DNA from: Pachyseris speciosa
Lineage: Eukaryota; Cnidaria; Anthozoa; Scleractinia; Pachyseridae
Direction: 5' to 3'
Length of the DNA stretch: 64,000 nt
Assembly: GCA_016490735.1 (NCBI GenBank)
Contig: JAEMWC010000552.1
Coordinates: 422,501 to 486,500, forward strand
The notes beneath the pieces are model-generated. The model was not told the DNA's origin. It saw only the letters and a list, made by a program, of their open reading frames with translations, and ran no database searches. Of the stretch, positions 1 to 64,000 are shown in pieces; positions within the stretch are counted from its first letter, which is position 1; each line of letters begins with the position of its first letter. A program made the position numbers and the translations under genes.

Positions 1-223
1 CACCACCTGTTGCAACGCTTGTGGCGAGACCTCCAGTTGCAAAGATGATGGACAAGGAATTCCCCAGTAATTTCCATTTTTTGAACCGTTTAACCGCCTG
101 TTTATGAGCCCAACACTTTCTGTGATATGTGTGGTAATAGGCTTTTAATTCATTAATGTGATCTTCTGTTAATTCACCTGAAATATGGTTCCAGCTGAAT
201 ATGCTTTTACGACTCTTTGTCAT
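1..223 (-). CDS. Partial membrane-protein-like gene of the viral element, cut by the window edge
   Basis: An open frame enters on the minus strand and is still open at position 1, so the C-terminus is missing. I place the start at 223 because it sits in a TATATG context like other genes here; an in-frame ATG at 232 directly follows the stop of the upstream gene. The visible 74 residues are basic and aromatic at first (MTKSRKSIFSW), then a helix rich in Tyr, His, Lys and Arg, then a hydrophobic Gly/Ala/Ser/Ile stretch that looks like the start of a membrane or hairpin segment. I do not recognise the family. Its place beside the fiber genes suggests a virion or membrane role, which is inference only. 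Confidence 0.5.
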   Translation of the reverse strand, partial: MTKSRKSIFSWNHISGELTEDHINELKAYYHTYHRKCWAHKQAVKRFKKWKLLGNSLSIIFATGGLATSVATGG

Positions 224-232
224 ATATATCAT

Positions 233-658
233 TTATACAATTATTCTCTTGGATATGCAATATATCAAACCGGAAATCTGGCCACATAATGGAGATCTTT
301 TTATCCATCTTGGTGTGACCTTTTTGGGTATGACATATGTGTACCCTCGGTCTAATGAATGATGGTCATAAAATCGACCAAAAGCATCATGCAAAATGCT
401 GTGTGAGTGCATTATGTGCAACGGACTGAATATTGTTTCCAAGAACCATGTAAGACAGCCATTGCCAGGTCCGATTAGACCTATATCATTATTATTTAGT
501 TCGAGGACATCATTGACTGATATGAATACCCCGAAATTTTTATGGTACAGATATTGATATACTAAAGCTGATTTCAGTATGACATCATAAACACTGTCAT
601 GTTGTTGTTTGGTTTCTTTGAAGAAGTAGTTAACATATTTGATTGCGTCTTCTATCAT
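233..658 (-). CDS. Unknown 141-aa protein with GPGN and His-Asp motifs
   Basis: A complete frame starts at an ATG in a TATATG context (658). It overlaps the stop of the preceding fiber frame by ATGA, so the two probably come from one transcript. I do not recognise it with certainty. Residues 63-66 are GPGN and residues 90-91 are His-Asp in the stretch HSHSILHDAFGRF. This Gly-rich loop followed by an HD dyad is loosely reminiscent of phospholipase A2-like folds, but there are no paired cysteines and the spacing is not diagnostic. The C-terminus is basic and aromatic. A separate, clearer PLA2-like gene exists at 11501-12079, so this may be an unrelated viral accessory or virion protein. Confidence 0.55.
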   Translation of the reverse strand: MIEDAIKYVNYFFKETKQQHDSVYDVILKSALVYQYLYHKNFGVFISVNDVLELNNNDIGLIGPGNGCLTWFLETIFSPLHIMHSHSILHDAFGRFYDHHSLDRGYTYVIPKKVTPRWIKRSPLCGQISGLIYCISKRIIV

Positions 659-1674
659 ATATTATATCGTTGCATTAAAACGTGGTGATGATCTAAAATT
701 GTTTTTTCGTCTAATATAGAATCCAAGTAAACACAGAAAAAAATAATACAACCGTCTAAAGGTGCGATGGAATTTGGATTTAAATCACCAAAAGTCATTT
801 GTTGACTACCGGTTCTATTAGCAGATGTAAAACTTCCCAAATGTTTTTTGTTCCAATAGATTTTGCTTTTTTCTGTTTTTGGAGAAGATAAATTATCCCA
901 ATGAACAGATAAACAATGCCAAACATTAATTTGACCCAAATCATTTACTGACTAATCTGCTATTTTTCTGAAACTTTGTATAGAAGATGCTGGACCAAAA
1001 TAAACACAATTTGATTCATCAACACCACTTATAGCTAAATTTGAACCATTGTAATAGCTGACAAACTTATCATAACCTCCATTATCATGACCAAAAAGCC
1101 CATTTTTCCATGGATTTCCACCTGTATTTGAATTTAATTTATAAACAATGAAGACATTAACAACATCATTATTTAAATTGATTTGACTTATCATTCTCTG
1201 TGATCCATTAAAGTCTAAATAATAACGACCATTATGCTTATTAGCTTTGGTACAAACAGTGGGTCTTATGTTTAAAGTTGATTGTGTTGCATTATTTTCT
1301 TCATTCGAGAGATCGTACAATGTTTCAACTTTTCTGTCTGCATTCATATCTAAAAAATTATTATTCGCTCTGTCGATTTGATAAGTACATTTAGAGTATA
1401 ATCTGATGAATTCAGAAACCCATAAAACCAAAAAACTATCTCTGACAATATCTGAAACTTGTGATTTGATTACAACATGATCAGAATCATTGCCTGCTTT
1501 TACATTAGTCAAATGTTTGTTTCCAAGATCATAGTGGCCATCTTGTGTTAATGTAAAACCAATTCCTTTATCACCTTTAGGACCAATTGCACCAGCATCA
1601 CCTCTATCACCTTTTGGGCCTCTTTCACCAGTTCTTGTATTATCTTGATTTTGTGGAGAATTAAAAACTCCCAT
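655..1674 (-). pseudogene. Fiber-like protein 1: collagen-like head with LamG-like C-terminal domain, broken by one stop
   Basis: The frame starts MGVFNSPQNQD, then has Gly-X-Y collagen-like triplets at about residues 17-39, then a short linker ending in a shaft-like LTNV segment. It continues as a beta-rich domain with features of concanavalin/LamG-type folds (FIVYKLNSN, a GLFGHDNGG loop). A TAG at 952-954 interrupts it; the same frame stays open afterwards down to 655 and keeps the domain pattern (WNKKHLG, FFCVYLDSILDE). The N-terminal head is nearly the same as that of the locus starting at 5715, so the two are paralogous fibers. Known from the family: collagen-like repeats occur in trimeric viral fibers. 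Inference: an attachment fiber of the element. The stop could be decay, a sequencing error or readthrough. Confidence 0.65.
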
Positions 1675-1691
1675 TATAATATTAATTTAGA
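1675..1691 (-). promoter_or_regulatory. TCTAAA motif 17 nt upstream of fiber 1 start
   Basis: On the minus strand TCTAAA begins 17 nt before the ATG at 1674, followed by an AT-only spacer. It is one base off the 16-nt spacing seen at six other genes of the element. Confidence 0.4.
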
Positions 1692-1835
1692 TTAATTCAT
1701 GACCACTTCAAGTGTGAATGTTGTATCAAATGCACCTGTATTAGGATGTGAATAATCAATGATTAAATAGCCTCTCGATAATGATTTGTTGATGTTGACC
1801 GTTGTGATGTCTCTACTTAAAGAAGATTGTCTGTG

Positions 1836-2183
1836 TTAATAAACAGTTGCTGGTAATGGCAAAGGCCCACCACCTTCAGATTTTGTCTTGAAGTAGAATA
1901 TTCCGGGTTTTGTTCCTTGTAATACATACATATTCTTAATATGAAAGTTATTGTTGTGAATAACTAAAAATTCAGAGCCATTTATCAATACAGGCTTTAA
2001 AACATTATTATTATGTCCTCGATTGGCTTTGACAAAGCAATTTAAATATTGTATTTGACCGATTATTCCATTCCCATTCAAATTTAGATCACCTCCTAAT
2101 TTCGGCCGATAGAGAGCAAACCCTCCGAGATCAAAAGCTGTTTCCATAATTACACCTGTAACGCTTGAACGAAATAGATTCAA
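1836..2183 (-). pseudogene. Fiber 2 C-terminal segment
   Basis: A 115-codon frame begins inside the shaft region (RPKLGGDLNLNGNGI) and continues as beta-rich sequence (VLINGSEFLVIHNNN). It stops at 1836. A further frame between about 1830 and 1692 reads as a plausible beta-strand terminus ending at a TAA at 1692-1694, so the gene probably extended to there. Confidence 0.5.
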
Positions 2184-3673
2184 ACTGTTTGAATTCTATA
2201 GCCATTCAGATTTAAATCACCGCCAAGTTTAGCCTCACTTATAAGAAAGCTGTTCATATTAATATTATTTAGCATTGTCAATTCACCATTTTGACCGTCA
2301 AATAAGTTTGATGAATTATTAATCAAGGCATGTCCATTCAAATCTAAATCAGTTTGTAATTGCATTTTTTCATTCACGATTTTATAAGCTTCTGCGAAGT
2401 CGTAAACACTTGATGGAACGTCTACAGCTTCAAAATCAATACCACATGCAACACAATGAACTTTGTACTTATTTGGATAAGTTGGGTTAGCATTAATATG
2501 AATCGTGCAATATAAATATTCAGGTGGTGAACTTGCTGAAGGTTTTTCAATCCATAATAAATATCTCGAATGATCTTCATTTCTGTTATCAAATTTTCTC
2601 CCTACAGTTTTATGAATTGTAATTCCACCAGTTGCATTGAATGTTACACTACTAAGACTCATTCCTTCATAATCAGGAAATAGCCATTCAAGAATGAAAG
2701 TGTATTTTCCATCTTTTATTGTATACATATTAAATCCAATTCTAGCTCTGTAAATATGATTAGCTTCTTTATTCAAGTCTACATCAATGACCTTTTTTAA
2801 AATCAAATGTGGTGAACGAGGTAAATTGACATATCCATTAACTGTCAAGCCATATTCAGTGCTGATTTCATCGATATCATTCATCAAATATTTGAAAGCA
2901 TTCTTTGGATGAGAAGCAGATGAAATATGACTTTTTTCTAATTGATCTAAATTTACGGCATCAGTTTTATTTGTTCCTTCTTTTAAGTTAATGATTTTAT
3001 GCCCTCCAAGTTTTAAGTCCGCTGCCATCGCATTTGTTCCATTCAATAATAAAGCGTTTGCTCTAATAACTATTCCAGCTCGATTTAAAACTCTGAAGTT
3101 CACAGCATCAGTTTCATTCAACGGGTCCGCTAAATTCGTCACTCTATTTCCACCCATTGACAAATTTCCATACATCGCAGTCGAACCGTCTCGTCGAAGA
3201 AAATACACGTCAGTATATCTTTTCGTCGCTGCGTCGTCTGCGCGGAAAGGTGGAGCAAGATCAGTAATGGCATTGTTGTTCATATTTAGATTTTGTTGTG
3301 CAATCGTATCGAGTTTGGTTTGCAACCTCTGGTCCACATAACTTTTGTTTACAGCATCTTGTGGGTTTGAGGGGTTATCCTGCAGGTTGAGGATTTTGTT
3401 TAGTTTCATGTCAATATTACTACCAAACGCAACATGGCCGTTTTCAATTTCATAAGCTGGGTCATGGAGAAAGTAAGACAAATTAGAGTGATAGCCATAG
3501 GCCCCATAAACAATGAGATGTGTTTTGGTGTTAGACGCTGGAGCTGTGCTGGAAAGTTCCACCTCAATAGCCGCTTGACCACCACTGGTTTTTTCTATCC
3601 GGAAAAGTTTTTTCATGTAACCATCAACGTGTGGAGTTTCTTGGATCAGATGGTGAGTAAAACTCAACAACAA
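2180..3673 (-). pseudogene. Fiber 2 segment with at least four shaft repeats
   Basis: A 497-codon open stretch. It has an IEKTSGGQ strand, a HDPAYEIENGHVAFG module matching the one at about 4880, then consecutive shaft units near 3415, 3280, 3160 and 3000 (for example NRVTNLADPLNETDAVN). A divergent third copy of the NPF module follows (KNAFKYLMNDIDEIS), with two conserved Cys near 2430-2460 and a closing DLNLNGYRI shaft start. Repeated DAVN-type units are typical of trimeric beta shafts. The frame stops at 2180, but the adjacent frame continues the shaft pattern. Confidence 0.6.
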
Positions 3674-4148
3674 AAGTGTACTGACTGTTTCTCAAAGATG
3701 TCAAATCAAAACGAATTTTGGATGTAAAGTTACCACTATGTGAAATGATAAAAGACAATGAGGACTTATTTATGTGGTATGGTGATCTATCAAAATTCTC
3801 AATTTGAAGGTTTGTTGCATCACTGACTGCAGAAGACTTGGATATGTCTTTTAACAGAAAAGCGAATGGGTTGCGTTGAGTGCCAGATGCTGAAAGAATG
3901 AGGTCATCAACATATTTCTTATTGGCAGCATCTTTGTTGGAAGTCGGAGCCCCAACATTTGTTATTTTGTGGTCATCCATGTCAAGATCACCAGACATTG
4001 CAACACTTCCATCCTTTTTGAAATAAGGAGAAAGGTCCACACTCAATGGAAAAAATGTCCTTTCAACAAATGAGAACATTGCTTCAAGTTCGTGATCAGT
4101 CAGAGATCTGTTCCAAGAATAAAAGGCGTAATATTCCATGTCAGCCAA
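3624..4148 (-). pseudogene. Fiber 2 segment: end of LamG-like domain, shaft unit and second beta module
   Basis: The frame is open from about 4280 although its first ATG is at 4148. It holds the end of the beta domain (NRSLTDHELEAMF is typical of the closing strand of LamG-type repeats), a shaft unit (DLDMDDHKITNV ... AANKKYVDD) and a second copy of the GTxxNPFxFLLxD module. It hands over to another frame near 3650. Confidence 0.55.
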
Positions 4149-4204
4149 ATTAAAAATCGACCCAGGTGATAAGGCACAACCAAAAATAATGCGATTTGCT
4201 ATGC

Positions 4205-5416
4205 CTAAAACATTTGATGATATTGTTTTAGATCCAACAGGTGTAGTTGATGAAAAACCTTCAAAAATTTCAAGGTTTGAAAATTAACACGGATTGTCCA
4301 TACATCTATTTGACCATATTTCCCCCCTGGAACAGTCAAAGTGTCATTTCCGAATCGAAACAAGTAATTTCCGTTTGTCATCAGGCGTGTGGCACTGATA
4401 AGTGGTCCATTGAATCCTAATTGGAATTGTGTTTGTTGTGGATGATACTGATTTCTCCTGATTGTTCTGACGATGAAAATTGATGTGAATGTGTTTCCTG
4501 ATGGACCAGCAATGTCAGAAATGGATTGCCATGAATCAAGTCTGTATCCGCCACTAAAGGTTCTGATAGAAAATCTGTTGTTATTCTCATCAAAAACCAA
4601 TTGGGGTTTATCACCAGAACTGATATATTTACCGCTCAAAGGGTCTGACAATCTGGTGACTCTATTTGGTGATTGCACAGTCACATTCGAAGGAGAAACA
4701 AAAAAAGAAATGTAATTACCATCAGGAATTGGCAAACTTGGGACTGAATTGTTTTTCAAATAAGTTGTTGTATTTATCTTGGCGTCAAGTTGTTTTTTAG
4801 TCACACAGTCATTATCATCAGTACCTTCTCTGACATTGATGATTTTGTTGTCATTCATGTCGATGTCAACGCCAAAAGCAACATCACCATTTTCAATCTC
4901 AAAAATAGGATCATGAATGTGTGAAAAAATGATGTTGTGATATCCATAAACACCATAAACTATCACATGATGTTTGGTATTATTTGATAAATATGGTGAG
5001 ATCAACAACATGTCTATTGATGTAGATCCTTGACTTGTTTTCTCAAGGAAGAAAATCCTCTTCATGTAACCATCAACAAGATGAGTTTTCTGGAATGCTC
5101 TTTTTATCGAATCATTTCCTTCAACCAAATTGGATGACAGATCATCATCAGCTACAGTAGAAGAATTCGGATTGTCAGTGTAATATTCAACAACAAATGT
5201 GTATTTGGAGACTTCCAATTGTGTCAGATTGAAGCGGACAACTGTTGTAAGACTGGCTGTGGGGATAACAAAAGACAATGATTTTTTGTTCAGAATGTAA
5301 GGGCTTTTATTATAGTCTTCCAATTGCAGATTGTTAGCATTTCTGATGACTGTTGTTTTAGACACATCTTCTAGAAGGAATTTGAATGGATTGACACGTG
5401 TACCCTCGATTGCCAT
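4205..5416 (-). pseudogene. Fiber 2 middle segment with shaft repeat and LamG-like domain
   Basis: A 403-codon open stretch with no convincing start of its own. It begins with a module (GTRVNPFKFLLEDVSKT ... YTFVVEYY) that recurs in the next segment, then a HDPIFEIENGDVAFG strand pair, one shaft unit (DIDMNDNKIINV) and a beta-rich domain with Phe/Asn-rich turns. It ends in a short out-of-frame tail near 4205-4280, where the downstream frame takes over. Module repetition shows internal duplication of the fiber. Confidence 0.55.
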
Positions 5417-5520
5417 GACAGCATCATCAACATACTCTTTAGTGGCTGCATCTGTAACATTAGTTGGGTCTGCTACATTACTAATTTTTTTGTTTTCAAT
5501 GTCATAATTACCATCTTGTG

Positions 5521-5715
5521 TTAATTTGAATCCATCACCTTTATCACCTTTGGACCAACAGCTCCAGTAGCTCCTTGTGGACCAATTGCACCTGTATTAC
5601 CTTTTGGACCTCTATCACCTTTTTCACCTTTGGGACCAATTGGACCAGCTGGGCCTCTTTCACCAGTTCCAGTTTTTGTTTTATCTTGATTTTGTGGAGA
5701 ATTAAAAACTCCCAT
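5521..5715 (-). pseudogene. Collagen-like head fragment of fiber 2
   Basis: A 64-residue frame starts MGVFNSPQNQDK and is followed by about 13 Gly-X-Y triplets (GERGPAGPIGPKGEKGDRG region), twice as many as in fiber 1. The frame leaves the collagen pattern near 5550 and soon stops, whereas the neighbouring frame continues with fiber-like sequence. That marks a single-base frame change. The start lies 16 nt downstream of a TCTAATCTAAT motif. Confidence 0.65.
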
Positions 5716-5731
5716 ATAATATTAGATTAGA
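5716..5731 (-). promoter_or_regulatory. TCTAAT motif 16 nt upstream of fiber 2 start
   Basis: On the minus strand TCTAATCTAAT starts exactly 16 nt before the ATG at 5715, and the start reads TATATG. This has the same geometry as five other genes of the element. Confidence 0.5.
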
Positions 5732-5754
5732 TAACACAGTGAAGTTTGATCTAT

Positions 5755-5907
5755 CTAATTACCATTGTTGTCATTGTTGTCATTGTTGCCATTGTTACCA
5801 TTGTTGTCATTGTTGCCATTGTTGCCATTGTTGCCATTGTTATTTTTTTTACCTTTTGGAGGAATCATTTCATATATATTTGGATAAGGATTGTTGAATG
5901 TTGCCAT
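5755..5907 (-). CDS. 50-aa Asn/Gly-repeat miniprotein
   Basis: A short complete frame starts MATFNNPYPNIYEMIPPKGK and continues as tandem NNG/NND tripeptides to a TAG. The ATG is in a TATATG context and has TCTAAT motifs 8 and 13 nt upstream. It lies between the ATPase and fiber 2 on the same strand. The N-terminal PYPN/IPPKGK part looks like a real short peptide with a Pro-rich motif, so the frame is probably genuine. The repeat part is a coding 9-bp microsatellite likely to vary in length. No function is recognised. Confidence 0.5.
   Translation of the reverse strand: MATFNNPYPNIYEMIPPKGKKNNNGNNGNNGNNDNNGNNGNNDNNDNNGN
5761..5842. repeat. 9-bp coding microsatellite, about nine copies
   Basis: Units of the type (A/G)(T/C)CATTGTT repeat in tandem and encode Asn-Asn-(Gly/Asp) on the minus strand. 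Confidence 0.85.
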
Positions 5908-5920
5908 ATATTAGATTAGA
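5908..5920 (-). promoter_or_regulatory. TCTAATCTAATAT leader of the Asn/Gly miniprotein
   Basis: A double TCTAAT motif directly precedes the TATATG start at 5907. The spacing is 13 nt (outer copy) and 8 nt (inner copy), so it deviates from the 16-nt rule. Confidence 0.35.
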
Positions 5921-6562
5921 TTAAACAGCACCATAAAAATTCCTTTTGATTGTTTTCATTGGTTTGTCGACATAACAGAAGGAATAAGGTTTCTTGGTTG
6001 CTTCAATGTATTTCTTCTTGTCAATTCCAAGCTCTTGGGCAATCAGATTCCTTTCTCTTGATGATGGGAAATCATACAGACAGAAATGACTGCAATTGAG
6101 CCTGATGGATTTTGGACAGCCATAGAATGATTGTCTGAGATATATGACTGAACAGTTCTTGTGTCTCCCTTGAATGAAATAGCTTATGATTTGATCTTGT
6201 TTTTTATCAGTCACAAAATCATCAAAAACAACCAATCGCTGCAAATCTGTGTCTTTTATTTGTTCAACTGGCAATATCTCTTCTTGACTGTAAACCAAGG
6301 CAGGATATCCAATGTGACTGCTTATTTCATCCATTACTTTCCGAAGATATCTGTACTTGTCTTGATCCAAGTTTTTGGCGTATAAATGTATCTGATCATA
6401 ATAGACCAATGGTTCCATAATCAAATGCATGAACAATGTTGTCTTTCCAGATCCAGAATTACCAGCCAATAACATTCTAAATGTATCTTTTGGCATATAC
6501 GGATACAACTGTCTGAATGAATTATTTGAATTCTGAATGATATCGTAATTTGGAATTTCCAT
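5921..6562 (-). CDS. A32/FtsK-HerA-like genome packaging ATPase
   Basis: A 213-aa intact frame. Walker A is GNSGSGKT at residues 34-41 and Walker B is LVVFDDF at about 110-116. Downstream is a QGRHKNCSVIYLRQSF segment with the Gln/Arg pattern expected for sensor or arginine-finger regions of this family. Polinton-type packaging ATPases are normally about 200-260 aa, so the length fits. The protein is expected to power packaging of the element's DNA into capsids. The start ATG at 6562 has TCTAAA 16 nt upstream and is transcribed divergently from the gene at 6599 across a 36-bp spacer. This is one of the few core genes with no visible break. Confidence 0.9.
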   Translation of the reverse strand: MEIPNYDIIQNSNNSFRQLYPYMPKDTFRMLLAGNSGSGKTTLFMHLIMEPLVYYDQIHLYAKNLDQDKYRYLRKVMDEISSHIGYPALVYSQEEILPVEQIKDTDLQRLVVFDDFVTDKKQDQIISYFIQGRHKNCSVIYLRQSFYGCPKSIRLNCSHFCLYDFPSSRERNLIAQELGIDKKKYIEATKKPYSFCYVDKPMKTIKRNFYGAV

Positions 6563-6578
6563 ATGTTAATAGTTTAGA
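6563..6578 (-). promoter_or_regulatory. TCTAAA motif 16 nt upstream of the ATPase start
   Basis: The minus-strand motif occupies plus positions 6573-6578, exactly 16 nt before the ATG. Together with the plus-strand motif at 6583-6588 it forms a small palindrome (TTTAGA-TTAG-TCTAAC), so the 36-bp intergenic region is a compact divergent promoter candidate. Confidence 0.5.
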
Positions 6579-6582
6579 TTAG

Positions 6583-6598
6583 TCTAACACAATTGTAT
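6583..6598 (+). promoter_or_regulatory. TCTAAC motif 16 nt upstream of the 6599 gene
   Basis: TCTAACACAAT begins 16 nt before the TATATG start at 6599. The string TCTAACACAAT occurs again, at the same spacing, before the capsid gene at 8521. Confidence 0.5.
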
Positions 6599-6877
6599 AT
6601 GGATATAGAACGAATGAAAAGGCTTATAAAAAGTGGAATTGAAGCCGGAAACAAAACAAGAGAAGTTCGTGATGTTATCAAGACTTATGAATACAGAAAA
6701 CAGGATGCATATGATACAACATCAGAATTACTGAAACCCTCTATTGATGTACAGAAGAGTGTGAAAGAAAGTGTTGACAAAAAACAGGATGAAGTCATTG
6801 AACAGTTGAAAAAGAATCAAAAAGCCTTGACATCCGGTTTTGAAGATCTTATGCTATTAAACACGTTACCTGAATAA
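6599..6877 (+). CDS. Small coiled-coil protein of the virion gene block, unknown
   Basis: A 92-aa intact frame. I use the ATG at 6599 (TATATG context, motif 16 nt upstream) rather than a TTG two codons earlier. The protein is highly charged with Lys/Glu/Asp heptads (SVKESVDKKQDEVIEQLKK), predicting a long amphipathic helix or coiled coil, and ends in a hydrophobic LLNTLPE. It is the first gene of the plus-strand virion cluster, six bases before the next gene. I do not recognise the family. A scaffold or minor virion role is inference from position only. Confidence 0.65.
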   Translation: MDIERMKRLIKSGIEAGNKTREVRDVIKTYEYRKQDAYDTTSELLKPSIDVQKSVKESVDKKQDEVIEQLKKNQKALTSGFEDLMLLNTLPE

Positions 6878-6883
6878 TTACCT

Positions 6884-7438
6884 ATGAAAACAACATTACC
6901 AATTGATTACAAACCTAAAATGATGACTGAAACAGAACCAAAGTATAAGTCAAATCTTGATAAAGGTTTTTCACTTGAGGATATTCAAACATTGATGAAA
7001 CATAATTTAGCTCCTCCATCACAGATATTTGAATCATATATTGATGGAACAATCGATATTAATAAGTATAACAGAAATATTGGTGAAATAACCAAAGATA
7101 TTGGAAGACAAAAAGCTCATCTATCAACAACCAAAACAAATAGGGATAAAAATAAAGAGATCAAATTATTGCAAAAGTACCGAAAAAGAATTGGCGCCGT
7201 TGAGGAAGGTGCACAAACTGTTGGTTCAGGCATGGGAAGAAGAGGTGCAATGGGTTCAAGGGATGCATTTTTGGGCGACATGCTTTCAAGACTGCAGTTA
7301 CTTGGTGGGTCTATTTCAGCCGGCAACAACAGCAAAAATGTTCAAAATGAATTCACAAAAATATTGCATACATTGAACAGACTGGGAATCCTGAAAACCG
7401 GTGAGTTGAATAAAATAATGATGAAATATCTAATGTAA
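6884..7438 (+). CDS. Unknown 184-aa protein of the virion gene block
   Basis: An intact frame from the ATG at 6884. The N-terminal half is charged and helical (FSLEDIQTLMKHNLAPP), the middle is a Lys/Arg-rich coiled-coil-like stretch (KTNRDKNKEIKLLQKYRKR), and then there is a Gly/Met/Arg loop (GSGMGRRGAMGSRDAF) and a C-terminal helical bundle. It lacks the TCTAA motif and may be co-transcribed with the preceding gene (6-nt gap). Its constant position between the ATPase and the putative penton suggests a capsid-associated protein, but no function is supported. Confidence 0.65.
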   Translation: MKTTLPIDYKPKMMTETEPKYKSNLDKGFSLEDIQTLMKHNLAPPSQIFESYIDGTIDINKYNRNIGEITKDIGRQKAHLSTTKTNRDKNKEIKLLQKYRKRIGAVEEGAQTVGSGMGRRGAMGSRDAFLGDMLSRLQLLGGSISAGNNSKNVQNEFTKILHTLNRLGILKTGELNKIMMKYLM

Positions 7439-7444
7439 AAGTAT
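7429..7444 (+). promoter_or_regulatory. TCTAAT motif 16 nt upstream of the penton-like gene
   Basis: TCTAAT at 7429 overlaps the end of the preceding coding frame and lies exactly 16 nt before the TATATG start at 7445. Confidence 0.5.
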
Positions 7445-8230
7445 ATGACAGAAATTTCATTACGATTCAACAGTAAAAACAGAGACAAAATTGGTGTTAG
7501 TAAGAGTCATGATTTTGAAAAAAGATTCAATACACCTCTTAAATTAACGAATGATTTGAAATATGAAATGGCTGTGAATGTTATCAATATGACATACAGT
7601 TGGTACAATATCAGAGATATTTTTGGGAATAATCAAATTAAATACAGCTATGACAAAGGTGCAAACTGGGAAACAATAACATTCGTTGACGGGATGTATT
7701 CATACGACGATATCAATGGTTACATTCATGAGTATATGAGAAAAAATAACCATGTACTGAATCCATCTGAAACAGACAAATCAAAATTCCTGTATGGTAT
7801 TAACATGTATTTCGTTTTGTCAACATATCGCATTTTGATTGAACTCAATGAAAATTATCGTGTGGATCTGAGAAATCTTGATTTCAGAAAACTTATCGGT
7901 TTCGATTCAAAATTAGTTTCAGCCACAGAATATGGAACAAATCTACCTGATATTACAAGAGGAGTAGATGAAATTTATATCAATTGTGATATGGTGATAG
8001 ATAGCATTGTTGATGGAAATAGCACAAATACAATCGCAGTTATACCAGTCACAGATCTCGTCAGAAGTTTACCTTTCACTTACAAACCTCGTTTTCTTTC
8101 ATGGAATCCTGTCTCAACACATACAATCAGCTCAATACGCTTTTATGTCACAGACTCTTCTAGAGCTCCAGTCGATTTAAATGGGATAGATTGGTATATT
8201 GAGTTATTCTTGAGAGGGACAGAATTATAA
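7445..8230 (+). CDS. Putative penton / minor capsid protein
   Basis: A 261-aa intact frame with an alternating hydrophobic beta-strand pattern and frequent aromatic residues (NVINMTYSWYNI, GINMYFVLSTYRILIEL, PFTYKPRFLSWNPVS). It ends in strands like those of single jelly-roll proteins (IDWYIELFLRG). The size and its position just upstream of the major capsid gene match Polinton penton proteins, which cap capsid vertices. The assignment rests on length, predicted fold and synteny rather than a diagnostic motif. No breaks are seen. Confidence 0.6.
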   Translation: MTEISLRFNSKNRDKIGVSKSHDFEKRFNTPLKLTNDLKYEMAVNVINMTYSWYNIRDIFGNNQIKYSYDKGANWETITFVDGMYSYDDINGYIHEYMRKNNHVLNPSETDKSKFLYGINMYFVLSTYRILIELNENYRVDLRNLDFRKLIGFDSKLVSATEYGTNLPDITRGVDEIYINCDMVIDSIVDGNSTNTIAVIPVTDLVRSLPFTYKPRFLSWNPVSTHTISSIRFYVTDSSRAPVDLNGIDWYIELFLRGTEL

Positions 8231-8243
8231 AACCTAATAGTAT

Positions 8244-8498
8244 ATGAAACGGTTTGAGTTTAAAAAATATGAACAACATGGTGAAGGTGTCATGACTGAT
8301 ATGATCAAAACAGCTGGAAAAAAAGAAGCTGAAAAAGCAGCCACAACAATTGGTGAACATGCTGGCAAAAAAGCTGGTGACAAAATCATAGAACTTTTGA
8401 AAAAGAGAAAAAGTGGAAACAAGAGTGGAACTGAGAGTGTGAGCCAGACTGGTGGTTTAATCAAAAGAAAGAGAGGTCGACCACGTAAAATCAAATAA
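8244..8498 (+). CDS. Small basic AT-hook protein, core-protein-like
   Basis: An 84-aa frame, about a third Lys/Arg, with an Ala/Lys/Glu amphipathic helix (KKEAEKAATTIGEHAGKKAG) and a C-terminal AT-hook (KRKRGRPRKIK). AT-hooks bind the minor groove of AT-rich DNA. Small basic DNA-binding proteins in this position resemble the core proteins that condense genomes in adenovirus-like virions. The start at 8244 has the TATATG context but only a CCTAAT box 11 nt upstream. Condensation of packaged DNA is an inference; binding to host chromatin is the alternative. Confidence 0.6.
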   Translation: MKRFEFKKYEQHGEGVMTDMIKTAGKKEAEKAATTIGEHAGKKAGDKIIELLKKRKSGNKSGTESVSQTGGLIKRKRGRPRKIK

Positions 8499-8504
8499 CT
8501 TTTA

Positions 8505-8520
8505 TCTAACACAATAATAT
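8505..8520 (+). promoter_or_regulatory. TCTAAC motif 16 nt upstream of the major capsid gene
   Basis: TCTAACACAATAATAT directly precedes ATG at 8521. The first 11 bases are identical to those before the gene at 6599. Confidence 0.55.
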
Positions 8521-9809
8521 ATGTCAAACTATCGTGACTCAAAATATATCGAAAGATATGAAGATGTAGTGTTCGAACTAGAGACAGCACTTAATACTGT
8601 AGTAGCAAACAATGCTCATCAGAGGAAAACAGGTTACCGTTTCGTTGTTGATAACAGTGGAGAGACTACACCATTTGACTGGTATAATGCCCGTTTCAAT
8701 GTTATTTTCATTGTAAAAAAGCTTGCAGATGGAGACCACATCATGCTGCAGATCGAAATGGTATTGTTAATTCAGTTCACGCTCTTATAAACACTCTTAA
8801 TGTAAAAATGAATGGTATTGATGTTTATGAGTGCAGAGATGCCAACCAAGCCACAAATATAAAGTCTTTGCTTGAGTATTCACAGGGTTATGCTGTAAGT
8901 CAGGGGACCAATGAGTTCTTCTATCTTGACGACAACAGAGAAGCTGAAAACAGAGTTGCTCAGGTGGCTACTTATAACAAAGGTTTCGCAGCTCGCAAAG
9001 CACTGTTGAATGGTGCAGATGGTGAAGTAAATGCAGAGATAGCATTGAACAGATACGGTTTTTTCAAGAGCTTTTGGGATGAACTCATGCCTAACTCAAA
9101 AGTAGAGGTGAACCCAACACTTGAGAGTGATGACAATTTGATTTGGCAAGCTACTGATGCATGTCGTGTGGTACTTACAAAATTCCAGCTAATTGTTCCT
9201 CGCATTGTTTTCAATTCTGCGGGAAAGTCTTTATACATGAGCAAGTATCTTGACAACAGAAAGTGGACTTACATGAGAGAAATGGTTGAGAGAGGCAATT
9301 CAACAAAACAACAGACTGCCAATTTCCGTATTTCCACAGGAATAAACAAACCCAGGCATGTCTTTGTATTCATCATCAATGATGCAAGTGATGCATCTCA
9401 GACAGCCAATAAATTTCTCTATAACACTTTTGCTGTTGGTAATGACAAAACTTTGACTGATTGTTATCTTGAAGTTGGCAATGGAAATGATTATCCAGAG
9501 GTTCATTATAAACCATCAACAGAACCAACAAGAGTATTTAGAGATGTTTTGAAATATGTTCAAGCTGTAAATGATTTCAGTGAAAGTACCCTTCTTAACA
9601 GGGGCAACTTCGGTAAAATATTCCCTTTCATTTATTTTGATTTGACGAAACAGAAACAGGATATCAAAGATGAAATGACAAAACTGACTTTCAAATACAC
9701 TTTAAGTGCTACAGCAGATCATGATTATAGTGTGTATGCATTGGTACTCTATGAGCAGGATATTGAGATGAGAAAGACTGATGGAAAGTTGATTCCGAGA
9801 TCTATGTAA
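8521..9809 (+). pseudogene. Major capsid protein (double jelly-roll), one frameshift
   Basis: The gene occupies two frames: 8521-8790 and 8808-9809. The first ends in a short nonsense tail near 8735-8790, and the second is open from about 8760 onward, so one base was lost or gained there. Together they span about 430 codons, a little below typical Polinton capsid lengths. The sequence shows the expected beta-rich, Asn/Asp-loop-rich double jelly-roll pattern, with segments such as GFFKSFWDELMPNSKV, KFQLIVPRIVFN and a C-terminal YSVYALVLYEQD. It would form the trimeric capsomers. Flanking penton, ATPase and protease genes support the call. Capsid function of this copy is doubtful unless the indel is an assembly error. 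Confidence 0.8.
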
Positions 9810-9920
9810 ATGGAATAATTAATTGGAAATAATTAATTAAATTAAATGAATTAAATAAATTAAATAATTAAATTAAATGATTGTTTGTATTAAATACAAT
9901 TTAGTATAAACATATATTAT
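9810..9920. other. AT-only intergenic spacer with ATTAAAT repeats
   Basis: This 111-bp gap between the capsid gene and the next gene is almost entirely A and T, with repeated AATTAAAT-type words and no TCTAA box. It could be a termination or promoter region. Confidence 0.5.
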
Positions 9921-10997
9921 ATGACTACTTATCATCCTCATGGAGTGAAACTTTCACAGGGTCAGAAACAAAAGCTAGCAAAAGCTTATGCAACAAATTC
10001 GCCTGTAACAATCAGGTTGACACATAGTGAATTGTCTGGAAATGATCAACTAATGTTGACTAAGACACAAATCAACAAACTGATGAAATCAAGAAGATCA
10101 GGAAAAGGTTCAGACATCAAAATATCAAAATCACAAATCAGAAAAGCTGTTGTAGAAGGAGGTTCTCTTTGGTCCAGTCTTTTTTCACTTGGAACAAGAC
10201 TATTGCCTTATGCAGGTAAAGCAGTAGCTAAAGCGGCTTCAGCATTGGCTACAGGTGCTCTTTCTTCATTAGCAAGTCTCGGTGTTGATAAACTATTTGG
10301 GAAGAAACAAAGTGGAGGATTTCTTATTCCTAATGCCAATTTATCCCAATTATTGAATGTAGGAAATTTATTGAATACGAGACAGGTGGCAGATATTATT
10401 CAAAAAATGCAGTATGGTGGAGACGTTGTTATCAAACCAACAAAAGCGCAGACTGGAAAGGGTATTGGAACAATACTGGCGAGTATTGGAATTCCTTTGG
10501 CTATAGAAGCAATCAGAAAATTAACTGGAAAAGGTTTGCATGTTGAAAGCAGCCGTCCAAGACGGTCATTAGATGTTCACGTTCCAGATCATATTATGAA
10601 AAAAAGAGGTGGGAAACATGCTATGATTCCATGGCAATCCCCTCCTGTTTTTGGTACATGGGATAACCCAATAGGCATGGGAATGAAAAAAAAAAAGAAA
10701 AACCAAAGGAAAAGGACTTCTACTGGGCAAAAACAGTCCATTCAATTCAATCCCCATACTAGGAACCATTTTGTAAACAAACCCTTATCCAACTTTGATT
10801 TAATCAATTGGGTTAAACAACTTGGAATAAAACATTTTAGAGGAGTATTTTCAAGAGACAATCTGCCGACGAGGAGACAAATCAAAAACAATGAATGTGG
10901 AATAGTCAATCTTGACAGTAAGATTGGACCTGGCACTCACTGGGTTTGTTATCGCAATGGGATAAATACTGTGAATACTTCGACTCATTTGGTTTAA
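9921..10997 (+). CDS. pX-like virion protein frame running into the protease frame
   Basis: A 358-aa frame. The N-terminus (LSQGQKQKLAKAYATNSPV, a LTHSELSGNDQLMLTKTQ motif and a GGSLWSSL strand) followed by hydrophobic Ala/Leu/Gly helices is typical of the pX- or pVI-like amphipathic virion proteins of adintoviruses and Polintons. These bind DNA or perturb membranes during entry. Gly-Gly sites such as YGGD and RGGKH could be cleavage points. An A11 run at 10686-10696 shifts the frame. After it, a different frame holds what looks like the normal C-terminal tail and stop, while this frame enters the downstream protease and shows its GTHWVCY histidine motif at residues 338-344. The fusion is therefore probably a slippage artefact or decay, not a designed polyprotein. 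Confidence 0.7.
   Translation: MTTYHPHGVKLSQGQKQKLAKAYATNSPVTIRLTHSELSGNDQLMLTKTQINKLMKSRRSGKGSDIKISKSQIRKAVVEGGSLWSSLFSLGTRLLPYAGKAVAKAASALATGALSSLASLGVDKLFGKKQSGGFLIPNANLSQLLNVGNLLNTRQVADIIQKMQYGGDVVIKPTKAQTGKGIGTILASIGIPLAIEAIRKLTGKGLHVESSRPRRSLDVHVPDHIMKKRGGKHAMIPWQSPPVFGTWDNPIGMGMKKKKKNQRKRTSTGQKQSIQFNPHTRNHFVNKPLSNFDLINWVKQLGIKHFRGVFSRDNLPTRRQIKNNECGIVNLDSKIGPGTHWVCYRNGINTVNTSTHLV
10686..10696 (+). repeat. A11 homopolymer at the pX-like/protease frame switch
   Basis: Eleven consecutive A bases inside coding sequence, where the reading frame leaves the pX-like tail. It is a hot spot for slippage or base-calling error. Confidence 0.9.
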
Positions 10998-11230
10998 TGA
11001 TGCCAACAGAAGTTCAAATATATATGTTGACAAGTGGGAAACAACTTGAATACTCTGGTGATGAGATACAAGAAAGGGATTCAGTATTGTGTGGATATTG
11101 GTGTTTATACTATCTTCTCGAGAGACAAAAAGGCAGATCGATTCTGAACACAATACATAATGCTGATTTTGATCCAACAGACACAAGTGTCAATCACAGG
11201 TTTATCATAAATTATTTCAAGAATATCTAA
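10760..11230 (+). pseudogene. Adenain-like cysteine protease, frameshifted
   Basis: The first half lies in the frame ending at 10997 (NFDLINWVKQLGIKHFRGVF, NNECGIVNLD, then the catalytic His in GTHWVCY). The second half lies in the frame from about 10958 to 11230 (acidic YFDSFG, and a Cys in LCGYWCLYYL). His, Asp and Cys in this order match the adenovirus maturation protease (C5 family) found in Polintons. One base change near 10955-10960 separates the His from the Asp/Cys half, so this copy as read cannot make the full active site. No convincing start ATG is seen upstream. The enzyme normally cleaves capsid and pX-like precursors. At about 160 codons it is slightly short, consistent with an unclear N-terminus. 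Confidence 0.8.
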
Positions 11231-11241
11231 CCTATTGGTAT
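11226..11241 (+). promoter_or_regulatory. TCTAAC motif 16 nt upstream of the zinc-ribbon gene
   Basis: TCTAAC at 11226 overlaps the protease stop codon and lies 16 nt before the TATATG start at 11242. Confidence 0.5.
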
Positions 11242-11397
11242 ATGAAGTCTTATTGTGTGAAACAGAAGAAAGTCACTGAATGTGTACCAGGAAGTGAAAG
11301 ATATCAGAAGACTAAAAATGGTCGAACTGTGATGAAATGTACTTGTGCTGAGTGTGGAATAACAAAGACTAAATTTGTCAGAAATCGGGGAAACTAA
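11242..11397 (+). CDS. 51-aa zinc-ribbon protein, DUF5679-like
   Basis: A short intact frame with Cys at positions 5, 14, 33, 35 and 38 (MKSYCVKQ ... MKCTCAECG), followed by a basic KTKFVRNRG tail. The TKNGR-x-M-KCxCAxCGxxKTKFV pattern matches the small DUF5679-type proteins found in adenovirus-like elements. The first zinc pair has YCVKQ instead of the more usual YCVKC, so one ligand may be missing. The spacing of the TCTAAC motif and the TATATG start support it as a real gene despite its size. Function is unknown; nucleic-acid binding is a guess. Confidence 0.65.
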   Translation: MKSYCVKQKKVTECVPGSERYQKTKNGRTVMKCTCAECGITKTKFVRNRGN

Positions 11398-11500
11398 TTA
11401 GCCCGTCTGAAGGGGCGGGCATACTTGATTCGGCTGCAGATATGGCGCTAACAGGATTCTTGGAACATGGAGTCCCTTATTTAGCGAAGAAGGTGTAGAA

Positions 11501-12079
11501 ATGGGAAGATATTATGCATCAGAAGCAATGAGAAATCCAAAGCTGCAAAAGAAATTAATTGACAAAGGACTTTCCCTCGCAAAGCCTGCAATCACAAAGG
11601 TTGGGTCAGAAGCTTTAAAACAACTCTCAACAAAAGTGAGACCAAATATTCGTTACAAAACAGATATCAAAGGATTAGATTATGGCGGTGTTATTGACAT
11701 TCATAAGGTTATTGGCAAGCTTCCTAAACCAAAAAGTGGATGGACACCCGGAAAGTATAAATACATGGGACCTTATAATCCCCTCGATAAACAGTTAGAG
11801 TATGATAAAAACACAGATGAGGTCACAAAATGGTATGTCCAACCTTACAACAAGGTAGATGAAATAGCAGCATATCACGATATATGTTATGATATGGGAA
11901 AAAATAAAGGCGATTGTGATAGAACAATGGTCGAGTCACTAGATCAAATACCATATGGTGAGATGCCAAAATGGGGTCAAACAGCTAGATTCTTAATTGA
12001 CAAAAAACAGAAACTTGGTCTTGGTGTTTCAAAAAACGGAAAAAGCCGTCGAGTGATGAAAACTGGCAAGAAAAACTAG
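11501..12079 (+). CDS. Phospholipase A2-like protein (parvovirus VP1u-type domain)
   Basis: A 192-aa frame. A basic N-terminal helix is followed by a Ca-binding-loop-like YMGPYNPLDK and the catalytic His-Asp segment AAYHDICYDMGKNKGDCDR, the arrangement of the PLA2 domain of parvovirus VP1-unique regions, used there to breach endosomal membranes. The C-terminus is Lys/Arg-rich. A plausible N-terminal extension lies in another frame from about 11395 to 11487 (ALTGFLEHGVPYLAKK) and joins near 11480 through a one-base change, so the annotated ATG is probably internal. PLA2-like genes are recurrent in animal Polintons. The overlap with the upstream part of the integrase frame suggests tight packing. 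Confidence 0.75.
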   Translation: MGRYYASEAMRNPKLQKKLIDKGLSLAKPAITKVGSEALKQLSTKVRPNIRYKTDIKGLDYGGVIDIHKVIGKLPKPKSGWTPGKYKYMGPYNPLDKQLEYDKNTDEVTKWYVQPYNKVDEIAAYHDICYDMGKNKGDCDRTMVESLDQIPYGEMPKWGQTARFLIDKKQKLGLGVSKNGKSRRVMKTGKKN

Positions 12080-12126
12080 CTGATGAATTACATGCACCCA
12101 TAAAACGAAATTTCACTCGGCGGCGT

Positions 12127-12996
12127 GTGATTGTAAATAACATTGATGAAATATGGGCAAGTGATCTAGTTGAAATGCAACAGTTCAGTAAATGGAATAA
12201 AGGTTATCGATATCTTCTTATGGTTATTGATGTCTTCAGCAAATATGGTTGGATTGTCCCATTGAAGGATAAGAAAGGTGAATCTGTCACTGAAGCATTC
12301 AAAACAATATTCAAGGAAGGCAGAAAACCACAGTATTTATGGGTCGACAAGGGAAAAGAGTTTTACAACAAACACTTGAAGGACTTGCTAGAGAAACATA
12401 GTGTACAGATGTACTCAACTGAGAATGAAGAGAAGTCATCAGTAGTTGAAAGATGGAATAGGACAATGAAGTCCAAAATGTGGAAGCAGTTCACTGTTCA
12501 AGGTAATACACAGTATTTAGACATGTTACCAAAATTAGTGAAACAGTATAATAATACCAAACATTCAAGCACAAAGATGACACCCGTTGAAGCATCTGAT
12601 AAGAGGAATGAAGGAACTGTTTACTTCAATTTGTATGGTGATATGAAAACATTAAAACAGAAACCGAAATTCAAAATAGGTGACAAGGTCCGAATATCTA
12701 AGTATAAACGGAATGTGTTCGACAAGGGCTATACACCAAATTGGACTGAAGAAGTGTTTACAGTTGATAAAATCCAATATACAAACCCAATAACATACAA
12801 ACTAAAAGATCTCAACGATGAAGATATTGAAGGGAGTTTTTATGAAGCTGAATTATTGAAAGCCAGACAGGATGTATTCCGTATCGATAAAGTCATTCGC
12901 AGAGACTATAAGAAAAAACAAGCTTTGGTGAAGTGGAAGGGTTACAGTGACGAATTTAACAGTTGGATACCGTTCAAGGATTTAAAAGACATATGA
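12127..12996 (+). CDS. DDE integrase (rve) with C-terminal chromodomain
   Basis: Retrovirus-type integrase core: first Asp in IWASDLVEMQ (residue 13 from the GTG used here), second Asp in LWVDKGKEF (74) and Glu in SVVERWNRTMK (109), a D-x34-E spacing. The frame is open upstream through about 12065, overlapping the PLA2 gene end, with no ATG; the true N-terminus is upstream or the start has been lost. Residues about 250-289 form a chromodomain (ALVKWKGYSDEFNSWIP), which in chromointegrases guides insertion to modified histones. The protein would integrate the element DNA and make 5-6 bp target duplications. No internal break is seen, so this is one of the best-preserved genes. Confidence 0.9.
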   Translation: MIVNNIDEIWASDLVEMQQFSKWNKGYRYLLMVIDVFSKYGWIVPLKDKKGESVTEAFKTIFKEGRKPQYLWVDKGKEFYNKHLKDLLEKHSVQMYSTENEEKSSVVERWNRTMKSKMWKQFTVQGNTQYLDMLPKLVKQYNNTKHSSTKMTPVEASDKRNEGTVYFNLYGDMKTLKQKPKFKIGDKVRISKYKRNVFDKGYTPNWTEEVFTVDKIQYTNPITYKLKDLNDEDIEGSFYEAELLKARQDVFRIDKVIRRDYKKKQALVKWKGYSDEFNSWIPFKDLKDI

Positions 12997-13069
12997 AATT
13001 GTTTTAAAGAGAAAATTATCTAACATATATGTGAAGGAGACCTACAGTATATCTGTTATTTGCTCATGG

Positions 13070-13096
13070 TAGCCAAGAATATTATTGTTCCTGGCT
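13070..13096. other. Small stem-loop between the integrase and BRO genes
   Basis: TAGCCAAGAA and TTCCTGGCTA pair with one mismatch around a 7-nt loop, followed by TTTAAAA. It lies in the 159-bp spacer and could be a 3-prime processing or termination structure. Confidence 0.35.
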
Positions 13097-13155
13097 ATTT
13101 AAAACACAGGTCGAAAATTAATTAAAAATAAAAAATAAATTACTATAATATACAA

Positions 13156-13993
13156 ATGCAAAAATATTCCTACAATAATAAAGAATTGGATGTATCAATA
13201 GATTGTTATCTTGATGACAACAATGAGATTTGGTTCAGAGGTAGAGACATAGCTTCTATTCTTGACTATAAAAATCCACAAAGCAATCAAGGATCATGTT
13301 TTATCTGATGATAGAATCTTAAGAGACCACAAAATCAGCATAAATTCACGATGGAACAAAACGTTACCTCGTGCTGAGGCCACTGATTCACGATGTAACA
13401 AAACGTTACCTCGTGCTGAGACCACTGAAAAAACTTTCAAATGTTTTTTTATAAATGAATCAGGATTTTATTCACTAATACTGTCCTCTAAAAAACAAGA
13501 AGCTGTAAAATTCAAACATTGGGTTACATCTAAAGTGTTGCCATCAATCAGAAAACAGGGGTATTACAATCAGTTCAATGACAGAAGCAATAATATGCTG
13601 ATGACTGAAAGTGAAGATGATCTGCACTACAAGATTGTGTCATTCATCAGAAAGAAATATGAAGGTGCATTAATGGTGGCGGGATTAGGTGAAAATCAAA
13701 TAAGCTCAAACATGCGAATCAGAAGTTATAAGAAAGGATATATGGCTGGACAGTGTGATTTAATGCTGATGAATCCCACAAGAAAACACAGTGCTCTTTG
13801 TCTTGAATTCAAAAGCCCAACAGGTGTGTATAAAGTGTCAGACAAACAGTCTGATATGAAGCTAATGTATGAGAAAAACAACTGCAAATACATCATGAGC
13901 AATAGTTTCGAAGACTTGATTCATGAAATAACTAAACACATGGAAGAGAGCAAATTATACTTATCAAGAAGAGAAAGATATTTAAAAAAATAA
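13156..13993 (+). pseudogene. BRO-N domain fused to a VRR-NUC-like nuclease domain, frameshifted
   Basis: The N-terminal part reads in the frame 13156-13308 (IDCYLDDNNEIWFRGRDIASI, the opening of BRO-N DNA-binding domains). The frame switches near 13275-13280 to 13262-13993, which holds the rest of BRO-N (FFINESGFYSLIL ... FKHWVTSKVLPSIRKQGYY). A 42-bp tandem duplication at 13344-13427 lies inside it. The C-terminal half (AGQCDLMLMN, LCLEFKSPTG, SDKQSDMK) has the Asp, Glu-x-Lys pattern of the PD-(D/E)XK/VRR-NUC nuclease fold. BRO-N proteins are common in large DNA viruses. A BRO-N plus nuclease fusion suggests a site-directed nuclease or a repair or resolution factor; this is inferred. Confidence 0.7.
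13344..13427 (+). repeat. 42-bp tandem duplication inside the BRO gene
   Basis: Two adjacent copies start ATTCACGAT at 13344 and 13386. They are in frame (14 codons each) and differ at a few bases, one of them changing Trp to Cys. Confidence 0.85.
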
Positions 13994-14011
13994 TTTATAT
14001 AACTATATATT

Positions 14012-14209
14012 ATGGAGAATCAAAATGTTAAGAGAGGTCGGGGAAGGCCTAGAGTTCTCAGTGATGAGGAAAGAAAAAAACACAAGACTACCTATATGCT
14101 AAATAAAGAATGGTACTGTAACATATGTAAGACAGGACGTAACTACACAATGGCAGGGAAATCTTGTCATATTAAAACAAAAAAACATCAACAAAATATT
14201 CTTCAATAA
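14012..14209 (+). CDS. AT-hook plus zinc-finger miniprotein
   Basis: A 65-aa intact frame: AT-hook-like RGRGRPRVLSDEERK at residues 8-22, then one C2H2/U1-type finger (WYCNICKTGRNYTMAGKSCHIKTKKH) at about 34-59. The start is ATTATGG, without the TCTAA box. It lies between the BRO and polymerase genes, in the presumed early half of the element. It likely binds DNA or RNA; a transcription or replication factor role is plausible but unproven. The family of small AKH- or C2H2-type proteins in cnidarian Polintons fits. Confidence 0.65.
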   Translation: MENQNVKRGRGRPRVLSDEERKKHKTTYMLNKEWYCNICKTGRNYTMAGKSCHIKTKKHQQNILQ

Positions 14210-14313
14210 TTACAATTCAAAAGGATCCAGTAATTGGATCAATTGAATTCTCAACCATATTTAAACGCAGACGGAAATGTTTTAAAGAAATAATAACTAT
14301 AGATAAATTATAA

Positions 14314-14784
14314 ATGGAAAAAATTATCGAAACTAGTAGTAATATGGACAAGAAAAGTCTCAAAAAATTGAGCAAATCTAAGCTAATCGAGTTGTTGTTG
14401 AAGCAACAGAAAAAGCCTAAAGTTATTATAGTTGATGACACAAAACCTGTGCCTAAACCAAGAACAAGACCAATTACTGCCCCAAGGACGAAAAGACCAA
14501 CTGTGAAAGAATTGGTTGATTACTTCGAAAGAAAAAGATTACCAGCACCACCAAAAGAATGGTTGGAAGAAATAGAACAATTGAAAAAGAGACCGATCCC
14601 AGCCCCCAGAACCAAACAGGTGATTCAGAAACCAACGCCTGCACCAAGGACTAAGATTGTACAAACAGAGAAAGCTTTGAAAGGTTTCACTGAGCCTTTT
14701 GAAATCAGTATAAAAAATAACAAAGACCCGCTTGCGCAACTGCAAAACACAAGAAAGGCTGTTGCATATAATATTATAAAATAA
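14314..14784 (+). pseudogene. Pro/Arg-repeat N-terminal region of the polymerase locus
   Basis: A 156-codon frame in phase with the polymerase frame beyond two TAA codons. It contains four PxP-(K/A)-PRTK-type repeats (KPVPKPRTRP, ITAPRTKRP, PIPAPRTK, PTPAPRTK) between helical Lys-rich parts, and a conserved-looking end (FEISIKNNKDPLAQLQNTRKA). Because its phase equals that of the polymerase, I treat it as the N-terminal extension rather than a separate gene. The basic PRTK repeats might bind DNA, SH3-like partners or act as a terminal-protein domain; none of this is proven. Confidence 0.6.
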
Positions 14785-17700
14785 TAAAATATTATAAAAT
14801 TCGTTGAAACGCTAAAGGTAACATTTTTGAAAATGACTGATGGACAATTAGAGTTTAAAACAGCATATTTCAACAGTGCAGCTCAAACAATTGTGAATAA
14901 TCTGGAAGTAACTGAATCACTGCAGTTGTCAAAAGACCAAATAATGAATAAGATTGCAGTTTGGGTATCTGAAGGTTCAGGTTGGACAATTGAATCTGTT
15001 GACAGCCATTACCTCAATGTTGTGAAATATGCGCCAATGAGAGGCTCCTCATACATAAAACTACCAAATGAACTTAGAAACAGTGCGAAGGGTTTAATTA
15101 ACTTGAAAAATGAGGATAATAAATGCTTCCGATGGTGCCACATCAGACACCTGAACCCACAAGAGAAATACCCACAGAGGGTTAAAAAATCAGACAAGCA
15201 ATACATTGAAAAATTGGATTATACAGGGATTGAATTTCCAGTGACTACCAAACATTACAATAAGATTGAAAGACAAAATGAGATCAACATCAATGTTTTT
15301 GGTTATGAGAATAGACAGCCATATCCAATATATGTATCAAAAGAGAAATATGCAGACTGCTTGAATCTGCTTCTAATAACTGAAAATGAAAACAAGCATT
15401 ATGTGCTAATCAAAGATTTCAATAAGTTCATGTACAATCAAACAAAGCACAAAGAAAGAAAACAGTTTTGTATGCACTGTCTTCAATGCTTCAGCTCTGA
15501 AAGGGTGTTGAATGATCACAAGGACAACTGCATGCAAGTAAATGGCACACAGGCAATAAAAATGCCAAACAAAGATAACAACATACTGAAATTCAACAAC
15601 TTTCATAAACAACAGCAGGTACCATTTGTGATCTATGCTGATTTTGAGGCCATCACTGAAAAAATACACGGTTGCCAACCCAACAGTGATAAATCATATA
15701 CAGAGGCTTATCAGAAGCATACTGACTGTGGCTACGGCTATAAAGTGGTTTGTTGTTATGATGATAAATACAGCAAACCAGCAGCAATATACAGGGGTGA
15801 AAAGGCTGTGTACAAATTTATGGAAGCTATGCTGGAGGAGGTCAAATATTGCAAGAATGTTGTGAAAAAAAATTTTAACAAACCATTGAAAATGACTGAG
15901 GATGATGAAAAAGAATTCCAAATAGCTGAAATGTGTCACATCTGTGATAAGAAGTTTACTGAAAAGGATATTAGAGTCTGAGATCATTGTCACATTACTG
16001 GTAAATACAGAGGTTCTGCTCACCAAGATTGTAATCTGAAACTCAGAGTGAACCCAGAAGAAATAAAGATACCAGTCATATTTCACAATCTAAGAGGCTA
16101 TGATAGTCATTTTATTATGCAGGAGATTGGAGCCATTGTTAAGAAGCACACTTACAAAAACAAGAAAGGTGAAGACTGTCAAATGAACATCAATGCTATC
16201 CCAAATAACATGGAGAAGTATATGGCTTTCATGCTTGGCAATCACCTAACATTTCTTGATAGTTTCCAGTTCATGAGCTCCAGTTTGGAAAAACTTGTAG
16301 GCAATCTACCTAAAGAAGCCTTGAAATACACCTCACAAGAGTTCAAGGGAAATGATCTTAATCTGGTGGCGCAAAAAGGTGTTTATCCATACGACTTCAT
16401 GGACAGCTTTGATCAATTCAATCAGAAACTGCCCTCAAAAGAAGAATTCTATAGCATACTGAGTGATACGCATATATCAGATGAAGACTATACGCATGCT
16501 CAGACTGTTTGGAAAGCATTCTCTTTGAAAAACATGGGTGATTATCATGATCTGTACCTTAAAACAGGTGTACTCCTACTGGCTGATGTATTTGAAAACT
16601 TCAGAAAAACATGCCTTGAGTACTATAAACTGGACCCGTGTCACTATTTCACATCTCCTGGTTTATCTTGGGATGCCATGCTTAAAATGACTGACATAAA
16701 ATTAGAATTGATGACAGACATTGATATGTTTCAATTCATTGAAAAGGGCCTACGTGGAGGAATCAGCTATATAGCCAACCGTTACGGTAAAGCAAATAAT
16801 AAATACATGAAAGAGTATGACGAGAAGGCGCCCTCGAAGTACATCATGTATCTTGATGCTAATAATTTGTATGGTTGGGCTATGAGTCAATATTTACCAA
16901 CAGGCGGATTCAGATGGATGACACAAAACAGATCAATAATTTAGACCTGGCTAAGTATGAAGAAGACAGCAACAAAGGTTTGATTCTTGAAGTTGACCTT
17001 AAATACCCCAAGAGTTACATAATCTACATAATGACTACCCACTTGGGCCGGAAAAGATTAAAGTGACTGGGGACATGCTATCAGATTATTGTAAGAAAAT
17101 AGCTAGCAAATTCAATATATCAACTGGTCTGGTACATAAACTGATACCAACATTAAGCAACAAAGAAAAATACGTGCTCCATTATAGGAACCTCCAATTA
17201 TATACTGATCTCGGTTTGAAAATAACTAAAGTCCATCGAGTGTTAGAGTTCAATCAGTCCGCGTGGCTCAGACAGTACATCGACTTCAACACTCAGAAAA
17301 GAACTGATGCAAAAAATGCCTTTGAGAAAGACTTTTTCAAGCTGATGAATAACAGTGTATTTGGAAAAACGATGGAAAACCTCAGAAAGCGAGTAGACGT
17401 CAGATTGGTGACTGACGAGAAGAAGCTATTGAAATTAGCTAGTAAACCCACTTATGTTAGCAGTAAAATCTTCAATGAAAATTTGGTAGCTGTTCATAAG
17501 ATAAAAGAAACACTTACTTTAAACCGGCCAGCATACGTGGGGATGTGTATTCTAGACCTTAGCAAGACACTGATGTACGATTTCCATTACAACTACATTA
17601 AACAAAAGTACGGTAACAAGGCCAAATTACTATTCACAGACACAGACTCACTGACCTATGAAATTGAAACCCAAGACGTCTATAGAAATTTCTGGAACGA

Positions 17701-18109
17701 TAAAGATAAATTCGATAACAGCGACTACTCTGAAAGCTCGCCGTATTTCAATAAGACTAATAAAAAAGTTATTGGTAAGATGAAAGATGAGGCTGCTGGA
17801 GTCCCAATATGTGAATTCGTAGGACTGAGATCGAAAATGTATAGCTATATGAAAGATAACCAAAATGGAGGGAAGACAGCAAAAGGTATTAGTAAGAATA
17901 TTATTAAGAATAACATCAAACATGAAAATTATAAAGAGACACTATTTGATAATAAACAGATGCATCATAGAATGAAAACAATCAGAAGTCAGAACCATCA
18001 ACTTGGAAGTTATGAGATAAATAAAGTATCACTCAGCTGCTTTGACGACAAGCGGTATATTCATGATAATGGCGTGACAAGCTATGCATATGGACATTAT
18101 GGAATCTAG
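14314..18109 (+). pseudogene. Protein-primed family B DNA polymerase, broken at several points
   Basis: The frame opens at the ATG at 14314 with a Pro/Arg-rich N-terminal region (see 14314-14784). It is cut by tandem TAA codons at 14782-14787, a TGA at 15979-15981, and frame changes near 16925 and 17005-17040. Domains in order: Cys/His finger (FCMHCLQCF, about 15470); Exo I YADFEAI (15634); a second Cys/His module (CHICDKKF ... DHCHITGKYRG) spanning the TGA; Exo II NLRGYDSHF (16088); Exo III YHDLYLKTGVLLLAD (about 16545); Pol A LDANNLYGWAMS (16852); Pol B KLMNNSVFGKTMEN (17340); Pol C FTDTDSLTYEI (17633). All exo and pol signature residues seen are present. It would replicate the linear element from a terminal protein. 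The C-terminus ends normally at 18109. The breaks are described only; function of this copy as read is lost. Confidence 0.9.
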
Positions 18110-18419
18110 CTGTTGTGGAGTTTTTATCGCCTCAAACCCACTGATTTGCCCAGTTCAGGATAGTATTGTGAGTTTTAAATCACTGCCCTCTTTCTGACCC
18201 TTTACCCGAAGAATTAACATATGAGACAGGAACATTTGTTGGGGGGATTCCCTTTCGAATGAGTCACCAAACTACGTCACTATGTTTAGGGGATTCTAGA
18301 TTTTTTCGCTTTTTACTCATGCGTATTATTTTATATCTTTGAAAATTTCATTTATGTACCACAAGCATAAAAATGAAAATACAAACGCAAATATAAGGGT
18401 TGTTTCACACAGATAAAGA

Positions 18420-18492
18420 GTGGCTTGTATGCAGAGTATCTAACGATTGGAAAAAGCGGGGGCCTTTCGTTAGCGAAATGTATACAAGCCAC
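18420..18492. repeat. Two-step inverted repeat (11 bp and 7 bp arms)
   Basis: GTGGCTTGTAT at 18420-18430 pairs with ATACAAGCCAC at 18482-18492, and CTAACGA at 18440-18446 pairs inside with TCGTTAG at 18467-18473. Confidence 0.75.
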
Positions 18493-18532
18493 CCCATGGA
18501 ATAATGAAAAACCCCCGCCGTTATTCCATGGG
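18493..18532. repeat. 12-bp perfect inverted repeat hairpin
   Basis: CCCATGGAATAA (18493-18504) and TTATTCCATGGG (18521-18532) with a 16-nt loop, directly abutting the preceding hairpin. Confidence 0.85.
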
Positions 18533-18806
18533 TTGAAAAAATAAAATAAAAAATGAAAAATAAAAAATGAAAAATAACAAAATCACCCTGAGATGGTGTC
18601 GGATTGTTGGGTAGAGCTATAGTTAAGCTTCGGCTTCTCAGAAGTGCCGGTTCAATCTCAAGCCGGAGGGTGAAAAAAACAAATAAACAAATACTTGGCC
18701 TCAAGAGGGTCTGATAGGGCCAGAGCGGAGTGGTGGTGGGAACATAAATGATAGTGCTCTGGTGGTGTGGTGGTGGGAATTCAAAAAAAAAAAAACAAAA
18801 CAAAAA

Positions 18807-18880
18807 AACCTCTCATGAGGGACGGGTGGTGATTCAAATTCCAAATTAAGTCCCTCATGAGAGGTTCTGGTGGCCACCAG
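18807..18880. repeat. 17-bp perfect hairpin followed by a 14-bp palindrome
   Basis: Arms 18807-18823 and 18850-18866 are perfectly complementary (AACCTCTCATGAGGGAC), with a 26-nt loop. CTGGTGGCCACCAG at 18867-18880 is a perfect palindrome directly after it. Confidence 0.85.
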
Positions 18881-18948
18881 TTTTGCTATTTTTTTTCTGC
18901 ATCTTTAATTGCTTCAAATAATAGCTATAGGCGATGACTCATTTCCTG

Positions 18949-18995
18949 TTTTTCCGAGAATGTCACGCTTGGTGATTTTTCCGAGAATGTCACGC
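18949..18995 (+). repeat. 20-bp direct repeat pair
   Basis: TTTTTCCGAGAATGTCACGC occurs at 18949-18968 and, one base off in the leading run, at 18976-18995. Confidence 0.8.
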
Positions 18996-19030
18996 ATTTT
19001 AATACGAGATCAAAAATGTGCTGACCTTGG

Positions 19031-19135
19031 TTCCATCAGATTGAACCAATATACATTCCATCAAATTAAATAACTATATATTCCATCAAATTAAATAACT
19101 ATATATTCCATCAAATTAAATAACTATATATTCCA
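19031..19135 (+). repeat. 25-bp tandem repeat, four copies
   Basis: Units starting TTCCATCA begin at 19031 (diverged), 19056, 19081 and 19106. The last three are identical, and a partial fifth begins at 19131. Confidence 0.9.
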
Positions 19136-19155
19136 GAATACGAGACCAGAAGGTG

Positions 19156-19218
19156 AGTAGTATAGTGTTTGGGGAAAACGAAATCAATTGATTTTGTACC
19201 CCCAAACACTATACTACT
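19156..19218. repeat. 63-bp nested palindrome at the presumed element terminus
   Basis: AGTAGTATAGTGTTTGGGG (19156-19174) and its exact complement (19200-19218) flank an inner palindrome AAATCAATTGATTT (19181-19194). The outer ends AGTAG/CTACT fit the AGT/ACT-type termini often seen in Polintons. Sequence beyond 19218 loses the repeat-rich character. Confidence 0.7.
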
Positions 19219-19917
19219 ATTGTACCATCACTTTAAACCGCTTAAAACTGCCAATGCATCAGTGGAAACCTTAAAATAATGGTCTAGTTTTGTTGCCAAA
19301 GACTGTAGTACTGCATTGACACCATAAACTTCTGTATTCCATGTAAGATGACGAGGATGGAAATGGATTGAAATTTCAAGCTATGCATTGAAAAATCAGC
19401 AAAAAAATTATTATGGTTAGCTCTTCCTCTTCATCTTGCTGGTTCTGTAGGAGCATTTTTTGCATGATAACAGGTAAAAGGCAGTAATTTTAGCAGAATT
19501 GAACCAAAAACAGCAAAAATGCCGGTGACAGCGCTCCTTTAAAGTTTTAAAATTTGTACACTTTCGCTTGAATTTCATTTATACCAATTTGGTCACATAA
19601 TCAACTTTTAGCGACAATTTATATTTTTTAAAAATTCATATACACAAATGACCTCGAGAGGATTTTTTAGCGCATTCTATTACACGGGCGCCGTACTCTG
19701 GTCATTCATAACGAATTCTAGCCAACCATGAAAGGAGATTTGTAAATTGACAGAACTTTGAAACATCGACAGCAAGAATGATCCTGAAGGTTTCTTTCGG
19801 AAAATTGAGAGAATTGTATGTTTGTATGTATGCTTTAAACTTTCAATGCTTGGAGTTCTCAAGTGAAAAGCCATGATTATGAGCGTAATTTTTATAAAAG
19901 GTAATCAAATGGTATAC
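19219..19917. other. Host noncoding DNA
   Basis: AT-rich sequence with no supported gene; a short minus-strand frame near 19680-19874 has no recognisable features. Confidence 0.4.
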
Positions 19918-20998
19918 TAGCCTCCCACGCAGTCGTTTTTAGGGGACTCGTATTTCACCTCCTCCCCACTAACGCCTGCTTACCTGAAGCCAACATTCCT
20001 TTCCCATTGTGTGACTCGCGGGCATCCTAGCCAATCACGATCGAGTAACTGTCCAGCGATGACAAGTAAAATTAATCCTTATGCGTGCTTCTTTCTCTCG
20101 CGAATTTGTAAATGTATCAAAGCGTTGGAGCCGATTTGTTTTTTAGTAATACGATGTGTTACAAGAGACTAAAGCAAATAAGAATTTAGACGCGACCAAG
20201 TTAGAAATCTGAAGCATTTATCAGTCGATCAAACATAGAGTAAACCGACGTGAAATTATCACACATGGTATAACAACAAAGCTCGATATCTCATGGTCTT
20301 GCATTAAATCAGGTGAAATTCGCCCACGCAGCGATCCCAAAACGTCCTGGGGAAACGGTCAGAAGTTGTCAAACACCGATGGCATAGACTGCGCCAACTA
20401 GTAGCTTTTTCTTCGGTTCACGAGATGCGGACTGTAAAATTATGCAGCTTATTACCTAGCAGCTCGCTCGATCCACTGCGCGCTATGGTCTACCGATGGC
20501 AAAGTTTCCTTCCTCCAAATCACTCAGACTAGCCCGAAGATACGCCAATACTTCTTAAATAACTGACTTGGCCCTTCATCAAATTCACGAGAAGTGACGC
20601 AATAGCTACAACATGACAAGCGGCGAGGAAATCGAAGATTGAAGGCAAAGCTTGCATGATACTGAAATAAGCGTCTTTCCGTAACTAGTCGGTATATTGA
20701 CGGAAATATTATCGCTATTTCCTCTCACAAATTCTTAAATTGAAGCCAGTTGATATGCATTTAAACAGGAAATTTTGAACGTAGAGCACACGGTGATCAA
20801 AGCTTGCTCAAGCTTTGTCTCCGCTATGTTGAACTATCCCGCGAAAAGCGTCCTGAGGTCAAGGTCAACCTTCCAGAATTCGGTAGGTAAAATGTGATTG
20901 GCTAAGCGGCGGGAAAGGAATGTTGGCTTCAGGTAAGCAGGCGTTAGTGGGGAGGAGGTGAAATACGAGTCCCCTAAAAACGACTGCGTGGGAGGCTA
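19918..20998. mobile_element. 1,081-bp nonautonomous DNA transposon with 88-bp terminal inverted repeats
   Basis: Both ends carry TAGCCTCCCACGCAGTCG and are identical in inverted orientation for 88 bp. A 9-bp duplication ATGGTATAC flanks it at 19909-19917 and 20999-21007. A 9-bp target duplication points to a Mutator-like superfamily. No transposase frame is visible inside. A related terminus (TAGCTTCCCACGCAGTCG) occurs near 51743. Confidence 0.85.
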
Positions 20999-21386
20999 AT
21001 GGTATACTCGTGAAATTGGGAAATAATTTCACCTGCGTTTTGTCAAAATTCTAATAATTCCCTCCCCATTAACAAAACGGGCGTAGAATTATTTCCTAAC
21101 TTCACTCGTCATCATTTGATTACACATAGCAACTATACTCCAATCTGATTGGCTATCAGAAAAAAATTTTGTAAAGCGCTTTTGATTACATCTGGAAAGA
21201 GCGCTATAGAAATTTTTAATTTATTATTATTATTATTATTATTATTGAATTTTTACCGTGTTAAATTAAAGATTTTGATTGATTGATTGATTGATTATTA
21301 TTATTATTATGACTTATAATCCTTGGCTTGCTTGTTTAGTCTCTGAAGCACCGGGTCCAACCCATGGGCCTTAGGTACCAAAGAGT
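20999..21386. other. Noncoding DNA with simple repeats
   Basis: Contains (TAT)n near 21222-21245, tandem ATTG near 21276-21296 and a second TTA run. No gene is seen. Confidence 0.5.
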
Positions 21387-21653
21387 TCACTTGATCGACA
21401 GGACCCTTCTGAGGATGCGAGCTGTACCCAGAAGAGTAATCTTTTGGAGCTCATCAATGCTGACTGCGCCTGGGATTTTGTCAACGTACTTTTCCAGTCC
21501 CTTCTTAATGACCCCTAGTGCACCAATGACAACTGGTATCGTCTCTGTTCCCATTTTCCTCATTCTGGCAATCTCAATTTCTAAGTCTTTATACTTAGAG
21601 AGTTTCTCGCCTACCTTAACGGATGTATTTCTGTCTGATGGGATTGCCATATC

Positions 21654-22073
21654 TATAGGGGAATCCTTGTTTACAATATTTGCTTCATTAGCATAAACAA
21701 TTCAGTTTCTGGTTGAGCTACAAATAAATTAGTTCTGAATATTGAAATGCCATAGTACGAATAACTCTGGCAATGAATATGAGGCTCATGTATTGAATAC
21801 TTTTTGTGCAACTCGGGTTTAAAAACTCAAAATTTTGCAAAGAATGTATGAGCTCATTAGTGCTTTTGCCACCCAGAAATTTTGCAATTTTTGGAAGACA
21901 ATATCTCCTTGAATACTACACCTAAAGAGCTAAAAAATTCACATTGTGTTAAATTTCACTTGCTCTTTAGCTGCCTGGAGTCAAATCACATCTAACATGT
22001 TTCCCTCTGTAAGCAAAGCCGTATGCAAATGAGCAAAAATGTAAACAATGACGTAAGCATGAATCCCCCTATA
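21654..22073. mobile_element. Small inverted-repeat element inserted in the LINE remnant
   Basis: The ends TATAGGGGAATCC and the inverted GAATCCCCCTATA face each other at 21654 and 22073. The host frame resumes on either side, and TATA (or TA) is duplicated. It is about 412 bp with no coding capacity. Confidence 0.65.
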
Positions 22074-22214
22074 ATCTGACATTTCTGATTCGTGTGATCT
22101 CTGATTATGATATCTGGTTTGTTAGCCGCTATTCCTCTGTCAGTATGAATTGGCATATTCCACAGAATCATTGCTTGTTCGTTCTCTACAACAGTATCCG
22201 GTTTGTGGTCGTAC

Positions 22215-22249
22215 CACTTGTTATTATTATTATTATTATTATTATTACA
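22215..22249. repeat. (TTA)n microsatellite flanked by an inverted ACTTGT/ACAAGT
   Basis: About ten TTA units within a small palindromic context. Confidence 0.8.
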
Positions 22250-22276
22250 AGTGAAACCGGAAATAACAGTATACAA

Positions 22277-23537
22277 TTATATATCCCATAAAAAGGTAGA
22301 TATAAGGCACAGAAACAAAATGATGGTCGAAAAGGGTAACTTTTAATGCCATATATTACGGCGAGACATGACTAACCTTCTTTAAGGCAACACTGAAGCA
22401 AAGTAAAAATGGAGAAAACGGTTACAATACGGAAATAGAAATAACAGACGTGTACTGAAGCGGCTACCAAAAAAACAAAAAAGAAATATAAATAGTTTAA
22501 ATTTTTGCCACGTCTTTTGTCATTTTATGCTGAATATACGGCAATCATGCCTAAAAAGGTTTTAATATCTTGGCCCCTAGTCAATATGCGACCTACATGT
22601 AACAATAAAATTCTTGTCTATAGGTTCACTATATTTCGTGAAAATGAAAAAAAACCCTCTTGAAATTGATCAATGCAATCTGTGGTACCAAAAAAACTAG
22701 TTCAAAACTTGACACGTAGATACAAAGTTACAAAATTTCCTCTTTTCTTTAGTTTTTCTCAAGAATCTTTGTTGCCTGTAATGGATTATTAGACACTTTG
22801 AGGGGAAATCTGCAAAAGATGGAAGACAAGAATGACTGATGTACAGTGTATAGCAAGATCCTTTGGTTTTGGAATTGACTGGTACATAATAGCCTCTTCT
22901 TCAGGAGGACCTCTTTCGGGTAGTGGTCAATTAAATATTTATAATTTATAATTAACTATTTATAAGTTATAAGTGGGCAAGCTTGGAATTGATCGAGCCA
23001 TTAGCAGCAGTAAACAGTGTTAAGAGACCTATCGGATCAAATTCCTTTTATGCAATGATTTTTTACAAATTTGCAAAACAACCTATTGTTTTGAGATGAT
23101 GATAAGTAAAACGTTGTGGTTTTGTGCATGTGTTTGATAGGTTTGAGAATTTTATTAATTTTTCTTTGTTCATTGAATATCAGCAAAATTTCTACTAATA
23201 ATACTCATTGGTTAACACAGTTAACATTTCAAGCCTTATTGTTGAGCATTACACAAATAAAATTCCAAAGCTAAATAAAAAATACTAACCAATAGAACTT
23301 TTTTCTTTTTTAATCATTTATTTGCTTACTAGCTATTAGTTATTAGTTATTAGGTGTCCGCTATTAGTAGAGGGAGATTCCCTCGGCTAGTCATTTTCGA
23401 CACATTAATACAGTCTTTGATTGATTGATTGATTGAACTAAAGAAATAATCCTTCGGAGAATTTGTCATTAAATTACAGTCACACCTGCAGAGATTAAAA
23501 AAAAAAGATTTACTTTTCAAAGACAAGTGAAGAGGTA
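22277..23537. other. Noncoding DNA, nothing recognised
   Basis: AT-rich, with a few direct repeats of TATTAGTTATTAG near 23335; no gene or RNA supported. Confidence 0.4.
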
Positions 23538-23555
23538 CGGGGGGGGGGGGGGGGA
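23538..23555. repeat. Poly-G tract
   Basis: About 16 consecutive G bases, which could form a G-quadruplex and is an assembly risk. Confidence 0.85.
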
Positions 23556-23950
23556 CTGCAGAGAAAAAATGTAGGAGGGGAATGGTAGGTTAAAAAGGGA
23601 AAGGTGGTAAGTGGCATTCCCAAGGTGGTAAGAACAATGATAAGCTGTGATGGATTTGCAATTTTGTTAGACTCTGCAACAAAGTTAAGACATAAGTAGA
23701 TACTGCTACGTAAGGGGTAGAACCAGAAGAAAAAAGTACAATCAGTTGAAGGTTCAGAACCCCTGCCCCACCCATTCATGCACTACTGACTTATTATTTA
23801 GACCTTGTAGACATTGTTTCTCTCACTTAACTTCTCATGGTTTTGAAAGTTATTTGTTGCTGAGCCAGCAAGCCAGAGCTTACTAATAAATGTAAAAAAA
23901 AAGGTTGTATTGAAATTTGGGGGTTAAATGTTGTACAGACGGAAGATTGT

Positions 23951-23955
<5 letters not shown>

Positions 23956-23988
<33 letters not shown>
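23956..23988. repeat. (GA)n microsatellite
   Basis: About 16 GA units. Confidence 0.9.
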
Positions 23989-23990
<2 letters not shown>

Positions 23991-24230
23991 TTTGAAAACA
24001 CGCCTATCCCCTCTTGTTCTGACAGTTTTTTTAGTTCACGATAAACCAAAAATTAAATGTTTTGCAATTTTTTCTTTGGTTAAAATTACGAAGGAAGACA
24101 TTTCCCGCTATGTTTGTCATCGAATCGTAGATTCTCCACACTTCGCGATTCACACGTCATTTTGTTTAACCAATCACAGAAAGTGAATCGACCTTCTGGA
24201 ACGAAGCGACGGTTTGCTTGCGACAGCGCT

Positions 24231-24700
24231 GTAGCTGTGGTGAAAGTGGTATTTACGGTCAAGTTTAACAAAGTAATGGGAAATTTCTAGTCCGAAGCTT
24301 AACTACATTCAAAACGGTGAAATGATTTTGAAATTTGGTTCATCCTGTGTCATAAAACCTTAGACCAAGCCAGTGGATTAACGAGCACATGAACGCTGTG
24401 CGATACCTCGTTCCACTCTCTCGTTCCGCCACTTCGACTAGGTCACCTGAAGATGTGTTAGACTGTGAAAGATTTGTGTGGTGAAAGAGCTGTGGTGAAA
24501 AGCTGAAATGGTCGCCAAAATGGGAGATTTGCCGTCAAATTCAACTACGTAATGGAAAATTTCTAGTCCGAAGCATAAAACTTTAGATCAAGTCAGTGGA
24601 TTAACGACATCCACGTCAACGCTGCGCGATACCTCGTTCGACTCCACTCTCCTTCCGCCACTTCGACTAGGTCACCTGAAGATGTGTTAGACTGTGAAAA
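24231..24700 (+). repeat. Tandem duplication of a ~229-bp unit
   Basis: The motifs AAATTTCTAGTCCGAAGC and ACTAGGTCACCTGAAGATG recur with an offset of 229 bp (for example at 24432 and 24661). The copies differ by small indels. Confidence 0.8.
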
Positions 24701-27134
24701 TATTTTTAACTGGCCACTCTGGGAAGAATTATATCAAGGCTTGATGGACGGCTTTTTGGATGTATCTAAAGCGTTGTGAAAGGGATTGTATTCGCGCCGC
24801 GACTGCATTCGACAACACATAAATTTTCCCGCTGTGCTTTGAGCATGACAAAAGACGAAGGATGTGCGATTTACGCAGTGGCCCGATGTAGCCTTTTCGA
24901 CGATTGGAGAAGGTACTTACCGTTGACCTTTTATTTAGTCGTTTTCTTAAAAAAACTTACGGTCAACCGATAAGCCAGATAAGCGTTGTCTTTGTTTATG
25001 TGCCCAACTTTTGTATGGCTCGGCAAGAAGTTAAGCCTTCTCTCAAATTTGGTTTTCAAGTTTATCGTCAGTTTGTTTGTGAAGAAGTTTTTCAGGATTT
25101 CCGTGTCGGACCCATTCTTATAGCAAATTACATTTTAATTTCCCCTCAATTTAAATATAGATTCAAATGAAATTTACCGTAAGCTTAAGCTTATAATTTA
25201 AACATTGTTGTAAAAAGGTTTTTCCTCAGACTACCATTGTAAATAGGTGCCACAAACCAGAAGCGTAACACTTTGTAAAACTGCCAAATCTATTAAAACA
25301 ATTATTTGCTAATCTTTCTTTGTTTTTTTCGACTGGTTCTTGGTCGGTTTTGACATAAACTTAAGTACTTGACGTCTTCAGAGTTATTAAGCTTAGGTAA
25401 TTTCCGCGTTTAGCGCGCACGTACACGAACTCGCACAAACAGCCGTGATTTTAAAACTTTTCTCTGTTTCTGCTGAATCTTTGACATACAATTTTTAGCT
25501 TTATAAAATTGAATTAAATTATGTGAACCCCCATGCATTACAACCTCTGTGAAAACGTTTTTTGTAGTACAGTAATTTTTCAGATACAACAAAATGTTTC
25601 GCCACTCAAATTAAACTTATGTGTCGGAATCGTGTAATTCATTAGGGTAATCCATTTGAAAGCACGAACTGTTCCAGTATTTGTTTATGCGCAACTATTT
25701 TTCTTAGGCCAATACTTTGAATAATGGCTTTATTGTACACTTTGTTATAATTGTAATAGGGAATTTAGTTCATGGACAGTATAAAATAAAGTTTTGATGT
25801 CTGTGCGAATGAAGGTAACGTTTTAAGTTCCGGTTGAAAATAAAGTAATCATTTATTCCGTCACTGTTTAAGATACGTTTTTAACCTTCAAATATCGTAT
25901 TTAGTAAAATTACTGAGCTTGCATCGGTTGCCTTAAGCAACTTAAATTGTTTCATTTAATGTTAGCATTAATTTGATTTCATTCGCATTACTGTAACTTC
26001 TAGTTTAAGTTTTATAATTTCAAGAATTAAACAACACTTTTTAGGTGGGAAGTGCATTTAAGTGTACCACAAACGCGTTTTTTTTTTTTTTTTTGTTTGT
26101 TTTGTTTTTTAACAAACAGCAACAACTATCTGTATCAACTTACCTTCTCAAGTATACATTGTCCCTGAGCAGACAGCAGCCATAAAAAAAATAATTAAAA
26201 AAGTCGTCAAAAGTTCCGTTTAAAGAAAATGCAAGTCCATTCCGTGGAATTTTTTTTCTAGCTAACCTTTTGTGGCGCGGCGTCGCAGTGAACAAAAAGC
26301 GCGCGAAAGTATAGCCTCGTTTTCGTTCTTTCCTCCAGGCCCTCTCCTCTGAAAAAAATCTTAAACATCGATCCTCGCCAAAAGCAATTGAAATTAGAAG
26401 AAACTGACAACGCCATCGTAAAGAGCATACTCTCAAGCCTTAGGCAAAATTTTCTTTTGTTCCTACCTCAAATGGTCGTTGAGCAGGAAGCTGACAAACT
26501 TTTCAGTTAGATTTTCTACTGCCGCACTTTTTTAGGAAAAAGTAATCATGGCCATTTTTTAAAACACTATTTATTAAACTACAACTTCGCTTAAAAATAT
26601 TCTTGGAGAAAGGTTCTAGTAAACTTTTAGAGCGAATATTAAACTTCGGTCCGTTCTGGTCACGTGACCGATGACGTCACAGCATTAAAAAATGACAAAA
26701 ATGTATATTTCATAAAAATATCTACCAATATCCAAATTTTTGTTTCCTCGCGGTTAATGCAACGCGAGATAACACTTGTACCCAGACTCCCACTTTTTGA
26801 AAATTGTGTATACCTCCCTTAATATTTATATTTTGTTCGGTACCCGGGCAGTCCGAAATGGCTCACACCATTGCGCTTCAAACCACGTTGACTGCTTTTT
26901 CAATAACAAAATAATTTCGTCACAGTGAGCAAAAACGCACTTGTGAGCAAAGTCACATGACAAATGACGTCATCGCCCTTAATCTTGTACAATAATTAGT
27001 TTATGGTAAGACTTATTTCTAGACAACGTGGTGGTCTTGCTGCCCTCAAACTGACCACGTTATTTGGGATTGACGATTTTCCAGCGGCAAAGGATTCTGG
27101 GAAGGTTCTTATTATAATTATATATGGTTATTTA

Positions 27135-27136
<2 letters not shown>
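24701..27136. other. Noncoding host DNA, no supported gene
   Basis: Contains a T-run near 26080 and CACGTGAC/TGACGTCA-type words at 26655-26685 and 26950-26975. These could be CRE/E-box-like sites or parts of an interspersed repeat. Short frames lack recognisable features. Confidence 0.4.

Positions 27137-27170
<34 letters not shown>
27137..27170. repeat. (ATT)n microsatellite
   Basis: About eleven ATT units. Confidence 0.9.
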
Positions 27171-27944
27171 GCTTTGATTAACCACACGATGTTTTTGAAG
27201 TTCACATGTTTCGGATGAGACATCATCCATCGTCAGTTATACAGTGAGGAATAAAATGAAAATAAGCAATAAATAGTGTAAGAAAGTGAGATATTAACAA
27301 GAATAATTAAGGATGAAGGCGCGAGCCAAAAAAAGTAAACATTTTTATGCTAAGAAAGGAGACTTATAAAAATTATTATTATTATCATTAGCTATGATTG
27401 CAGCGTCAATAGGGCCTAAGTATTTGGGCAATGCGCGTCATGACTTGCGCTATACTGCCACTGGGGTAGTTGCATTGGTTATTTATGTATCGTGGAGTTA
27501 CTATAGGTCTTTTTCTATAGTATTGTAGAGCAAATGTAATTGCACTCTGTCCTTTTAACATTATATATCAAGGAACATGAAAACAATATATTACTTTGTC
27601 GCAATGTTGTTGGGCAGTCCATTTTCAACGTCTTTGTACAGCAAGATAACATATGTGTAGTTTCCTATAGAAATACACAACATTTTAAGCAGAATCAAGA
27701 AGGCCACGGGTTAAGCATGAATAGGCATGAAACAAAAGTAAGAATGAACATATATCATGCAGCATTCTGGAGTGAATCGAAAGTAGGCTTGAGCGCTGAA
27801 ACTGATAAAATCAGTCTTCGCATCTGTTTTCTTTTCAACGTAAAGTAAATGAAGACGCCACAGTGGAAAAACCGTATAAAAGTCCTTTGGTTAAATGCCG
27901 AGTTGATTTAAACAAATACAAGGTGATATTATTTAGTGTTTTAA
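27171..27944. other. Noncoding DNA with a possible retroelement tail
   Basis: TGTTTCGGATGAGACATCATCC near 27207 resembles 3-prime ends of interspersed repeats that follow ATT tracts. A plus-strand frame at 27540-27848 shows no known domain. Confidence 0.35.
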
Positions 27945-28647
27945 GCCCTGGTCAAACGGCGCATGATAGTCGATAATAGTTGATTCTCTCCAAACTATCA
28001 TCAACTATCACCAACTATCATTCACATGGTCAAACGGCGCATGATAGTCGATGATAGTTGATGATAGTTCACCGGCAGTCGCGCGAGCAAAGGTCACGCG
28101 AGCAGCTAGTTCCCGGCTCTTTCCGCGTAAAATGTGAGCACTAAAATGGCTTCGCGAGAGACAAACTTGTAGAAGTATGAATTTATCGCGACGAAAGAGG
28201 GCGGCAGCTTGCTTAATAGTAATCGGTTTGTTTTTTTTTGCGGTGTCTCTTCTAATTCTTGCAAGTTGACACTTTCTTCAGAAGATATCTTCTCTATGTT
28301 ATCTTGGTCTTCGATATTTTCGTTGTCATGATTATCATCTTGGATATAAACACGTATTTCTGAAGCTGCAGCTGAGCCTCGCGAGGAACTTTTGGCGGCC
28401 ATTTTAAACGAGCCCGCCGATTTTCGGGGAAAACAGCTGACCAAAAACTATCATGAACTATCATACGTGTGGTCAAACGAGAAAAACTATCATCGACTAT
28501 CATGAAGAATTTGAACAAGCTCAAAATGAATGATAGTTGATGATAGTCGATGATAGTGCATGATAGTGGTCAAACGGAAGCGCGTGCTTCAACTATCATC
28601 GACTATCATCAACTATCATCGACTATCATGCGCCGTTTGACCAGGGC
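27945..28647. mobile_element. 703-bp TTAA-flanked nonautonomous DNA transposon with subterminal repeats
   Basis: Terminal inverted repeats start GCCCTGGTCAAACGG and TTAA flanks both ends (27941-27944, 28648-28651). Near both ends there are many copies of ATGATAGT(T/C)GATGATAGT in both orientations, like transposase-binding subterminal repeats. The TTAA duplication suggests piggyBac or Kolobok. A 112-codon minus-strand frame inside (28106-28444, MAAKSSSRG ... acidic stretch) has no transposase motif. Confidence 0.85.
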
Positions 28648-28651
28648 TTAA

Positions 28652-29567
28652 TTAGAATATTCCTTTAAGCTACAGTAAAAAGGTGAAAAACAAAAGAAAA
28701 TAAAGAGTGAAGTAACAAAAAGTGAAGGAACGATGGAGCAAGGAAGGGAGGGAGGGAGGAGCAAGCTTTTCAGCACTGCTCATGGCAACTGTGTGCACTG
28801 AAGTAGTTGTCCCTACAGGGAGGTATACCAATTCCAGCGTGTAAGAAACGATTGGACTGAATATTAATAAGTATTATTGTAGCCAGTTTGAGGCCAATTC
28901 AAGCTGTAATTGATAATATAGTTATATCACCCAATGAAAAATAATTATTTTCTTTATTCCTTTGGTTAGTTATTGTACTGTCCTAGTATTTAAGCCCTGA
29001 AAGGTCTTGAGAAATAGCATTTCCCCTTGAACAGAAAAGCCATAAGAAGTAAAACCGAGTGTCACATTATCGACGCAATTGTGCAATTTCTGTGTTGGGG
29101 CTTCTTTTAAGTGTATTGGAGAGTAAAAGAAAACGTAATTGAGCGAGCCCAGAACTGGATTTGGGAAAAGAGGGATGAGTGCGATTTAACTTTGTCAAAC
29201 CTCAGCTGGGTGTGTTGTTTTTCTTTTTTTCGGCGATAAGCAATTCATAACTTGGCAGCAAATAAACATAGATGATAAGGAGGAACAAGTGGCCATAGGT
29301 AAACTTTCCTTCACAAAACATGGTAACCGGCAACAACAAAAAATAATAATTTAACAATAAGGTAACATTTTGAAATAAAAAAAAGGATTCAAAATGGGTG
29401 CGGAGGATCCTAAGGTGCTCAAGACTCATCTAAAATCCGATAAAATTAATCAAACAAAAAAACATAAAAATCGTGAAAAAAGAAAATTCTCGTAACGTGA
29501 AGGAGGGTGGTAGATAGGTGTGAACTGAGGAGGTAGGAAAACGAACGAATGAATGAACGAGTGAAAT
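28652..29567. other. Noncoding host DNA
   Basis: Contains a short GGGAGGGAGGGAGG tract near 28746; no gene supported. Confidence 0.4.
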
Positions 29568-29608
29568 TCAAGAGCTATGGGATAACAAGTCGCAAGAATT
29601 TTCACTAC

Positions 29609-29743
29609 CTTCAGCTTCTGTAATGTTCTGTCCTGGAATCAGAACAACTACTTTACGCCACTCGTCGTCCGTGATTTCCGAGTATTCAGGAATCGTGATG
29701 TCTCCCAGTTGTGAAGTGAAACGTTTTCTAACGACTTGAGCCA
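29609..29743 (-). CDS. Host gene exon E (adhesion-GPCR-like ectodomain)
   Basis: A minus-strand exon with acceptor TTTTTAG before 29743 and a candidate donor AAG|GTAGTG after 29609. In the phase left by exon D it reads AQVVRKRFTSQLGDITIPEY and continues to VVVLIPGQNITEAEG, with an N-glycosylation site. If the donor is unused, the frame stops at 29568, giving a truncated secreted form. No further downstream exon was found, so GPS and seven-helix exons are not visible here. Confidence 0.6.
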
Positions 29744-29894
29744 CTAAAAACACCAACAAAGGAAAAAAGCGGTTATCAAATTAGCAACCAATGAGGTCTA
29801 GGAAATAAAGGTCGTTGGAAACATAAATCCTAGGAAAAAACTGATCAGTGAAATTAGCAGGTAAAATACAATAGTAAACGGGCAACTAATCAGT

Positions 29895-29972
29895 TGTTGA
29901 GACAGTCAGTCAGCCAGTCAGTCAGTCAGTCAGTCAATCTGTCAGCTAGGTAATCAATCAATCAATCAATCA
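29895..29972. repeat. CAGT and CAAT tetranucleotide repeats in an intron
   Basis: Runs of GTCA/CAGT (29911-29940) and AATC (29950-29972) lie between exons D and E. Confidence 0.75.
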
Positions 29973-30097
29973 ATGGTCAGCTAATCAGTTACCAGGCAAT
30001 TAACAAACCTGCCAGGACCGTCAGTTTGTCAACATGTAAGAAATACATCTTGTTCGCAAAGTTACATAATGGTCTCTTAGATAAAAAGGGTTCATAC

Positions 30098-30197
30098 CGG
30101 CGTTCGTTGTGATGAGGGTATAGTTAATTTCTGATGCTGAACCTCCTTGAAGCGTGACGTTAATAATGTTTTCCAAGGTCTGCATCAATTCGGGCAT
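30098..30197 (-). CDS. Host gene exon D
   Basis: A 100-nt exon bounded by TATTAG and GCCG|GTATGA. It reads PELMQTLENIINVTLQGG and then EINYTLITTN in phase with exons C and E, with one N-glycosylation site (NVT). Confidence 0.65.
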
Positions 30198-30680
30198 CTA
30201 ATAAGGATAAAACTGTTATATACAGCCCAACTAAAAAGAACAGGTACGCGGAAGACTACATGACTGATTAAACGTAAGCAAGGCAATCAGGGTCCGTATA
30301 ATAACATGCAAATCAACTACATGACGCACAATCGTCTCCTGATGGGTGATACTCCGGGCAACTATTCTGGTTCAGTGAGAATTATTGCCACTTCTCTTCA
30401 TTTCACTGAATTGTACTTTCAGGCTTTTAAGTTAATACATCTTTTTCATTTTCTAGGCATGGAACAAGCAATATGAGGAAAAAATGGATGTATATTTGGA
30501 AACAGTACGCTATTATAAACTTAGCAGAGTCTTAATATTTGGTTGTTGGTAAATGAAGTAAAACGACAGTAAAATTGAACAAAGGCCGAAAGAGAAATAG
30601 CTGCATAGTCAACAGATTTTCCGACATGCCCGAGATATTTTTTTCGCAGAGAATTCGAATGATAAAGAAATTATACTAAC

Positions 30681-30761
30681 CTTCCTGATCTCTCTCCAAA
30701 TGGCATGGTTTTTCTCATCAATACAATGGGAAGCAACATCCAAAATGTCCTTCAGTGTTTC
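30681..30761 (-). CDS. Host gene exon C
   Basis: An 81-nt phase-0 exon, acceptor TTTATAG, donor AAG|GTTAGT. It reads ETLKDILDVASHCIDEKNHA and then IWREIRK. The 'LLD...(D/E)ENxxxW' pattern is typical of the helical subdomain of GAIN domains in adhesion GPCRs. Confidence 0.65.
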
Positions 30762-30978
30762 CTATAAAGTTAAGCTTTTCAGTAAGTACCAGCAGAGCGA
30801 GGCAAAAATAAAGCACTGAAAAATGGAGAGGGTCTTGAGACGGGCGGTGGGACTGGGAACGCCTGTAACACTTTCTTTAAAAAGGTCTTTCCGTTATACC
30901 AGAATCTGGTATAAACTCTGATTGGTCAATTTTGACAGTTGCTGTCAAAGGTCGATGAGAAACGCGATCAGAGGAAAC

Positions 30979-31630
30979 ATGGCGGATCAATCATCAGGTC
31001 AAACGTGTCACGCAAAGTTCCAAATGGTGATAAAAAACGTGCTGAAGAACTTTCCGCAAATTGTTTCGCTTCGCGAAGAGCAGGTAGATTGCTTGGAAAA
31101 TCTTTTCGTTGGGAGAGACGTTTTCGCGATCCTCCCAACGGGTTTCGGAAAGAGTTTGATTTTTCAGCTCTTTCCACCCGTGGTTAACGCATTATGCACA
31201 TGTCATCGGTTTCCCCGTGGGTCAACAAGGGAGATGTGGGGGAATACAAAGAGATGGATAGGATTCTTTGCCCGAAGGTAGGGGGAAAAAGGGACATTGT
31301 TTTACGATCAAAGAATATGGCGTGGGGGAAATCACGAGTTTGTAAAGGATATCAGATGGAATTTTCTGCTGAGAGACACCACACCCAGGGAACTTTGTCA
31401 TGCAAGATTCCTCGACTCCCCGGGGAAATTCCTTAAGTTTGCTTCACAGGTTTTACAATCCCCAGGTTAGCCCAGGGGTCGACCCCACGAGGAAGCCGAA
31501 GACATGTGTATTAAACGGACGAGATCCAGGAACTGTTTCAGCGATCATCATGGTTACTCCTCTCATAGCCATAATAAAAGATCAAGTGGAGCATTTTATA
31601 CACACCCGGGATGGCCATCGGGTTAGATGA
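30979..31630 (+). pseudogene. RecQ-like helicase fragment in an intron, antisense to the host gene
   Basis: From ATG 30979 the frame reads FPQIVSLREEQVDCLENLF, then a Walker A region FAILPTGFGKSLIFQL (motif I). After about 330 bp of unrelated sequence a second frame shows motif Ia-like IIMVTPLIAIIKDQVE (about 31541). No later helicase motifs (DEAH, III-VI) are present, so it is an isolated N-terminal fragment. RecQ-like N-termini of this kind are scattered in cnidarian genomes, probably spread by mobile elements. The 31194-31530 stretch may be an intron or an insertion. Confidence 0.6.
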
Positions 31631-32191
31631 AGGTTTTGACGAGACTGGAGCGAATAGTGGAAGGTGTGAAATCGTGTGCGGAATCCCTGAAATAATGGAG
31701 AAAAGAACTACAGGAAGGAAAAACGCGGAGAACTTTGTTTCCCCTGCACTTTACAGTAAAAATACTCAGCGCGTGCCGCCTTTATTCAAAAACAGTTTTG
31801 ATTAATTGCGAAAGGACTACATTATCCGTTTCAAACTTTCAAATGTAATTTGAATATTGTAGTCATCTACTCCAACAGCCTGAGTGTGACCTCATTTGGA
31901 ATATTGATTGTTGATCGGTTTATTTCCCACGTGACTTGAACGCTTCGATTATTGCTCGATCACACTATTCCAAACACATGCAATCTAAACCCTTTTCCAC
32001 TGCCCAAATCAACCCAATCATGTAATTCTATTCAGGTTCCCCGGAATCGGTCAGTCGCCGACGAAGTTCACAGGTTTGTAACTGGTAGTAGTAAACATTC
32101 AAGGAGTTGCGTCAAGTGATGTAGGAGGAAAATCGTGATAAAACGTGTTTTGAAAAATATGTTGACAGAAATACTGGAATGACAAACTTAC
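31631..32191. other. Intronic sequence, nothing recognised
   Basis: Lies between the RecQ-like fragment and exon B; no supported gene or repeat. Confidence 0.4.
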
Positions 32192-32374
32192 CCGTACAAA
32201 TGTAGGACTACGCTTAGCTACGAAATCCATAATCGCGTTATACTTTTCAAAAATGTTCACACATAAATCCTGAGTGTCCTTAGTGAAGGTTGCGTTGGCT
32301 GCAAGGGACTTGTGCGTGGAGAGTACTTCACGGATTTCAGTTCTGTTGACTTTTCCACCAACTGACAGGGAAGT
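32192..32374 (-). CDS. Host gene exon B
   Basis: A 183-nt phase-0 exon with acceptor TTTTATAG and donor CGG|GTAAGT, 61 codons with no stop. It reads TSLSVGGKVNRTEIREVL, then THKSLAANATFTKDTQDLC and KYNAIMDFVAKRSPTF. It has two N-glycosylation sites, suggesting an extracellular segment upstream of a GAIN-type domain. Confidence 0.7.
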
Positions 32375-33444
32375 CTATAAAATACGAAACAAGTACAGCA
32401 CAGATGAAAGCAATAGAAACAAACGTAAGGACCGCTATATACCATCCTGGAAGACAGCATATATATTATAGCTGTCTTTTTTCTCCACGAAGGTTACAAC
32501 ATCCTTAACCACGCTCCTCAGTCTCTATTTCTAACGTTTTAATAAACTGTAACCGTTGTATGTATCTGAGTGATTACAAAATCTGACGCATTGATGTTAG
32601 TCGTGCCGGGGTGTTGGAGTGTTGGAAATATGAATGACCGCAATAATCATGATTTTACCTTTGTACTTATCCATTCTTCCAAACTAGCCCACATCTATCT
32701 AGACACATCCGTCAATTTCAATATTGTTCTTTTATCCAGCAAAGCCAAAAACGTTTTCCATTACCCGATATCCGTCTCAAAGAGGTTACACGACCAGTTG
32801 AATCAAGCGTCACATAAATAATATTTTGTACAAGAAAATAAGTCTTAAATTAAAATGCATACATATTATATTTTTCCTTTTTCACTCGTGAATACGCTTG
32901 CGCAATGAACCAGTATCGTGGGTAAGCGGGAGAAAGGAATTTGATTAATCGCGATCGATAGCCTATAAACATTTTTTTTGTCAATCGCGACGACCATGCA
33001 GTGCATTCCGCACGGGCGACTTTTCGCAAAATGACTGAACCGATCTTTCGAGTGGAACAAGCTCTCCAAAATTAAAGACTATTTGCTATTTGGGGGAGTG
33101 GTATACAATTTGATCCATCGATAGGTTTTACAGCTTTAAATGGAAGCGTTGTCAAAAGTCATGTTGGTGCGTTTCACTCTCTCAAGAAAATTTTACGGCT
33201 TGTTTGTGAATGGGGTGACGCCACAAATACACGCTCACCAGCTCGTGCTAGAAATTTCATAAACGTGCTTTTAAAAAAAATGAGAGAGTGTGAATGTTTC
33301 TCTTTGCTTTTCCCTTCCAGACCAATATGAAAGCTCCGCTCACCTTTGCTGTGCTACAGAAAGGTATTGTAAAAGAAACCTAAGAGAGAGTGAGTGGCTG
33401 TACAAGTTGGGCGCTACTCTCCTGTCCGCTAAATTAGCACTCAC

Positions 33445-33500
33445 AATAATGCGATCCAACTCTGCTATCAGCAGTTTCAGATTTTCCTCTATGTTGCTAC
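33445..33500 (-). CDS. Host gene exon A
   Basis: A 56-nt exon, acceptor TTATTTTAG, donor ATT|GTGAGT. It completes a codon from exon Z and reads SNIEENLKLLIAELDRII, ending in phase 0 before exon B. Confidence 0.65.
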
Positions 33501-33788
33501 CTAAAATAAAGGAGAAAGAAGGGAAAGCCGTCAGGGTATTCGTATGGTAACCCTTCATCATTAAAGGCAAACCAACAACAAATCAATAATCCTTTTCCAC
33601 CATAAAAAAAACACCAGCAGCAGGATTTTCCGATCAGGACTATTGGCATATAATTGAATACTAATGCAGACGCCAGCACGGGAAAACGCTTGTGTCGAAG
33701 ATACAATTTGTTTTGGGTTTACTTCATTTTTTATAATAGCCCATTTTCCCGGCAATTATGCTGAATGACCTGGCCTATGAATGGAAAC

Positions 33789-33926
33789 GAGGCTGGCAGT
33801 GATCTTGTTTTGATACAGACTTTATTGTTTTTCTCGTGTAAATCATGCTGTTCTTATACTAACTTCTCCACATTTGCATGAGAAAGACAGAGAGGTTTGT
33901 ATCAAAACAAGGTCACCTTCAGCCTC
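33789..33926. mobile_element. 138-bp miniature inverted-repeat element in an intron
   Basis: Ends GAGGCTG and CAGCCTC, with about 30 bp of imperfect terminal inverted repeat including CTTGTTTTGATAC on both sides. No target duplication is clear. Confidence 0.55.
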
Positions 33927-34131
33927 AATGAACACGCAACTGTAAAATGGGCTTTAAGCAACCTTCTGGAATACACAAAGTAACTGCACCATTTGTAAAT
34001 ACGACTCCAACTGAAACAATCGATCAGTCACACATTAATTTTAACATGCGTTTTCAAGAATAAAGAATAAAGTTCTTTATGTGACTACTCGAGCCATCAT
34101 ATTGTTTGGAATGTTGAAAATATGCACGAAC

Positions 34132-34224
34132 CTTTCCCTTGTACTGAAGACGTTGAAGATTGAAATTGGTTGATCGATGTACTTGGTTCAAATATGTTTG
34201 TCGTCAAAATGCTGGATGCTACAC
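34132..34224 (-). CDS. Host gene exon Z
   Basis: A 93-nt exon, acceptor CCTAAG, donor AAAG|GTTCGT. It reads VASSILTTNIFEPSTSINQF and then QSSTSSVQGK, a Ser/Thr-rich linker of the type found before GAIN domains. Its phase (2 nt in, 1 nt out) matches exon A. Confidence 0.5.
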
Positions 34225-34339
34225 CTTAGGAAAAATATTAAAATAGGTGTAAAGGCTTCCCATCCCTATATAACGAAAAAGATAGGCTTTACTATGGACT
34301 ACAACTATGGGTTCTCCTTTCTGACTTAGTAGTGTGAAT

Positions 34340-34850
34340 GATACATGAAATGAATCATATATGAACTGCGGAAATCAAATCAAATGAAGAATGATCCTCG
34401 CAGTTGTGAATGCAATTGATGCAATTGCGAAAAGAAGCCTGAAAAAAAAATTCAGGACTTCAACGGGGTTTGAACCCGTGACCTCGCGATAATGATAATA
34501 ATAATAATAATAATAATTATTATTATTATTATTATAACGATTTATTAGTAGTACTTCCACAAGGTGGCTCTTCGCCTACTAATTACAAATCTCAAATCAA
34601 ACCAAATTAAATCAAATATTGGTTTTTAAGGAGAGGAGAAAACCGGAGTACCCGGAGAAAAACCTCTCGGAGCAGAGTAGAGAACCAACAAACTCAGCCC
34701 ACATATGACACCGAGTCCGGGAATCGAACCCGGGACACATTGGTGGAAGGCGAATAGTCTCATCACTTCGCCAACCCTGCTCCCCAGGGTTTGCACAGAT
34801 TACCGGTGCGATGCTCTAACCAACTCATTTGATGACTTAGTGGTGTTATA
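34340..34850 (-). mobile_element. tRNA-Thr-like SINE split by another SINE
   Basis: The 3-prime half of a tRNA-like head (34455-34490, GGTTTGAACCCGTGACC on plus) and the 5-prime half (about 34797-34826, ACCGGTGCGATGCTCTAACC) belong to the same unit type as the cluster at 55740-57715. They are separated by an inserted element at about 34491-34796. Confidence 0.65.
34491..34796 (-). mobile_element. tRNA-derived SINE with conserved core and (AAT)n tail
   Basis: On the minus strand, a tRNA-like head with an intact B box (GGTTCGATTCCCGG near 34725) is followed by a core reading TCTACTCTGCTCCGAGAGG and CTCCGGGTACTCCGG, then an ATT/AAT tract at 34497-34536. The core resembles one shared by SINEs of many marine invertebrates. 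It was inserted into an older SINE. Confidence 0.75.
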
Positions 34851-34924
34851 TGAAACGTCTCTTTGGAATAACAGGCCACCAAATCAATAGGGTAGTCAAC
34901 TGTAAAGTGATTTCTCGCCAAATT

Positions 34925-35310
34925 CAAAATGTGGTAATGGTTTAATACATTATTCCAATAGTGCAAACAGACCTGAAACCGACGTTAGTGCTACGAATGG
35001 TTCATCAATGGCATTTTCTTAAAAGTCTGTAAATGGGTGTTAAAAATTGTTTGTATTTCAGTGAATATTTGAAATGTGGTGTATTGCATTATTCCGACAG
35101 TACAGACCTGAAACATTCGGTGCTACTGATAATTTATCAATGGCACTTGCTGAAAAGTATAAAAAAAAGAGTGTTAACAAAGTGTCTATATTTCAGTAAA
35201 ATATTTTAAATGTTATGTAATTTCTTTTTCCAAAAGACAGATTATCAATGATAGTTGCTGAAAAGTATAGAAAAATGATTCTTAAAAAGTGTCTATAATT
35301 CAGCCTTTGC
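34925..35310. repeat. Three degenerate tandem copies of a ~125-bp unit
   Basis: Phrases such as ATCAATGGCA(T/C)TT ... AAAAGT and TTTCAGTGAATATTT recur about every 120-130 bp with increasing divergence. Confidence 0.6.
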
Positions 35311-35899
35311 GCAAAAGTATAGACTGTAAATTTAAAATGACATTTGATGGTAAGCAAAACTGGTGGCTCACACCTTTTCCACCACTTTTCAGGTCAGTTT
35401 TCACTATGGTTGATCATTACTACCGATCTTTATAAATTATTACTGTTATAGTGGCCTCAAACAAATGTCTAGTCCTTGATTAACACGTTTTGAAAATACA
35501 GGTGACCTTTGCTTGTTTTTAACTCGGAAAAATATGCTAACCAGTGCATAATATTCCGCATATGCATGTGATAAACTGACCCGCAGACGTAAATGGCTTA
35601 GAGACCAAGAAAGATGCTAAAGTACGGTAAATATTGTTTATATATTTCTATTTGCATTTTAGCGGAGCTGTGCGCGCACGCGGAGCACCATGGGTAAGAA
35701 AATATGGTAACCCATCTGTCGGAGAAAAGACAGACGACCGTCCTCCCGTACGTCCACCCCTCTATGTATGACAATTGAAAAGTCACACACGAGATTGGCA
35801 GAAATCACAAAAATAAAGAAGCAAACAAACAAACCGAAGACAGCAAGAGAAGAAACTTATGATTTTTTTAGCGGTATCGTAATTGTTTTTAAATCCGGA
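35311..35899. other. Noncoding DNA, nothing recognised
   Basis: No gene supported; the short frames lack domain signals. Confidence 0.4.
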
Positions 35900-36500
35900 A
35901 TTTTATGGAAGGGAGAAATTTAAACTCGAGGGGGGAAAATCCGAAATCCATGTGCAAGTCTCAAAATCTGACAGGAAGTTGTAAAAATTCTGTCAAGAAA
36001 ATGTTAAAAACTACCGCGCTTCACGCCCCATTTGAAAAAGTTACTACTGATCTTCGTCCAAAGACAACAAAAATTTTGGTAGTATAACTTGATTAATTCT
36101 CGAGTCTTTTTCGTTTCAACCGGTAAAAATCGGCGTTTGGGTGAGTTGGCTGGCTTTGTTATATTTAAAGTGTACGTGGCTGCGAGGGAAATTGTTGTTC
36201 AGAAGCTTTAATTGAATTGATGAAGACAGAAACTCAAGCTCGAGGAAAAAAAGCCGGTCAAATGCACGAGCGTGTCTCAAAATCTGACAGAAAGCTGTCA
36301 AAAAGCTGTTAAAAGCTAGCGCGCTTCACACTTCATTGCAAAAGTTGAGTTCTAAGACTGTAAACAGCAAAAGTTTCGTAGTCTTAACTTGATTAATCCG
36401 CGAGTGTTTCTGTGTGAACCGGTTAGAATCGGTGTTTGGATGTTAAAAACAGCGAGATGTCTTGGCTGGCTTTGATAATTTTGTAGTGGAAGGGGCTGCA
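35900..36500 (+). repeat. Tandem duplication of a ~316-bp unit
   Basis: TCAAAATCTGACAG occurs at 35961 and 36277, and later phrases (CTTGATTAAT, AATCGG(C/T)GTTTGG, TTGGCTGGCTTTG) keep roughly that offset. The copies are diverged. Confidence 0.7.
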
Positions 36501-37117
36501 AGGGAAAAATTACTCGTGTGGTCGGTTTCGTATGCGCTGAATGATAATTTATGATTTCCTGGACTGTCGAAAAACGAGAAAGGAAGTCAAAGACAGAAAA
36601 CGAGAAAGCAGAAGACGAAATGACAAAGTTCAACGTGAAAGAGAGAACAGGCAAAATGTCATTGACTAACAACCAGAGAAACAGCGAGGAAAGAGACGAC
36701 TAGACAATCAAATGTGGTGTCTCGAAGCGAAGAAAGACTAAGCTTTAATTTTGTAGAAAACACTGATAAGTACACCTAAATACATGCATAAATTAAAGTT
36801 AAACAAGCTGTAGAGATCGACTGAAATCGGAAGACTCTTCATTCATTTCACGGGCGATCGAACCTGTTCACCCGTTCAGTGTTTACTTTGTGTTTGTCAA
36901 TGTTCGTGTTGTTGTGTTACTACAATTAAAGACATTCCTGTCACACTAACAACAATTAAGCTTATTGGAAATCCTGTTTGGCTTTCCACTGTACGAAATG
37001 TCTTGTTGCAAATTCTAAAGGAAAATGGAAACGGTAAGCTTATTATTTTTTGAAGATTTAAGCTTATAATCGTGCACACAATTGCTGTGCTTTTACACTT
37101 AAAGCGCTTAGAGGAAT
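36501..37117. other. Noncoding DNA, nothing recognised
   Basis: No supported gene. Confidence 0.35.
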
Positions 37118-37120
37118 TTA

Positions 37121-37589
37121 GGGTGCGTTTCTTTGGGAAAATCCAAATCCGGATGCTTGAATCCAAAAATGGATTTTGCGTTTCTTTACTAAAATCCGAA
37201 AAAGGATTATGAATCTGAAGAATCCATCCTCCGAATGGATACATTAGATCAAATCTAAATCCGGATTTTTAGGATTCATGATCCGTGCGTTTCTTTGGGG
37301 AACAGATACAAAAAGTAGTACGTTTGGCAAGCGGTCGTCTTGTGGAAAATCCGCCATATTCTCGCTATTTTGTCAGCTGGGTCATGGCGAACGATCAAAG
37401 TGAGTTTATCGTGAAATTGAACCGAAATTATCCGCCCTGTTTGTATTTTCATATTTTTTATGCATGTTGGGGTTGTCACAGCTAATGAAAAAAAATCCAT
37501 TTTCGGATTTCTCGTTTCTTTGGTGGTAAAGAATCCGCATGATCTCGGATCAAAAATCCAATCTTGGATTCTCCCAAAGAAACGCACCC
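37121..37589. mobile_element. 469-bp PIF/Harbinger-type nonautonomous element
   Basis: Terminal inverted repeats GGGTGCGTTTCTTTGGG face each other, with a TTA target duplication (37118-37120 and 37590-37592), which is the Harbinger signature. Subterminal ATCC/GGAT-rich words (AAATCCGGAT) repeat on both sides. No transposase frame is inside. Confidence 0.85.
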
Positions 37590-37993
37590 TTAGTTTGTAA
37601 ATGTCAGAGGATCTCGGGGAAGATCTCAAATCCAATTGAAGCCAGATATGGTTTGTTCTCGTTCGTGATTTTATAATTTTGTTTTTCTCTGGCCAGACAA
37701 CAGCATCTAGAATGGGAACGTGAGGGTACGCGTGGAATTGGTATTTCTGACATATCGTCAAACCCATTGGTGCCATTGGTGTTGTACAAAAGGAAAAATA
37801 ATTCTTACTTTATAAGCATGGCTTATTTGTGTGTATTTATTGTTTTTGTCTTTAACTTTAGATGAATGTCGATTCATTCCCCCTTTTCAAAATTTATTTG
37901 CTGAACAGTGTGGCCATAGGACATGAAAGTGTTTTAGAGTCTTTGAACTTCCAATACAGTTCCAGTGAAGCAAAACTAGCGGAATCGATATAT

Positions 37994-38521
37994 TCATTTA
38001 ATAAATATATCTATTAGGTCTATTATTGTAGCGGAATGGTCAGTACTTCTTGTAGGTTTAGTGATTATTGGTAAATAACCCAAGCTTAGCAGCATATCAA
38101 GGTATTCAGATGTTTGGTTGTCAGTATTGTATCGAAAAACGTCAATGTTTATATCACCTGTAATATAAATCTCACAGCCTTCATTATTTAACATCTCTAA
38201 TTTAGATTGAATGGCTTGATAGAAGCACTCACGATTTTGGGATAGATGTCTATAAATATATCCAATGACAACATTCTTTTGTTTTGTTCTTTCAATTTCA
38301 ATCCAACAATTCTCAAGCCCCTCAAGCAAACCAAGATCTAAATCATTTCTTCGTTTAAAATTAACTTTTTCTGACACATATAGCTCCACACCTCCAGCAG
38401 AGGTTTTAGAGTTCACACCTAAAAATGAATAGCCTGGAATTGAAACATTTAGTGGATTACTATCTGAAAGTTGTGTTTCAGAAATGACTATGATATTCGG
38501 CAATTCTTTAACACTTAGCAA
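37994..38521 (-). pseudogene. Endonuclease fragment of a non-LTR retrotransposon
   Basis: A 175-codon minus-strand frame with apurinic-type endonuclease motifs: the ETQLSD region with catalytic Glu, a Gly-Gly strand with SEKVN, YIYRHLSQN, GDINIDV (GDxN) and a C-terminal STDHSATIIDLI (SDH-like). The N-terminal Asn motif is missing and the RT is absent. A possible upstream piece of the same element lies at 38609-38845. It fits CR1/L2 or Jockey-like LINEs. Confidence 0.7.
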
Positions 38522-39248
38522 AAAATCGTTTAAAAGAGTTAGTTTTTTGTCAAGCTACGGATGTTGCAGTGTAGTATAGATAAGCCTTTATTCCTGATAT
38601 CATAGAACCTACGCCCACATTGTTTTAATTTTAATTACCACGCTGTGGTAATTAGATTCAATGAACTCGCTAGCCAAGCTCTCATTACAATCCTGATCGT
38701 CGGTCTTCTCTGGGCTCGGGATAATATCTTTAAATAAATCTCTAGACTCAAGTAATGAGCTAGCTGAATCATGAACCCATGCTCCTGTTTCTTTTTCAAA
38801 TTCTTCATTACTGAGAACATAAAAGGGAAGTTCACTCAGTAACATTTCGGTATCAGTTCGTTAGTTCAAATATATTTACTTGTACAATGTTAAACAGTAG
38901 CTGTGAGTAAATAACTACTAATCTCAGAAGGAGACTTCGTGACAATTTCTCTACCAATCTAAAATACCTGGTCGTAGGAGACACTCGTCTCTGCATTTTG
39001 AAATCACGGTGCTTTAAAGCGTTCTTTAAACTTGGAGAAGTCGTCAGCAATGTCAAACGAGTGCTGTTCGGTAGCAGTTTCATTCTCTTTTTTATAAGCC
39101 GTGCACAAGAACCAACATTGGAAAACAATCTGTATCTTGAATTGTAGTTGACCTTTGGCAAGATCTTCCAACTAGCTTGAAAAATCTTAACACTTTTACC
39201 TTTCCTGACAAATTAAAAGAATTTCTTCTTAAAAATCAATCCTTGACT

Positions 39249-39645
39249 GACTTTGAGCGAGATGCTCAACGAGTTTGCCAGATATCAGGAAGGTCTCTGA
39301 AGAGTCGCTTGGCAGCGACGAAACAACAGTTGTCAGACTAGCCATTACAGCTTTCACAAGTTAAGTTTTCATAAGTTATTCGCAAGTTTTCACAATTATT
39401 ACAATACTCTCGTGAATATTTAGCGGTCGGGAATCCTTATGCGATATAAGGCCAGATTGCCTTGCTGAACTGATTTCGAACGGGACTTTGAGAGAGATGC
39501 TCAACGAGTTTGCCAGATATCAGGAAGGTCTCTGAAGAGTCGCTTGGCAGCGACGAAACAACAGTTGTCAGACTAGCCATTACAGCTTTCACAAGTTAAG
39601 TTTTCACAAGTTATTCACAAGTTTTCACAATTATTAAAATCAATC
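39249..39645 (+). repeat. Direct duplication of a ~160-bp unit, 235-bp offset
   Basis: GATGCTCAACGAGTTTGCC begins at 39261 and 39496. The copies are nearly identical through CACAAGTTAAGTTTTCA(T/C)AAG. Confidence 0.85.
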
Positions 39646-41040
39646 CAGTAAGTAAAATCATGCCAACGACTGCCTATATATGTGCTTATTTTTCGTATTA
39701 GTTTTTAAATGTGTGTATCTGTTGTTGTTTCTGTGTTGTTGTTGTCGTAGCTGCTACAATTTTTTTCATTACCTTTCCTTAGCTAGGGGCTAACTAGAAA
39801 ACTTAAATTTATTTAGCCCCTAGACACCTTTAAATTGTAATAGTTTAGCTTTTCTTTTCCTCCCTTTTTACAGATCTAAATTCCTTTAAAAAAATTGTAA
39901 TGCTAATTGTAAGAAAAAGGTGTAAATAATAAAGATTGTTGTTGCATGTTGTTGCATGTTGTTGGTATTAAAGCGTTACATGCAAACTAAGCGTCGCTTA
40001 TTAAAACTAGTGCTGTGTATTCAAACAATAACAAAGGCAACAAAGAAACATGCAGCCAAATGTAATCTGCTACAAATTGGATCTTCCATGTGCTTCAGCT
40101 TCAACGCGTTGGGTTAAAGCCATTTTGCTCACCACCCAGTCACAGCTCTTCTGCAACGTGTCAAGTGTTTTAAAATCTAGCTTTGTCTAGGCTGTTTGAC
40201 TAATCCAGCTGAAGAATAATTTCTGAATTAACAGTTTGTTTATGCAGGCATGACCATCAAGTGTGTTGTGCAATTAAACAACGTCAGTGGCTTCATGCAC
40301 TGTGCTTGCCGATGAATAGTCCTCTTAATTATTCTCTTTTCGGAGGGAATAATGTTCCTTTGGTTGAAAACAGGGGCCTATGATGGGCTCCTGTTGAAGA
40401 TAATTATCTTGTGAGATAGGACACTGATAATTTCTATTTGGGAATAAGAAATGTTCTTTTGGATGCAAATAATTCGCTTTTGGGAACATGAAATGTCCTT
40501 TTGGGTAATCTTCCTGAAACATGATGATGCTAATGTATGAACTTTTTAATATGAAATTGACGCCATCTTGCATTTAGAAAAGAAGTTAAGTTAGAATTAT
40601 AAGAAGTTGTTGTTTCAATCACCTACATGGTGATTAGGAAAAGTAAACACCCACCTGTAAGAATAAATTTGACTATGGGTTCTGGCTTATCAAGTTCTTA
40701 CCGTATTTACAGCCTGCATAGTGAGAAGTCAGTCTGAAAATGTTCTTAAAATGCTCTTAAAATCTGGTTTAGAAATGATACTATCCATTATACATTACAT
40801 TACCAGATACTACATTATACATTACCAGATACTACAAAAGACAAACGAGAGATTTCCAGATGAGGAGGAACGTGGCTTTAATAATTTTGTCCGAGAAAAA
40901 GGGAACAGGCATTAAAGAAATATTCGTTTTTATGGGGGCAGTTACACTTAACCTTGGCCCTTACAAAGACTTAATCGTGCGTCAAAACTAAATAATATTT
41001 GCATATGTGGTTGTAATGTGATACGCGATAGGTTTGTAAT
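39646..41040. other. Noncoding DNA, no supported gene
   Basis: Contains a short duplicated ATTATACATTACCAGATACTAC-like word near 40790-40838 and GTTGTT-rich tracts near 39720 and 39940. Confidence 0.4.
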
Positions 41041-41049
41041 TTATTATCC

Positions 41050-42540
41050 GGAATTTTCCGTTAAATCTAGTCGTAAACGAAGTGGTCGTGGATCCAACAT
41101 GTTGAATGCCACATTTTTTAAAGGTAACAAGATAGACTACAGTTTAGGACATAGTTCATGTTAATTTCCTTTCCAGTGGTGTTGCTAGGAAAAACCCTTC
41201 CTTCACAAAGAAAATTACAAATCTGGCAACGATCATCATTACATTTCAGTGTTCTTTTTACTTCATCTTTGGTCCCACTCCTAAAACGGGCACGAACCAA
41301 ATAGTCTGAAAGACACTTAAGGTTCCTAAAGGTGACCATTGGCTCTTCGGCTATGGCATTTTGGCATCCATTTGACAAGTGGAGAACAGGATGCAACTTT
41401 CTCAACAAGCCTCCGATATTAGGAAGACCAGGATGGTAAGTCGCGGTGAAAGGAATCCGAATGTTTTCTTTCTTTGGTTTATCCCTCAGAACTTCATTTC
41501 TAGTCGTCCTTCTCGCCCTATCCACTTGTTGTTGAACAAAGTTCTTCTTATACCCACTTTCTACCAGAAACACACAAGTCTTCAACGATTCTCTCAAAGA
41601 AAGTCTCCTTAAAACAAATCCGTTTCAAACGTAGTGCTTGGGCATAAGGGATCCCTTTCTTATAAGAATTCGAGTGACAAGACGCATGAAGATACTGGCC
41701 GGACTATCAGTAGGCTTGATGTAAACATCCGTCTCTAGTTTTCCCTAGTCATTAATCGCTTTAACATCACGGCCAGGAAATCTACTTCTTCGTAGGACCA
41801 TTTTGATGTAAACTTGATTGTTCCATGTGCACTATTCAAGTAGCCAATAAAATCTTTAAGACTTTCTTCCCCCTCTGTCCAAATTATAAAAAATGTCGTC
41901 AATATAACGCCACCAAGCGTGACGTTATATTTCAGCCTGCGAAATTTGTCCATAAAAATATTGGCATAAGATGATACCATACGAGTCCCTATCGCAGTGC
42001 CTAGTTTCTGGACAATATGATTCCCATTAAATTCGAAGTTGTTGGTCTTAAGGATTATTTCCGTTAAATCTACTAAGTCATTCTTAAGATTCCCAGGACT
42101 TTGCTTTCACACAAATTTGAATCCCATGCCAACACTGCTTCTTTCACCGCCTGTAGCCCTTCATCGTGCGGTATGTGGGGGTATAACCCCGCAACATCTA
42201 CTGTACATAATATCGCTCCCTCAAGTAAAGTGTTTGTGTTCATTAGTTTTCTTAAAAAATCATTTGTTTCCCTTATGTAAGAACTGATGGTGGGAACTAA
42301 AGGTCTTAATTGCTAGTCTACAAGCCTTGAAGTTTTCTCTGTAGGTGCGTTACAACCTGATATTACCGGATGTCCTGGGCACCCCCCCTGTCAGGCAACA
42401 GAAAAAACCTTCCCGCTCTTTCATCTCCCGAAGCCAACAAACATCCCTTAGTTTCATCGTAAGTTAATGTTCCCCTTGCGATAAGATTCAAGTATTCTTT
42501 GATTGACGTTCTTTTTGAGATCCCTCGTTGGGTCCTTTGG
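41050..42540 (-). pseudogene. Penelope-like retroelement, main part (RT C-terminus and GIY-YIG), minus strand
   Basis: Minus-strand pieces in order: a CPGHPVISG-type strand near 42350, a GTRMVSSYANIFMDKF RT segment near 41945, the catalytic-region fragment with WTEGEESL near 41870, FTSKWSYEEVDFLAV near 41800, then 41597-41118 with ESGYKKNFVQQQVDRAR and zinc-finger-like CQICNFLCEGRVF. After 41118 the GIY-YIG endonuclease start (HVGSTTTSF) is cut off at about 41060. Several frame breaks are present. It closely resembles the plus-strand copy at 61990-63395. Penelope-like elements use an RT plus GIY-YIG nuclease. Confidence 0.75.
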
Positions 42541-42542
42541 TA

Positions 42543-45500
42543 ATGGCTGATATATGTAAATGTAAGCGACGAGTTAACATGGCTGCCAAAAACCTCTTCG
42601 CTTTTTGTGTTATTTTGTTGCTATTTTTGTCTTTGACTTCGAAATTTGGTAATATCTACCAATTTAGTTGTTCACTTCAATCAAGGAACACAGTATTTTA
42701 TCACAGGAGCTCTTCTGGCAAGAATTTCCGGCAGACGCTGAATGCCTCGAATCGCTCGCTCGTGGTCTGGCATAAGCACAGTATGACCTGTCTATTACTA
42801 CCTCAAGACTTGACCATCGCTATGGATGTCGAATTGAATCCTGGACCTAAACCTTATCGCAGATGCCGGGCCGGTCGTCGAGTGAAAGAAAGACGATCCT
42901 CTAAAAAATATAAAATCGAAACTGTTATTTCACGTCGCCGCGTGCATGGAATGACTGATTTGCATAAAGGTTCCAACTTGAATAATCTTCGTGATCTTAA
43001 ACCTATTCCAAATAGGCCTTTAAAGTACCAACCTCTGGCTCATTTTGCGCTTTGGAACGCAAGATCCATTTCAAGAAATTCCACTTTTATCTACGAGCTG
43101 CTATTGTCGAGAAAGATTGATATTTTGGCAGTGACTGAAACGTGGCTGAAAGGCGACCAGAGAGATGACCATGCAATTGCTGAATTAATGAATACTTTGA
43201 AAGTATATGATATTTATCACGTCCCTCGCCAGGGCAGATCTGGTGGAGGAGTGGCTATTATTGCAAAGAAAGGTTTTGATATTAAGATCCTGGATGATTC
43301 GAGAAGTTTTGATTCTTTTGAATATCTCGACGCGGTTGTGGGTATTGGGAATAAATACATTCGTCTGGTTACCGTGTACCGGCCTTCTCCTCTAAAGAAG
43401 AACAACACATCAACTAGCATGTTCTTCGACGAGTTTTCATCGGTTTTGCAGGAGCTGGTTACTTCGACAAGCCCTCTTCTTATCTGTGGTGACTTTAATA
43501 TACACATGGATGATGGTTTAAATGTTAATACAAATAACTTTAAAGATCTTCTAACTTCAGTCGGTCTGAAGCAGAATGTCTGTAATTCTACTCACAAACG
43601 AGGCCATATACTTGACCTCCTCATCACACGTGTCGATGAAGAGCTGCTTAGTAGTTTGGACATCATTAATAATACATTATCTGACCATGCTGCGATCACG
43701 TGTAAACTTGAAATGCCTCGACCACTACCTTCAAAGAGAGTCCTTACCTTCCGCAAGCTGAGAAACATTGAAATGGATTCCTTTAGATCTGACCTTAAGC
43801 GCCTTCCGATCTATAACCTAAATCTGGACGATCCTGATAAAATCGTGTACCACTACAATGCTGATTATGCGCGGTTACTTTACGACCTCATTCACCGTGG
43901 TTTAATGACAGTCTTAGAAAACTCAAAACTGAGAAGCGCCGACTCGAACGTCAGTGGATGAAGTCTGGCCTGGAAGTTCATAAACAAATATTTATCAAGC
44001 ATATGACTGAGTACTACGCAGTAGTTAAAGCGACCAAGACAGAATACCACAAGAACAAGATTGCTGACGCTGACCAAAACCGTTTGTTTAAAGATATAGA
44101 TAGCTTTTTTCATGTTGAAAAGGCTGTGTCTCTTCCACGTCATGACTGTGACCTGACGCTAGCAAATATGTTTGGTAAATTCTTCCAGGACAAAATTCAA
44201 GACATCCGTAATCAGATAGTCGGTGATTTCACGATCACCGATGCTGATCCAGTGACTGCCTGTATTTTCTCCATGTTTACTGAGGTGTCAGTTAAGTCTG
44301 TCAAGAGTACTATTATGGCATCGAACTCAAAGACCTATCCCTATGGATCCTTTTCCTACAAGTCTACTTAAGGATTGCATAGATTTTCTGGGGCAAACTA
44401 TCACTTATCTAGTAAATGCTTCGTTTTCCTGTGGTGTATTTCCGTCAGCGTTGAAACATGGTCGTGTTACTCCGGTCCTTAAGAAGAATGGACTTGATCC
44501 TGAGGTTTTCAAGAATTATCGGCCAATCACCAATTTACCATTTCTATCCAAAGTTCTAGAAAAATGTGCTTTGTCCCAAATGTATTCTTATCTCCTACAA
44601 AACGACCTATTCCCTGCAACACAATCGGCTTATCGTAAGGACAACAGTACTGAGACAGCCTTACTGCGTATCACCAATGACATTTTGCAAGCCACCGATA
44701 AACACGAAGATACCATCCTTGTTCTACTTGACTTGTCAGCGGCGTTTGACACCATTGATCATGAGGTGTTATTGAATAGGTTAAATCAGAGATTTGGCTT
44801 TAGAGATCTGGCTCTTAATTGGCTTGCTTCGTACCTGGCTGACAGCAAACAATCGGTCCATATAAGATCTGCTGACTCAGTGGATAGTCAGCTGCGTTTT
44901 GGCGTTCCACAAGGATCACTTCTGGGACCTGTCCTGTTCTCCATGTATGTTGCTCCAGTTGAGGATATTGACCTATCTCATGGCCTCCGTCCCATGTTCT
45001 ATGCTGATGATAGTCAGATTTACCTCACAATGGGGCTCAGAAATAGAAATGTATTCATCGGTAAAAGCGAAGATTGTATAAACCACATTATTGGCTGGTA
45101 CTCCAATAACTTCCTGCTCTGCAACTCAGCCAAGACCAAAGCTTTTTAATTTTCTTCAAAGTTTATCAACAATGACCCTATCCCTTCCATAAATATTGGT
45201 GCTAATACCATCAAATTAGAATCTGCCGTATGCGATCTTGGTGTCGTTTTGGATAAACATCTCGACATGTCAAGACAAGTCAATAATATCTGTAAATCGG
45301 CGTCCCTAGCAATACATAATATTGGGAAGATTAGAAATTACTTGATCAATCCACTGCAGAGAAGCTTGTCCACGCTTTTGTAATTGACTTTTGTAACAGC
45401 CTCCTGTTTGGGGTCCCGGAAAAGCAACTTGATAAATTGCAACGTATTCTAAATGCTGCTGCTAGAATTACTACAAAAACTAAAAAATGTCAGCACATAT

Positions 45501-45830
45501 CTTCGGTACTACGTAAGCTGCATTGGCTCCCTGTTACCAAAAGGATTGAATTTAAGATTCTAACCATGACCTACAAAGCACTGACTGGAATGGCTCCATC
45601 CTACATTTGTGATCTTCTACAGGTTCATCGCCCAAATCGAAATCTTCGTTCTGCATCCAGGGGATTGTCATTGGTAGTACCTGCTTATCAGACCCAGGCT
45701 TACGGTGCTCGCTCTTTCTCGGTAGCTGCACCTACTCGCTGGAATTCCTTGCCAGTGGACATTAAAAACGCACAATCTTTGTTTATCTTTAAAAAGAAGC
45801 TCAAAACATTTCTATTAAATTAACTTCACA
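42543..45830 (+). pseudogene. CR1/L2-type LINE with 2A-like motif, endonuclease and reverse transcriptase, decayed
   Basis: The frame from ATG 42543 (or 42579) has a hydrophobic signal-like segment (FAFCVILLLFLSL), then a 2A-like motif, then the endonuclease: LWNARSIS, ILAVTETWL (catalytic Glu), LLICGDFNIH, SDHAAITC. It shifts frame near 43958 and back near 44343. The RT shows NYRPITNLPFLSK, AFDTIDHEVL, FGVPQGSLLGP and the catalytic FYADDSQIY. A stop at 45147-45149 and a frame change near 45430 precede the C-terminal LHWLPVTKRIEFK ... WNSLPVDI region typical of CR1/L2 elements. The copy is inactive as read. Confidence 0.85.
42825..42848 (+). other. 2A-like ribosome-skipping motif in the LINE ORF
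   Basis: Codons for DVELNPGP match the D(V/I)ExNPG|P consensus of 2A peptides. It follows about 85 residues including a hydrophobic leader, placing the skip site between a short N-terminal peptide and the endonuclease-RT polyprotein. Confidence 0.85.
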
Positions 45831-45967
45831 TGCAGTCTTATCACATTATTCTTTTCATTATGTATTCTTATTTCTTATATTTGTAAGTTTATTTGTATAT
45901 TTGTCATATTTTATTTCCTACATTTGTGAAGCGCGCTGAGATTATGTAGCTGCGCTCTAAAAGAATT

Positions 45968-45977
45968 TTATTATTAA

Positions 45978-46008
<31 letters not shown>
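45968..46008. repeat. (ATT)n tail of the LINE
   Basis: An ATT repeat tract follows the LINE 3-prime region (GAAGCGCGCTGAGATTATGTA). It marks the downstream junction with the interrupted Penelope-like element. Confidence 0.75.
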
Positions 46009-46014
46009 TTCTGA

Positions 46015-46260
46015 ATCATTTTATAGGCGCATTGTCTCCTGTAAGTAAGCCTCTTTATCCATAACGACAACTGCAGATCTCTTATCAACTTGTTTGATAA
46101 TTATATCATCATAATTACGAAGATCATGAAGTTCTTGGTGTTCATCTCTCGTGAGATTCCGTTGATACGTCGTTTCAAAATCATGAGATAATATCCCTCT
46201 CAGGAGCGCTTCCACATAAACCTCAATTAATTGTTCCCTGTTTTTGCCTGGGCTCCAGCT
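46015..46260 (-). pseudogene. Penelope-like retroelement, N-terminal piece separated by the LINE insertion
   Basis: A minus-strand frame 46215-46021 reads LTRDEHQELHDLRNYDDIII and then KQVDKRSAVVVMDKEAYLQE, the 'DKxxAVVVMDKxxYxxE' RT motif 1 region of Penelope-like elements. The next part of the protein resumes at about 42540 (DPTRDLKKNVNQ), across the plus-strand LINE. Confidence 0.7.
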
Positions 46261-46975
46261 AGTTTTTTTTCCTAGAAGATAAAAAGACTCGAGAAATCCC
46301 CTCCCACATCATCTTGTTCCGAGTAAAAATATTCTTTCAACTGCACCCGTTTAACATACTCCGCTTTACACGAGCCCGGGTTGGACACCGACCCGGGTGA
46401 GTTCAGCGTCGAATTTTACGTTGACACGAACCCAGATTGGGTGAGGGTTGGGTCGATCTCGGCTGACCCGGGTCAGTTCCCTTTTCGCTCGGTTGAAAGG
46501 GCTGGTAACTACTTGTCAGTGAGGAAAATGGCGGACGAACCATGCAATCATCAGAATCATCAATTTGTGTTACGTTATCCGCCAATTTACCAAGAGAGGG
46601 CTTAAGCAACGACGACGGCGATGGCAACGAGAACGCCACAAAACAATAGGCTTAATGAGCAAAATAATAGCCCTGCACGTGCGTTTTACATTTTGGTGCA
46701 TTTCTTTGCCGTCCTCAGCAAAGCAACAACGTGAAATGACCAAATTTTAAGTTTTGTGGAGAACGTGAGCGTATGATGGTGAGCTCTTCTTTCTTTTTCC
46801 CAACTTCAACGCTGTTTTTGCTAATTTAGCGCCAGGTTAGGTCGCCAAAATATTACAAGTTAAACAAGTTGAAAAAATCGCGAAAGAGTTACAATAACGA
46901 GAAGTTGCCGTCGTCGTTGCTTACGCTCTCTAATGTCATTTGCTTGTGTGCAAGTGTAAGGGTTTTTAATGCTCA
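46261..46975. other. Noncoding DNA, possibly 5-prime flank of a Harbinger element
   Basis: Contains CCCGGGT-type words in both orientations (46374-46475) and short peptide-like starts (ATGGCGGACGAACC at 46529). No clear gene. Confidence 0.4.
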
Positions 46976-48032
46976 TGATCATGCTCCAACAGCAACAGTT
47001 CCAACAGAGCAGCTGCCAAACTTCGTAAGCTAAACAAACGTAGGAAAAACCGACGTGTCTGGATTAGACCTGGCCGCACTGAACAATGGTGGATAAATTT
47101 GTGGACTGGTGTATTAGAGGAACAAGAATGGCATTCAAATCTGAGGATAGATAGGGCCTCCTTTCTGGAAGTTGTTGAGAAAGTTCGGGTCTCTTCTTGA
47201 ACCTGATCCACGAAATTTTCGAGTTGACTTTATGAGTGTAGAGAAAAAAGATGCTATAACATTATATTCCCTGAAAGATCAAGGTTCATATCGGATGACT
47301 TGTAATACTTTTGGCGTTTCATTACCCTGCCTATCGAGAACTGAAAAAGCCGTTTGTGCAAGTATAAATGCTGTATTGGGTCCTGGATACTTTAGATTAC
47401 CTAAAGATGCTAATGAAATGAAGGGAATGATAGGTTGCTTTAAAAATCGGTTTGGGTTTCCTCAAGCATTTGGTTGCTTGGATGGGACACATGCACACAT
47501 ACCAATGAAGCAACCAACTGCAAATAGTCATGATTATTTTTGTCACAAGATGAAGTTCAGTTTAAATGTACAAGCATTTTGTGACTACAGAGGTGTATTC
47601 TTAGACGTGGAAACAATGTGGCCTGGAAGTGTACACGATGCTAGAGTGTATGCTAATTTACAGTTAAACAAACATTTCATAGAGAAAACTCTTCCTATGA
47701 CCTATCGTAGTCTACAGCCTGGCACAGACAGAATTCCTACATTAATATTGGGTGATCCAGCATATCCCCTCTTACCAAATGTTATGAAGGATTATGGAGA
47801 AGATGCATATAACGAAAAGGCAGTCTATAATCAAGTACTAAGGGATGCACGAAACTAGATTGAGTGTGCATTTGGAAGACTGAAAACTAGTTGGCAAATT
47901 CTAAATAGAGCCATGGACATTAAGCTTGAATATGTACCTGCAGTTATAGATACATGTTTTATTCTCCATAATTTTTGTGAACTGAAGGGATGCCACCTTA
48001 AGCTTACCGTGTACCTTCGGGGGTGTATCTAA
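46976..48032 (+). pseudogene. PIF/Harbinger (HARBI1-like, DDE_Tnp_4) transposase, decayed
   Basis: The N-terminal piece ([20 protein letters not shown]) is in one frame up to about 47190. The main piece 47172-47858 is in another: [18 protein letters not shown], first catalytic Asp in [29 protein letters not shown], and the second Asp in [14 protein letters not shown] at 47856-47858 precedes the catalytic Glu in IECAFGRLKTSWQ. The same frame stays open through FILHNFCE to a stop at 48030-48032. The order D-D-E and HNFC match Harbinger transposases. It could mobilise small elements like the one at 37121-37589, but this copy is broken. Confidence 0.8.
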
Positions 48033-50707
48033 TCTAAGGGTTGTAGCGGCTCCCGATTACATCCGAGATACCATAAATCCCATATCAAATTAAAGTTTAT
48101 TGAACTAGCTATTCGAATATTTCATTAATTTTGTGAGAAAGTGAATTACTAAACGCTCCGTCGAGTCTAAACTCAAACGTGTAAATCATCTTTTGAAAGC
48201 TACAACTAAATGTTATTTTGTATTTAGGGAAATTGATATTTTTCTCAAAGTTTGGAACCCAGAAGCTAAAAAACCTGTTGGGGTTTTTCTTTACTCGGCT
48301 GCGTTCAAAGAGCGTTCAAGAGCATTTCAAATTCGCTAGAAAAAAAATACGGAGCGACCGCACGGAAGTGGCTCTCAGCGAAAAACGGTTTCAAATTATC
48401 CAATTCCCCAAAACATTTTTGTTGAAGATAAGTTAAACGAGCGACTGTCCAAATTTGATCGAAATCGAACAAATAACCCTGGAGTGACACCTTTCGCAAG
48501 GCAAAGTGAATAAAAATGCGAAGAAGGTATTCACTTGATCCTTTGTTATTATGCTAATTAATTTGTAGAGACTGTATCGAAATCAAATTTTCGCAGTTTT
48601 ATTCACTTTGCCTTGAGAATAATTATTAATGTACCAAATAAAAACTATGCGATTTCTGTTTTTTTTGTGATTCAACCAGCACTCTTAAGAGGCAGTCCCG
48701 CTAAAAGCGGTCCTCTCGACTTGGCGACCAAAAAAAGTTTTCCTTTATTTTTTGACCATGAAAAGGGTTTGGTACACATGTTTAAAAAATGCTCGAACTG
48801 ATAGCGATCGAAAGTTTAAATTTCATAGATTTTGTCAACCGCGCTATGACTGCAAAAATCTAGCTCACTGAATTCTATTTTGCTACAAGTTACAAGGTGT
48901 ATTCAGTTAGTTCAGAGACAAAATATACAAACTTACAAAAAAATCTTACGCATTCCAGCGTGATTAGAAGACACCCTTCTCTTGAGCCTTAATTTGCATA
49001 TCGAAAACTAACGAAATGAAAGGAAAGAAATCTCAAAAGTTTGGTCTAAATCTTGATAAAAAAAAAAAAACCACATCAGAGCAACGTCTATACTCCAATT
49101 AACTGGTATATTGCTTCAAACCGGCGGGTATCACCTTAGCTTCCACACACCACGAGCTCAAACTTGACGGAAATCCATGTGTTTACATAATTATCGTTAG
49201 TGTCAAAGTAATTTGCATAATTCCAAAAATTGGCGAGATGGTATATTTTTTTTTTTACCGTTCAGATTATTTTACTGGCCTTCTAAACAATGGGTCTTAA
49301 CTTCCTTTGATGAGTTCATGCAATAGAAATCTTGTGTTGTGGTAAAACGTTGCATAAAACGTGATCAGTCGTTATGGCTTGCGAGACCCACAAAATATAA
49401 GTAAACCTTGGCGGTTGGGAGTAGTCTATTGAATAAATTTCGTTAATTCACGTTGTAACCCACGAGATGGAAAAAATTCTAAAGTTCAAGTTTTGCAATT
49501 TGGTAATTGTAGATATTATATGCATCTTGAGGGGACACACAAACATAAAATACAATATGATAATAATTTTGAAATGACCACATGCAAACATACACTCGCG
49601 GCCTGCCCACTGAGAAAATGCCCTGAATTCTTCCAGCAAAAACAAGCGACCCGATTCAATGGCACTACTTTCTGCAAATTTCTTTCCATCATTGATGGTT
49701 TTCATGCGGCTACGGTCTGCAACGTTTCCAAGCTGCAAACTCGACATCGCGGACCGTTATAACCAACAAGAATAAATTCGCCTGCTGTCTTGAGTTACAT
49801 TGAACGTGACTGTGCTAATTGTTTGTTTGTTTTGTTATGGGATGGGAGGGGAGGAAGCAAAATGTGGGAGGGGATGGAAAAAATAAATAAGAAAAAGTTC
49901 TGGTTTTTTTTTTTTTTTCAATACATGTAGAGATAAGTATCTAATCGGTGAATAGCACAAAAAAAGAGAATTTCGTTCAATATTATTTCAGTCGATAATT
50001 ATAGTGAACACTAACATGACGCGACTATACAATTGTGGGGTAGGAGTGGCCTGGAGTGACCGGCAACTACAGATATATGGGCTTTCATTTTATCGGCATA
50101 ATTAGCATTTTTCGCTTTTTCAGATACGGTATTGATTATGCAGTAATTTGTGGACACGAGTCTATTTTTTAGGTAGTACCTAGCCTTTGTCTTTTGCAAC
50201 TCAGTCGATAATATACAATGAAGTGCACTTTATAAGGGCAAATTTTTTTTAGACTTTTCTGCTTGTTTCTATTCCTTACTCCTATTCTGTCATAGAATAG
50301 GTGGATTAAAGATGAAAGTGATCTGCAGACAGCTTGTCGCAGAATACTCTGGATGGAGCAACTGAACCTGTCTTCGGCAGACCGCGCAAAGCCTGCATAG
50401 AAGGGGCTAGAAAAGAAAATGGAACTGGGGAAGCGGTCGCGCGCGCTAGCTCCCTCCCGTCCCGTCGCTCCGTTCCCTCCCGTCGCACTCCGTTCTCTTT
50501 CCTCTCGCTTTTCCTCTCTAGATATACAGCTAGGGGATAATGTCAGATTGCTAAACCTTATTTCTGTCATTTTCGAGCGAATCTCGTTTTCAATCTTCAA
50601 CGAACAAGCAAAAGAATCTTTCAGCTGCACTTGTTATGCTCCTCTCGGGTTCAGACTTCTTGTTTTTGAGCAAAATGTCATAAAAGAGGTAAATTTCCCG
50701 TCCTTCA

Positions 50708-50826
50708 TAGCCTGCGTGACAGGCGTAGAAAGTGGATGGGAAGGAAGGGATAAGAGAGAGGGGAGTAGTCCTCTCCCTCCCTCCCTAACTCCTTTCTACG
50801 AGCTTCTACGCCCGCCACGTAGGCTA
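50708..50826. mobile_element. 119-bp miniature inverted-repeat element
   Basis: TAGCCTGCGTGACAGGCGTA at the left faces TAGCCTACGTGGCGGGCGTA inverted at the right. The middle is purine-rich then pyrimidine-rich (GGGAAGGAAGGG ... CCTCCCTCCC). Confidence 0.6.
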
Positions 50827-50967
50827 CGTCCTTGAGTATCACAGTGAAAATTTCCAGTTCAGAATTGAACGCTCCATTCTAATTGACATCGCGGTCTCCC
50901 CAGTCAGTGCCAGGAAACAGCAGGAACCCCCCTACCCATTCCTCGACCATTATTTTAGTTTCCTTAA

Positions 50968-51678
50968 AGTGCCTGTAACCCTAAATATCTTTTTTCGCTC
51001 AATAAAATCTTTGTATGGAACTGAGGAAACTGCCGGCCGCAAAAATTTATTTAAAACCGCCATTTGTTATGATTTTTTAAAGAGCGGGAAAAAGCCCTTT
51101 TTCAAAACATGACCGAGCCGCAAAATCATTGAAAAGGGTCTGGGAATAGTGGTCTGGGAATTTGTGACGTCATTCCAGGCCATTGATCGCTTTTTTATTC
51201 GGAACTGCTTTGCTTTGGTAGATTTAAGGGGTAATGCCCGCTACCTTGTGGCCTTAATGCCTTTTGAGTGGCTTCAGCTTACTTGATTACATTAATTTGT
51301 GAAGTATCCCTATGCATTCACACACTGCAATTTTAAACCAGTGAGTAAATGACGTCATTTTATCCTGGATCTAGTTCTCCGAGGCCTAATCGGTCAGTTA
51401 TGAAGGTGAGTAATGGCGGACCGTTAAATTAAAAGTTTTACTCAAAGTAAACAGTCTTCTGCTTGAAATTAAAGCTCGAAATTTCGGAGTCGAGTGTTAA
51501 GCAAACACACTTTCGAAATTTGAAGAAAACAGACAAGTGATTTTCTGATCGTAGTAGCACTTTAAAAATTCATAAGAAAATTGGGTTTTAACAAAATTCA
51601 AAACTTTTTGCGGTATTTTTCTCAGTTTCATACAAAGATTTAATTGAGCGAAAAAAGATTTTTGGGGTTATAGGCACT
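50968..51678. mobile_element. 711-bp TTAA-flanked element nested in the 5.66-kb element
   Basis: TTAA at 50964-50967 and 51679-51682 flanks inverted ends beginning AGTGCCTGTAACCC and matching for about 80 bp (CTTTTTTCGCTCAAT, CTTTGTATG). No coding capacity. Confidence 0.8.
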
Positions 51679-54356
51679 TTAATAGGAACTCGTTCCCAAT
51701 TTCGGCTTAAAATGTAAGTAGTTCGCGCCCCAATTTTCAGCTAGCTTCCCACGCAGTCGTGACAGCCGGCTAATTTCAGCACCTTTTTCGCTTGTCATCG
51801 TTTCTCCATACAAGTTCTGTTTAACAATTCCAGTTTACGGATATTAAACTCTTTACCTTGAAAGCAGATCTAGTAGTAAGTTTCATTTGATTAGATCTTT
51901 TTCTTTGACCTGTACATGTCAACATGTGTCGCAGCCTTTGCACATTTGTGCCGGCCAGGCCGCTCATACCCCACATCAAGTTTGTGTTCGATATATTATT
52001 TGGAGACAGTGTGATGGACTAAAACAATATTGAAGGAATTTCTTTTTTTGCTATTCATCGATTAGATACTTGTCTATACATGTATTGAAAAAACAGAACT
52101 TTTTCTTATTTATTTGTTCCGTCCTTTCCCACATTTTGTTCCCTCCCCTCCCATCCCATAACACAACAAACAAACAATTAGCATAGTCACGTTTAACTCG
52201 TTTCCCTTCGGCGATTTGGTCACCTTTTTTTGCAATTTATGAAGGGTAGGAGGACAAATCGCCCTAGCTACTCCCTATAAGGGGTTACCACGGAGATTTC
52301 GCTGGTCCACAACACCGAAGGCTCTGTCTTTGATGTCACGTTCGTCACGCTAGCTGTCATTTATTTCTAAACGAACACTACAGCTACAATTCGTTGCGTA
52401 TTTGGTTTATAAGTGTGTTTTTCGAGCCATTTTCCACTCCAGAAGCCCCCTGCCTGGCATCATAAAGCTGGGTTGATGGGTAGAGGCAATCCTTTGAAAG
52501 AACACAGAGGTGAGAAGCAATTTCACACGAATTGGGCCGCTCAACGTATTCGAGCGAGTGATAGAAATTCAGGGAGTGAAGTTAAGTCTTAAGCCCTTTT
52601 GTGAGTGGATTACGGGACCTGGCATGGCAATTTTGGCTAGTTTGAACTTGTAAATAATGCAATCGATGCAATGTTTTGTCAGCAGGACCGGGTGGCTCGA
52701 CACTTGTAAAAGATATCTGAAATGGAAATTGGCGGTCTTCCATGTCGACGTTATACAAGAAGTACCCAGAATTCCATTGGGTCACAAAGTCGAAAATTAC
52801 AGACCAGTGAGAGCAAGTGAAATCAAAAGCGTTATCCACGTCGCGCTAAACAAGTGAGCAGGAAAATGTGGTGCAGATCACAAGAAGTAGAGTTGAAGTT
52901 TGCTGACGATGTAGACTTTTAGCTTCAAGAGGAATTTTTGTCATAAAAACTTCAAGACAAAGTTGCGTATTTTTTGGCGTTTCCCGAGGGCATTCTAAGC
53001 CAACATTTTTGGTTCACAACCGAATAAACGGTCATATTAAATAAAAATTGGGAGTTTTAGTAAGTTTACGGGGTGATGAAGTCTAAAAACTGAGTATTTG
53101 GCCATAGCAATGATTCATTTCAACCATTTGGGAAAGTTGCAAGTTTTCAAGGCAATGATACCCTGAGGAATCATATTTAGTGGAGCGTAGGGAAAAGAGT
53201 TAATGTAACGCAAGACAGCAGGCGAAGTTATTTTTGTTGGTTATAACGGTCCACGATGTCGAGTTTGCAGCTTGGAAACGTTGCAGACCGTAGCCGCATG
53301 AAAACCATCAATGATGGAAAGACTTTGCAGAAAGTAGTGCCATTGAATCGTGTTTGCTGGAAGTATTCAGAGCATTTTCTCAGTGGGCAGGCCGTGAGTG
53401 TATGTTTGCATCTGCATGTGGTTGTTTCAAAATTATTATCATAATGTATTTTATGTTTGTGTGTCCCCTCAGGATGCATATAATATCTAAAATTACCAAA
53501 TTGCAAAACCTTAACTTTAGAATTTGATATTTTATATCTCGTGGTTTACAACGTGACTTAACGAAATTTATTCAATAGACTACTCACAACCGCCAAGGTT
53601 TACTTTGTGGGTCTCGCAAGCCATAACGACTGATCACGTTTATGCAACGTTTTACCACAACACAAGATTTCTACTACATACAATCATTAAAGGAAGTTAA
53701 GACCCATTGTTTAGAAGGCCAGCAAAATAATCTGAACGGTAAAAAAATATATGTTTTCGCCAATTTTTGGAATTATGCAAATTACTTTGACACTAACGAT
53801 AATTATGTAAACACATGGATTTTCGTCAAGTTTGAGCTCGTGGTGTGTGGAAGCTAAGGTGATACCCGCTGGTTTGAAGCAATATACCAGTTAATTGGAG
53901 TATAGACTTTGCTCTGATGTGGTGTTTTATCACGATTTAGACCAAACTTTTGAGATTTCTTTCCTTTCATTTCGTTAGTTTTCGATATGCAAATTAAGGC
54001 TCAAGAGAAGGGTGTCTTCTAATCACGCTGGAATGCGTAAGATTTTTTTGTAAGTTTGTATATTTTGTCTCTGAACTAGTTGAATACACCTTGTAACTTG
54101 TAGCAAAATAGAATTCAGTGAGCTAGATTTTTGCAGTCAGAGCGCGCTTGAAAAAATCTATGAAATTTACACTTTCGATCGCTATCAGTTAGGTGAGCTA
54201 AAATTCAATTTAGGCCTGTGGCGGCGAAAAAATAAAGAATTGGAAAATAATTATAGCATTTTTTAAACATGTGTACCAAACTCTTTTCATGGTCAAAAAA
54301 TTAAGGAAAACTTTTTTTGGTCGCCAAGTCGAGAGGACCGCGGGACTGCCTCTTAA

Positions 54357-55003
54357 TTCACAGAATATTCCCGTAACATCAAAAACTTGTGGATGTTAAA
54401 CAAAAAAAATGTAGAACGTAATATAAATGGAAGCTAACCTCAAGCAAACAGGAGTAAAATTATGTACAGTGAAACAGTAACGGAACAAAATGCAGGGAAA
54501 CTATTCTTTAGTTTGCCTGCAGTTAGCATTCATCTGTGTTGCATTAAATATACATGTAATTTCCCATTCCTAGTTCCTCATTCCACGTTTGGACCTTACT
54601 TTAGCAACATCCAAACCTTGCTTATAAAAGCATGATCATCAAGCATAAACTACTGGTAATTAAAGTCTTATAGTCGACTTTATCATAACCCAACATTTTA
54701 GGAATAACAGACACAAAAAAACTTGTGAGTATCCAGGCGAGCTTTGGCATAAGTTTCAATTTCCCATTGGCCTTCACCAAAACCTAACGTCTGAAGAATA
54801 ACAACAACAACAAGGAGCTTTATTTGCATGACCATAATTTCACACAGTATTGCAAAAGCACGTATCTTAACGAGAACAATGTAATAATGTAATGAGATGG
54901 AAGATACAAATTAAAGATATATCAGTCTGATTTAGATAATATATTATTACGCCAATCTAAGCAAAATGGAATGAACTTCGTCAATTCAATATTAACAAAA
55001 TAA
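54357..55003. other. Noncoding DNA with LINE 3-prime tail
   Basis: The AGGAGCTTTATTTGCATGACC phrase at 54815 recurs at about 63400, marking the 3-prime region of the minus-strand LINE family that precedes it. Confidence 0.5.
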
Positions 55004-55660
55004 TCAGCAGAATTCATTAATTCCTTGGTAGCTTCTATAGGGGATAATTGGGTGATATTCGGTAGATGATTTTTTATTTGCTATAAAATCTGTTCCCAAG
55101 AATTGAGTATTTAGGACAGCTAAAAAGAAAGTGTATTTCATCTTCAACTTGATTCGATCCGCAAGTGGGGCAGAGTCTATCAAACCTTGGGATTTGATAG
55201 TATCTACCAGTTTCAATCATTAGCTTGTGATTACCTAATCGTAGTTTCACTAATTCTTTCCTACAATTTAGTTTTCTTGTAAAGCCTAAATAATAGGAAG
55301 GCGTATATTCGTCCTTAAAAGTGTTATAAAATTCTAGTTTCTTGAAGTATTGAATAGTGTGTTGCCAATATAAGATATACTTTTGTCGCATTAATTTTAC
55401 AAAGTGTTTGTTCTTAGCTTCAGTTAAGCGAGTTGGATTAAAATCTGGCAAATTATAGAATTCAGCCATCCTCACAACATTTGAGTAGAAACTACTTTTA
55501 CCAGAAGAGTGAAGATCTGCCGACATTATAAAGATCTGTCTAACAATGGAGTCATTGCTCTTACTTTGGAGATATAAAATGTAATTTATTATCTTCTGAT
55601 TAATAGTTATATTGAGAGAAGATCTTTCAAGCTCAGCTCTGCACGCCACATTGAATGCCT
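55004..55660 (-). pseudogene. LINE C-terminal fragment with zinc-binding RT tail
   Basis: The 191-codon frame (55649-55074) reads LNITINQKIINYILYLQSKS, then ELVKLRLGNHKLMIETGRYY and LCPTCGSNQVEDEIHFLFSC, a zf-RVT-type C-terminus of invertebrate LINE proteins. It changes frame near 55080-55216 at the very end. The RT domain itself is not here. The sequence begins abruptly at about 55660, a typical 5-prime truncation. Confidence 0.7.
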
Positions 55661-55887
55661 TATTGCTTACTTATAACAGGGCCGTAGCTAGCATAGGGGC
55701 AAGGGGGGCAGTTACCCCCCCCCCCCCCAACGAAAATCGGAATTTTTGTTTTCTTTTGTTTCTTTAGTGTGAATGATATACGAAATGAATCATACATGAC
55801 CTGCGGAAATGAAATCAAATGAAGAATGATCCTCGCAGTTGTGATCGCAATTTATGCAATTGCGAAAAGAAGCCTGAAAAAAACTCA

Positions 55888-55935
55888 GGACTTCAACGGG
55901 GTTTGAACCCGTGACCTCGCGATTACTGGTGCAAT

Positions 55936-55961
<26 letters not shown>
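55888..55961 (-). tRNA. tRNA-Thr-like head (SINE-associated, possibly a pseudogene)
   Basis: The minus strand folds as GGCTTCA acceptor, GCTC-GAGC D-arm, and a CGGGTTCAAACCCCG T-arm closing with TGAAGTCC. The anticodon arm carries an extra base compared with its relatives (CACCAGTAA), so the anticodon is uncertain. Because it sits inside repeat units it is more likely a SINE head than a working tRNA gene. Confidence 0.5.
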
Positions 55962-55971
<10 letters not shown>

Positions 55972-56248
55972 TGAGCAGGTCAATGTGGGTTCATATGTTC
56001 CCGTGAAAGAAATGAATGTGAATGATATATGAAATAAATCATACATGAACTGCGGAAATGAAATCAAATTTATGCAATTTTGTTTTCAGGCTTCTTTTTA
56101 CAATTGCATAGCGGAGTTTAGCCGCTGGTTCGACCTTACTATATCTTAATATAAAATTTTGGACGAGGAGGGGAAAGTAAACTGCACTATTTCCAAATTT
56201 CTTCCTCTTCCTTCTTTCACTAACATTTTCCAGCTTTGTGAAAGAGCG

Positions 56249-56488
56249 TCATAAATACTCATTAAAATATTCGGCTTGTGTAGTATGAATATTTTTAAAC
56301 GTATCCCATTTGTGTAATTTGCCCTCTGTATCTAAGAAATCCTTAACTCTCACAACACCTTTGTTAACAATGGGGCAATTATATAATGATCTAACACCAA
56401 CTTTGATAAATTTGTTATTCCATATTAGGGAGTTTAAGCAAAGACGTTTGTGAGCGACGTACGTCAACCGGAAGTGGGCATTTCTCAT
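56249..56488 (-). pseudogene. C-terminal piece of the L1/Tx1-like LINE
   Basis: A minus-strand frame with LIWNNKFIKVGVRSLYN and GVVRVKDFLDTEGKL, the 'WNN..I.VG..S..' segment that follows the RT domain in Tx1-type elements. It is separated from the RT at 57720-58600 by SINE units. Confidence 0.6.
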
Positions 56489-56701
56489 ATTTGGGCAGTG
56501 GTTGTGCAGACATTTTCGAATAAATCGCCTCTATTAGAGCAGGTCAATTATGGGTTCATATGTTCCCGTGAAAGAAATAAATGCGAATCATATATGAAAT
56601 AAATAATACATGAACTGCGGAAATGAAATCAAACGAAGAATGATCCTCGCAGTTGTGATCGCAATTTATGCAATTGCGAAAAAGAAGCCTGAAAAAATTC
56701 A

Positions 56702-56773
56702 GGACTTGAACGGGGTTTGAACCCGTGACTTCGCGATACCGGTGCGACGCTCTACCAAGTGAGCTATGAAACC
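56702..56773 (-). tRNA. tRNA-Thr(GGU)-like SINE head
   Basis: Same fold with a CACCGGTAT anticodon-loop region suggesting GGU, and an intact B box (GGTTCAAACCC). The acceptor stem is slightly damaged (GGTTTCA), and one D-loop base is missing. Confidence 0.45.
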
Positions 56774-56949
56774 ACTGACGTTGGAGCAGGTCAATTATGG
56801 GTTTATATGTTCCCGTGAAAGAAATGAATGTGAATGATATATGAAATAGATCATACATGAACTGCGGAAATGAAATCAAATGAAGAATGATCCTCGCAGT
56901 TGTGATCGCAATTTATGCAATTCCGAAAAGAAGCCTGAAAAAAATTTCA

Positions 56950-56961
56950 GGACTTGAACGG

Positions 56962-56995
<34 letters not shown>

Positions 56996-57022
56996 TGCTC
57001 TATCCAACTGAGCTATGACGCC
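56950..57022 (-). tRNA. tRNA-Thr(GGU)-like SINE head
   Basis: Third copy in the same orientation, with A-box-like TAGCTCAGTTGGATAGAGC and the same CACCGGTAT loop. The acceptor has GGCGTCA against TCAAGTCC, so pairing is imperfect. Confidence 0.45.
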
Positions 57023-57501
57023 ACTGGCGTTGGGAGCAGGTCAATTATGAGTTCATGTGTTCCCGTGAAAGAAATGAATGTCAATGATATATGAAATAAA
57101 TATCCATGAACTGCGGAAATGAAATCAAATGAGGAATGATCCTCGCAATTTTTTCAGAATTTTTTCGCAATTGCATAAATTGCGATCACAACTTGAAGGA
57201 TCATTCTTCATTTGATTTCATTTCCGCAGTTCATGTATAATTCATTTCATATAACACATTCATTTCTTTCACGGGAACATATGAACCCATTACTGACCTG
57301 CTCCCAACGTTCAATAGCTCAGTTGGTTAGAGCATTTTTTTTTCAGGCTTCTTTTCGCAATTGCATGAATTGCGATCACAACTGCGAGGATCGTTCTTCA
57401 TTTGATTTCATTTCCGCAGTTCATGTATGATTTATTTCATATATCATTCACATTCATTTCTTTCACGGGAACACATGAACCCATAACTGACCTGCTCGCA
57501 A

Positions 57502-57574
57502 CGTTTAATAGCTCAGTTGGTTAGAGCATCGCACAAGTATCGCGAGGTCACGGGTTCAAACCCCGTTCAAGTCC
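57502..57574 (+). tRNA. tRNA-like SINE head, plus strand
   Basis: TAGCTCAGTTGGTTAGAGC and CGGGTTCAAACCCCG are present, but the anticodon region is changed to CACAAGTAT and the acceptor is degraded. Confidence 0.4.
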
Positions 57575-57719
57575 TGAATTTTTTTCAGGCTTTTTTTCGC
57601 AATTGCATAAATTGCGATCACAACTGCGAGGATCATTCTTCATTTGATTTCATTTCCGCAGTTCATGTACGATTTGTTTCATATATCATTCACAAAGTGA
57701 GACTCCACTGCCATACGCT

Positions 57720-59700
57720 TATCGACTTATTAATTGACGTAATTATATTTTCAAAATTAAGCTCCTGAAATTTTTGCTTATCATACGTAAAGTACACGCC
57801 CACTATCTTAATCGGGTTTTTTTATGTTATCTACACCGACATTTTCGCACGAATTGTGCAGGCTACCGAGCCAGTACGCCTCTGTTTTTTCCTATTTAAT
57901 CTCAAACCAGAGATGTCTCCGAATTTCTGAAGAAGCTTTTGTAGTAAGCGAATAGATGTCCCGTTGTTTAAAAACGTATTTAGATCATCTGCAAAGACAG
58001 AGTGCTTAATGATGCTCTCGCCAACTTGAATGCCTTCGATATCTTTGTTTTGACGAATGGCGATATTCAAGATCTCCAAAGCAATATTAAAAAGATAGGG
58101 AGACAAGGGGTCTCCTTGACGGATACCGCGCTCAACGGGGAAGGTTTCAGATGCAAAACCATTATTCATGACGCAACTCGAAATATCCTCATAAAGAACT
58201 TCTATCCATCTTATAAAAGATTTGCCAAAGTTAAACTTTCTAAGCGCCGTTAATAAATACCTAACTTATTGAGTCAAAGGCTTTTTTAAAATCAAATGTT
58301 GTAAGAAGTCCGGGCTTATTATACGATTTCGTGTATTCCATGACATCATCTTCAATGGATCTTATAGCATCAATTGAGATAGTCCTGCCTTTAACGTAAG
58401 CGCACTGATCCTCGTGAATTGTTTCAAGTAGTACTTTTTCTAATCTGGCTCCTAGCGCTTTGGAACCGATGTTATAATCAACTTTGAAAAGTGAAAGTGG
58501 TCTCCAATTTTCCATGCACCTTCTGTCCTTTCTTTTCTATAAGGCGAATTAATGCCTGTCTTTGTGAGTTTGAGAGCCTCCCTTGCCTGTAAGGAATGTT
58601 TAAAGAATCCACTAAAAGAGCGAGGCCGTCATTCCCAGGAGATTTATTATTCTTAAAGCTATTCAAAGCCTTGAGACATTCCTCTTTAGTCAGATAACCT
58701 TCACAATGAGATTGCAGGTCATCAGACAGTTTTGAGTTCAGCCAAGATATCCTTACTGTTTTTCACCAGTTGATTGTCGTGGTTAAATATTTTCCGTATA
58801 TAATTTTTGGGGTTACTTCTATTTTCGAGATTTAAGAAATATTTGCTGTTCCGCTCTCCTTTTTCATACCAAATCGCTCTAGACCGCACTATGTTACCTT
58901 GGGCAACATAATCAAACAGAGCATCGTACTCAAGTTTATATTTCTCGAAGTTTTCGATATTACTCTCCATAGGATCGGCAGCGCATAACCTTTCACATTC
59001 TTTTAACACATTTTTGTTCACGTTTACCTCTTCTTTCTTTAGCTTTCGCTTTGCTATACGTGATCGTCGTTTGCCTTATCCTGTATTTGACCAAGTCCCC
59101 AAAGTAACCGTTTGTCCTTAACCTCACGAAATCCGGTTAACCAGTCACTATATTAGGGAGAAATCAGCTCCACATTATTCTCGTCTCCTAGTAAGCTAGA
59201 GTTAAAGCACGAATGCGCCCGGTTTTCACTTCTGTTGATATACAGCGTGATGGCAGAGTGATCGGTCTTTGTAGAAGGTATGACATCGGTTTGCTCTACA
59301 ACATCCTGCAAGCACTCACTTACCAACCAAAAATCTAAACGACGCTGGACAAAGGCTTTCTCTCACTCCATGTATATTGTTTCTTATCGATGTTTCTTAT
59401 TCTCCAGATATCGATCAGATCATACGAAAATTTTAATTCCTCCACAGTTTTCACAGAATCTTTTTTCTATTCTACCACCTGAGTTATCTAAGACAGCATT
59501 CAGATGGTCCACGTGATAGATACATTTTACCCTTGTATTGAAGTTGCCAGTTATCAGCTATCTCTGGAGTACTGTAAGTTTCCTGGAGAAAGATAATGTC
59601 CGCGATGATTACGTTCCATTTTCTCAAGTCCCAAATCCCCCGAACATTTAGCGAGATTAACTTAAAATTGACATTGTTCACCTGCATCTCAGCCATACCT
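57720..59700 (-). pseudogene. L1/Tx1-like LINE ORF2 (endonuclease and reverse transcriptase), decayed
   Basis: Minus-strand pieces: an endonuclease start KLISLNVRGIWDLRKWNVII ... IIFLQET (59696-59484); a linker with IWYEKGERNSKYFLNLENRS (59021-58722); the RT with NNKSPGNDGL, ENWRPLSLFKVDYNI (58515), TTFDFKKAFDSIS, RGIRQGDPLSPYLF and the catalytic SVFADDLNTF (58169-57831); then IVGVYFTYDKQ near 57775. At least four frame breaks are present. The endonuclease middle (59021-59484) is not open in any frame. ENWRPL plus FADD and KGERNSKYF are typical of L1/Tx1 clade proteins. Confidence 0.75.
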
Positions 59701-60073
59701 AATTCCGATTATTCTTAATAATATAGCCAGTAACAATAGCGACCCAAAAACACACGACAAAAGCAAGACGAAACAAAAGCCCAAAAATTTACATACACAG
59801 AAAAAAGACATGCATAAAAGAAATAGCAATGAGGCGACTGAAGTAACAAACATCCAAGTGGGATTAGAAATACAAAACCAGCAAGCGCTCTTACCTCACA
59901 CTCCAGAACTAACTGTCAAGTAATTAACACCTCGTCTCCAGGCTGATCTACGGGTTTGTCCATTCTTAGATTATAATTTAACACCTACTAAGAAAGCGGG
60001 CTAAATAAAAATTGAGATGATTTATTCCTAGTGGAGGAAGCCGAAGGAGAAAGTAGTAACAACAACAAAAAAC

Positions 60074-60900
60074 CTATGGTTTGATAAATTTGCCGTCAAT
60101 ATAAAGTTTGTCAGGCTCAGATTTGCTGAAATAAGCCTCGCGACCCTCTTTCATGGCTTGTTTAAGTTTTTCAATTTGAGGCTTCCTTGGTGTCTGCAAT
60201 TCTTGTGGTATGTCCTCGTACATTTTATACCGTGTATTCTTAAGTTTCTTACCGGCACAGCTCAGAACTCGTTCTATATCCGAATATCTTAAAAAACGCG
60301 CAATAATGGCTCTACTATTTCCTTCTTGCGATGGCTTACCGATCCTGTGTATTCTCTGAAACTCAATATCCTTTGCATCTTGAATGCCTAAAACATTTTC
60401 AAAGAAATATACCAACGGTGCCCTTGTCTCTTCCTTCCAATTCGCATCCTCTTAGTGTGGCGGCCATTCCTCGATGCCTTCGAATCTCAAATTTTCTCGG
60501 CGGCTATAGGCTTCGAGATAAAGGATCTTTTTGCGGTGACATCGCTAAAATCTCGCTTGCAGTTTTCCTTTTCTTCGCCCAGGACTTTTTCAAAGTCATC
60601 ACTCCTTTTGCTCGTGAATTCAAGGTTCTTCTCGATCTCCGTGATTTCATCCTGGGAAGATTTCTGCTTCTCCTTGACTGAGGCAACGTCTAATTCTAAA
60701 TCTGCCACCGAACGTTTCAAATCCGACACCGCCGTAGAAACTTCATCCAGCTTTTTTTCTAAAAGATCAAGCATGTTGAGCTTCGATAGGATCAAGTCAA
60801 TCTTCTCGCCAAGGCCTTCCGCCGCCATGACTTCATCATCCGATTCAGAGGATACCTTTTTAGGTCGCTTATCCCCAGGACTAGACTCCTCAGAACTTAC
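60074..60900 (-). pseudogene. L1-like ORF1 protein (coiled coil and RRM-like), one frameshift
   Basis: 60828-60487 encodes MAAEGLGEKIDLILSKLNML followed by a long heptad-repeat coiled coil. After a frame change near 60440-60487, 60415-60074 encodes FQRIHRIGKP ... RAIIARFLRYSDIERVL and YEDIPQELQTPRKPQI, the RRM and C-terminal domain pattern of L1 ORF1p (trimeric RNA chaperone). It lies upstream of ORF2 on the same strand, with a ~370-bp spacer, as in full-length L1/Tx1 elements. Confidence 0.75.
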
Positions 60901-60934
60901 TGAAGAAAGAGAACAGCGATATTTTCATTTTTGA

Positions 60935-61989
60935 AGAACGTTCTGCCTCCATTCGCGTTCTGTAGCCCGAAAAGTTTTACCCCGTAGACGGAGCCATCAC
61001 GCACATGTGCACATGTGCTCCTCGCGGACTTTGCGCTTTGTCTACTTGAAAAAAATGGCGGATCAACCTTCGCGTACAGTAGACCAACTTTTCCGTCGGC
61101 TTCGTGTTCGGAAGATGGGCCACCTTGTGGAAAAGTTTATTGCCCATTAATTGGCATTTCGTTGTACGCAGCGCAGGCCATTTGTTTTGTTGAAAAATCT
61201 AACTCTTTTTTGATATAGGCGTGGTTCCTTGCTTCTATTTCATGAACGTGAATTATGCCTGTTAGCACTTCAAAAAATGTAGTCAGTTTAACATACGCAG
61301 GTTTTTTACTGTATCAGAATTTATTTAGATTTTCTCTTTATAGTATCCTTTTGCCCATCCTTTTCTTAATACAAAGTTACTGTTTGGGTTTAAATTTATA
61401 GTTTCTGATACCACTGATTCTTGTCAAATTTTAGTAAAACCATTCAGTGTTTTAATGTAGTTTTTAATACAGGCAACGTGGAAGTAAAATCATCGTCAGC
61501 ATACTGTTTCCAGTCGACCTGTTTTAACTTTGAAAACATCCAGCAAGAAATGCTGAAAGAAGGGTATCCCTGGAGGGTGGGGTTTTTGTATCGGAAATTT
61601 GCCTGACAGGATGGGGGGATTTATTTAAATTACCATAGTATATTTGCGATTTCCCTATGTCCCGGGGGTGGGGGGGGGGGACGAAATGACTGGTGCATAA
61701 TGTTGCAACTGCCCTTGTGCCGTTGGTCACAGCCTTATTGTAAGCCTTCGTTATAGCGCAAATCTTCTCCTTTATACAATTATATCTCTTTTCCAATTCG
61801 ATCCTATGGTTATGTTCCCTAAATTCTTGTTGGCTCATTTCCGTAAGATAATTCAACAGGACCAAAACTGTCAGGAAACCATTCAGCCATTCGCTCTCGT
61901 AACAACGACGTCCTTGTTAAAGTTGATATTTTGATAATCCATCTCGTTTTTATATTCTTGTCAGTTTCGCAATACGATGTTCACTCATT
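60935..61989. other. Noncoding DNA, LINE upstream flank and G-rich tract
   Basis: Contains a G-run (GGGGGTGGGGGGGGG near 61665). A minus-strand frame at 61524-61865 is not recognised. Confidence 0.4.
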
Positions 61990-63395
61990 GAGTGATTCCA
62001 CTGCCAAGTTGATGTTTTTTTGCCACACGCTCTTCATGCCCATTCGACTCCTACATTTTGCCACAGGCTGCGTATGGGCAAGAATGCAAAAGGGTTACCC
62101 GCCGCGGTGATTCAACCTGCGGTAAAAATCAATTCGGGGTCGTGTAAAGAGTCCATAAAAATGTCTATCTATGTCTATGTAAGAGAAGCATTGTTGGCAT
62201 GGGATTCAAATTTGAATGAAAGCCCAGGGAATCTTAATAATGACTTAGTGGATTTAACGGAAATAGTCCTTAAAAACAACAACTTCGAATCTGATGGGAA
62301 GTATTTTGTCCAGAAACTAGGCACTGCGATAGGGATTCGTATGATACCATCTTATGCCAATATTTTTATGGTCAAGTTGGAAAGAATATTAATTTCGCAG
62401 GCTGAAATAAAACGTCGCACTTGGTGGCGTTATATTGACGACATTTTTATAATTTGGACAGCGGGGAAACAAACATTTTTAAAAGTGTTAGATATTTTAT
62501 TGAAGTCTACTTCAAAATGGTCCTACGAAGAAGTAGAATTTCTAGATGTTAAAGTGATTAATAACTCGGGAAAACTAGAGATGGATGTTTACATCAAGCC
62601 TACTGATAGTCATTAGTATCTTCACCATGCGTCTTGTCACCCGAATTCTTGTAAGAAAGGGATCCCTTATGCCCAAGCACAGCGTTTGAAACGGATTTGT
62701 TTCAAGGAGACTTTCTTTGAGAGAAGCGTTCAGGACTTGTGTATGTTTCTGGTAGAAAGTAGGTATAAGAAAAACTTTGTTCAACAACAAGTGGATAGGG
62801 CGAGAAGGACACCTAGAAATGAAGTTCTAAGGGAAAAACCAAAGAAAGAAAATAACAGGATTCCTTTCACCGTGACCAACCATCCGGGTCTTCGTAATAT
62901 CGGAGGCTTGTTAAGAGAGTTGCTTGTCGAATAGATGCCAAAATGCCATTGCCGAAGTGCCAATGGACGCCTTTAGGAAACCTAAGCGTCTGTCAGATTA
63001 TTTGGTTCGTGCCCGTTTTAGGAATGGACCCAAAGATGAAGTAAAAGCAACACTGAAATGCAATTGTAATCGTTGCCAGATTTGTAATTTTCTGTGTGAA
63101 GGAAGGGTTTTTCGTAGCAACACCACTGGAAAGGAATTTAACATAAACTATAACCTAAACTGCAACTCTAGAAATGTAGTCTATCTTGTTACTTACAAAA
63201 AGATGTGGCATTTAATACGTTGGATCTACTACCACTTCGTTTAGGACTAGATATAACAACCATAAGGCCCATGCTTGTTTGTCTTCTATAGATAATTGGA
63301 GAAGGATTATGTTCTTTATCAGCAGTTTCATAGTCAAGGACATTTGGGCTTAGAAGATATGAACATAAAACTATTAGACTGGGTGAAAGGAGTGA
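61990..63395 (+). pseudogene. Penelope-like retroelement, plus-strand copy, 5-prime truncated
   Basis: Starts within the RT (VREALLAWDSNL), then the GTAIGIRMIPSYANIF motif, catalytic RRTWWRYIDDIFIIWT (YIDD) and EEVEFLDVKVIN. A TAG at 62614-62616 interrupts the KPTDSH-YLHHASCHP region. Then come FVQQQVDRARRTPRNEVL, a frame change near 62930, CQICNFLCEGRVFRSN and the GIY-YIG start (NVVYLVTYKKM; GSTTTSF near 63222 in another frame), trailing into LEDMNIKLLDWVKG near 63355-63390. The end is cut at about 63395 by the minus-strand LINE tail. Confidence 0.75.
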
Positions 63396-63480
63396 GCAAC
63401 AAGCTTTATTTGCATGACCGTAAAACAGTACAGTATTACGAAAGCAGGTAACAAGAATTAAACTGAACTAGTTTGACAAC
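63396..63480 (-). mobile_element. 3-prime tail of the LINE family seen at 54810-55660
   Basis: AGCTTTATTTGCATGACCGT and CAGTATT(A/G)CGAAAGCA match the region 54815-54860, so this is a heavily 5-prime-truncated copy inserted in the Penelope-like element. Confidence 0.6.
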
Positions 63481-64000
63481 AGGTTGTTTCGTAAATCAAG
63501 AGAAAGTTGCGTGACAAGGAAGGGCAGTGGATCTACAGATTAGGAACATTGTTCTAGCACACAATAAAAGATGATGATGGTTTTTATGGATAAAACAAGA
63601 AAAACCGTGTAAGCGCCTGCAGAAGATGACGTAATTTGTCCGTGGGGTTTTTATTAGTCATTCGTTTTCATGCGCGTGCGTTGCCTTGACAATTCAGCAA
63701 TTTAAAAAGTGTTCAACGAAGTTACGGGCTGTTTACATGGAGGCAGGAAGAAGATCCTAGAGGGTGAACCAACTTTTCGTTTGGTTTACATGCAGAAATT
63801 TCGGTCACACTGAATCACCCTGAAGAAGATCACTGAATGTGGTGTTACGAAAAGAAATTGTGTTTTCTCCTCATTTGTGATTTATTTATATTTGTATTTA
63901 TGAGTACGGAAGAAAGAGATGCTTGTGACAAGTTTATATATATATATATTTACAGTGTATATATTTTTTCCTTTTTTCGACATTTCTTTGTATGATCTTC
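63481..64000. other. Noncoding DNA at the right edge
   Basis: Ends with a TATATATATATA tract near 63940. No gene seen. Confidence 0.4.

Follow-up and report, generated by a model that had tools for sequence, protein, structure and literature searches.

A TCTAA box at a near-fixed distance upstream of virion genes in Polintons of the coral Pachyseris speciosa: a candidate late-type promoter

The Polinton locus and its genes

The window, by which we mean the whole stretch of 64,000 nucleotides analysed here (contig JAEMWC010000552.1 of assembly GCA_016490735.1, positions 422,501 to 486,500), contains the gene set of a Polinton (Maverick), with an integrase (PF00665), a family B DNA polymerase (PF03175), a packaging ATPase (PF04665) and a major capsid protein recognised through its homologues. 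The following genes were annotated.

1..223, minus strand: ORF cut by the window edge, with a relative in locus L144 (90% over 62 aa)
952..1674, minus strand: fiber-like gene 1 with collagen repeats (Pfam Collagen, E 0.0017, 18.5 bits, under the cut-off)
5921..6562, minus strand: packaging ATPase, A32-like (Pfam Pox_A32, 2.6e-16)
6599..7438, plus strand: gene 6599, virion-module protein, frame interrupted in the window, its later part being ORF 6884
7445..8230, plus strand: penton-type minor capsid protein, as named in the preliminary description; 467 homologues
8244..8498, plus strand: gene 8244, small basic protein whose tail looks AT-hook-like by eye; homologues in the sister family
8521..9809, plus strand: major capsid protein gene, frame broken here; intact copies exist
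9921..10997, plus strand: minor virion protein gene, overlapping a broken protease-like gene downstream (protease by eye)
11242..12079, plus strand: virion gene with zinc-ribbon-like and phospholipase-A2-like parts, broken here (PF08398, 4.2e-8 on 11501-12076)
12127..12996, plus strand: integrase with chromodomain (PF00665, PF00385)
13156..13993, plus strand: BRO-family gene, frame broken here (PF02498, 1.3e-12 on 13262-13990)
14012..14209, plus strand: small protein with an AT-hook (RGRGRPR, by eye) and zinc-finger-like part; no box
14314..14784, plus strand: gene 14314; no box
14833..18109, plus strand: family B DNA polymerase, broken here, no box (PF03175, 3e-14 on 16048-16941)

The N-terminus of fiber-like gene 1 (MGVFNSPQNQD) resembles that of fiber-like gene 2, and the ATPase has 2135 homologues, with a start methionine nearly invariant among the 26 that were aligned. 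Gene 6599 has copies with a single continuous frame. A separate gene at 6884 was discarded, as the frame from 6599 passes through this position in copies such as L151, L155 and L179 and an ATG is found there in just 10 of 26 starts. In the same way, the ATG at 11242 does not open a small gene of its own; by eye, it is the zinc-ribbon-like start of the phospholipase-A2-domain (PLA2) gene. The Pfam scan gave no match for the penton product or for two ORFs at the left end, and returned for gene 14012 a sole non-significant match (C2H2, E 0.94). No RNA polymerase gene was seen among the window ORFs scanned with Pfam. Positions 1-20000 held neither an Rfam match nor a pair of long inverted repeats, and the left end of the element seems to lie outside the window.

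Relatives were also looked for elsewhere: none was confirmed in IMG/VR with the ATPase, an ATPase alignment, a major capsid protein (MCP) alignment or a polymerase piece, nor were any found among GTDB genomes with the ATPase and MCP alignments, or among phage records with the ATPase query, and a PDB sequence search with an ATPase profile had no match. The exact box pattern occurs in at least 120 IMG/VR stretches, a figure uninformative beyond chance, and these loci were left out.

A box at a near-fixed distance from start codons

The preliminary description had reported a TCTAA box at particular distances from eight start codons, and every one of these offsets holds on recount. By direct check, TCTAA begins 16 nt upstream (-16) of the ATGs at 5715 (minus), 6562 (minus), 6599, 7445, 8521 and 11242, at 17 nt from the ATG at 1674 (minus), and at 13 and 8 nt from that at 5907 (minus). 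The boxes and related features are as follows.

1687..1691, minus strand: box of fiber-like gene 1, 17 nt from ATG 1674
5722..5731, minus strand: TCTAATCTAA, two boxes in tandem upstream of fiber-like gene 2, at 16 and 11 nt from ATG 5715
5911..5920, minus strand: two boxes in tandem upstream of small gene 5907, at 13 and 8 nt from its ATG
6563..6598, no strand: divergent spacer of 36 bp with two back-to-back boxes
6574..6578, minus strand: box of the ATPase gene, -16
6583..6587, plus strand: box of gene 6599, -16
7429..7433, plus strand: box of the penton gene, -16, conserved in copies
8233..8237, plus strand: degenerate box of gene 8244 (CCTAA, -11)
8505..8509, plus strand: box of the major capsid gene, -16
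11226..11230, plus strand: box of the PLA2-domain gene, -16
13019..13031, plus strand: TCTAACATATATG, candidate displaced box of the BRO gene

The signal is bipartite, with WWATCTAA upstream followed by TATATG across the start codon. The latter was said to occur at most of these starts; it is found at six of the eight, and at eight of all 15 listed starts of the window.

The -16 pattern is real and not due to chance. Exact TCTAA at this offset precedes 6 of 15 start codons, and in 5000 first-order Markov sets no 5-mer ever reached six at any single offset. The window contains nine instances of the arrangement TCTAA-N11-ATG, whereas 100 shuffles averaged 3.5 and in one case likewise gave nine; six of the nine sites in the window are the gene starts with the -16 box. 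The signal is thus positional, since TCTAA itself shows no enrichment in the window (158 occurrences, 188 expected).

Conservation in close copies and in a sister family

The genome, of 984 Mb, harbours at least 150 close copies of the window element together with one sister family, whose ATPase and penton proteins are 74-77% and 70-85% identical to those of the window (the ATPase is 68% identical to query P0070). This sister family played no part in finding the motif; two of the five stretches retrieved (L178 and L179) turned out to belong to the window family. P0322 was considered as a sign of a third family and set aside, as its genome matches are 53-57% identical to it and several of them, by eye, adjoin ATPase copies already listed.

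Among close copies the box is nearly fixed. It lies at -16 in 31/31 ATPase starts and 30/31 starts of gene 6599 found in 30 loci, in 28/28 penton starts and in 5/5 MCP copies. The 13-nt spacing seen at gene 5907 is a peculiarity of the window copy, nine of ten starts found in copies being at -16, and the PLA2-domain gene has its box at -17 in all five close copies L151-L155. Fiber starts, counted over pooled paralogues, show the box at -16 in 19 of 28 ATG starts, at -17 in eight and only at -11 in one. Within the window family, recognisable -16 boxes are found in none of five distinct upstreams of gene 8244 and none of four of the minor gene. Across 30 copies, 34 of the 36 columns of the divergent spacer are invariant, against 27-43% of the neighbouring codon positions of gene 6599.

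In the sister family, 12 of 13 distinct penton upstreams carry TCTA at -16 (full TCTAA in 5/13), as do 3/3 of the MCP and 3/3 of the minor virion (minor capsid) gene. Gene 8244 has TCTAA at -16 in two of four distinct starts and gene 6599 a box at 14-17 nt in 17 of 19 distinct upstreams, mostly shifted to -14. A further 18 of 20 penton copies also show TCTA at -16. The background at other ATGs is 13/3906 for TCTA at -16 and 55/3906 at 14-17. The sister-family ATPase keeps a strict TCTA at 14-17 in only 5 of 18 distinct upstreams; a loosened T[CT][CT]AA, chosen after inspecting these same upstreams, fits 17 of them. Altogether, T[CT][CT]A is found at 14-17 in 98 of 114 distinct virion-gene upstreams, and the enrichment of the box at 14-18 nt in homologous elements, whose absence would have spoken against the original claim, is clear in close copies and sister family alike. 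Moreover, two homologous proteins whose N-termini read into upstream DNA, the MCP P0187 and the penton P0259, fit TCTAA at -16, each with a chance of about 5%, and the ATPase P0004 fits it at -18; P0137, with an odd N-terminus, was omitted.

These data bear on whether the boxes are a product of chance, or were simply inherited with duplicated starts and have no function. Fiber starts do duplicate one another, close copies are not independent and the sister family is just moderately diverged. Against this stand the Markov sets, the single offset common to different genes of an element, the retention of the box in the sister family in spite of proteins differing by 15-30%, and a spacer conserved beyond its coding neighbours, so that this explanation is strongly disfavoured and scarcely credible.

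A role of the motif in RNA, as a spliced-leader acceptor, branch point or translation signal, would fit with a distance reckoned to the start codon, and CTAAC is a branch-point-like sequence, which counts in its favour. However, 70 of the 98 distinct box-to-ATG intervals have no AG (28 contain one) and therefore offer no 3' splice site; a spliced-leader acceptor, which requires an AG between motif and ATG, was rejected on this basis. To our knowledge, there is no eukaryotic translation signal of such a kind, which also counts against a role in RNA, and we regard it as very improbable.

Genes with and without the box

The boxed class comprises the capsid, penton, ATPase, fiber and PLA2 genes, to which the sister family adds the minor capsid gene. 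Within 50 nt upstream, TCTAA is missing in the window at BRO (13156), the zinc-finger gene (14012), gene 14314 and the polymerase (14833). No polymerase start has a box in the window, in L182 or among relatives (0/3). The integrase shows none near the GTG where homology begins, its true start being uncertain. The preliminary description had set the polymerase, BRO and zinc-finger genes apart as lacking the box. This stands for the polymerase and the AT-hook/zinc-finger gene; in the sister family, BRO has TCTA 21-23 nt upstream in all three starts found, and the contrast therefore fails for BRO. In the window family only one of six BRO upstreams has TCTA at -16, and an additional box (TCTAACATATATG) is found at 13019, 137 nt upstream of the gene. 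As for the proposed late gene class with a near-fixed TCTA core in AT-rich DNA, it is supported and its box is conserved in relatives. No convincing common motif was seen by eye at the putative early genes.

VLTF3-like genes beside Polinton genes

A profile search of this genome for the poxvirus late factor VLTF3 gave 84 matches over the cut-off; 14 control genomes, which may not be animals, gave none. Fourteen of the 84 have a listed Polinton gene no more than 9 kb away, always in one orientation and on one side, where about 0.4 would be expected. One VLTF3-like ORF, in locus L144, passes the Pfam threshold narrowly (Pox_VLTF3, PF04947, 25.7 bits for a cut-off of 25), and it is convergent with and adjoins the relative of the window-edge ORF 1..223. 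Terminal repeats enclosing a VLTF3-like ORF were not seen. The Polinton-linked matches score barely above the cut-off, and the strongest ones (C743 and C283) have no listed Polinton gene nearby; PHROGs returned nothing convincing for the VLTF3-like ORF (best E 0.1). In the window's own copy, whose left part is cut by the window edge, no VLTF3 was seen, and a short plus-strand frame at positions 2-70, considered as its end, is antisense to a better ORF. A kinship with a large-virus late system, suggested at the outset, has gained support from these VLTF3-like genes adjoining Polinton genes.

A possible late switch and its relation to known systems

From sequence comparison, we consider it probable that the box is part of a bipartite late-type promoter of virion genes, most likely recognised by a putative element-encoded VLTF3-like factor. 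TATCTAA about 16 nt upstream of the ATG would be the core of the promoter that activates virion assembly genes in this Polinton lineage, and transcription would probably start at the TATATG over the start codon, producing almost leaderless mRNAs. The polymerase, the AT-hook/zinc-finger protein and gene 14314, without the box, would be early. The VLTF3-like late factor that this group of elements appears to encode would recognise the box and bring the RNA polymerase; host Pol II is proposed for this, since the scanned ORFs revealed no RNA polymerase gene.

That same absence could also mean that the host Pol II machinery reads the box directly, as an initiator-like or host factor site, the VLTF3-like genes being unrelated or belonging to other elements, and a near-fixed distance to the ATG would suit an initiator. 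Such direct reading appears unlikely, given that the box is limited to the virion module and BRO and missing at the polymerase, and that VLTF3-like genes adjoin Polinton genes. We also know of no metazoan core promoter resembling a -16 core with TATATG at the ATG, which counts against it as well.

The late promoters of Cafeteria roenbergensis virus (CroV) and those of mavirus and type-4 EMALEs, as described in the literature, have a TCTA core in AT-rich DNA closely upstream of late genes, and a TCTA core upstream of late-type genes is also what we find. Unlike in those viruses, here TATCTAA is near-fixed at -16 with TATATG on the start codon as a second element, and it belongs to Polintons of a 984-Mb genome with an rve integrase carrying a chromodomain, BRO and adjoining VLTF3-like genes. 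The shared core, common to CroV and type-4 EMALEs in those accounts, might indicate a virophage-like dependence of the sort proposed between mavirus and CroV, with a co-infecting large virus using the box as its late promoter and expressing the Polinton virion genes through its own transcription machinery. This is quite improbable, as two many-copy families retain one promoter in a single genome and element-linked VLTF3-like genes lessen the need for a helper.

Returning to the element-encoded switch, the two conserved blocks observed may correspond to a layout of the type of African swine fever virus (ASFV) and poxviruses. The ASFV late promoter is described as bipartite, its parts being TATTT (-15 to -11) and, over the start site, TATATA. 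In both systems two AT-rich elements would be separated by some 13-14 nt, and the putative initiation region would have a TATA-type sequence; unlike ASFV, the upstream element here is TCTAA, and no viral RNA polymerase was seen among the ORFs scanned. The poxvirus late promoter uses a TAAAT(G/A) initiator and VLTF factors. A short upstream core, a putative initiator, here overlapping the start codon, and a VLTF3-family protein are likenesses, whereas the initiator-type sequence here is TATATG. The adintovirus-like elements of Amoebidium are also reported as Polinton-related, with capsid genes, PolB and VLTF3; unlike here, the host is a protist, the elements carry a Dam methyltransferase, of which none was seen in our case, and the excerpted account reports no promoter motif.

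A conserved promoter provides a readout for late-class membership and for what turns those genes on, and it bears on how Polintons express capsid genes, hence on whether they form particles. If a VLTF3-like gene does reside inside the elements, this would contradict the statement in PMC11253617 that no homologues of VLTF2 and VLTF3 could be detected beyond Nucleocytoviricota, and it would touch on the question of whether Polintons gave rise to large DNA viruses or are their relatives. More tentatively, and somewhat short of probable, animal Polintons may possess a self-contained late switch of NCLDV type, made of an element-encoded VLTF3 and a TATCTAA/TATATG virion promoter, probably served by host Pol II. 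Such a switch would amount to a minimal system of late transcription outside Nucleocytoviricota, whether it came down from the common ancestor or was acquired from a large virus. In this line, the elements suggest a possible source of 'orphan' VLTF3 genes such as the isolated one of Exaiptasia pallida, found in a survey (PMC5294986) that excluded polinton-like ATPases.

A box at virion gene starts in the window Polinton

The first ~18 kb of the window are filled by a decayed Polinton, which carries collagen-repeat fiber-like genes, an A32-like packaging ATPase, penton, major capsid protein (MCP), a PLA2-domain virion protein, an rve integrase with a chromodomain, BRO and a family B DNA polymerase (polB). 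Frames of the MCP, PLA2, BRO and polymerase genes are broken in this copy, and a full-length MCP frame is present in other copies of the element within the genome (L151-L153). The virion module also encodes a small basic protein (8244-8498; genes are named here by their start in the window) ending, by eye, in an AT-hook-like KRGRPRK tail, which is reminiscent of a core condensing protein. Positions 42528-45149 and 47172-47858 hold what remains of a retrotransposon (endonuclease PF03372 plus reverse transcriptase PF00078) and part of a DDE_Tnp_4 transposase.

The preliminary description had reported TCTAA exactly 16 nt (in two cases 17 and 13 nt) before the ATG of virion genes, and all its distances were correct on recount. 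The pentamer lies at exactly -16 in 6 of 15 start codons, these being partly non-independent since the fiber genes are duplicates and a single spacer holds the boxes of both ATPase and gene 6599; six occurrences of any 5-mer at any one offset were reached in none of 5000 first-order Markov sets matched in composition. The window has no general excess of TCTAA, but the combination TCTAA-N11-ATG is enriched (9 occurrences; 100 shuffles averaged 3.5, and one of them reached 9), with gene starts providing six of the nine.

Conservation among copies of the same genome

No DNA relatives of this Polinton were found in IMG/VR or GTDB. In its own genome, at least 150 scored ATPase matches show 95-100% identity, and the lineage seems to be very abundant there; first-look ATPase candidates in the 984 Mb numbered 3776, of which 150 were scored. 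In 30 close copies that were cut out, including that of the window, TCTAA occurs at -16 in 31/31 ATPase, 30/31 gene 6599, 28/28 penton and 9/10 gene 5907 starts found. The second fiber gene has TCTAA at -16 in 19 of 28 ATG starts, at -17 in eight more and at -11 only in one, and in five longer stretches the box lies at -16 for MCP (5/5) and at -17 for the PLA2 gene (5/5). A further set of 20 penton starts shows TCTA at -16 in 18. Within the 36-bp spacer between ATPase and 6599, 34 columns are invariant across the 30 copies, whereas the invariant share is 29% over the whole aligned segment and 27-43% for the codon positions of 6599, where the majority base has a mean share of 0.88-0.93; as the copies were chosen by ATPase similarity and one or two rows that align poorly downstream depress the fractions outside the spacer, this conservation counts as supporting evidence only.

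A second, related Polinton group, reached by a search with the homologous protein P0070, differs more from the window copy: identities are 74-77% for ATPases (20 loci), 70-85% for pentons (16), 82-84% for an MCP piece (3) and 82-86% for the integrase (2). The count took distinct 40-base upstreams whose ATG is at the homology-predicted position and dropped other rows; no fiber starts were recognised. On this basis, TCTA stands at -16 in 12/13 penton (TCTAA in 5/13), 3/3 MCP, 3/3 minor capsid, 2/4 gene 8244 and 1/2 PLA2 upstreams. Gene 6599 has it 14-17 nt upstream in 17/19, all 17 at -14, and the ATPase in 5/18, rising to 17/18 only with T[CT][CT]AA, a loosened pattern adopted after viewing those upstreams. 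The remaining ATGs of these loci, used as controls and including gene starts that escaped recognition, gave TCTA at -16 in 13/3906 and at 14-17 in 55/3906 for this sister family, and in 34/7247 and 56/7247 for the window family. Pooled, T[CT][CT]A is found at 14-17 in 98 of 114 distinct virion-gene upstreams, and boxes at -16 share a layout in which WWATCTAA is followed by a pyrimidine-rich step, AAT and TATATG. Genes 8244 (0/5 distinct upstreams) and minor capsid (0/4) have no box in the window family and are boxed in the sister family; their window-family upstreams look like decayed or replaced boxes.

Among 360 listed homologues (120 each of ATPase, MCP and penton), a few have N-termini extending into upstream DNA. 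Those of P0187 (MCP) and P0259 (penton) are compatible with TCTAA at exactly -16 (chance ~5% each), and that of P0004 (ATPase) with TCTAA at -18 and -10; a tyrosine directly precedes the methionine in these three and in P0112, as TATATG requires. Evidence for the box outside this genome is thin, and these four proteins could belong to this species or to a close relative.

Genes outside the box class

Polymerase, BRO and zinc-finger genes had been described as box-free, which held for polB (0/3 fetched copies) and the zinc-finger gene (0/5), both also without it in the window, and failed for BRO. Gene 14314 likewise has none in three fetched copies or in the window, nor does the integrase, whose start position is uncertain. 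BRO has a box at -16 in locus L155 and at -21 to -23 in 3/3 sister-family starts found. The window copy carries one at 13019, followed by a ~115-base stretch with, by eye, a hairpin-like inverted repeat; this region between integrase and BRO (window 13019-13155; L155 7125-7262) holds a 19-codon ORF present in both copies, and in L155 the stretch is flanked by a box on either side, as if inserted with box duplication. With BRO upstreams thus mixed and polB, zinc-finger and 14314 genes lacking the box, the boxed class consists of the virion module and, in some copies, BRO.

Viral late promoters and candidate regulators

According to published accounts, TCTA is the late motif of CroV, occurs also in mavirus and type-4 EMALEs, and is shared by ChlorV (PMC8547959, PMC5294985, PMC13196603); the box of the window Polinton has this motif in common with them. 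Judging by titles and abstract openings of the papers listed, in a coverage outside which most subscription papers fall, no report of a late promoter in animal Polintons was found. VLTF3 has been reported in adintovirus-like elements of Amoebidium, and another published statement describes VLTF2 and VLTF3 as undetectable outside Nucleocytoviricota.

The genome contains at least 84 matches to PF04947 (Pox_VLTF3), all above the curated cut-off (150 of 1355 candidates scored), and 14 control genomes contain none. For 14 of the 84, an ATPase or penton among the matches listed is no more than 9 kb away, measured edge to edge, on shared contigs selected by eye; the expectation for a distance of 8 kb from 300 listed ATPases is about 0.4 of 84. 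In 13 of the 14, an ATPase is encoded on the opposite strand and the match is found toward its 3' (fiber) end, and the fourteenth (contig C1032) has the same layout judged from its penton. On C409, a second ATPase lies 2 kb from the match and on the same strand as it, and one match on C277, with a penton 17 kb away, was left out of the 14.

In locus L144, a stretch contained in the stop-to-stop frame 2504-3022, whose front part belongs to a neighbouring copy, scores 25.7 bits for Pox_VLTF3 (cut-off 25, E 1.1e-5). This frame converges on an ORF that shares 90% identity over 62 residues with the ORF truncated at the left edge of the window, so a VLTF3-like gene probably sits just outside the window. 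Scores of the Polinton-linked matches are low and the strongest matches lie away from listed Polinton genes (C743:37301-37741, C283:899025-899333, C435:84384-84728 and C234:72449-72742; E 3e-20 to 8.5e-15), possibly belonging to endogenous large viruses or to different families of elements; the matches may therefore have mixed origins.

The presence of VLTF3-family genes makes it plausible that an element-encoded activator of this family would serve the box genes. A second candidate DNA-binding regulator of the element is the small, conserved protein of 14012-14209, which by eye has an AT-hook (RGRGRPR) and a Cys/His cluster resembling a zinc finger and whose own gene is box-free.
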